Part shown: in pieces, positions 1 through 33,440 of the stretch
How positions within the stretch are numbered: position 1 is the first letter of the stretch
Layout: every line of letters begins with the position of its first letter
The notes under the pieces: generated by a model
What the model was told of the DNA's origin: nothing
The model's input: the letters and a program-made list of their open reading frames with translations, nothing else
The model's database searches: none
DNA from: Phycisphaerae bacterium
GTDB lineage: Bacteria; Planctomycetota; Phycisphaerae; UBA1845
Direction: 5' to 3'
Assembly (NCBI GenBank): GCA_029260215.1
Contig: JAJDDQ010000074.1
Coordinates: forward strand, 1-33,440
Length of the DNA stretch: 33,440 nucleotides
Translations under genes and position numbers: made by a program

Positions 1-18
1 CAAAACTTCCCTGTCCAT
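1..18 (-). CDS. 5' start of a gene cut by the window edge
   Basis: Reading leftward on the minus strand, an ATG at 18-16 is followed by codons for M-D-R-E-V-L and then the sequence ends. It is preceded by GGGAG seven bases upstream, a good ribosome binding site, and by an extended -10 promoter element about 24 bases upstream. These signals together suggest a real gene start. Only six codons are visible, so no product can be assigned. Confidence 0.4.
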
Positions 19-42
19 GACTATCTCCCGATTGAATAAAAG

Positions 43-51
43 ATCGTAACA
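43..51 (-). promoter_or_regulatory. extended -10 promoter for the left-edge gene
   Basis: On the minus strand the sequence reads TG-T-TACGAT, the extended -10 pattern TGnTAnnnT. It would start transcription around position 36 and give a leader of roughly 17 bases before the ATG at 18, with a GGGAG ribosome site inside it. No convincing -35 box is seen. Confidence 0.45.
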
Positions 52-494
52 CGCCCGGAATTCTGACAGCCCCCCGCGCCCTGCGCAAGTAAAGTGAGGC
101 GCGAATTATTCCACAGCGCCGAAGGAAATAGCCACACCCGACGTCATCCCCATTCCCGGTCCAACCCACGAGGGATGAAGACACCGGAACACAGGGGACT
201 TCGTCCGATGAGAGGTGGGACTTTAAGAAGCGTTCGGTCGAAGGTCTGCGGGCGTAACGTGAAGTAATACCGGACGCAATATTCCTCCGACTGAAGTCCA
301 AGGGCAAATGCAACATATCCCCCGATTCTGGGACGCCAGGGCGGATTCAGGTGGGAAACGGTCCGGCTGCAGGGCGGCCGACGGCCAGCCATTGGAGCTG
401 GGCACCCACCGGTTTCCTGAAAGATGCAAATCCTGCAAGGACCTGTTCTTATGGTGTCTGTGTACGCCGTGAGGAATCTAAACCTGTACGGGTT
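52..494. other. intergenic stretch without a supported gene
   Basis: Several short reading frames of 70-80 codons cross this stretch on both strands, but none has a ribosome binding site with a plausible protein composition. I found no RNA gene, tandem repeat or strong hairpin. It separates the left-edge gene from the end of the zinc-ribbon gene, both on the minus strand. Confidence 0.4.
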
Positions 495-713
495 TTACGG
501 AAAGCGCCCGTCCGCGATGGGGGAGTCAGGATCTTCGGTCGAAAGCGATCGCTCGCGTTTGTTGACGACCCATGGCGGTTCCATGTCATCGTGGAGTAAT
601 TCGGCGCAGCCGCAGCGAGGGCAGCGCGACAAGCGAGATTTGCTGAACCACTTTGCCGTGCAAACGTTGCACGCGCTGTACACATTCGTTGGCCCGGAGT
701 CGTTGTTTTTCAT
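495..713 (-). CDS. small zinc-ribbon protein
   Basis: A 72-aa protein with two CxxC pairs (CNVC about residue 15 and CPRC about residue 32), the layout of a small zinc ribbon. Such proteins usually bind nucleic acid or stabilise a protein contact, but the role of this one is unknown. The ATG at 713 is preferred over one five codons upstream, because GAGGGG sits seven bases before 713 and the upstream ATG lies next to that site. It follows the DUF1580 gene by 18 bp on the same strand and is probably co-transcribed with it. The C-terminal third is acidic and low in hydrophobic residues. The alternative is a chance frame, made less likely by the regular Cys spacing and the ribosome site. Confidence 0.55.
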   Translation of the reverse strand: MKNNDSGPTNVYSACNVCTAKWFSKSRLSRCPRCGCAELLHDDMEPPWVVNKRERSLSTEDPDSPIADGRFP

Positions 714-731
714 GAATACGCCCCTCATAGC

Positions 732-1205
732 TCAGGCCTCAGGGAGCCCGTCCGCAGGCCGGCCTGCGCCCCTCCCAATCGGCCGCCGCCTGCTCGCTTC
801 GCTCGTCTGGGCGAGCGACGGCCGATTGGGTCCCGCGCCGCAGGCATCCTCGGCATCATGTTTACAATCTTGATTCAGGCTGTGCCCTACTTCCGATTTC
901 CCCAGCAACGTCTCCAACTTCGAAGTCGCACGGTCGAGTTGCCGGGTGCGGGAAAGCGTTCGCCGAAAACGAGGCTTGCCATTCGTTCTCGTGCTCGACA
1001 GCTCGTCGGCGAATCGCTGCAGCGCCTCGATGCTGGTATACGTGGAACCGCCGACCTTTATGGTGTCGAGAACCACGCCGCGCACGCCACGTGAAGACCA
1101 CCGGTAGCATGCGCTGATATGTACGCGCTTACCTGAAGGCCGAGCCGGAATCCACTTGGGCGCCTCGCGCAAGGGAATGAGTTGCTCATTTGCTAAATCA
1201 ATCAT
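732..1205 (-). CDS. DUF1580-type protein with helix-turn-helix-like N-terminus
   Basis: A 157-aa protein. Residues 1-70 match what I recall of DUF1580: an opening IDL-x-xEQLIPL-x-EAPKWIP, then a VHISACYRWSSRGVRG segment and a VGGSTYTSIEALQRF segment. This resembles a MerR/excisionase-type winged helix in which a short wing follows the YRW-SxRG recognition region. The family is found mainly in planctomycetes and is generally described as uncharacterised; DNA binding is an inference. The second half is rich in Arg, Ser and Ala and looks disordered. The ATG at 1205 has only a weak ribosome site, so its expression may depend on the small gene 90 bp upstream. It is the best single lineage marker in the window. 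Confidence 0.8.
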   Translation of the reverse strand: MIDLANEQLIPLREAPKWIPARPSGKRVHISACYRWSSRGVRGVVLDTIKVGGSTYTSIEALQRFADELSSTRTNGKPRFRRTLSRTRQLDRATSKLETLLGKSEVGHSLNQDCKHDAEDACGAGPNRPSLAQTSEASRRRPIGRGAGRPADGLPEA

Positions 1206-1295
1206 GGTCGTGTGCTACCCATTTGCGGTGGCCGAAAGGTCCCAGGTGAATGGACCCAACGGAAAGCCTTCTAGAGCGTTTGCTCAGATCAAACC

Positions 1296-1565
1296 TCAAT
1301 CTTGCGACTGATGTCGCTCCTGTTCCGTCTGACAGATCCACGTATGCGCCATGTCCAGCACTTTTCCGACGAGCAGAAGATCGTCCCGCCGAAGCGAGTT
1401 TGTCTCCTGATACTCTCCGTTTTCGTCCCGGTAGGTCCGGGTCAAAACCGTGCTGTGCATGACTCCGTTCTTCGTCTCGTTGGCCCAAACTGCGCATCGG
1501 ATTGCCCCGAAGCGAACCGAGTGGACCGGAGGGTTCTTGGTTTCGTGGTTTGCATTTTCAGTCAT
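1296..1565 (-). CDS. conserved small protein, planctomycete type
   Basis: An 89-aa soluble protein. A recognisable block, PVHSVRFGAIRCAVWANET at residues 13-31, leads into a predicted beta-rich stretch (VLTRTYRDENGEYQE) and a helix (DDLLLVGKVLDMAHTWI). I recall many planctomycete proteins with this pattern, a conserved A-x-WANE block and a C-terminal helix, all of unknown function and often near plasmid or phage genes. The start is secure: AGGAGA lies eight bases upstream of the ATG at 1565. It heads a possible minus-strand unit with the DUF1580 and zinc-ribbon genes. No catalytic motif is visible. Confidence 0.7.
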   Translation of the reverse strand: MTENANHETKNPPVHSVRFGAIRCAVWANETKNGVMHSTVLTRTYRDENGEYQETNSLRRDDLLLVGKVLDMAHTWICQTEQERHQSQD

Positions 1566-1754
1566 CGAATTCTCCTTTCTATTCGAGCCGCAAGGCCCAT
1601 CACCTGGTATTCCCGGTTATGATGATCTTGAGGCGCCGTGTGCTCTTGCGAACGACGGACCAGTCCACTAGACAGCCGGAAGGCACTGGAATCGAACACC
1701 TTTTAGCCACACGTTCGCCACACGGCGGCGGTTGTGATCAGAGAGCTGGCACTC

Positions 1755-4310
1755 ATGGAAATGATGCGGTTTCGATTGAGCCGGAATGACACGACGTGGA
1801 CCGTCGAGGCGATCGAGCTGCGCGCACCCGACGGCTCGTGGATCGAGCGAAATCGCGACCAGTGGACGGGCCGGGCGGCGGTCCTGGAACTCGCCGGCGT
1901 TCTTGCATTGCTTAAGTTGCGTGCATCACGAGCGGAAGAATCTGTGGTTGATGCTCGTGCATCGGACACCGAAGCGCATCTCGCACGCACATTCAGAAAT
2001 CTGTGGTACGCGGGTACGAAAGGGCCCGGAACGTGGCTGGAGCATGTGTTTCGGCAAACCTCCTGCGCCGACTACAACGTCAGCCCCCTGGAGCACTTGG
2101 CTCAGGGCCACGGATCGCCATCAAACTACAGTGTTCGGTTTTCGACTGCGCGCAAACCGGACGAAGTCGGTTTTCTCATAGCAGGCCGGGAGGTCGAAAC
2201 CCATGAGCTGGCCCCCTTCGTAGAAGAGGCGTTCGGGATCACCTGCCGTGGACAGGGTGGGGCCGGGAATCTTCCCCGCGACGTATCCAGTTTCGTTGGG
2301 CGATCCGCAGAGCTCAGCCGTATCGCCGAGCGTATCGGCAGGACACGGTTGCTGACCTTTGTCGGACCGCCGGGCTGTGGCAAAACCCGCCTGATGCGCC
2401 GCGCTGCCATGGACTTCGGAGCGACGTTCACGGGCGGAACATGGTTTGTCGATCTTGCCACATTGGCGGATGATGATCGGGTCGCGCAGACGGTGCTAGG
2501 CACACTCGGGCTTCGCGAAGCGCGCGACGTTGGTGTGACACGCTCAATCATCAATCGAATCAACGATTCGGCTGCCCTGCTGCTATTCGATAACTGTGAG
2601 CATCTACTCGAAGGATGTGCAAAGCTCGCGCGCGATCTGTTGCGTGCGTGCCCGCGATTGGTCATTGCAGCGTCGAGCCGCTCGGCGCTCAAGGTACCGG
2701 GAGAGGAGATCTTTGGTGTCGGCCCGCTTGATGTGCCGCCCGAGGAGAATCTGGACGCCGGTGAATTGCTTGGCTTCGAGGCCGTGCAGTTGTTCATCGT
2801 CCGTGCCCGCGAGGTACAAAACTCGTTCGACGTTTCTACCGGAAATGCACAATACGTGGCGTACATCTGCCGCCGAGTCGAGGGGATCCCGTTTGCCATT
2901 GAACTCGCCGCTGCCAGGTTAAGGTCGCTCGGCATTGAAGATCTGTCCGAACGCTTGGGCGTTTCGGTTCAGATTCTCGGGGACGGCAGGCGAGCGGTCT
3001 CGCCACGTGAGAAAACGCTGTGGTCCACCCTGGAGTGGAGTCATCAGCTTCTCCGACCTGAAGAGCAAGAGGCTTTTCAGTGTTTGGGCGTGTTCGCCGG
3101 CGGATGGACAGCCGCGGCGGCCGAGCACGTACTTAGCCTGTCCAGTCCGCACAGTATTAACGCCATTGACTCGGTATGTTCACTCGTTGACGCATCGCTC
3201 GTGGTATTCGAACCGGACGCTACCCGGTACCGTTACCTTGAACCTGTTCGGGAATTCGCGCTGGAGAAGCTGGGCGCCGGTTTGCAAGAGGTCGCAAGCC
3301 GCCACCTCGAATGGGTTTTATCTCTAACCGAAGACGCCAGGCGCGAGTTGACGGGCCCACAGCAACAAGCATGGCTGAATCGTTTGGAAATGGAGCACCG
3401 TAACGTCCTTGCGGCTCTGGACTACGCTGTCGATAACGGGCTTTCCGACGGGGCCCTCCGGATCGCTGGATCGCTTATCCGATTCTGGGAAGTACGCGGA
3501 CACCTTCAACTTGGCAGCGACTTCTTGCGGCGAGCATTGGCAGTGGAGAGTGCGGGGCAGCCCTCCGAACACGGGGCCACGGCACTCAACGGCCTGGGGA
3601 TCCTCGCCTATCGCCAGGGGAGGCACGACGAGGCTGTGCGTGCGCTTGAGTCCGCCCTCGCCATGCGACGTGAGCTACGCGACGACTACGGAGTGGCCAT
3701 GACGCTCAACAATCTCGGCAACGTAGCCCATGATCGTGGCGACAGTCGGGACGCTGCGTCGTATTACGAAGAGAGCCTCGCGATACTCAGACGACTTAGC
3801 AAACCATGGGGGATCGCCTTGCTGACCAACAACCTGGGCAACGTTGCGCGTCAGGAGGGAGATCTACGAAAGGCCGAAGAGTTTTATCTGGAGGCGCTTG
3901 CGCTGCGGCGGCCCGAGCGTGATGAATACGGAGTTGCCGTTACGCTGAACAACCTCGGCGTCGCTCGGATCCTGTTGCTGAGTTTCCAAGAAGCGCGACC
4001 GGTCCTCAGAGAATCGCTCGCAATTCGAAATGAACTCGGCGACAAGAGTGGGATCGTCGAATCTTTTGAGGCGATTGCGTTGCTGGCATGCCGGCAAGGG
4101 CACAACGAAATCGGCCGGAAGCTGACGGACGCGGCGAGGCGCGTTCGGCAGGAAATCGGTTGGCCGGTCGCGCCAGCGGATCAGTCTATGATTGAAGAAC
4201 TGGATCAATCGACCGGCGGGCCGGCAGATTCCCCCGACTCTGGCCGTGGCTCGGCCGTCGGCGTGTTGGCCAAGGAGGCGATACGCTGGTTGGACGAAGC
4301 CATCCAGTAA
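1755..4310 (+). CDS. STAND/AfsR-type NTPase with C-terminal TPR repeats
   Basis: A large cytoplasmic signalling ATPase of about 851 aa. Residues 1-170 form an N-terminal domain I do not recognise. An NB-ARC-like P-loop module follows, with LPRDVSSFVGR, Walker A GPPGCGKT (about residues 204-211) and a Walker B-like LLLFDNCEHLL. The winged-helix region of such proteins comes next, and at least four tetratricopeptide repeats carrying LNNLGN-type motifs follow at about residues 600-780. This architecture is typical of predicted ATPases grouped with AfsR and LuxR-family regulators, and of STAND sensors in immunity. The usual DNA-binding domain at the N-terminus is not evident. A GTG at 1734 is an alternative start; GAGAG at 1741-1745 favours the ATG at 1755. 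It is divergent from the small genes on its left. Confidence 0.85.
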   Translation: MEMMRFRLSRNDTTWTVEAIELRAPDGSWIERNRDQWTGRAAVLELAGVLALLKLRASRAEESVVDARASDTEAHLARTFRNLWYAGTKGPGTWLEHVFRQTSCADYNVSPLEHLAQGHGSPSNYSVRFSTARKPDEVGFLIAGREVETHELAPFVEEAFGITCRGQGGAGNLPRDVSSFVGRSAELSRIAERIGRTRLLTFVGPPGCGKTRLMRRAAMDFGATFTGGTWFVDLATLADDDRVAQTVLGTLGLREARDVGVTRSIINRINDSAALLLFDNCEHLLEGCAKLARDLLRACPRLVIAASSRSALKVPGEEIFGVGPLDVPPEENLDAGELLGFEAVQLFIVRAREVQNSFDVSTGNAQYVAYICRRVEGIPFAIELAAARLRSLGIEDLSERLGVSVQILGDGRRAVSPREKTLWSTLEWSHQLLRPEEQEAFQCLGVFAGGWTAAAAEHVLSLSSPHSINAIDSVCSLVDASLVVFEPDATRYRYLEPVREFALEKLGAGLQEVASRHLEWVLSLTEDARRELTGPQQQAWLNRLEMEHRNVLAALDYAVDNGLSDGALRIAGSLIRFWEVRGHLQLGSDFLRRALAVESAGQPSEHGATALNGLGILAYRQGRHDEAVRALESALAMRRELRDDYGVAMTLNNLGNVAHDRGDSRDAASYYEESLAILRRLSKPWGIALLTNNLGNVARQEGDLRKAEEFYLEALALRRPERDEYGVAVTLNNLGVARILLLSFQEARPVLRESLAIRNELGDKSGIVESFEAIALLACRQGHNEIGRKLTDAARRVRQEIGWPVAPADQSMIEELDQSTGGPADSPDSGRGSAVGVLAKEAIRWLDEAIQ

Positions 4311-4312
4311 TG

Positions 4313-4348
4313 TTGCTTTGCGGAATCGAACCGTGTTATGTTCAGGGC
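4313..4348 (+). promoter_or_regulatory. leaderless-type promoter
   Basis: The sequence has TTGCTT at 4313-4318, an 18-bp spacer and an extended -10 element TG-T-TATGTT (4334-4342), followed by exactly six bases and the ATG at 4349. Transcription would begin at or next to the A of the start codon. The -35 box overlaps the end of the upstream ATPase gene region. The same six-base arrangement occurs at 13568 and 17937. Confidence 0.6.
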
Positions 4349-4498
4349 ATGACTGATCTAAACCCACCGACGATTTGCAACCTGTGTCGGCAACGCCTGC
4401 GGACCGGGTATCTCGGGTTGCCGCTCGGTAGGATTATGCTTTTGATGGCGCAGGCCGCTGTAGCGCTACTCGTCATCGATGCGTGGACTCGACTGTAA
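4349..4498 (+). CDS. tiny single-pass membrane protein
   Basis: A 49-aa protein with a short polar N-terminus carrying a CNLC pair and a C-terminal hydrophobic helix (about residues 26-45, LGRIMLLMAQAAVALLVIDA). It is too small for a family assignment. The ATG at 4349 is chosen because an extended -10 promoter ends six bases upstream, so the mRNA would be leaderless; no Shine-Dalgarno sequence precedes it. The frame is open further upstream but those codons overlap the promoter. It follows the STAND ATPase by 38 bp and might be a toxin, a membrane partner or simply an orphan small protein; the sequence does not decide. Confidence 0.5.
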   Translation: MTDLNPPTICNLCRQRLRTGYLGLPLGRIMLLMAQAAVALLVIDAWTRL

Positions 4499-4509
4499 CG
4501 GCCAGCGTG

Positions 4510-4535
4510 CCGGGCGGTGCGCACCGGCCGCCCGG
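4510..4535. terminator. GC-rich hairpin between convergent genes
   Basis: CCGGGCGG (4510-4517) and CCGCCCGG (4528-4535) form a perfect 8-bp stem around a loop that itself contains a CGGTGCGCACCG palindrome. It lies just after the small membrane protein gene and faces the convergent gene ending at 4696. No T-run follows on either side, so termination is an inference from position. The rest of the 200-bp gap shows nothing else. Confidence 0.35.
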
Positions 4536-4695
4536 AACGACCTGAACACGCCGTCCTTGCTGTTCGAAACGAGAAACCTACGAGCGATCGACTCGCGGCG
4601 GTCGGCTTTCCGGCCCCACGCACTTGGCGCCGGTGGTTTCTGTTCGTGACACCGTCGGCTTCTTCTTGTCGCGGACCAGCTCCTTCGATTCCTGC

Positions 4696-5277
4696 TCAGA
4701 CTTGGTCGCCGTCTCCAGTTCCGTGCAATGACCGTTTGTCATCGTGATTCTCCGTCTGCATCGTGCCCAATAGAAACGAGGCCCGCGTGTAATAGCGTTT
4801 CAACGTGTCACGCGAGCCGGCCCAGTACATCACGATAAGACCGACAATTGACCAGTCGGCCCATGCCAGCGCCCCCAAGCATCCGCCGACTTCCACGAAT
4901 CGGCACAAGAGAAACAGGAAGCCGGCTATCAACGTGTTGGCGTAGTATTGGTAATAGCGGTAGTGATTGTCGACCAGCGACTCGAAAGCATCGAGGCGCT
5001 CCTGGAGTTTGGAGTCGTCCCAGGGTGGCCGCTGAACACCCGTCAAATGGTGCAATGTGTCGACTACAAGCCATCGGATCGTACTCAGCGTCAAACCCAC
5101 GCCGACAGAGGCAAGCGTCACATAGAGAAATCCGCCAACGGTTGGCGCATCGGGTCCGAAAGACAACACAAGCGACTGAGCTGGAGGCAAATACCTTCCA
5201 GCAGCCAGGACCGCCGCGAAACCGGGCAGCACATAGGCGATCAAAAGGCCGAAGTTCCGCCCGGAGACTTCCTTCAC
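4696..5277 (-). CDS. four-helix integral membrane protein, unknown family
   Basis: A 193-aa protein with hydrophobic segments at about residues 9-30, 46-70, 113-135 and 139-156. Between the second and third lies a hydrophilic stretch of about 40 residues (VQRPPWDDSKLQERLDAFESLVDNHYRYYQYYAN), predicted to be helical. The C-terminal 30 residues are charged and probably cytoplasmic. I do not recognise the family. The start is a GTG at 5277; a longer ATG frame upstream is in a different phase. A CCCCG-ATAC-CGGGG hairpin lies directly upstream of the start, within the likely ribosome binding region, which could limit translation. A promoter and a second hairpin are visible further upstream. It is convergent with the small membrane gene on its left. 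Confidence 0.7.
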   Translation of the reverse strand: MKEVSGRNFGLLIAYVLPGFAAVLAAGRYLPPAQSLVLSFGPDAPTVGGFLYVTLASVGVGLTLSTIRWLVVDTLHHLTGVQRPPWDDSKLQERLDAFESLVDNHYRYYQYYANTLIAGFLFLLCRFVEVGGCLGALAWADWSIVGLIVMYWAGSRDTLKRYYTRASFLLGTMQTENHDDKRSLHGTGDGDQV

Positions 5278-5338
5278 ACGCTGCGGCCCCCCGATACCGG
5301 GGCGGCCGGGCTTTCATGCTCGACAATCGCCGTATGCA

Positions 5339-5364
5339 TGTCGGCTATCATCGCGCAGCCGACA
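5339..5364 (-). promoter_or_regulatory. hairpin in the 5' leader of the membrane protein gene
   Basis: TGTCGGCT (5339-5346) and AGCCGACA (5357-5364) make a perfect 8-bp stem with a 10-base loop. It lies between the predicted promoter at 5372-5399 and the GTG start at 5277, so it would be the first thing transcribed. It could be an operator dyad, an mRNA stabiliser or part of a leader control; no known riboswitch is recognised. Confidence 0.4.
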
Positions 5365-5371
5365 ATGTCTG

Positions 5372-5399
5372 ATACTATACATATTAAATAAGACATCAA
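5372..5399 (-). promoter_or_regulatory. probable sigma-70-type promoter
   Basis: On the minus strand, TTGATG and TAGTAT are separated by 16 bp in a locally AT-rich patch that stands out from the GC-rich surroundings. The predicted transcript would have a leader of about 90 bases containing two hairpins before the membrane protein gene at 5277. Confidence 0.45.
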
Positions 5400-5420
5400 G
5401 CCCAAAAAACGAAAAGATTT

Positions 5421-5687
5421 CTATTTCTTACGACGCCGAACCGGCGGCGGGCCGGGAAGGATCCAGACCGGGCCGCGCTTACCGGATTGGGCATGCTCGA
5501 AGTAGAGGTCGACACCTCCGTCGCGGGCCTTAAGTAGGTCCCGATACACGGCTACCGCCTCGCGCACTACCTCGGCGATGGATTCCTTGCCCGTTGCGGT
5601 TTGAATGCGCTCAAGGTCCTGCAGCAGCGCATCAGGCATCCAAAGCGTGAAACGCGTTTTCGCGGGGCCGGGGTTTCTTGGGCTCAT
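5421..5687 (-). CDS. ribbon-helix-helix (CopG/Arc-like) DNA-binding protein
   Basis: An 88-aa basic protein. Residues 10-50 have the ribbon-helix-helix layout: a short strand (KTRFTLWMP), a first helix (DALLQDLERIQTATG) and a second helix (SIAEVVREAVAVYRDLLKA). Such proteins dimerise through the strand, which enters the major groove, and usually act as repressors or as antitoxins of toxin-antitoxin pairs. No toxin partner is adjacent, since the next genes are divergent or belong to a membrane protein. The C-terminus ends in a run of Arg and Lys. The start is supported by GAGGAA upstream of the ATG at 5687 and by a good promoter at 5720-5748. It may regulate its own promoter or the divergent DUF932 gene. 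Confidence 0.75.
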   Translation of the reverse strand: MSPRNPGPAKTRFTLWMPDALLQDLERIQTATGKESIAEVVREAVAVYRDLLKARDGGVDLYFEHAQSGKRGPVWILPGPPPVRRRKK

Positions 5688-5719
5688 AGCGTGGTTCCTC
5701 AGAATCGTAAGGTAGGCAA

Positions 5720-5748
5720 AAGATACGCATTTCTGCCGATCCGTTCAA
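5720..5748 (-). promoter_or_regulatory. sigma-70-type promoter of the ribbon-helix-helix gene
   Basis: On the minus strand, TTGAAC and TATCTT are separated by exactly 17 bp, about 33 bases upstream of the ATG at 5687. It is one of the best matches to the bacterial consensus in the window and lies in the divergent region shared with the DUF932 gene at 5939. Confidence 0.6.
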
Positions 5749-5938
5749 CCACCTGCATGGCCGAGGCCTTAAGTCACAGGCCGCCGGGACCAGACCATAA
5801 CAAGGCGATCCTGGCCTTTTTCGTCCACGGTGGGGCTCAGCGGCAGCCATCTCTCCGCGGAGGGTGCGAATCAACGCCCTGCGCCGAGAGATCGGTGGTG
5901 CAAAAGGTTGAACCCTAACAAACGAAAGGAAGTGCAAA

Positions 5939-7027
5939 ATGGCAACATTGACCAGAGCCAACGAAGAGCTCTTCCGGCGCAAGCCGGACGAGTGCTTTGA
6001 GAACTTGGTGGATCTGTGGCAGCACTGCCACGAACAGAAGGAACGGTCGATTGAATACTGGCCACAGCCGGAGAACATCCGGCCTTTGGCGTCCGAAGGG
6101 AGGTTGCAGCTTTTGTGCGACGGCGACCGCAGCTTCGGTTTGACGGAATGGAGCTTTTCGCAGCTCTGTTCGCTGGCACGTGTCAGCAAGGAGACTGTGA
6201 ATCGCCTCTCGCCGGAGACGGCGCGGCAGGTGTTCGCGGAGACTCTGTTGGGCGGTAGCAAGCCGTTGCAGATGTATACGCTCGATGAGCGTGTTCGCGC
6301 CATTCACGGTGCGAGCTACACCCGGTTGTACAACGTGGACCTGTTGACCATGGTCCGCGAGTTTGCGACGGACTTCGTGCCGCCGCAGGCGGCCGGAATC
6401 GGCAACACTGAGCCGTCCGTGGCCAATGAGGACATTCCGTTCGAGCCGGACCCGGAACCCCGAACAGCCAGGGGTCTCTATTGTGGAGAGCAAGACATGT
6501 TCTGCTTTCTCATTGACCCGACCGGATGGACGGAAATCAACGGTCAGGCCTTCGCTCCAGGCTTTTTCGTGTGGAACTCGGAAGTCGGTCGCCGCTCGCT
6601 CGGTGTTCAGACGTTCTGGTTTCAAGCGGTCTGCCAGAATCACATCGTGTGGGACGCTGTTGAAGTCGTCGAGTTCAGCCGAAAGCACACCGCAAACGTT
6701 TACGATGCGATTGGCGAGATACGCACCATCCTTGAACGGTTGGTGGAGGCTCGTGACGCCCGTCGCGATGGCTTCGTCCGAGTAATGCGCCAGGCGATGG
6801 CAACATCGCTCGGCGAATCTTCGGATGACGTGCTGGACCGCCTCAAGGAGCGTGGCTTCACGAAGGCGCTAGCGAAAGAGGCGTTGGACATCGCACGTCG
6901 AAAGGGCGCTTTCACGGTCTTTGCCGTGGTGGATGCCCTGACGCAACTCGCAGGCAAGAAGCGAAACGCCGGCGAACGAAACGAGATGGACCAGAAGGCC
7001 GCGTCTCTGCTGACGTTGGCAATCTAA
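5939..7027 (+). CDS. DUF932 family protein (plasmid/phage type)
   Basis: A 362-aa soluble protein with the features of DUF932: an N-terminal segment with the motif FGLTEWSFSQLCSLARVSKETVNRLSPETA, a central ALHG-like LDERVRAIHGASYTRLYNVDLL, a WTEINGQAFAPGFFVWNSEVGRRSLGVQTFWFQAVCQNHIVWDA core, and a helical C-terminus. Members occur on plasmids, phages and integrative elements; I know of no settled biochemical activity, although roles in replication or recombination have been suggested. The length is normal for the family. The start is supported by AAAGGA about eight bases before the ATG. It leads the module with DUF2958 and the methyltransferase, separated from them by a 319-bp gap with a large hairpin. 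Confidence 0.85.
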   Translation: MATLTRANEELFRRKPDECFENLVDLWQHCHEQKERSIEYWPQPENIRPLASEGRLQLLCDGDRSFGLTEWSFSQLCSLARVSKETVNRLSPETARQVFAETLLGGSKPLQMYTLDERVRAIHGASYTRLYNVDLLTMVREFATDFVPPQAAGIGNTEPSVANEDIPFEPDPEPRTARGLYCGEQDMFCFLIDPTGWTEINGQAFAPGFFVWNSEVGRRSLGVQTFWFQAVCQNHIVWDAVEVVEFSRKHTANVYDAIGEIRTILERLVEARDARRDGFVRVMRQAMATSLGESSDDVLDRLKERGFTKALAKEALDIARRKGAFTVFAVVDALTQLAGKKRNAGERNEMDQKAASLLTLAI

Positions 7028-7237
7028 AGGTTTCGCAGAAAGGCCGAGCACCACCGGCCTCTCACTTTCATCACACCGGAAAGGCCTTCGTGAAACAGCT
7101 CGTCAGTCCTTCGGACTGGCCGCTTTTCTTCAGTTCCTCTCATTCACTCCGGTTCGTTACGCATTGCAAGAATCGCGCCAGCGAAGCTGTCACGCTCCTT
7201 GCTGTTGCTCCACTTCCTCCGCTCACGGAAGGAACTG

Positions 7238-7310
7238 TTTTCCTCAAGAGGGCCGCGTTTTTTTTCTCAACCACGGGCGAAGAAAACAAAACGCGGCCCT
7301 CTCAGGAAAA
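7238..7310. repeat. very long near-perfect inverted repeat (28-bp stem)
   Basis: A stem-loop built of three perfect helices. TTTTCCT pairs with AGGAAAA (7238-7244 and 7304-7310), AGAGGGCCGCGTTTT with AAAACGCGGCCCTCT (7247-7261 and 7288-7302), and TTTTCT with AGAAAA (7262-7267 and 7281-7286). One small internal loop and a bulge interrupt it, and the loop is 13 bases. It fills the gap between DUF932 and DUF2958 and ends 24 bp before the DUF2958 ribosome site. The rest of the 7028-7346 gap has smaller hairpins (AGTCC-TTC-GGACT near 7109; CTTCC/GGAAG near 7213) and no credible gene. Possible roles are a terminator or processing site for DUF932, a replication or transfer origin, or a remnant of a small inverted-repeat element. 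Confidence 0.65.
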
Positions 7311-7346
7311 AACTGCTGCGGGGCCCCAATCATGGAGGAAATCATG

Positions 7347-7646
7347 ATGAAACTCGTTACGGAAGATGTACGCAAACACCTACCCGAGCTCTACACCACG
7401 GAAAACGACCAGGACCCGGTCGCACACGTGAAATACTTCACGCCATGGACAAGTTGGACGTGGTTCGCCACGGAATTCGACGGTGAGGACACGTTCTTCG
7501 GCTTGGTCGACGGCTCGGTCGAAGAGCTCGGCTACTTCAGCCTCTCAGAACTCCAGTCCGTTCGTGGCCCCGGTGGTTTGAGGGTGGAGCGCGACTTGTA
7601 CTTCAAACCTACACGACTAAGCAACCTACGGAGGGAACAACCATGA
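7347..7646 (+). CDS. DUF2958 domain protein
   Basis: A 99-aa protein with the compact DUF2958 pattern: an N-terminal helix (LVTEDVRKHLPELYTTEN), a VAHVKYFTPWTSWTWFATEFD block, FFGLVDGSVEELGYFSLSELQSVR, and an ERDLYFKP motif near the end. The family is carried by plasmids and integrative elements and is uncharacterised. The start at 7347 is chosen from three in-frame ATGs (7332, 7344, 7347), because GGAGGAA at 7334-7340 gives proper spacing only for the last one or two. It overlaps the methyltransferase gene by four bases (ATGA), so the two are translationally coupled. Confidence 0.85.
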   Translation: MKLVTEDVRKHLPELYTTENDQDPVAHVKYFTPWTSWTWFATEFDGEDTFFGLVDGSVEELGYFSLSELQSVRGPGGLRVERDLYFKPTRLSNLRREQP

Positions 7647-8323
7647 CAGCACTACAAACCATGGACGGCCGTGATGCGGCCTACCGCGAAGAAAACTCCC
7701 TGACGTCAGTTGTCTCGTACCCGCAGCGGTGCTCGTTATGGGGTGACGGCCGGTATCCCGGAAACTGCGACGGCCGTTTGTTCAAGAACTTGGTGTTGAG
7801 GTACGGTGCGAAGGTTGTCGCCGACCCGATGATGGGTTCCGGGACAACGCGAGACGTTGTCGAGGGTCTTAATCGGCATCTTGGGTCGGACATCACGTTC
7901 TGGGGTAACGACCTTCGGCACGGATTCAACCTGTTGAACGAGGACTTGCCGGGCCCGTTCGACTTTGTGTGGCTACATCCGCCGTACTGGAACATCGTAC
8001 GCTACAATGAGGGGAATCCGGCGGACCTGAGCAATCTCGATGATTATGCGAAATTCAGGGCTGCCCTGGAGGTCTGCGTGCTGCGGTGTGCGTGCGCTCT
8101 CATAACGGGCGGCCGGCTCGCGGTGCTTATCGGCGATGTCCGCCGGAGGGGACAATACACGTCAATCATGCGTGACGTTCTCGCGTTGGAAGAGCATATC
8201 GGCGAGTTGCGGTCTGTCGTTATCAAGGCCCAGCACAACTGCCGTTCAGACCGAAAGAGCTATGGCAAGATGGAGGATCTACCCATAAAGCATGAATACT
8301 GCCTCATCTTCAAGAAGAGGTAG
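7643..8323 (+). CDS. DNA methyltransferase (amino-MTase, motif I before IV)
   Basis: A 226-aa S-adenosylmethionine-dependent DNA methylase. The SAM-binding motif DPMMGSGTT is at residues 61-69 and the catalytic motif HPPY at 112-115, a variant of D/N-PPY used for adenine-N6 or cytosine-N4 methylation. In the common N6/N4 methylase family the catalytic motif precedes the GSGTT motif; here the order is reversed, so the protein is circularly permuted relative to that family and any target-recognition region must be C-terminal. The first residue of the catalytic tetrad is His rather than Asp, Asn or Ser. No restriction endonuclease is adjacent, suggesting an orphan methylase of a mobile element. 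GGAGGG lies upstream of the ATG. Confidence 0.8.
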   Translation: MTALQTMDGRDAAYREENSLTSVVSYPQRCSLWGDGRYPGNCDGRLFKNLVLRYGAKVVADPMMGSGTTRDVVEGLNRHLGSDITFWGNDLRHGFNLLNEDLPGPFDFVWLHPPYWNIVRYNEGNPADLSNLDDYAKFRAALEVCVLRCACALITGGRLAVLIGDVRRRGQYTSIMRDVLALEEHIGELRSVVIKAQHNCRSDRKSYGKMEDLPIKHEYCLIFKKR

Positions 8324-8330
8324 AATGGAG

Positions 8331-8370
8331 ACGGTAGCCGATCTACCCGTTGGCTGCCGTCGTTCTCGTT
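8331..8370 (+). terminator. terminator-like hairpin after the methyltransferase
   Basis: ACGGTAGCC (8331-8339) pairs with GGCTGCCGT (8352-8360) through nine pairs including one G-T wobble, with a 12-base loop, followed by a moderately T-rich tail. It starts seven bases after the methyltransferase stop codon. The IS256-family element is inserted immediately after it. Confidence 0.45.
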
Positions 8371-8373
8371 GTC

Positions 8374-8404
8374 GGAATTTCCGGAGATGTCCCATTCGTC
8401 GTTA
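8374..8404 (+). repeat. left terminal inverted repeat of the IS
   Basis: Outer end of the IS256-family element. The first 16 bases differ from the right end at a single position; the match then weakens and recovers at GTCGTTA. Confidence 0.75.
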
Positions 8405-8478
8405 GAAATTGAAGGAGGGGTTCCTGCCTGGGAAGATCCCAGGTGGATATTTTCATGACACATGAAAGGAACCCCCCG

Positions 8479-9723
8479 ATGAAGAAACGTAAGAGTAAGT
8501 CCACGAAGAAGCAAGCAGATTTCCGCCTGGTTGATCCCACCGTGACGCATGCACTAATTCGCGAGCAGTTGCGTCAGGAGCTTCACGCTCGAACGCTCGA
8601 AGCGGCCTACGCGATGTTCGACGAGGAAATCACATCCTTGTGCGGCCCGCGCCACGGCCGCGAGCGCAGTGCCGAAGCGGTTCGAGGAGGGAGCGAAGAG
8701 GGTTCGATCCGATGGGAAGGCAAGCGGATCCCTGTCCGTCGGCCGCGTGCCCGTAATGACAACGGTGAGGTCGCGCTCGAATCGTACTCTGCATTGCGGG
8801 ACTATGATCTGTTCAGCGACGAGAACCAGGCACTGCTGCTCCGTGGTATCTCAACCCGCGACTTCGGCGAGGTGACCCGCAAACTCGACGACGACCTGCC
8901 GTTGAGCAAGTCGTCAGCCAGTCGATCGTTCATCCGCGCCAGCCAGAAGGACCTCGATCTGCTCAACAGTCGTGACCTGGCTGGGGACGAATACTGCGTC
9001 ATCATGATCGATGGCATCCAGAAGGCCGAGACGCACGTCATCACCGCCATGGGCTTCACGACGCAAGGGCAAAAACGCATCCTAGGTTTACGGAGTGGTG
9101 CCAGTGAGAACAGCGACGTCGTCAAGGACCTATTGCAGTCGCTGATCGATCGCAACCTGACGACGACGCATTATGTGCTATTCGTGCTCGATGGCGCCAA
9201 GGCCTTGAGGACGGCCGTCAAGGCTCATTGGAAAGAGCGTGCGGTCGTGCAACGCTGTCAACTCCATAAGATCCGCAACGTGTTGAAGTATCTGGCAAAG
9301 GACCTGCAGCGGACCGTCGAGAGGCGCATGGCCACCGCCTACGCCATGAAGACCTATGATCAGGCGCTGAACGAACTCAAGAAGCTCATGAAGTGGTTGC
9401 GCGATCGCAGCGACCAGGCCGCCAATAGCCTGGCCGAAGGCCTTGAAGAAACGCTGACCGTACATCGCCTCGACCTGCCAGAACTGTTACGCACGACCTT
9501 CCGTAGCACCAATCCGATCGAATCCATGTTCGACAAGGTCAAGACGCGCGGCCGGCGAGTGAAGAACTGGAAAGCAGATAATCAACTGGCACGGTGGTCT
9601 GCATCAGCATTGCGGCTACACGAGAAAAAGTTCAAGCGGATCAAAGGATACCGCCAACTACCGAAGATGATTGTAGAACTCGAGAACTTGGCAAACGTTG
9701 ACAAGAACAAAATGGTTGCGTAA
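8479..9723 (+). CDS. IS256-family (Mutator-type) transposase
   Basis: A 414-aa DDE transposase that cuts and pastes the surrounding element. The catalytic triad can be placed at D178 (MIDGIQ), D238 (VLDGAK) and E348 (TNPIES), with spacing normal for IS256. The conserved CQLHKIRNVLKYL block and the FRSTNPIESMFDKVKTR block are both present. The length is normal and no frameshift or internal stop is seen, so it is probably active or recently active. The ATG at 8479 is preferred to the upstream ATGs because AAAGGA lies about nine bases before it. The N-terminus is Lys-rich. Confidence 0.93.
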   Translation: MKKRKSKSTKKQADFRLVDPTVTHALIREQLRQELHARTLEAAYAMFDEEITSLCGPRHGRERSAEAVRGGSEEGSIRWEGKRIPVRRPRARNDNGEVALESYSALRDYDLFSDENQALLLRGISTRDFGEVTRKLDDDLPLSKSSASRSFIRASQKDLDLLNSRDLAGDEYCVIMIDGIQKAETHVITAMGFTTQGQKRILGLRSGASENSDVVKDLLQSLIDRNLTTTHYVLFVLDGAKALRTAVKAHWKERAVVQRCQLHKIRNVLKYLAKDLQRTVERRMATAYAMKTYDQALNELKKLMKWLRDRSDQAANSLAEGLEETLTVHRLDLPELLRTTFRSTNPIESMFDKVKTRGRRVKNWKADNQLARWSASALRLHEKKFKRIKGYRQLPKMIVELENLANVDKNKMVA

Positions 9724-9747
9724 ATGAACGGGAGCCCCTCGCAGTTT

Positions 9748-9778
9748 TAACGACTTTGGGGGCATCTCCGGAATTTCC
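9748..9778 (-). repeat. right terminal inverted repeat of the IS
   Basis: Outer end of the IS on the downstream side, matching the left end at 25 of 31 positions when reverse-complemented. Confidence 0.75.
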
Positions 9779-9922
9779 TCCGCCGACTTGATTCGCCTCC
9801 GGATACGTTGCACCCGTGTCGGTGGTTAATCAGGAGCGCGAGTATTTCGTAAATGCTTGTCCTTGGCCTGTTTACACGTCTTGCCGTTACAACGCTGTTT
9901 GCAGGCAAGATTGGAGTGAACT

Positions 9923-10579
9923 GTGTCGGAGATTGCGCCAGCGGGCTTCAACCTGACCAAGAGGGACGTGGCAATTCTCGACGCGCTGACCCAGCGGGTT
10001 CGCGCTCTTACGTTGGACCAGGTCGCGACCCACTGGTTCGGAGCGACCACGTCGCCGCGCAAAAATGCCCGTCGAAGGCTGCGGGCGCTCGAAGCTGCGG
10101 AGCTTGTTGAAATCTTCAGCATGGCTGCGCGTCCGATTCCGGACTTACCGCTCCCCATCGTGGCATGGAAACCCGGCGACAATGTGCCCGAGTTCGAGAA
10201 AGTCTCGTACCGGCTCGTCGCCAGATGGCGGCTGCCAGCTGTGGAGACGGTGTTGGTGATTGCCAGCCGACAGGCTGGAATCTGGCTCGGCGGCTACGGT
10301 GGGCGTCGCCCACGGCGAAGTGAAACGAGTCACGATATCGCCATGGGTGCGTTATACTTACGATGGCTATCCGGCGCTTCAAGCGAGTCTGGAACATGGA
10401 TTTCTGAAGCAAGGCTAACGAAGATGGGCTTCGGCGACCACCGTATGCTCCCAGACGCCGTTGTCGAATTCGACAAGCATCGCAAGGCGATTGAATTCGG
10501 TGGTGCTTACAAAGCTGAGAAATTGCGGATGTTTCACAAATTCTGTGCAGATGAGGATCTTCCCTATGAGCTCTGGTAA
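9923..10579 (+). CDS. replication-relaxation-like protein (winged helix plus nuclease-like core)
   Basis: A 218-aa protein. Residues 10-65 look like a winged helix (LTKRDVAILDALTQRVRALTLDQVATHWF, then ARRRLRALEAAELVEIF). The C-terminal part carries PDAVVEF and, a few residues later, KAIEFGG followed by a basic helix, resembling the PD-(D/E)-x-G pattern of the replication-relaxation family found next to coupling ATPases on plasmids. By that relationship it may help prepare DNA for replication or transfer. The start is a GTG with TTGGAG well placed upstream. It overlaps the next gene by 14 bases. It is the first gene after the IS and opens the three-gene transfer-like operon. Confidence 0.7.
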   Translation: MSEIAPAGFNLTKRDVAILDALTQRVRALTLDQVATHWFGATTSPRKNARRRLRALEAAELVEIFSMAARPIPDLPLPIVAWKPGDNVPEFEKVSYRLVARWRLPAVETVLVIASRQAGIWLGGYGGRRPRRSETSHDIAMGALYLRWLSGASSESGTWISEARLTKMGFGDHRMLPDAVVEFDKHRKAIEFGGAYKAEKLRMFHKFCADEDLPYELW

Positions 10580-11276
10580 CTTGTCCGAGCGTGATCGCCA
10601 GATCCTCTTGCATCTCACTCGGTATCGACTCGCCTTTAAGGAAGTGCTTAGCGTCCTTTTCTTCGAGGGCAGGGATCCGCAAAAAGTTCTGGACCGCCTC
10701 CGCCAGGATGAGTACGTGGCGGTCACGAAGGGCGTAGCGAAAAACCGAAGCACGTATTGTCCGCTCCGCAAGGCTGTCCATGCGATCGGGTCCAAGTCCC
10801 GGCGCGCCGACACGCTGGGGCCCGAGGCGCTGTCGGCACACCTGGCGGTTTACGGCTTCTGTTTCCTCCTCGGCCGGCCTCGCATCCGGCTCGAAATCTC
10901 CGAACTCCGAACGATGTTCGACCACACTCCGCCACGAGGTAGATTTCATTGCCTCGAACGGAGTTCCAAAGCTACGTGCCTGTATCACGTCTACGTCCCG
11001 GGACCATCGACGAAACCAGCCGACGTGACCGCGAGAACTCGGCAGCATGTCGCTGAAGTTTCAAAATCACCGGAGATTCGCCGTTGGCTAAAATATGGGG
11101 CGTATTCGCATGCGATCATTGTTGATGTGCCTACACGGGCCGAAGCGATAGAGACGGCGCTTCGCGGTACGACGTCTGCCGACGATAGGCATAGTGTCTA
11201 CGAGGCCGGCAACTGCTGTGTCGCTCATGTGCCAGGGCCGATGAACCTGGAGGAGGCATTGCGTAGTGTCGCGTAA
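10566..11276 (+). CDS. winged-helix protein of the transfer operon, unknown
   Basis: A 236-aa protein. It begins with a winged-helix-like segment (LSERDRQILLHLTRYRLAFKEVLSVLFFEGRDPQKVLDRLRQDEYVAV), parallel to the first domain of the preceding gene, so the two may be diverged paralogues. The middle and C-terminal parts are not recognised; a conserved-looking block, CCVAHVPGPMNLEEAL, closes the protein. The ATG at 10566 is chosen because GAGGA lies nine bases upstream and it overlaps the preceding stop; a longer frame upstream lacks signals. The overlap at both ends implies translational coupling with the coupling ATPase. Confidence 0.7.
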   Translation: MSSGNLSERDRQILLHLTRYRLAFKEVLSVLFFEGRDPQKVLDRLRQDEYVAVTKGVAKNRSTYCPLRKAVHAIGSKSRRADTLGPEALSAHLAVYGFCFLLGRPRIRLEISELRTMFDHTPPRGRFHCLERSSKATCLYHVYVPGPSTKPADVTARTRQHVAEVSKSPEIRRWLKYGAYSHAIIVDVPTRAEAIETALRGTTSADDRHSVYEAGNCCVAHVPGPMNLEEALRSVA

Positions 11277-13359
11277 GAAAAAGAAGGAATTTGACCTGTC
11301 CGGGATGAAGAAGCTACTGCGGCAGTCTCCTCGACTCGACTTTGAAAACATGACGAAGTATGGGCCCGGTCTGCCGCTTTCCCACGTGCCCAGCGCCGAC
11401 ATGCCACCACTCGACATCGAGCGCGATTGGCAAGAGATGGGTGAACGGGCATGGCATGTTCTCGAACGCCGTCGAATGCGCGACATCTTATCGTGTGACG
11501 ATGATGGCCAGCCAAGTGAATTCTCGCGCTACCTGGAATTGCTCCGCCGGTCGTCACCCCGGTATCGTGACGAGATCTTCATCGGGATCGAGCCGCATTC
11601 CTCCAGGCCGGTTTTCGTTCCGCGCCAAGTATTTGAACGGCATGCCTATGTTCTGGGCGGCTCCGGTTCGGGAAAAACATCCCACGCCGTGACTCAGATT
11701 CTTTTTCAGCTCAGTGAGTGCTCTGTCGGCACAAGAGGACAGCGTGATCGCCCACCGATACTGATCATCGACCTGAAGCAGAACGGTGACCGCTACCTCC
11801 GTGCCGTCGCCGAGATGCTCGCCCGGGAGCGCGAACAAGATCTGAAGTTTTTCTCCAACGACCCTGATTACGAGAGCCTATACTTCGACCCGCTCTACAA
11901 TCTCCGGCACGTCAGATACCCGATCAAGATGTTGGAAACGCTCATGAAGGCTTTCTCCCTCATCTACCCGGAGGGATACGGGTCCGATTTCTTCACCGCC
12001 GAACAGCGCACGCAACTGATGGAAATCTTGTACGCTGATCAGCGCCCTACGAACATGGACCAACTGATTGAGTTCATTCGCAAGGCAGTACGTGGCAAGG
12101 ACGGCAACGCAGATGCCAGAGGCCTTTACAGCGCGTTGGCCGCGCTGAAGCCTGCGCTTCATATCCACACCGACGGGTCACCAATCGACGATGCCGAACG
12201 CATCGATTTTGAACGTTTCTTCGAGGAATCAGAAGTCCTATACGTGCATCTCGATTCACGCGCCCTTGGATTGCTTTCGCGTGACGTCGGTAAGTTGCTC
12301 CTGTTCTCGCTTCTCGAAACAGCATCGCAGCGGGAGAAACAGGGGCGCAAGACTCAGGCCTTCGTAGTCATCGACGAGTTTCATAGGCTTGCGGCACGCA
12401 ACATCGTTGAAATGCTCGAAGACGCCCGGTCTGCTGGGATAGGTTTTGTTCTATCGCACCAATCGTCCAGTTCGCTGAAGACGCGTGATGCTGACCTGTA
12501 TGGTACGCTGTTTGAGAACTGTAGCTTCAAGCAGTGCCTGACCGTTGAAGACCCACGCGTAATCGAGCTGTTGCGCGAGATTTCAGGAATGAAAACGGAG
12601 TTTCGTCAAAGCCACAGCAAAAGCACGACACACGGCCGTTCGGATAGCACTGGCTTGAGTTCGGCGGCGAGCCAGTCCAAAACAGTCAGCGATGGTTTCA
12701 CGTCTGGGCCACTCGGCGATTCAGAGAGCCACGGTCGGGCGTGGAGCAGAGGATCAACTGGCGGATCGTCCCTATCGCATACAGAGATGGAAAGCACCTC
12801 GAGGTCGATGACCCTAAAGGAAGACAAAGTAGCGGGATTGACACCGGAGATGATCACTACGGTGAACGACGTGAATCTCATGTCCTTGGTACATGTCAAA
12901 GGCGCAGGAGACCGTTGTCTTTCACCGACAGGCGGCATACCGACGTTGGTTCAAGGTCTGTATCCGTTTACGGAAACGACCGCCCAAGGACTCGAAAAAC
13001 GCCCCTGGGCCCTCAAACCGCAGGAACGATTGGACGAGTCCCTGAAGCCAGAACAGCCGCGCAAAGCGTCGGCGCCACCACGTGATGCTCAGGCACGCAA
13101 GACCCCGGGTTGGAATGAGGGTGAAAAACGCAGCATCGAGAAACGTATCAAGGCTCTGGCCGCGCAGCTTGATGACCAGATATTCCCGGAACCGCTCTCA
13201 GCGGAGCAACTTGCCCGCCGGCATCGTACCAAGATCAAACGGGTGCTAGAGATGGCCAAGGAACTTGGTATCGCGATCGCCGACCGTCAGTGCGCACTTT
13301 CCGGTCACGATTGCAAGCGGTTGGAAGCAAGGCTTGGGGAAGAGGCGACCACCTCATAA
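11266..13359 (+). CDS. VirD4/TraG- or HerA-like DNA-translocating ATPase
   Basis: A 697-aa FtsK/HerA-fold ATPase, likely the coupling protein that binds DNA-protein complexes and drives DNA transfer. Walker A is GGSGSGKT (about residues 131-138), Walker B is VVIDEFHRL (about 367-375), and an arginine/sensor block (FVLSHQSSSSLKT) follows. A Ser/Gly-rich segment of about 65 residues (about 445-510) is a low-complexity insert typical of these proteins. No N-terminal membrane helices are seen, unlike classical VirD4, so it would need a separate membrane anchor. The C-terminal part has a basic helix and a possible helix-turn-helix. GTG start overlapping the previous gene, with GGAGGAGG upstream. 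No relaxase is in the window. Confidence 0.85.
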   Translation: MSRKKKKEFDLSGMKKLLRQSPRLDFENMTKYGPGLPLSHVPSADMPPLDIERDWQEMGERAWHVLERRRMRDILSCDDDGQPSEFSRYLELLRRSSPRYRDEIFIGIEPHSSRPVFVPRQVFERHAYVLGGSGSGKTSHAVTQILFQLSECSVGTRGQRDRPPILIIDLKQNGDRYLRAVAEMLAREREQDLKFFSNDPDYESLYFDPLYNLRHVRYPIKMLETLMKAFSLIYPEGYGSDFFTAEQRTQLMEILYADQRPTNMDQLIEFIRKAVRGKDGNADARGLYSALAALKPALHIHTDGSPIDDAERIDFERFFEESEVLYVHLDSRALGLLSRDVGKLLLFSLLETASQREKQGRKTQAFVVIDEFHRLAARNIVEMLEDARSAGIGFVLSHQSSSSLKTRDADLYGTLFENCSFKQCLTVEDPRVIELLREISGMKTEFRQSHSKSTTHGRSDSTGLSSAASQSKTVSDGFTSGPLGDSESHGRAWSRGSTGGSSLSHTEMESTSRSMTLKEDKVAGLTPEMITTVNDVNLMSLVHVKGAGDRCLSPTGGIPTLVQGLYPFTETTAQGLEKRPWALKPQERLDESLKPEQPRKASAPPRDAQARKTPGWNEGEKRSIEKRIKALAAQLDDQIFPEPLSAEQLARRHRTKIKRVLEMAKELGIAIADRQCALSGHDCKRLEARLGEEATTS

Positions 13360-13362
13360 GAC

Positions 13363-13396
13363 AACAGGTCCCAGCGGGACCTGTTATCTGTTTATT
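13363..13396 (+). terminator. intrinsic terminator of the transfer-like operon
   Basis: AACAGGTCCC (13363-13372) and GGGACCTGTT (13376-13385) form a perfect 10-bp stem with a 3-base loop, followed by a short T-rich tail. It starts three bases after the stop codon of the coupling ATPase. Confidence 0.75.
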
Positions 13397-13544
13397 GGCG
13401 TGCGGCTCGGTGTATCCACTCGTCCCGAACGTCGCCGATGGTCATGTTTTCCAATCGTCTGACCAATTTGGCGGGCACGCATTGTCTACAAACAGCGTTT
13501 CGCCCGTAGCCTATCGCGGATGAGATGCCGTGGCAAGCTTGTTC

Positions 13545-13579
13545 TTCTTTTGATTTTGAAAATGTGCTACCGTCGGACC
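13545..13579 (+). promoter_or_regulatory. leaderless-type promoter
   Basis: An extended -10 element TG-C-TACCGT (13565-13573) lies exactly six bases before the ATG at 13580, with a weak TTCTTT -35 box 17 bp further upstream. The arrangement matches those at 4337 and 17937 and predicts an mRNA that starts at the initiation codon. Confidence 0.55.
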
Positions 13580-13714
13580 ATGCGTGATAAACAAATCAGA
13601 ATTCTTCAGGATATCATCTTGGGCGACAAGATTGCCCCCGCGATCTCCCGAACGCAGAGGCTGCGAATGTTCCTACTCGGCGTGGGCCTGGCGGTGGCAT
13701 ACGCCATCGGCTAG
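13580..13714 (+). CDS. tiny single-pass membrane protein
   Basis: A 44-aa protein: a charged N-terminal half (RDKQIRILQDIILGDKIAPAIS) followed by a C-terminal hydrophobic helix (about residues 28-43). It has the same plan as the 49-aa protein at 4349, although the sequences are not clearly related, and its promoter has the same leaderless layout. The ATG at 13580 is set by that promoter; no Shine-Dalgarno sequence precedes it. It is convergent with the gene ending at 13774, which is separated from it by a terminator reading leftward. Function unknown. Confidence 0.5.
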   Translation: MRDKQIRILQDIILGDKIAPAISRTQRLRMFLLGVGLAVAYAIG

Positions 13715-13727
13715 GTCGTACTTCGTC

Positions 13728-13758
13728 AAAAAAAAGAAGGCTGCCGGATGGCAGCCTT
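13728..13758 (-). terminator. intrinsic terminator, leftward
   Basis: AAGGCTGCC (13737-13745) and GGCAGCCTT (13750-13758) form a perfect 9-bp stem with a GGAT loop. Read on the minus strand it is followed at once by a run of eight T (plus-strand A run at 13728-13735), the textbook layout. It ends the gene at 13774-14106. Confidence 0.85.
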
Positions 13759-13773
13759 TGGGAACTGAGCTTG

Positions 13774-14106
13774 CTAAGAGCTAGCCCCCACAATCTGGGA
13801 GAGTAGCTGAGCAAATCTGATCGCAAGGACGGCAAGGCCGAACCCTACGAGGGCGTAGAAGACGTTGTTCCAGAACTTCGACTCCCGGACCTGATCAAGC
13901 TTGCCCAGTATGATCGAAGCGCTCGGCAACCCACCATTTCCTTCCGCCGGCAGGATAAAGGTGTACCCACCTTCATCGAGTACCACCGCTTCCTGCAAAC
14001 GTGGACAAAAAATGGTGATCGAACCAACTGAGCGCCAGACCACTTTCCCATCTGCACCTTGATGAACCAGCCGTGATTTCAGTTCAGCAATTTTCTTTTC
14101 TTCCAT
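13774..14106 (-). CDS. small protein with C-terminal membrane anchor
   Basis: A 110-aa protein. The first 80 residues are soluble, with a predicted beta-rich core (KVVWRSVGSITIFCPRLQEAVVLDEGGYTFILP). A hydrophobic helix at about residues 84-101 (NVFYALVGFGLAVLAIRF) suggests a tail-anchored inner membrane protein. Family unknown. An ATG four codons upstream is possible, but its second codon region forms the GGAGGAA ribosome site for the ATG at 14106. Its transcript ends at the strong leftward terminator 16 bp after the stop codon. It is divergent from the J-domain operon. Confidence 0.65.
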   Translation of the reverse strand: MEEKKIAELKSRLVHQGADGKVVWRSVGSITIFCPRLQEAVVLDEGGYTFILPAEGNGGLPSASIILGKLDQVRESKFWNNVFYALVGFGLAVLAIRFAQLLSQIVGASS

Positions 14107-14297
14107 AAGTTCCTCCATGAGGTTGTTAGCTTTACCTCCGGAGTGTTTTCACACGCCGGCGAGATGGAGGAGTCCATCTCTGGTCGCCACCCGAATGGAC
14201 GGCGAACAGAAACGACGGAGCTGAACGGCTGGTTTTCAAAGAGCAGGCCCGCAGATTTTCAGATCCAAGCGAGCAATCAGGATCCGACGTTCACGTG

Positions 14298-14329
14298 TTG
14301 CAGGGCGAACAAGTCGCGCGTGCTACAAT
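14298..14329 (+). promoter_or_regulatory. extended -10 promoter, distal
   Basis: TG-C-TACAAT at 14321-14329 differs from the ideal extended -10 (TGnTATAAT) at one base. TTGCAG lies upstream at 14298-14303, but the 20-bp spacer is long. Transcription would start about 14336 and run through a short hairpin toward the J-domain gene at 14490. Confidence 0.5.
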
Positions 14330-14450
14330 GAGCGTCTCTCTCAGCACAAAGCCCTGAGAGCGCGGCGAAAAAAACGGGGTCAAATTGTCTGCTTCTGTAT
14401 TCTACCCGCGCCGAGCGGCTCCGGCTAGAATTACGGCAACCTTTTTGGCC

Positions 14451-14459
14451 TGTTAAGAT
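14451..14459 (+). promoter_or_regulatory. extended -10 promoter, proximal
   Basis: TG-T-TAAGAT at 14451-14459 fits the extended -10 pattern, with a poor -35 match (TTACGG) 17 bp upstream. It would give a leader of about 24 bases before the ATG at 14490. Confidence 0.4.
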
Positions 14460-14489
14460 AGGCAAGGCAGCACCGGAAGACCAAGATCG

Positions 14490-15479
14490 ATGGGCGAGCA
14501 CGCGACGCTATTCCGAATCCTAGAAGTCGAGCCAGATGCCACGGACGATGACGTCCGCGATGCGTGGGCCGTGCATCTTCAACGTGCCGGCGACTACGAC
14601 AGCATTCCGCAAGACGTACGCGACGCTTACCGAATGCTGCAGGATGCCAACCGTCGAAGCGCGTACCGGGAATTGTTGGAAGCGTGCCGGAAGGGTATCC
14701 CGGTCCCAGTACCGGATGGGGATTTCGCCGCCTTTCGGGTGCTCTGCAACAACGCCCAGGTCGGCATTTTTCCCGACCCGAAGATTCGGGATACATATCA
14801 CATCCGCCTTCCCGGTCAGCCGCCCCCCTTATCGAGCCCCGAGGCACGGGACCCCGCCCAGCCGACGACATTTTGGCGCCAGTTGAAACGGGTGTTCATT
14901 TTTGTTGTGTCGTTCAAGGCCTATCGCGGCACCACCCTTGGGCAAAAGCTCGGCTACACGGTGCTTTACTTGATTGTCATTTGCGCTGGTGCCTACGGTG
15001 CCCGTTGGTCAGCCGATTGGGTCGAGGAAAGTAAAGAGCGCAGGCTAGAACGCGATATTCGGAGCCTTCATTCCGCCGCCGTAAAGGAATTGCCTGCGCT
15101 GCACGGGGACGCCGCAGAATTCACCCGCGAGTTTGAATCGGTTATTGGCGTACAACTCGACAAGGCCGGAGACCCCGCCACTGCGAAGCCGCGTCGCATC
15201 GATCTTGCCTTAATTGAACATGAGTCCGTCCGTGAAGCCTGGGCCGCGATCGTCAACGCCCGGATTAGCCCCGAACGCTTAAGAGAACATCAGGCCGTTG
15301 TTGACCGAATCGGTTCCAACGTCCAACGTGGAAGTTTTCTCGTCGGTGATCGTGCGTCGCTGCTCGAACTCACTCGCCACCTCGACCGCGACCGCAAAGC
15401 GCTAACCATTCAATCTGGTGACTTAGACCACATTCGGGTCATGCTCGATGCTGCCGAGTTTGGAAACAGTGACGACTGA
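14490..15479 (+). CDS. degenerate J-domain membrane protein
   Basis: A 329-aa protein. Residues 1-65 resemble a J domain (LFRILEVEPDATDDDVRDAWAVHLQRAGDY, then DAYRMLQDANRRSAYRELL), but the catalytic HPD tripeptide that activates DnaK-type chaperones is absent, so it is probably a scaffold rather than an active co-chaperone. After a Pro-rich linker a single transmembrane helix lies at about residues 150-172 (LGYTVLYLIVICAGAYGA). The remaining 150 residues are helical and charged. By the positive-inside rule the J-like part is probably cytoplasmic and the C-terminal part periplasmic. It leads a three-gene operon and the next gene starts 12 bp after its stop. The ribosome site is weak. Confidence 0.65.
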   Translation: MGEHATLFRILEVEPDATDDDVRDAWAVHLQRAGDYDSIPQDVRDAYRMLQDANRRSAYRELLEACRKGIPVPVPDGDFAAFRVLCNNAQVGIFPDPKIRDTYHIRLPGQPPPLSSPEARDPAQPTTFWRQLKRVFIFVVSFKAYRGTTLGQKLGYTVLYLIVICAGAYGARWSADWVEESKERRLERDIRSLHSAAVKELPALHGDAAEFTREFESVIGVQLDKAGDPATAKPRRIDLALIEHESVREAWAAIVNARISPERLREHQAVVDRIGSNVQRGSFLVGDRASLLELTRHLDRDRKALTIQSGDLDHIRVMLDAAEFGNSDD

Positions 15480-15491
15480 GGAGATTTATCG

Positions 15492-16856
15492 ATGGAAATG
15501 AGAAGTGCAAACCGTCCCAAGAAATGCTCGCCACGTTGCGCAGTCTGGCTGCTATCGTTGGCAATCCCTGTCGGAGGCACGGCATTCGGTCAGCAGGTAA
15601 CCCCTGAAGACCTAAATCGAGAAGCCCGAGCCGAGGAGCGGCTGCGCCGACAAAAGGAGGCGGAGGAACAGGTCACACGCGCAAAGACGGAAGCGTTTTT
15701 GGCCGAGGCCCGAGGTGTCGCGGTGACGCTCGCAAGCCTCGAATCGACATCCAAAGGGCTCTTTGACCGTGTTGCCGCCCTACTCGGAGACGACGACGGC
15801 AAACGGCTCGCCCAGCATAAGAGCAGCTTCATGGGAATCCTTGACATGCAGCAAAGGCCGCCCGTTTCCATTGAGGATATCCTGGCACGGAAACGAGGCG
15901 TTGATACGCTCGTTACTGGCCTGGAATCCGAGCTCAAGCGCACCAGCGTTGGCTACGTCCCACCAGAGAGCCAAGAGCACAAGCTTGTGACGGACGAAAT
16001 CTGGGCAAGTGAACGCCTTGGGAAGGTCATTGCACTCCAAGGTTGGCTGGACCATGCCCTGTCTTCGGCACCGCAGGTCGACTTGAAGAAAGCAAGAACA
16101 CTTCAGCAGGTGCTTGACGGATATGTCGCGCTGGAACACGACCGATACCTTCGTGCGCTCTCCGATGCAGAGGAAGATGCTCGTGACGAGAAAACACGCA
16201 TCATCCGGGAGAATGCACGGATTGCAACGTTGGAGCGGACGCGTGCCGCTGCAGAGCGACGCCTTGCAGATGCGCTCGCCGAAATCGAAACCATGAAGAT
16301 CGAGCAGAAAAGCACGGAGCGTCGGCGAAAGGCCAAAGAACGTGAGCGCCAAGTCAGCGAGGAGATTCGGTACAACGACTTGCTCGCTGAGCTTGAACGT
16401 GAACGCAAGGATGCTGACGTCCGGCGAGAAGCTCAAGACAAGGAGGCTGAGATCGAGCGCAACCGCGTAAAGAAAGCGGCCGAGCGCAAAGTGCTCCGAG
16501 AGAAGGCACAAAGCAAGGAGGTTCGCGCCGTGCTCTACCCATTCTTCGATACGGGCTATTGGCAGCCCGGTTTCACGCGAAAGCGGCGCGGCACTGAGCG
16601 CACAGTGATTTCGCTCTCTGCCCTGAAGGAGTATGGCGCCCTCCAGCCGGGACCGCGAGGTCTCGAAAAGCTACTCGAATGTGGCAACGCCCGCGTAGGA
16701 GGCCGCGCGAGCCCAGACAAAGAAAGAGCGAAATGGGGTTTCAAGGGCAAATTGAAAAACCTCTCAACCGAGGACTACGAGCAATTGCTGAAGGCGCAAC
16801 AGTATCTCATCGAACTCGGCGACGTGTTGGTCGAGGTTGAGTTGCTAACACCTTAG
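15492..16856 (+). CDS. exported long coiled-coil protein
   Basis: A 454-aa protein. The N-terminus has a basic region, a hydrophobic core (CAVWLLSLAIPVGGTAFG) and a likely cleavage site after about residue 33, a Sec signal peptide. Residues 35-75 and 215-340 are rich in Glu, Arg, Lys and Ala in long heptad-like runs (ERLRRQKEAEEQV; RRRKAKERERQVSEE), predicting coiled coils. The last 110 residues form a small globular domain (ALYPFFDTGYWQPGF in the region; WGFKGKLKNLSTEDYEQLLKA). The function is unknown; it could be a periplasmic scaffold pairing with the membrane J-like protein. GGAG precedes the ATG. Confidence 0.65.
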   Translation: MEMRSANRPKKCSPRCAVWLLSLAIPVGGTAFGQQVTPEDLNREARAEERLRRQKEAEEQVTRAKTEAFLAEARGVAVTLASLESTSKGLFDRVAALLGDDDGKRLAQHKSSFMGILDMQQRPPVSIEDILARKRGVDTLVTGLESELKRTSVGYVPPESQEHKLVTDEIWASERLGKVIALQGWLDHALSSAPQVDLKKARTLQQVLDGYVALEHDRYLRALSDAEEDARDEKTRIIRENARIATLERTRAAAERRLADALAEIETMKIEQKSTERRRKAKERERQVSEEIRYNDLLAELERERKDADVRREAQDKEAEIERNRVKKAAERKVLREKAQSKEVRAVLYPFFDTGYWQPGFTRKRRGTERTVISLSALKEYGALQPGPRGLEKLLECGNARVGGRASPDKERAKWGFKGKLKNLSTEDYEQLLKAQQYLIELGDVLVEVELLTP

Positions 16857-16904
16857 GAACGCCCAAGTTAAAACGTGTCTCCGCGATGCGACTGGACAGG
16901 ATAA

Positions 16905-17786
16905 ATGGGTCGTCCAAAGTACATGCCTGCCGGAGCTTTTCGGTGGGGAAAGCGCTGGTTTCATGGCTACGTGTTCCTGTACCTGGTGCTCGACTCTATG
17001 CGCGATGCACGGGGCAATCTGAACATGATGCTCGAAAACCTACGCGGCGAATGGAAGGGCGAAAAGAAGCAAATTGAGCTGAGATACGACGAGTACGTCC
17101 CCGTGAGTCGCGGTGACACGATTGCTATTGTTGCGTACGCTGACCTCCAGGCGAATGACACCGAGTTCTTTTACTATGATTCGTTGCATAATCTGACGAG
17201 CGGAGAGGACTGCGGTATTGGAGGATTCTACGACTATCTGACGAAGAAAGGTGGCATGCTCTATATTGCTGGGCTATTCAGACCGAACAAGCCGCTGCGA
17301 CGATTCATTACCGCAAAGTCGGAGGAACTTCTTAGCGAAGCAAGAGAGTATTCGGAGGCGCTACTCCACCCCAACCTCCCTGATGCCGTGCCGTTAGACT
17401 TCGGATCGGAAATCCGGGTTTCCGCTGATTCTCAACAATTGTTGTCAGTGATGGAGGGATCGATTCTTCCTGAATGCCAGATGGGGTCCGTTCGTGTTCC
17501 AAAGCCGCCTCCGGGGAAGCTCTGGAAAATCACAGGAGGCCGCATCGTACTCGTTGATGATAGCGACGAGCGAGATAGGGACGATGCCAAGCATCCTCAT
17601 GCAGAATCCGCCCTCCCAACGAACAAGCATGAGTTGGCCATTCCGCCGGATGCAAAGGACTTCGTCGCCGGCCTGGAAGGCAAGCGGTTTGGCAAGGCGT
17701 TCCTCGGAAGTTTGGAGGTGCCGGAACCTCCGCCGGGAAAGATGTGGACCGTACGAAATGGGCAGATTGTTCTTGACGATGATTGA
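16905..17786 (+). CDS. unknown protein with duplicated PPPGK-W motif
   Basis: A 293-aa protein, not recognised. The first 150 residues appear globular. The C-terminal part holds two copies of a short module: VPKPPPGKLW-(K)IT-GGRIVLVDD at about residues 198-220 and VPEPPPGKMW-T-VRNGQIVLDDD at the very end, separated by a charged linker. The copies share PPPGK, Trp, Gly and the final IVL-DD. Such repeats suggest a small beta-hairpin binding module, perhaps anchoring to a partner or to cell-wall polymer. It follows the coiled-coil gene by 48 bp and is probably in the same operon. Start chosen at the first ATG of the conserved frame. Confidence 0.6.
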   Translation: MGRPKYMPAGAFRWGKRWFHGYVFLYLVLDSMRDARGNLNMMLENLRGEWKGEKKQIELRYDEYVPVSRGDTIAIVAYADLQANDTEFFYYDSLHNLTSGEDCGIGGFYDYLTKKGGMLYIAGLFRPNKPLRRFITAKSEELLSEAREYSEALLHPNLPDAVPLDFGSEIRVSADSQQLLSVMEGSILPECQMGSVRVPKPPPGKLWKITGGRIVLVDDSDERDRDDAKHPHAESALPTNKHELAIPPDAKDFVAGLEGKRFGKAFLGSLEVPEPPPGKMWTVRNGQIVLDDD

Positions 17787-17794
17787 TCAGGCCT

Positions 17795-17808
17795 GCGCGG
17801 CACCGCGC
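17795..17808 (+). terminator. weak terminator-like hairpin
   Basis: GCGCG-GCAC-CGCGC forms a 5-bp GC stem eight bases after the preceding stop codon, followed by a pyrimidine-rich but not T-rich tail. It may end the J-domain operon. Confidence 0.3.
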
Positions 17809-17822
17809 CCGCTCGTTCTCGT

Positions 17823-17842
17823 GTCATAATGTACCTTATGTC
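17823..17842. promoter_or_regulatory. palindromic site upstream of the recombinase
   Basis: GTCATAATGTACCTTATGTC is an imperfect 20-bp palindrome: it matches its own reverse complement at 16 of 20 positions. The 12 bases GTACCTTATGTC recur in inverted orientation at 17920-17931. It could bind the recombinase, an excisionase or a repressor. Confidence 0.5.
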
Positions 17843-17913
17843 CCGTCAAGAGTCGTTTCCCCCGGCAGGAAAAGCGAATGGAGCGGTGTCCAGGCCGATC
17901 GTAAGCAGCAAGA

Positions 17914-17948
17914 TTGCGTGACATAAGGTACCGTGTTACGCTTTCGTC
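17914..17948 (+). promoter_or_regulatory. recombinase promoter, leaderless type, with embedded site
   Basis: TTGCGT (17914-17919), a 17-bp spacer and extended -10 TG-T-TACGCT (17934-17942), then six bases and the ATG at 17949. The 12-base element GACATAAGGTAC, inverted copy of the upstream palindrome half, occupies 17920-17931 in the spacer, so a protein bound there would block RNA polymerase. Confidence 0.65.
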
Positions 17949-18920
17949 ATGCCTGTCGTAGAAACTGTTCCAGCGAGAATACAATCCGTGGAACTCGTTC
18001 CGGCGAACCAACGCGACGACCTCGCCGCCTGGTTCAACCTCTACATGGGCCTGGAGGCCGGCGCGAACGCCACGAACACCGTTTTGGCCAAGAAGCGTGA
18101 CCTGACATCGTTCCTTGATTTTTTCATGCTGGCCACCGGGTGCACGGAAGCCGACTTGTGGACACGATCGGTCACCGGGGACTTCCTCAAGGGTTTGCAA
18201 GCCAAGAAGAAGAGCCCCACCACCGTCAATCGGGTACTGGCAACGCTGCGCCATGCCGGCAGGTGGATCCACCAACATCGGCCATTTCTGGCCGGCAACC
18301 CGACGGAACGAATCTCGGATGTTCGCGTTGACGACCCCGAATGGAAAGGGCTGACGCCGATCGAGATCACACGGCTAAAGGCCGCGGCAGAACAACTGGT
18401 ATACGTACGCCGGCGGAGCAACCAGCGACCATTCCGGGATCTTGCGATCTTGTTCGTCTTACTCCGTACCGGTCTTCGTGTGTCCGAATTGCTATGCCTC
18501 GACCTCGACCAGTATCAGGGCAAGCACTTCATCAACGTGCAGCGAAAAGGCCGGAAAGTATCCCGCGCAGTGTTCTTGGCGTGTGAGGGACGCGAGGCGC
18601 TGGACGAATACTTGAAGAACGAGCGTGGTCCTGCCCCAGGACCGTTGTTCCTTTCTCGCTCTGGCGGCCGGCTTGCGAGGCAACACGTAGATGCTGCGCT
18701 CAAGGTCATTGCTCGCCAAGCGAATTCGCGATTGCCCGACATTCAGAAGATTAACTTGCACGCCCACGTTCTTCGGCATACTTGCCTGCGGAAGGCTGCT
18801 GAGAAGCACGGCGTTCAATACGCGATGGAGCTATCCGGCCAAAGCTCTGAAAGATACATTTGGCGATATGTTCAGCCGTCTACTGAACAGAAGGAGGCTG
18901 TACTCGACAATCTCTTCTGA
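17949..18920 (+). CDS. tyrosine recombinase/integrase
   Basis: A 323-aa site-specific recombinase, which cuts and rejoins DNA through a tyrosine-DNA link. An N-terminal SAM-like core-binding domain (about residues 25-110) precedes the catalytic domain. Visible active-site elements are R177 (TGLRVSEL), the beta-strand Lys region (VQRKGRKVSR), H273-x-L-R276-H277 (HVLRH), W305 and the nucleophile, Y307 or less likely Y303, in the RYIWRYVQPS segment. The length is typical of XerC/D-like and element-borne integrases. It lies between the structural module and the defence cassette, as expected for a mobile island. No attachment site could be confirmed by eye. Its mRNA is predicted to be leaderless. 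Confidence 0.92.
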   Translation: MPVVETVPARIQSVELVPANQRDDLAAWFNLYMGLEAGANATNTVLAKKRDLTSFLDFFMLATGCTEADLWTRSVTGDFLKGLQAKKKSPTTVNRVLATLRHAGRWIHQHRPFLAGNPTERISDVRVDDPEWKGLTPIEITRLKAAAEQLVYVRRRSNQRPFRDLAILFVLLRTGLRVSELLCLDLDQYQGKHFINVQRKGRKVSRAVFLACEGREALDEYLKNERGPAPGPLFLSRSGGRLARQHVDAALKVIARQANSRLPDIQKINLHAHVLRHTCLRKAAEKHGVQYAMELSGQSSERYIWRYVQPSTEQKEAVLDNLF

Positions 18921-18933
18921 TCTTGCGCGGTTT

Positions 18934-18951
18934 CTCGAAGTACGCTTCGAG
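18934..18951 (+). terminator. hairpin after the recombinase gene
   Basis: CTCGAAG-TACG-CTTCGAG forms a perfect 7-bp stem with a stable 4-base loop, 14 bases after the recombinase stop. There is no T-run, so it could be a weak terminator or a recombination-site arm. The remaining 200 bp before the DUF4338 gene show no gene. Confidence 0.35.
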
Positions 18952-19148
18952 CAGCGACGGTCGCAGATCCTACAAATGAGACTGCATCGGTGGAATACGA
19001 GTACGATATCGATCGCCACTCGCACTCTCGAGCCAAACGGCTAGCTGACCGGAGCCGGCGCAAATGATGAGCAGCGTCGTGGAATGAGTCTCGATCTAGC
19101 CGAGTTTGACATGATCGTTCGAAATAGAATCGAGAGGTAGGATCGAGC

Positions 19149-20363
19149 ATGCGTAAGCGATCTCAGATAAAGGGCGAATCAGCTAAGCAAGCGTCATCGC
19201 GTGCACCCGCGCCTACCAGACATTCGCTCCGGTGCTCAGTTCACGCTCATCTTAAGAAAGCTGGATTCTCAAGGAATTGTAAGGGCTACTTCATCAAGGG
19301 ACACCTGTCAAAGCAGAAAGTACGCGACCTTCATTCAGAGCATCGGCACGAGGTGATTCGACGACACGAAGAGTTCATTAGGATCGAAGGGCCGAAACTA
19401 GCAGAGCACTTTGCGACCGGCCTGCAAGTTGATCCCGTAGCCATAGACCCCGAACTTGTAGAGGTTACTGCGGATTCGCTAGAATCACGCTTATTCAGGT
19501 TTGCCTGCCTGCTTTGGTCGGTTCCCGTTTCACAGGGTTTTGGGCGTCGGCTCCGCTTCCTCGTCCGAGATCGTCACAATGGGAAACTGATGGGCCTTTT
19601 TGCTCTGGGCGATCCGGTATTCAATCTCTCCGCACGTGATAACTGGATTGGTTGGACCAATGAGATGCGACTAACGAGGCTCGTCCATGTGATGGACGCA
19701 TATGTCGTAGGATCACTGCCCCCTTATTCGTACTTAATCGGTGGCAAACTTGTCGCAGCGTTGATGGCAAGCAATGAGGTAAGACGCGTCTATGAGCGAA
19801 AGTACATCGGGCTGCAAGGTGTCATAAGCAAAAAAGAGAATCGGGCGCGCTTAGTGCTGCTTACCACCACGTCAGCCCTTGGACGTTCCTCAATCTACAA
19901 TAGGCTCTCCATACCGGACGGGCCGAGGTTTCTCAGACTCGGTGCGACAAAGGGGTTTGGCCATTTTCATCTCTCCGGATTGGTATTCGAGAAAATGCGA
20001 AAGTACCTGGAGGCAAAGGGGCACCCCTATGCGTCTGGACACCGTTTTGGCATGGGCCCCAACTGGAAGCTCCGAGTTGCTCGCACCGCGTTGGAGGATG
20101 TTGGTCTTGATGGAAACGGGATCTTGAAGCACGGCATCGAACGAGAGGTCTACGCGATTCCTCTTGCACGAAATTGGAAGCAGATTCTAATGGGAGAGCA
20201 CCAGAATGTGCGTGCACTCACGCTCTCTGCCTCTGAGATATCGGCCTACTGTATACAGCGTTGGATGGTACCACGGGCTGAACGTGATAAGCGATACAGG
20301 AGATTCGCCCGTCGTCGGATCATGGATTGCTTTGCGAACGGCGGCCCTGGGTCTGCGTGGTAA
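19149..20363 (+). CDS. druA-like: DruA-like DUF4338 protein
   Basis: A 404-aa protein with the DUF4338 signature, the domain of DruA from Druantia type I anti-phage systems. Diagnostic segments are FFALGDP-type LMGLFALGDPVFNLSARDNWIGW (about 150-175), YVVGSLPPYSYLIGGKLVAALMAS (about 185-210), and LVLLTTTSALGRSSIYNRL (about 235-255), followed by a GFGHFHLSGLVFEKMRKYLEA block. The biochemical role of DruA is not established to my knowledge. The length fits DruA. GAGGTAGGA lies upstream of the ATG. Its stop overlaps the start of the next gene (TAATG), giving a tight operon. DUF4338 proteins also occur alone and beside transposases, so defence is inferred from the neighbours. Confidence 0.85.
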   Translation: MRKRSQIKGESAKQASSRAPAPTRHSLRCSVHAHLKKAGFSRNCKGYFIKGHLSKQKVRDLHSEHRHEVIRRHEEFIRIEGPKLAEHFATGLQVDPVAIDPELVEVTADSLESRLFRFACLLWSVPVSQGFGRRLRFLVRDRHNGKLMGLFALGDPVFNLSARDNWIGWTNEMRLTRLVHVMDAYVVGSLPPYSYLIGGKLVAALMASNEVRRVYERKYIGLQGVISKKENRARLVLLTTTSALGRSSIYNRLSIPDGPRFLRLGATKGFGHFHLSGLVFEKMRKYLEAKGHPYASGHRFGMGPNWKLRVARTALEDVGLDGNGILKHGIEREVYAIPLARNWKQILMGEHQNVRALTLSASEISAYCIQRWMVPRAERDKRYRRFARRRIMDCFANGGPGSAW

Positions 20364-23275
20364 TGGATGTGCATCTTGACAACTGGCAGGCACGCCTTGC
20401 GAGGCACTTCACGGAGATCCTGAGCTGTCGCCGCGTCGAAAGGCCCGACCAGCCGGTTTTTGCGCTTGAGCACGGCCTTGACCTGCAGGAGGTGCAGGCG
20501 CTCGCAACTTGTGTCCGCGCCCATGTTGCGCGTTGGGCACCGTTACGAAAACACCCGCTCCCCTGGATCGTCTACGCCGCGGAAATTGGCTACGGCTACT
20601 CGGGTGACGAATACTGGCAGACTTTCGAGAAGAAAACGCCCGGTTGGACGGACCGCGGCGATCGCTACTGGATCCGCGAGTGCTACCAGTCATTCCAAAA
20701 GGGCTACGGCGGCGCAACGCCATCCGGTGCTTGGGCCAAACACTTTTCGATCATCTGCTGGCCGATAACCCACGCTATCCTCCCGAGGGATCTACAGCGT
20801 CAACTTGCGCGCATCCTGTACGAACTGCGACACTCGTTTTCTGCAGAGCTCCTTGAGACACCACCAACGCTAGGCGAGTTTATCGCCGCCCGAAGCTGGA
20901 ACGCCACATCGCGGTTTCAGAACCTTGCGCAGGACACACAACTCGTAGGGCAGATCGCAGCCGCCCTTCTTCTTGAGGGTAGGTACGGCACGGGCAGCTT
21001 GATTCATCCGGCGGCACTCCAGAGGATCGGCGCGGACTTGGACCGCGAGCGCCGTGCGCGCGAATGGCTTCGCGGAGCTCGCCGGTTTGCAAGGGAGCGT
21101 GCGAACGTTCGTGGCCTTTCGCTGGGCCGTGGCGCCAAATCCGGTCTCATCCGTCGACCCGAAGAGGCGCGGGCCGAGGTCGCCGCACTGGGAATCGAGC
21201 CGCGACTCGTGCTGCGACCAACAGACCCGCAAAGGGCTTCCTGGGAAGTGTCGCTCGAGATCCCGGACCTCTCCCAACTCCTGTTCAGATTCCCACGGAC
21301 TCGCGACATCCTCAAGGGATCTCGTTGTGTTGTAGCCGGTACGTCGGGCAGGCCCCTAGCGCGAGGACGGTGCCTGCACGGGGCGCAGCGCGTCACGCTC
21401 GTCCGGTGGCCTCTTGCCGACGAGGTGTTGCTCCGGTTTGAGCAAACGGAACCGCAGCTTGAGTACCTTCTGCGCGCAGAGTGCCTCCTCCGCCCTGGAC
21501 CCACATGGCTCTTCAGGATTGCCTCCGATGGCCTTGCCTATGAGTGTCGAAGCCTACGGGTTCGACCGGGCGAGCGGTATATCATGGTTGGCACTAACCG
21601 GCCCATTGACGCGAACGACCGGACCCGCCCAATCGACCTGCGGTGCGATGGAGTGCATGGTACGATCCTCGATCTTCCCTCAGCGCTCACCGCAGACTGG
21701 GAGGAAACTCTTGAGTGCCTCGAACTTGGGTTAGCGAAGACCATCGAGGTATGGCCCGCAGGATTGGCCGCGGTTGTCTGGGATGGAGAAGGACACGGTG
21801 AATGGCTCGCATCCGAGCGTCCGTGTCTCGCAATTCGTACAGACCACTCCGTCGCTTCTCTCCTCGTCTCGATGGGGAACATCTCGGAGCGCTCATTAGA
21901 GCTTACCTCGGTCGTGCCTGGTGAGCCCATCTTCGTGGAACTGCCACAATTGCCGGTCGGCCTTCATACCGTCCGAATCTCCACTCGAAGCAGCTTGGCG
22001 GGAGAGGTAGAGCCTCTCGGCGATCTCGACATAGTGATGCGCATCCGTGAGGCCCGACCGTGGTTGCCGGGTGTTAGTCCCCACGGCCCCCTGCTCGTGC
22101 AGTTGGATCCCTCCGCGCCAACACTCGAGCAGCTATGGGAGGGTCGTGTGGAGGTCGCGCTTCGCGGCCCTGTGGGGCGACGTGTAGTGTGCAAGATTTC
22201 GTTGCTCGATGCGGATACGGGCGTACCTCGTGTGACCAAGCGACTGGAGCCGATGAGACTCCCAGTCACGCCCGCAGACTGGAGAAGCCACTTCGAGACG
22301 CATTTCCGGAAGACGCCGCGGGCACGACGTGCCTACGACACCGCTCGGGCATGCGAGATCGAATTCACTGCTGAGGAACTGGGCGCGTTTTCCATCCAGT
22401 GCGAACGTGAGTTCTCGCCCCTTCGGTGGGCGGTCCGACGATCTGGACAAGACCAGATTGCCCGTCTCCTCGACGACAGCGGAGACACCAACTCGCCTAC
22501 GGTTGCGCGACTGAGCTTTGAAACGCCCTGCGTAGAGGAGCCGCTTGAGTACGCCCCTGCCTACATCGTCCCCAATACCGGCGGACTCTTCGTTGCCCGC
22601 AAAGGGGAACTCACGGCGGCTGTCATCATTCCACCGCCAGAACCTGAGTTGGGCAACCTGTGTTGCAACCCGCGCACCGACGAGCAGATTCGTTCGGTAG
22701 ACTCCGTTATCCGCGCTCTCGCAATCTCTCGACTTTGGGCCCAGGCGAGGGTACTGGGTGATCTTCTCTCAGCGATACGCCAGCGAGATGTCTTGCTCGC
22801 ACTTACGCGTCACGTTTTCCTGCTAGTTGCCGGCGAGAACTGGACGAAGGCGGAGGCTGCCGCATGCAACGGGACAGCTGGGATCGCCGTTCTAGAACAA
22901 GCGGTGTCGAGACGGCGCGAGGACGCCGAAATCGGTGCGGCGCTGAGAGGCCAGTACGTTGCGCTCGCGGGAGCGACTCGCGAAGAGCGAATCTGTGCAA
23001 TCGCGGAACTCGCGGCGAAGCATCTCGCGATTGGGAGAGGGGCAGTTTGCGAGGAAGATCCCGAGTGGCTCTCAGAACTAGCCTTGAGACTTGCGAGTGA
23101 TCCCGGCGGAGTCGAAGTGTGGGCTGGTCGAGGATTCCGCGTTGGAATTAGGCGCCTTCTGGAAGAATTGCCAACGCTAGCGCGGGCAGCTAGGTTCCTG
23201 GTCGTCGCGACGGACCTTCATCTTGAGTCGCGCGCGGCATCCCGCGAGATCTATGCAGGATGGGAGTGTACATGA
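20363..23275 (+). CDS. large unknown protein of the Druantia-like cassette
   Basis: A 970-aa protein that I cannot assign to a family. The N-terminal 230 residues are the most structured and look conserved: PWIVYAAEIGYGYSGDEYWQTFE, a PGWTDRGDRYWIRECYQSF block, AWAKHFSIICWPITHAILPRDLQRQLARILYELR, and ARSWNATSRFQNLAQDTQLVGQIAAALLL. Residues 260-650 look beta-rich, possibly Ig-like or carbohydrate-binding-like repeats. The last 230 are helical. No P-loop or nuclease motif is visible. Start at 20363, overlapping the druA-like stop; earlier in-frame codons overlap that gene. Position suggests a counterpart of the large unrecognised subunits of Druantia (DruB, C, F, G or H), but homology cannot be judged by eye. 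Confidence 0.75.
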   Translation: MDVHLDNWQARLARHFTEILSCRRVERPDQPVFALEHGLDLQEVQALATCVRAHVARWAPLRKHPLPWIVYAAEIGYGYSGDEYWQTFEKKTPGWTDRGDRYWIRECYQSFQKGYGGATPSGAWAKHFSIICWPITHAILPRDLQRQLARILYELRHSFSAELLETPPTLGEFIAARSWNATSRFQNLAQDTQLVGQIAAALLLEGRYGTGSLIHPAALQRIGADLDRERRAREWLRGARRFARERANVRGLSLGRGAKSGLIRRPEEARAEVAALGIEPRLVLRPTDPQRASWEVSLEIPDLSQLLFRFPRTRDILKGSRCVVAGTSGRPLARGRCLHGAQRVTLVRWPLADEVLLRFEQTEPQLEYLLRAECLLRPGPTWLFRIASDGLAYECRSLRVRPGERYIMVGTNRPIDANDRTRPIDLRCDGVHGTILDLPSALTADWEETLECLELGLAKTIEVWPAGLAAVVWDGEGHGEWLASERPCLAIRTDHSVASLLVSMGNISERSLELTSVVPGEPIFVELPQLPVGLHTVRISTRSSLAGEVEPLGDLDIVMRIREARPWLPGVSPHGPLLVQLDPSAPTLEQLWEGRVEVALRGPVGRRVVCKISLLDADTGVPRVTKRLEPMRLPVTPADWRSHFETHFRKTPRARRAYDTARACEIEFTAEELGAFSIQCEREFSPLRWAVRRSGQDQIARLLDDSGDTNSPTVARLSFETPCVEEPLEYAPAYIVPNTGGLFVARKGELTAAVIIPPPEPELGNLCCNPRTDEQIRSVDSVIRALAISRLWAQARVLGDLLSAIRQRDVLLALTRHVFLLVAGENWTKAEAAACNGTAGIAVLEQAVSRRREDAEIGAALRGQYVALAGATREERICAIAELAAKHLAIGRGAVCEEDPEWLSELALRLASDPGGVEVWAGRGFRVGIRRLLEELPTLARAARFLVVATDLHLESRAASREIYAGWECT

Positions 23276-24360
23276 GACGCTTGACCACCATGGAAGTCCA
23301 CGCCAACGGAGTCGCGGAACTTGGGCTGGACTCTGCTGCGCTCGACCTCACATCGGTCGAGGCTATCGCTGGCGCTCTACGCAGGGCGGCGAGTTTCCTC
23401 TGCCCGTGCGCAGCCGCAACGTTGGTGCGCGGCGTAGTGCGTCCGCTGCGGGGGATGGTGGACGACCTCGATGTGGTCAAGGGTTTGGCCGCAGATACGC
23501 TCGAGGCGATGATCGCCCACGGGGACATTCATGAGAACCGCGAACTCAATGATGATCCGACCAACATCTCAACGACGTTTCTGTACGCGGCACCCGCTAG
23601 TTTCGTGTCGCGACAGAGCGGCGCCACGATCTTGATTGGCATAGCATCAGATCAACTCTCGGCACTTCCCGATGACCTGGAGGCTCGCGTCGAGTACATA
23701 GCTCACGTACGACGCCTGAGCCCGGTTCCGGGCGAGGATCTGCGTGCGGAACTCACCCAACTCGAACTCATCGAACTCCCTTACGATCGGTGGCTCAAGG
23801 CACCCAAAGCTGAGCCACCAGCTCAGCACGTCTTGTCCCTTGACCAGTTGCTCGATGCGGCGCAACCGTCACGCGACATCCCTGGTCTTGCGTTGCTGGA
23901 TCCAGAGCGACCTGTTCGCTACTACCGCGGACGGTGGGTGGAACCGCGATCACAGTCAGGACGCTTCGTCGCGCGCAGGAGCCAAGCCTACGGCGCACAC
24001 TTATGGTGCTACGTGCAACTCAGCAACGGACATCCCGAGCGACTAATAGACTTCCCAAATTCTGGCAGCCGTTGGCGTGGCTGCGATGAGGCGTGGCGCC
24101 TCCAACTGGCGATCGATGCGCAGCGAGGGGAGCCACAGCGATTCAGAGTCCGTCCGGGGCCCGGAAGTTCGGCCGTGCTTGAGTTATTCTCGCCAGTGCC
24201 AATGTGGGCGAAGCGGCGCTGGGATGCGGTTGGCGAGGCCATTCCCAGATCGGGATGTCTATTCGCCTATCGGTTGCCGGCGGCTGAACTCGATGAGGAG
24301 TTGCTGTTCGCCCATAACGCGTTGTGGCTCAACGAACTAACTGAGACTTCAGATAGATAA
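23272..24360 (+). CDS. unknown 362-aa protein of the Druantia-like cassette
   Basis: A soluble protein with no recognised domain. Residues 30-90 may form a winged helix ([15 protein letters not shown], then [26 protein letters not shown]). The middle has [25 protein letters not shown], and later come [38 protein letters not shown] and a C-terminal [22 protein letters not shown]. It begins with an ATGA overlap with the preceding gene and GGGAG five bases upstream; an ATG four codons earlier is possible. It is followed after 16 bp by the helicase gene. The tight packing says it belongs to the same system, perhaps as an adaptor or a specificity subunit. Confidence 0.7.
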
Positions 24361-24376
24361 TGAAGAGGACGCAAAA

Positions 24377-27300
24377 ATGTCTCTGACGATCGGAGAGACC
24401 AACCTTCAACTACATCGCGCGCTGCGAGACTACATCGAGGCCACGTATCACGTGAGCCACCCGACACTTGTTGCGCAACGTCGGCAACTGCTCAATGAAC
24501 CTGGCGTGATTTCCCAGCGCCCATACTTGGAGAGCACTCCCCGCTACAAGACCAGCGTGGCCTTCGGAGATCTCGGACTCGACGCACCTGTGCTTGACAT
24601 CTTTTCAGCAGCCTCAAAGCCGCAAGGCGACCTCGATCTCCTCATCCACGATCCGCCTTACCAACATCAAGCCATCTCTACGAAGCTGGCGCTCGTGGAC
24701 GGGAGAAGCCTGATCGTCATAACCGGTACCGGGTCTGGGAAGACGGAGTGCTTCTTGCTCCCCATTCTCGGCAAGCTCGCGCGCGAGGCCGAGAGCACCG
24801 GCGAGACGTTCGGCGCAACGCCTGCGGTACGTGCAATCCTGCTATACCCAATGAATGCCCTCGTGAACGATCAACTCGGGCGACTCCGACTCATGTTTGG
24901 TGATCCGAGAGTCGTTTCGAAGTTCACGGGCTGGTCTGGGAGACCCGCTCGATTCGCGCGGTACACGAGCCGTACCCTGTATCCGGGCGTACGCAACGCG
25001 GCGAAGGACCAAGATCGATTGGCCCCGATTGGTAAATACTACGTCCAGAACTTGGAACTCGCTGCCGGACCCTCATCCCCGCAACAGTCGGCAGCGGCTG
25101 CGCTCGTGCGCGAGTTGAAACATCGAGGGAAGTGGCCAGCGAAGCCCGACCTTGTTGGCTGGTACGGAAAGAAGGGAACGCGTTGGAGGGACACTAAGAG
25201 CGGTGGCTTCAAGAGATGTGTCACACTCGCGAGTGACGCCGAACTTTTTACACGCCACGAGGTTCAAGACGCGCCTCCCGACATTCTAGTTACAAACTAC
25301 TCCATGCTCGAGTATATGCTGATGCGCCCACTTGAGCGGCCGATCTTCGACCGTACGAGGGACTGGCTGCGGACGAGTCCCAACGAACGATTCCTGCTCG
25401 TCATCGACGAGGCGCATCTCTATCGAGGAGCCGCCGGTGCGGAGGTGGCGCTCCTTATTCGTCGTCTCCGAATGCGACTTGGGATCCCAGCAGACCGGCT
25501 CCAGGTGATCTGCACGAGCGCGAGCTTCAAGGATGCGGACTACGCAATTAAGTTCGGCGCACAACTCACGGGCAAGGATCCGGCCGACTTTAGCAAGGTT
25601 CAGGGCGATCTTCTTCTACGCTCTGGTGCCTCGGCCGGGAAAACTCAGGACGCGGAAGCGCTAGACGCGATCGATCTGCGGGCGTTTTACGAATCGGACA
25701 CAGAAGGAGCCCGGCTCACGGCAGTCGAATCGTTCCTGCAGTATCGGAGTATCAAGCCCCCGTGGCAGTTGCAACGAGCGCTCTATGACGCCCTCGTCTC
25801 CTTTGCGCCGATGGCACACCTCATCAACATGACGATGGTTGAGGCCCTGCCAGTCGATACGCTCGGCGAGGCGTTGTTTGATGGCGCCCAGCAGGATGTT
25901 GCTGCGCGGGCTGTCACAAAACTCATCGCTCTTGGCAGCGTTGCGCGGCGAGATCCCACCGAGCCGGGCCTGCTGCCGTGCAGGGTACACTCGTTCCACA
26001 GAGGCCTCGCCGGGCTTTGGATTTGCATGGACCCCCAGTGCGTACGTCTTCCTGAAGCGGAACGTGGAGGGCCATCCGGGAAGCTGTTTAGCCAGCCGCG
26101 AGACACTTGTGATTGCGGATCTCGGGTGCTAGAGCTCTTTACCTGCCGCAAATGCGGTACAGCGTATGCCCGCGCCTACACCAACTACGTGGACGATCCA
26201 AGCTTCCTGTGGCCGGAGGCAGGTGGCGCCTTCCGCACACTCTCGGGTCTGTTCGACGAACTCTCGCCAATTGACCTGCTGCTTGAGAAGCCCAACTTCC
26301 GTGACGCCGCGGAGCCGGCAGAGTATGACTTGGTGACCGGACGCTTGAACCCCCACGTGCTTGGACCCCGGAATCGTCAAGTCTATTTGCGCGGCGGACG
26401 TTCTGCCGCGCCTGACGCTGATGACGAACCGCGAACCGCGGCACCCGGTGAATTCAGGCCGTGCGCTGTCTGTGGCGAGAGCGCCGCGTTCGGCCGCTCC
26501 TCTGTTCAGGATCATCAGACGAAAGGTGACCAGCCGTTCCAGGCGCTAATCGCAAAGCAAATCCAGGTGCAGCCCCCAAGCCCCGTCCAGGCGACGACAT
26601 TGGCTCCGCTGCGAGGACGGAAGGTCCTCATCTTCTCGGATTCTCGACAGACGGCTGCGCGGCTCGCGCCCAACCTCCAGACGTATTCGACGCAGGACGC
26701 ATTGAGGCCGCTCATTGTTACCGGATATGCGCGACTTTCGCGCGTGCCGATCGTCGCGAACCTAGTGTCGCTTGAGGACCTCTACCTTGGCGTATTGATT
26801 GCCGCGAAGGATATGGGAGTCCGGCTTCGCCCCGAGCTAAAGGTTGGCGAGAGCTTCCAAGACGAGCAAATCGTAGAGGAGGCGGTTAGGAGTGGCGTGC
26901 TCACCAGAGACACGGATCTACTTCAACTTCTAGTGCGGCTGAGAGCGTCAGCACCTCCGGAATCATTGCTTCGGGCGATCACGAAGTCGCTAGCGGACCG
27001 GTACTACGGCTTGGAGTCGCTCGCGCTCGCCTCCCTTGTCGAGCGATTTGAACATTCCCCCAAAATCCAAGCACTGCCGGATGTCCCTGGTTACGCGCAG
27101 TCGCTGGACGAGAAACTCGGCCTTGCTCGCGCGTGGCTCCGCTGCTGGAGTCGCCCGGGGCTCTGGTTGAGCCGCATGCCGCCTGCGTGGTGGCTTCGAG
27201 ACATCCAGCCGCACTCGGGGAAGTTCAAGAGCATGCATCGACTCCTGCGCGACAAGCCCGCGCGGTCGCTCTTCGAGAAAGAGTGGGTGCCGCAGCTCTT

Positions 27301-29923
27301 GGCTCTTTTTGCGCAGCAGATCGCACCGGGCAAGTTTAGGCTGAAGGGCGGCGAACTATCGCTCGCGATTGCTGGATCGTGGGCCTATTGCCAATCCTGC
27401 CGGACCGCGCAGCGGCCGTTCCCCGGAAGAACGACGTGCGTCAATTGCGGCCAGGATACGGTGGCGCCGATCGACCCAGATGTGGACCCAGTCTTCGTTG
27501 CTCGGAAGGGTTACTACCGTGCAAGCACCGTAGAGGCGCTACGGACGCCCCCGACGGTCCCGATGGCACTCATCGCGGCGGAGCATACTGCGCAGCTTAA
27601 CACGGCCCAGGCGAGCGAGGTCTTCTCAAAGGCGGAGGAGCACGAGCTACTCTTCCAAGATGTGGATCTTGGGCCAGACGAGACCGGACGCGATCGGCCA
27701 GCGATCGACGTTCTGTCCTGCACGACCACGATGGAAGTCGGCATCGACATCGGCACCCTTTCGGGCGTCTCGCTCCGCAACATGCCGCCGGCTCGCGCGA
27801 ATTACCAGCAGCGCGCTGGTCGTGCTGGCCGGCGTGGAAACTCTGTAGCGACCGTTACGGCGTTTGGTAGTGCTGACAGCCACGACGAACACTACTTCAC
27901 GCATCCTGACGAGATGATCCGTGGCGCGGTTGATGATCCGACGCTTACGCTCGATAACCCCGAGATAGCCCGACGTCACGTCACGGCCTACCTGCTTCAG
28001 CGGTACCACCAAGCGAAGCTCCCAGAGATCACGCCGGAAGATCAGCCCCATCTCTTCGCTGTCCTCGGTACCGTGTCCGACTTCAAGAACCCGAGTATGG
28101 TGCTGAACCGGCCCGACCTGGAGCAATGGCTGCGGTCCAACGAACCGGCGCTCAAGGCTGACGTGACAGCGTGGCTCCCTGCCGAAATCCCCAGCGCAGA
28201 GCGCAAGAAGCTTCTCGATGCACTCATAGAGCGCACGTTAAGGCCAATCGACGAGGCTATCGACTATGACCCCGGCACTTCACCTAGTGCGGGCGGAAAA
28301 GGCGACGAGACGGCGGAAGCGGAGGCAAGTGCGGCTACAAGCCTCGAGGCGCCAGACGAGGAGGGCGAGGAGCGACCAGGGAGGGATCCAGCCTCTGAGA
28401 ATCTCTTGGATCGACTACTCTACAAGGGCGTGCTACCGCGGTACGCTTTCCCGACCGACGTCGCAGCTTTCCACGTGTTCGATCCTGACCAATCAACTCG
28501 ATTTCGTCCGGCGTTTCGATTCACACCGTCCCAAGGACTTCCTGTCGCGCTCTCACAATATGCTCCAGGCAAGGAGGTTTGGATCGGCGGCAAGCTCTGG
28601 ACGTCCGGAGCCGTCTACTCGCCAATGCGGAATGATCGCTATCGAGCTTGGCAATCTCGACGGCTCTATTACGAATGCAGGTACTGTCACTACGCACGAA
28701 CGACCACGCTCGATGAGGGTGTCAGGGGGGAAACCAAGGACTGCGAGGCCTGTGGTGGTGTGGGAACTTTCGGCCCTGCGACGCATTGGCTGCGCCCACC
28801 TGGGTTTGCACACCCCGTTAGCAAGGAGGAGGGGACCTCGCCAGACGACATGCCAGTGCGAAGCTATGCGACGCGGGCCAAACTGACGATGCATACACCC
28901 TCAGACGAGGCGAAGTGGACGAGACTCAACGAGCACCTCCGCGTGTACTATACCAGGCAACATCTCCTCGTCACAAACCGCGGTCCTCGCGAGGAAGGCT
29001 ATACATATTGCACGAAATGCGGCCTCATTGAGCCAACGGCGCTGCCGAGGGGTGTCGTAGGGACAGCACACCGTAAGCCGTTTCCCGATCTGCGGGACAG
29101 CAATTGCCCGGGCGGCGGCGCGACGAAGGGGCTCGTTCTCGGAACCGACTTCATCAGCGATGTGCTCTTAGTGTCCGTCAGCGTGAAACCACCCGTCACG
29201 CTAGTTCCTAGCCTTCTCGCAACTGACGTCGCGCTACGCACCATCAGCGAAGCGCTCACAAAGGCCGCGTGTGCGAGGCTAGAACTGGAAGCGAACGAAC
29301 TTCAGGCCGAGTACCGACCGGCGCTCACGCCCGCGGGGCGCGATGGCCGTGAGGCGGAGATCTACCTGTACGATACGCTGCCGGGCGGCGCCGGCTTCGC
29401 ACAACGGGTCGGTCGGATCGGGCTGGTAGTATTCGAGGAAGCGCTGCGGATTCTGGAGGAGTGCCCCGAGAACTGTGATCGCTCGTGTTACCGCTGCCTG
29501 CGCAGCTACAAGAACAAGTTCGAGCACGACCTACTCGATCGACACATTGGCGCGAGTCTTCTTCGGTTCTCTTTGACAGGCCAAACGCCAACGCTCGATG
29601 CTGGACGCCTTGAGCGTTCCACCGATCTCCTCTTCCTCGATCTGGAGCGTCATGGTGTTGATGGCCTCAGTCTGGAGCGCAACGTTTCGGTATCAGTTCC
29701 CGGGTTAAGCGGAGTCGTGGCTCCGATCCTGGCCACCAACCCGCGTGGCGCGCAGTTCGTCATCGGCCTACATGGACCGCTGACGCCGGATGATCCGTCC
29801 GACGAGGGACTTCGCGACCTTAAGGAATTCTCCGCGGCGCTCCCCGTCATCCTCGTCGATGAACTGGTCGTGCGACGAAACCTTCCGAGCGCCACCGCGA
29901 CCCTGCTTGGGAGGCTGGGCTAG
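24377..29923 (+). CDS. druE-like: DruE-like giant DEAH helicase with DUF1998-type C-terminus
   Basis: An 1848-aa superfamily 2 helicase. Motif I is TGTGSGKT (about residues 116-123), motif II DEAH (about 344-347), motif III TSASF, motif [17 protein letters not shown], motif [11 protein letters not shown] and motif [13 protein letters not shown] (about 1143-1153). Several cysteine pairs (CRKCG; CQSC with CVNCG; CRYC with CEACG; CTKCG) look like zinc ribbons. The C-terminal [11 protein letters not shown] (about 1664) and [19 protein letters not shown] (about 1703-1721) are hallmarks of DUF1998. This arrangement is that of DruE, the one gene shared by all Druantia types, and is related to DrmA/DrmB of DISARM. 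It probably uses ATP to translocate along foreign DNA. AGAGGA lies upstream of the ATG. Confidence 0.88.
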
Positions 29924-29942
29924 GCCCGCAGGAGGTCAATTG

Positions 29943-31169
29943 ATGGCTTCGCACGAGTGCTCATCATTTCGAACCGCCAACCCACCGAAAGTATGGCCGG
30001 CTGCGCCAGCCGAGATGACAGTGACAACACTAGCCGAGATTGAGGCATGTCCTCGTCGCTGGGCCTTGCGTGCAGCCGAGTATGCCGACTTGTGGGATGG
30101 GCGCGGGTATCCGCCTCGTGTGCAGCTAGCTACGCTTGCGGGTACGGTCGTGCATGCTGTCCTAGAAAAAATAACGATGGAGTTCGTTCGGGCTGGATGC
30201 CCGTCGGTCAGAGATGCTGCGGCGATCGAGGTTATGAAGAATCTTGGGGGCTACTCCAGAGTCGTAAGTGATTGCATCGACCGGGTGCTCGGCCGTCTGG
30301 CGAGAAGCCCGAGAGCGACAAACCTAGTTGACTACGCTTCCCGATCGCTCCGCGCACAGATTTCAGATCTTCGTGCGCGGGCCCAGATGATGCTTTGTCG
30401 CGTGCAACTGCCGCAAACCACTCGCAGCGAAACGCGGGGGCACCGGCCAATTCCGCGCCATCCATTGACAGCCGGCGTGTTTCCTGAGATTGAGTTCCGG
30501 GCGACGCAGTTGGGTTGGAAGGGAAAGGCCGATCTCTTCGTGCTTTCACCGGACGCCTGCGAGATTATCGACTTCAAGACTGGAGCGCGGGACGAAAAGC
30601 ATTGCTTTCAGCTTCAGGTCTATGCTCTGTTGTGGAGTCGCGACATTGAGTTGAACCCGAACCGAAGGCTCGCAGATCGATTGGTCCTTAGGTACGGTAG
30701 CGATGATGTGGAAGTCGATGTCCCGTCCGAAACGGCGATACATGATCTCGAACGTCAAATTGTTGCGCGCCGAGACGCCGCTCAGCAGGACGTGTCACAG
30801 CGTCCGCCAGAGGCGCGACCAGACCGTCACCGCTGCCGGTACTGCGAAGTACGGCATCTCTGCGACACATATTGGACGAGCGAGACGCAGCGTCGAATGG
30901 CAGGGCAGGATCGTAATCGCCGATTCACGGACTTTGAAGTTACCATCACTGCGCCACATGGTTCATCAAGTTGGGACGCAACGGTCGAGTTATCCCGTGA
31001 CGTGCCGGCTGGAAAACTTGCCCTTGTGAGGACCAGTGTTGAAGAGCAGTTCCGCGCCGGGGACCGGCTTCGCATTCTCGACGTGGCCCTCACAGTGGAT
31101 GAGGAACACGAGGCAGAGCCTGTGGTCCTCACGATTGGAACCCTCAGCGAGACTTATGCCGTTCCGTAG
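29943..31169 (+). CDS. Cas4/AddB-like PD-(D/E)XK nuclease with iron-sulphur site
   Basis: A 408-aa nuclease. Visible motifs are CPRRW (C36), GTVVHAVLEK (H71), GKADL (D197), EIIDFKTG (E207, D210, K212) and the QLQVYALL helix. These match the RecB-type active site (H, D, D-x-K, then Q-x-x-x-Y). C36 together with C298, C301 and C307 (CRYCEVRHLC) gives the four-cysteine pattern that holds a 4Fe-4S cluster in AddB and Cas4. The last 80 residues form a beta-rich domain, perhaps OB-like, for nucleic acid binding. A strong AGGAGG lies upstream of the ATG, 19 bp after the helicase stop, so it is the last gene of the cassette. It probably degrades the DNA unwound by the helicase. Confidence 0.85.
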   Translation: MASHECSSFRTANPPKVWPAAPAEMTVTTLAEIEACPRRWALRAAEYADLWDGRGYPPRVQLATLAGTVVHAVLEKITMEFVRAGCPSVRDAAAIEVMKNLGGYSRVVSDCIDRVLGRLARSPRATNLVDYASRSLRAQISDLRARAQMMLCRVQLPQTTRSETRGHRPIPRHPLTAGVFPEIEFRATQLGWKGKADLFVLSPDACEIIDFKTGARDEKHCFQLQVYALLWSRDIELNPNRRLADRLVLRYGSDDVEVDVPSETAIHDLERQIVARRDAAQQDVSQRPPEARPDRHRCRYCEVRHLCDTYWTSETQRRMAGQDRNRRFTDFEVTITAPHGSSSWDATVELSRDVPAGKLALVRTSVEEQFRAGDRLRILDVALTVDEEHEAEPVVLTIGTLSETYAVP

Positions 31170-31247
31170 AGAGTTGCTTCACATGGCATCTGACACAGCC
31201 TTTTTCGAGGATTCGGACAGTGTAACTGAGTCGGTGATTGTACGCGC

Positions 31248-31949
31248 TCATTTCTGCCGACAGTTGGTAACGCATCGCGTCGAATTCATGTTCGAAAAGC
31301 CCTCATTAATGCCCACTCTGTCCTGGACGAATGGGGCTAGCGGCTTGCGGTGCAACCGCAAGTACGAATATGGCACTGGCTCGTAGCCGGCCTCTTGCCG
31401 AGCCCGATTTACGGCCCCTAGGATATTCAGCAGTTGCCGCCGCACAGGCGCGTATGGCTCGAACCGAATCCGCTCGAACTCGATTCGGAGGCCCTCGGCC
31501 GATCGGCCGAGCGCGAGGTCAAGACAGTAACTCTTCAAGAGGCTGTATTCAACCGGAGCGATGCGCACCGACGCATGCCGCTTTCGATCACTTCCCAACC
31601 GATACCCGATGCGATACCCGGCGAAGCGAATTGCCCGGCGCCTCACGTCGCGGATCTTGCTTGCCTCGTCCTCGAAGAATCTGTGCCGGCCCTTGGTGGC
31701 AATCAGAATGAATGTTCGCTCGTAACGAAGGTACTGCATGTTTGCCAGCCCATGGCGTTTTCGGCGAGCCCGGGTCCACTTCGAAATCGCGATGTCGTAC
31801 TTGGCGATCAGCTTTGCATCGACCCGAGTCGGATCTTTGCGCTCCGGAATCGTACCCATGACGTAGAACCAGTAACCGTTACTAATATACGAAACGGCAA
31901 GCTGCTGAACGAATCCCGCGACAGATGTGGTAACGATTCGATACTCCAT
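31248..31949 (-). CDS. conserved hypothetical protein, planctomycete type
   Basis: A 233-aa basic protein. Recognisable stretches are VQQLAVSYISNGYWFYVMGTIPERKDP (residues 15-41), KWTRARRKRHGLANMQYLRYERTFILIATKGRHRFFEDEA, RFAGYRIGYR, and a C-terminal FEPYAPVRRQLLNILGAVNRARQEAGYEPVPYSYLRLHRKP. I recall this pattern as a frequent unassigned protein in planctomycetes, often near mobile elements. Its Arg/Lys content fits DNA or RNA binding. The ATG at 31949 has a strong GGAGGA site; a much longer frame upstream lacks signals. It converges with the nuclease gene, leaving 78 bp without a clear terminator. Confidence 0.75.
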   Translation of the reverse strand: MEYRIVTTSVAGFVQQLAVSYISNGYWFYVMGTIPERKDPTRVDAKLIAKYDIAISKWTRARRKRHGLANMQYLRYERTFILIATKGRHRFFEDEASKIRDVRRRAIRFAGYRIGYRLGSDRKRHASVRIAPVEYSLLKSYCLDLALGRSAEGLRIEFERIRFEPYAPVRRQLLNILGAVNRARQEAGYEPVPYSYLRLHRKPLAPFVQDRVGINEGFSNMNSTRCVTNCRQK

Positions 31950-32052
31950 CTCTATCCTCCTCCATGTACTACAAAGGGTGGGAGCTGTTTGAGGCACAAC
32001 TCCCGGAAGCCTTTCAACCTTGTTGGTGCACGACCAACCTCTAGCATTCGAC

Positions 32053-32262
32053 TCAGCCGCAGAATCCGAGCAATGCCTCGATCTCGTTTTCTGTTGGCTG
32101 TCGGCCGATGCCTTCGACGTACAACTCGTCGAGCCGTCGCCGAATCTCCTCCGGGAGATCGACCGGCCCAATCCAACGTGATGCCGCCTGGCCGAACGAC
32201 TCAACATAGTCAGCCGCTGGGTCGCCTATCACGTGTCCGTCTTTCGTTTTCCACCATCCCAT
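32053..32262 (-). CDS. small conserved protein
   Basis: A 69-aa protein: MGWWKTKDGHVIGDPAADY at the start, then an acidic helical half (LPEEIRRRLDELYVEGIGRQPTENEIEALLGFCG). I recall small planctomycete proteins opening with MGWW-x-T and a GDxPAD motif, of unknown function. AGGATG precedes the ATG at 32262. It is 103 bp upstream of the 233-aa gene on the same strand and may be co-transcribed with it. A nested inverted repeat lies just upstream, in its promoter region. Confidence 0.7.
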   Translation of the reverse strand: MGWWKTKDGHVIGDPAADYVESFGQAASRWIGPVDLPEEIRRRLDELYVEGIGRQPTENEIEALLGFCG

Positions 32263-32310
32263 CGTTCATCCTTTCATGTATCCTTCATTGCACCGTCTCC
32301 AATCCTCAAC

Positions 32311-32376
32311 GCGAGCGCTACTACAGCTACTGTTTTCTTGTATTGCAGTAGCCCAATTCATAGCGGTAGCGCTCGC
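32311..32376. repeat. nested inverted repeat
   Basis: GCGAGCGCTAC (32311-32321) pairs perfectly with GTAGCGCTCGC (32366-32376), and inside it GCTACTG (32326-32332) pairs perfectly with CAGTAGC (32346-32352). The two stems could form a cruciform or an RNA hairpin with an internal loop. It lies about 50 bp upstream of the 69-aa gene on the minus strand. It may be regulatory, or it may be the left part of the hairpin-rich region that continues to 33170. Confidence 0.55.
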
Positions 32377-32429
32377 AAATCCTCCGGCGGAATCGGCGCG
32401 CACGCCGACTGTCCGCCGTCATTCCACTG

Positions 32430-33170
32430 CCAAAAGACGCGCCACCTCCCGATGGCTCCTCTTTTGGCCGCCGTATCATCCTTTCCAAGGAAACCGGTAG
32501 CCGAGGGGCACGTTGGCCCCTCGACCTCCGATTACGTCATTGAGATGGGTTAAACCCGTCGTCTCTTTCGTCGTCGCATCTGTGCCCGGCACCACCCGTT
32601 GACACACGAACGAACCGCCACTGCCCTGCAGCGGACATCGCCCGGCTCCCGCCGGCTTTCTACTCAAGACACACTCCCAGACTTCCGCGTTTGAATCACC
32701 TGCCTGACAAACAGCAGGCACCGGGCACCACCCCGGCAGCGAAAGTCCTTCCCCGGTTAGTCATGGTCTTCGCGCAATCGGTCACGTCGCTTGCCTCGGC
32801 CGGTATGTCTCGGGCTCCCGCCCGAGCATACTTTCCGTCCGTGAAACACGGACGATTTCGCCCTACGAAAACAGAAGCTCGGGTTACTGTCCCGGCTCGA
32901 AACTTTCTAGCGCGGTGTGGCACCGTCTCCGATTGCACTTACTCGCAAGGGCTCCATACCCCTTTCATCGTTGAGCTTTTCACCGTGGATCATTTGAATC
33001 CATCGCCGAGCCGTGTCATTGGCCCGATCCCGCCTGTCACCAGGCGGGAGCTCCCGACGCGAGCACACGTTGAACGACCGTAACGAGCTTTTCACCCGAT
33101 TGGTCCGCACAAGGCGGACTTTGGATCGAACCCCGCAGGGGGATTTGTTCACCGAAATGAACGCACCACC
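32430..33170 (-). ncRNA. hairpin-rich structured RNA region, possible group II intron fragment
   Basis: About 740 bases without a credible gene but with a dense series of perfect hairpins that, read on the minus strand, are capped by GNRA tetraloops. Examples are CCCGCCTG-GTGA-CAGGCGGG (33029-33048), CTCGGGC-GGGA-GCCCGAG (32809-32826), CCGGC-GGGA-GCCGG (32642-32655), and at 32430-32467 a two-part stem closed by GGGA. Others include CGTCCGTG-TTT-CACGGACG (32836-32854) and CGAGGGGC/GCCCCTCG near 32500. GTGCG, the usual 5' end of group II introns, occurs at 33166-33162. These are marks of a large folded RNA such as intron domain I, but no matching domain V lies downstream, so it may be a truncated intron or another structured RNA. 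Confidence 0.45.
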
Positions 33171-33337
33171 TTTGACCATAACGGCCCGCCATGCGGCGGG
33201 TCTGTCCCGGTCGCCCTCATTCAGAAATGTGCTATGGGATAGAATGCAGGTATTACTCGCCTGGTGGGCGGATTACTCCTACAAGCCTCCCTCGATCTGC
33301 GCAAGCCGTAGGGTAAGGAGCCAGCGAGCCCGTTCTC

Positions 33338-33362
33338 GACTTGTACTCAGCTGAGGCACAAG
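33338..33362. repeat. hairpin 3' of the intron domain V
   Basis: On the minus strand, ACTTGT pairs with ACAAGT and CTCA with TGAG inside, 35 bases downstream of domain V. Its position would suit intron domain VI, which carries the branch-point adenosine, although no unpaired A is clearly placed. Confidence 0.35.
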
Positions 33363-33397
33363 TTTCTTCAAGAATGCTTTTCCAACACCTCCCCCCC

Positions 33398-33433
33398 AAA
33401 CCGGACGTGACAGTTTCCTTGTCATCCGGCTTT
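33398..33433 (-). ncRNA. group II intron domain V (3' part of an intron entering from the right)
   Basis: On the minus strand the 36 bases fold as domain V: AAAGCCGGA pairs with TCCGGTTT, a two-base CG bulge lies on the 3' strand, TGACA pairs with TGTCA, and a GGAAAC apex provides a GAAA tetraloop. The AGC catalytic triad and the CACGTCCGG sequence fit the strongly conserved consensus. Domain V is close to the 3' end of an intron, so the intron body and any reverse transcriptase gene would lie beyond 33440. Confidence 0.75.
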
Positions 33434-33440
33434 CCAGTAG

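Follow-up and report, generated by a model that had tools for sequence, protein, structure and literature searches.

Open passages of the literature on Druantia, an anti-phage defence system, describe type I as the five-gene system DruABCDE (PMC7251935, PMC13316683) and type IV as a system of DruE, DruF and DruL (PMC8565338). For type III, the open sections of one paper present DruH, with three Ig-like domains, as the likely sensor and assign to DruE an active PLD nuclease domain, whose cleavage activity Druantia requires for its own defence (PMC13192584). The C-terminal Vsr domain of type I and type II DruE is predicted to be inactive in the available part of another (Bell et al., PMC12458937), and a link between genes for Cas4-like nucleases (pfam12705) and YprA-DUF1998 helicases was reported in 2017, in the section that covers it (PMC5704561). 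The open passages give mechanisms for type III and none for type I.

Here we describe a Druantia-related cassette in a stretch of planctomycete DNA of 33,440 nucleotides (the window). Druantia type I and the pairing with a nuclease were known before; the large protein X and the arrangement druA-X-druD-druE (A-X-D-E) are uncatalogued. We recognized no description of an A-X-D-E cassette in the open-access literature that was searched. The reading that we favor, and hold to be rather probable, takes the five genes for an intact Druantia type I variant that is uncatalogued, druA-X-druD-druE-nuclease, in which X would sense and an exchangeable nuclease would cut in trans.

Layout of the cassette and its type I components

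Between positions 19149 and 31169, the open reading frames of the window include five that are intact, co-directional and tightly packed on the + strand. The first, druA (19149..20363, + strand, 404 aa), encodes a DUF4338 protein assigned to DruA1 (PADLOC PDLC00002, 466 bits; Pfam PF14236, 288.8 bits against a cut-off of 27). It is followed by gene X (20363..23275, + strand, 970 aa), which occupies the slot of druB and druC and has 38 aligned homologues, and by druD (23272..24360, + strand, 362 aa). Next comes druE (24377..29923, + strand, 1848 aa), which matches the DruE1 model PDLC00013 with 1936.8 bits over residues 2-1843, and the last gene, K (29943..31169, + strand, 408 aa), encodes a Cas4/AddB-like PD-(D/E)XK nuclease (PF12705, 70.2 bits). 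With refined starts, druA ends and X begins at 20363, an overlap of 1 nt in the string TAATG, and X, ending at 23275, overlaps the druD start at 23272 by 4 nt in ATGA. Gaps of 16 nt and 19 nt separate druD (end 24360) from druE (start 24377) and druE (end 29923) from K (start 29943). These junctions bear out the original prediction of five same-direction genes that overlap or lie within 20 bp of each other, and its readings of the first gene as DruA-like and of the helicase as DruE-like with a DUF1998-type C terminus (MZB, 52 bits against a cut-off of 24.2) were also correct.

The reading frame of K is open from 29790, upstream of the start that we favor. The Shine-Dalgarno-like string AGGAGGTC, read in the sequence at 29930..29937 (+ strand), and the onset of similarity among homologues make 29943, not 29790, the most likely start, and K therefore probably does not overlap DruE. 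A search of positions 17500-33440 for repeats returned a single 23-nt pair at 78%, taken as chance, and a tRNA search returned none. The window also encodes an integrase and a TraG/TraD-like ATPase.

Three of the five proteins are Druantia type I components, namely, DruA1, DruD1 and a full-length DruE1. The 362-aa product of the third gene, which had been put down as unknown, is DruD1 (PDLC00010, 387.7 bits, residues 5-361 of 366) and also matches PDLC00012 with 346.4 bits; since these DruD1 models cover the DruD of the window, the makers of PADLOC may have met such loci. The predicted model of DruD (pLDDT, 91.7) has an N-terminal third that looks winged-helix-like by weak fold matches, with many winged-helix rows at Z 5-6 for residues 1-140 in VIA; no Foldseek match at an E value of ≤0.001 was obtained for DruD, and its VIA Z scores were 8.4 at most. 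A PDB sequence search gave no match for DruA, DruD or K. Two unknown proteins in a hybrid of types were rejected as a description of the cassette once gene 3 proved to be DruD1. The claim that the gene set fits none of the Druantia types then listed stands, with DruB and DruC not found and X in their stead, and of the proposed "new subtype or hybrid" we keep an uncatalogued variant and drop the hybrid, because DruA1, DruD1 and full-length DruE1 all lie on the type I side.

DruE is a YprA-family SF2 helicase in which Pfam places DEAD, Helicase_C and MZB/DUF1998 domains in one protein. Compared with 1937 bits for DruE1, the DruE2 and DruE4 models reached no more than 639 bits and the DrmA models reached 40 bits; a PDB sequence search returned 14 rows, among them 9tu7, 9wae and YprA 6znp. 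All 40 DruE proteins share the same Walker A string and 39 of them share DEAHLY; the cysteines of the zinc cluster, of which there are four, are invariant. Past this cluster, residues 1726-1848 contain the invariant charged residues R1744, D1755, R1758, E1829 and R1833, and in the 40 homologues no lysine or histidine of this region is conserved in 85% of the sequences. Judged by sequence, the C-terminal nuclease domain of DruE appears to be dead.

Recurrence of the gene order and the identity of X

A scan with the X alignment (pattern plus tblastn) of genome contigs from 84,980 species yielded 43 loci, and gene order was read in 52 loci, comprising these 43, the window, two plasmids, the genome G555 and five IMG/VR contigs. 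At loci with room on the contig, A adjoins X in 40/49, X adjoins D in 42/44 and D adjoins E in 42/44, counts that are biased because X led to the majority of the 52 loci (the 43, the window, L005 and L006), which makes adjacency to X conditional. The complete A-X-D-E order is present in 34 of the 52 loci (33 tight ones and L026, with a D-E gap of 729 nt), X-D-E is present in 42 of 52, and 25 loci combine A-X-D-E with K or with N, a nuclease-helicase. Intact sets include A-X-D-E-N in Cucumibacter marinus (L028) and five genes in Planctomycetes bacterium syqfu (L020). By titles and tree labels, the loci belong to about nine phyla: Planctomycetota, Bacillota, Gemmatimonadota, Acidobacteriota, Omnitrophota, Hyd24-12/Fermentibacterota, Dehalococcoidia, Pseudomonadota and Myxococcota. 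Some of the cassettes lie on plasmids. The same five-gene order is kept at 45-72% identity in another genome from this class and recurs widely, and the cassette is for this reason beyond a chance assembly.

A less biased but small survey was seeded with DruE1 and covered, going by the titles of L038, L028 and L021, 369 Gammaproteobacteria, 385 Alphaproteobacteria and 200 Gemmatimonadota genomes. Six nonseed genomes exceeded 840 bits, and five of these carry X (G555, G914, G954, where the contig ends in DruE, G1247, which is the same contig as locus L017, and G1330), so that X is the usual DruE1 partner in that small sample. One genome of the survey, G647, reached 343 bits to DruE1 and is of another kind. 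In the sixth genome above 840 bits, G891, D-E occurs without X; this and the nine of 49 loci in which DruA lies apart from X speak against the reading that we favor. Across 392 Planctomycetota genomes, X was found at full length in two, the window's own and G352, and G188 has a match of 69 residues. X as a single query gave no match in IMG/VR, and a DruE-based scan of the same set gave four X-bearing contigs; such scans therefore miss relatives, and their counts are lower bounds. One X frame, of 4249 aa in L022, continues up to the end of its contig and is doubtful.

The original prediction had called the 970-aa protein unknown, and X of the window indeed has no PADLOC, Pfam or NCBIfam match. 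We compared 39 X proteins with the PADLOC Dru models at an E value of ≤1 and obtained no DruB, DruC, DruF, DruG, DruH or DruL match; assignments of X to any of these six families were rejected on this ground. The original prediction would have settled for an ordinary Druantia variant had both central proteins matched known Dru profiles and the nuclease been adjacent only now and then, and for the two proteins the outcome is divided: gene 3 is DruD, and the 970-aa protein matches none of DruB, DruC, DruF, DruG, DruH and DruL (39 X proteins, E value of ≤1). Three of the 39 proteins match the DpdF model (best E value, 0.00038) and one matches the HamB model (E value, 0.054). Further profile scans of the 39 proteins gave stray rows only, none to a Dru protein, and the PDB sequence search gave one chance-level row for X (E value, 0.77).

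An AlphaFold2 model of X built from 39 sequences has a pLDDT of 83.6 and a pTM of 0.44, and its domains are therefore trusted more than their arrangement. In this model, a helical N-terminal part and a helical C-terminal part are predicted to flank a middle of Ig/FnIII-like beta-sandwiches, with residues about 458-760 beta-rich. The best Foldseek rows are complement-type and FnIII sandwich chains (E value, 3.9e-6), with TM-scores below 0.25 among the matches listed, and a VIA match covers residues 459-569 (Z 9.4; rmsd 3.8; 99 aligned). On this predicted fold, it is possible that X is an Ig-domain sensor, which might work like DruH; this parallel is one of analogy only, as no DruH model matches X. 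Sandwiches of the Ig/FnIII-like kind are very common, and such folds by themselves show no function. Their commonness, the low TM-scores among the listed matches and the lack of a DruH match weigh against a sensor role.

We also considered that X might be a very divergent DruB-DruC fusion, which would turn the cassette into an ordinary Druantia type I system with an accessory nuclease. This is unlikely. The position of X is what such a fusion would have, between DruA and DruD where DruB and DruC would lie and with A, D and E all of type I, and the PADLOC DruB and DruC models, with 504 and 626 positions, together come near the length of X. Against it, 0 of 39 X proteins match either model at an E value of ≤1, and the DruC model behaves as coiled-coil-rich whereas X is predicted to have helices around beta-sandwiches. 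For DruB, there was no match in the five proteins at an E value of ≤0.1 either, and a genome search with PDLC00004 gave 0/17; the model was silent in all controls too, so this search does not prove absence. For DruC, there was no match in the cassette and none on the window's contig among the PDLC00006 matches listed; as expected of a coiled-coil-rich model, PDLC00006 gave weak matches in 14/17 genomes and in 14/14 controls.

Locus L066 is only a partial fit to the type I models (DruE1, 1875.6 bits; DruD1, 67.2 bits; DruC1, 16 bits; DruB, none; DruA, none seen) and provided a second comparison. An hhalign comparison of X with the B-like and C-like proteins of L066 gave a probability of about 0.1%, which also argues against a fusion but was made on single sequences. 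The same method was negative for DruD against the D-like protein of L066 although PADLOC calls both DruD1, and the hhalign comparison is therefore insensitive. Plasmids had no match to the C-like protein of L066, and a near search with the DNA of L065 did not find a true Escherichia coli type I locus.

The nuclease gene downstream of DruE

Profile searches, which had placed three proteins in Druantia type I and left X without a match, gave weak matches of K to nuclease families: the DruK model PDLC00059 reached 48.3 bits, over residues 231-364 only, and Cas4 models reached up to 38.1 bits. PADLOC contains three DruK models, matching K or another DruE-linked nuclease. In the numbering of the 459-aa open reading frame, H122, D248, K263, Q274 and Y278, together with C87, C349, C352 and C358, are kept in 9/9 K sequences, and position 261 is D in eight of the nine and E in L062. 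By comparison with Cas4/AddB, we take these positions to be RecB-type catalytic motifs and a putative iron-sulfur staple. As far as an alignment can tell, the putative catalytic and four-cysteine motifs of K are intact. The second kind of protein found after DruE, N, has about 655 aa, and an E-x-K motif and a Walker A motif are present in 20 of 21 aligned rows, which come from 20 loci; it has helicase-like AAA matches, and its NERD label derives from one weak Pfam row (E value, 0.0082; L034) and PADLOC "NERD+UvrD" rows. Partial forms of N comprise a piece of 80-odd aa in L027 and L054, a 349-aa form in L034, one cut by the contig end in L032 and one in two open reading frames in L043.

Among the 41 loci with room after DruE, 31 have a nuclease gene directly behind it, which is K in nine and N in 22 and never both; the remaining 10 have neither. 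All 31 genes run in the same direction as DruE and lie within 300 nt of it. In L017, DruE is followed by a short, weak K-like stretch and then an insertion element. We built a quick, midpoint-rooted maximum-likelihood tree of 40 cassette DruE proteins longer than 1700 aa and two type I-like ones, leaving out the broken L006 and contig-truncated loci; L048 and L062 form long branches. All K genes fall in one clade (9/11 members; support, 100), and all N genes fall in the other (21/28 members; support, 95); for neither K nor N did any of 500 label shuffles give a distribution as clustered as the observed one. Adjacency that is merely occasional, which the original prediction took as the mark of an ordinary variant, does not describe the nuclease, which is the rule in its own clade (9/11). 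The operonic nuclease that had been singled out as foreign to the listed types is a regular partner, yet not an unprecedented one, given the DruK models and the 2017 link between Cas4-like and YprA genes.

Searches beyond the 52 loci added one K-bearing locus, L090, from the DruE1-seeded survey. At an E value of ≤1e-10, the genome of the window was the only one of 246 drawn from Planctomycetota in which K was found, in a search that scores only few candidates per genome, as does that for N; the K-bearing G352 lay outside that draw. IMG/VR gave two strong matches to K, both in cassettes already known, and one weak match of 65 residues, and no K was found in plasmids. K seems to be tied to the cassette. 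N was also found in two plasmids (L092 and L093) after DruE-family helicases of another type.

The nuclease could in principle be a separate passenger gene that has its own defence or repair function and merely shares the operon, and some of these data would suit such a gene: 10/41 loci have neither K nor N, the two are different kinds of protein, and N stands behind helicases of another type in the two plasmids. We nevertheless regard this as improbable, given that 31/31 K or N genes lie directly behind DruE in the same direction and at ≤300 nt, that the type of nuclease tracks the DruE clade, and that, bar the weak 65-residue match, no K occurs outside the cassette in the sets searched. Loci with neither gene indicate that the nuclease is no strict need, unless it is encoded elsewhere or has been lost.

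Proposed mode of action and comparison with known systems

In the type I variant that we favor, whose anti-phage function is presumed, the Ig/FnIII-like domains of X would detect a product of infection, the role proposed for DruH in Druantia III, and DruD and DruA would help to position a putative complex on DNA. DruE would load onto phage replication intermediates that contain single-stranded DNA and unwind them, and the product of the downstream gene, K here and N in the neighboring DruE clade, would cut in trans, since DruE's own C-terminal nuclease domain appears dead. Complementation of a dead domain by a live nuclease gene beside it would fit this arrangement. A role chiefly in blocking plasmids or conjugating elements, or in repairing DNA, with phages not the main target, is decidedly unlikely: repair is the function of MrfA and similar YprA-family relatives according to the open part of PMC12458937, some cassettes are plasmid borne and the window has its integrase and TraG/TraD-like ATPase, but the helicase matches DruE1 over its whole length at 1937 bits, and the spread over phyla is defence-like, with DruE of the window 82% identical to that of a Bacillota record.

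X represents an uncatalogued family of large proteins from dozens of loci in about nine phyla. The PADLOC release used has no model for it, and such systems may therefore be called as incomplete type I. With the nuclease as a separate gene, open to deletion, mutation or an exchange of K for N, the variant allows a direct test of the source of cleavage.

The cassette has DruA1, DruD1 and full-length DruE1 in common with Druantia type I, in the same relative order, and differs from it by the single X in place of DruB and DruC and by the nuclease gene after DruE. Among the five proteins there was no DruF, DruG, DruM or DruL match that would point to type II or IV. With type III it shares a DruE-family helicase and a large partner, Ig-like domains being predicted in X; it differs in that X has no DruH match and in that the nuclease is a separate gene here and part of DruE there. 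Unlike DISARM, the cassette has helicase and DUF1998 in one protein and no methylase among its five. DruK and the link described in PMC5704561 have in common with it a pfam12705-type PD-(D/E)XK nuclease beside a DUF1998 helicase, but K matches DruK weakly, and DruA, DruD and X are absent from that paper's section on the gene link.

Two groups of loci lie further off. In L092 (Alisedimentitalea) and L093 (Shinella), N (507 and 481 bits) directly follows a DruE-family helicase, as in the cassettes; L092 is DruF-DruE2, without A, X or D. In L008 (Azospirillum), L009 (Rhizobium) and L010 (Leisingera), an X homologue (118-123 bits) has a helicase of the DUF1998/YprA type and a NERD protein in its vicinity; the similarity is weak and mostly confined to the N- and C-terminal parts, and in L008 a middle stretch also aligns weakly. 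An SNF2-type helicase comes after the X-like gene in L009 and L010, and the YprA helicase of L009 is DrmA with a separate MZB protein. This resemblance suggests an X superfamily common to Druantia-like and DISARM-like systems. More broadly, and somewhat short of probable, DruE helicases with a dead C-terminal nuclease might form a platform with an exchangeable sensor (DruB/C, X or DruF) and an exchangeable cutter (K, DruK or N), and the X superfamily might be a sensor module at work in DISARM-like systems as well, linking two branches of YprA-based immunity.

Genomic setting of the cassette

In the window, a tyrosine recombinase gene (17949-18920; Phage_integrase, 65.3 bits) ends 228 nt before the start of druA, and the cassette may be the cargo of an integrated element. 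Neither a tRNA nor a persuasive flanking repeat was found for the cassette and integrase region, the repeat scan covering positions 17500 to 33440. A TraG/TraD-like coupling ATPase encoded at 11266-13359 (TraG-D_C, 36.1 bits) hints at conjugative or plasmid-like surroundings. Also located upstream are an AAA-TPR protein (1734-4310), a DUF932-like protein that falls slightly below the Pfam cut-off and matches phrog_1362 at 58 bits (5939-7027), a DNA-methylase-like stretch (7643-8323; 29 bits) and a Mutator-family transposase (8443-9723; 106 bits). Upstream of the integrase, three successive forward-strand ORFs of 329, 454 and 293 aa (14490-17786) had no match in Pfam or PHROG.

Variation in gene order and content

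Five loci (L036, L040, L043, L048 and L059) carry the gene for X, the ~970-aa protein in the DruB/DruC slot, without druA immediately upstream; DruA is instead encoded on the opposite strand or past the nuclease gene. In L061, the gene upstream of X encodes a different, longer DruA-like protein. The interval between druD and druE holds additional DNA or genes in L090 (4227-13996), L026 (13959-14688) and L048 (13905-15726), and DruE of L090 is split into two ORFs. In L017 (identical to L089; 19584-20838), a weak stretch of 33 residues resembling the Cas4/AddB-like nuclease K lies past druE, with an insertion element approximately 160 nt further downstream; K was possibly lost through insertion.

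X-like proteins and related Druantia loci

X-like proteins are encoded in Azospirillum (L008, 8239-12018), Rhizobium (L009, 9989-12955) and Leisingera (L010, 9992-13030), in the neighborhood of NERD proteins and of helicases that resemble DruE or those of DISARM. A DpdF model was matched by 3 of the 39 aligned X proteins, with a best E value of 0.00038.

The alternative nuclease-helicase N follows a DruE-family helicase on plasmids of Alisedimentitalea (L092, 3553-13968) and Shinella (L093, 1427-11962), the former in the order DruF-DruE2-N, after which come genes for a cytosine methylase and for an enzyme of the MvaI/BcnI type. On an IMG/VR contig (L071, 9950-16935), a DruE-like helicase precedes a nuclease matching a PADLOC DruK model (40.5 bits). 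Two type I-like loci, L065 (1996-12624) and L066 (4579-15226; the one to which PADLOC was applied), had no recognized DruA and encode proteins of ~538 and ~924 aa, a ~337-aa DruD-like protein and a DruE1-like protein. In L066, a restriction enzyme is encoded upstream of these, together with a cytosine methylase.
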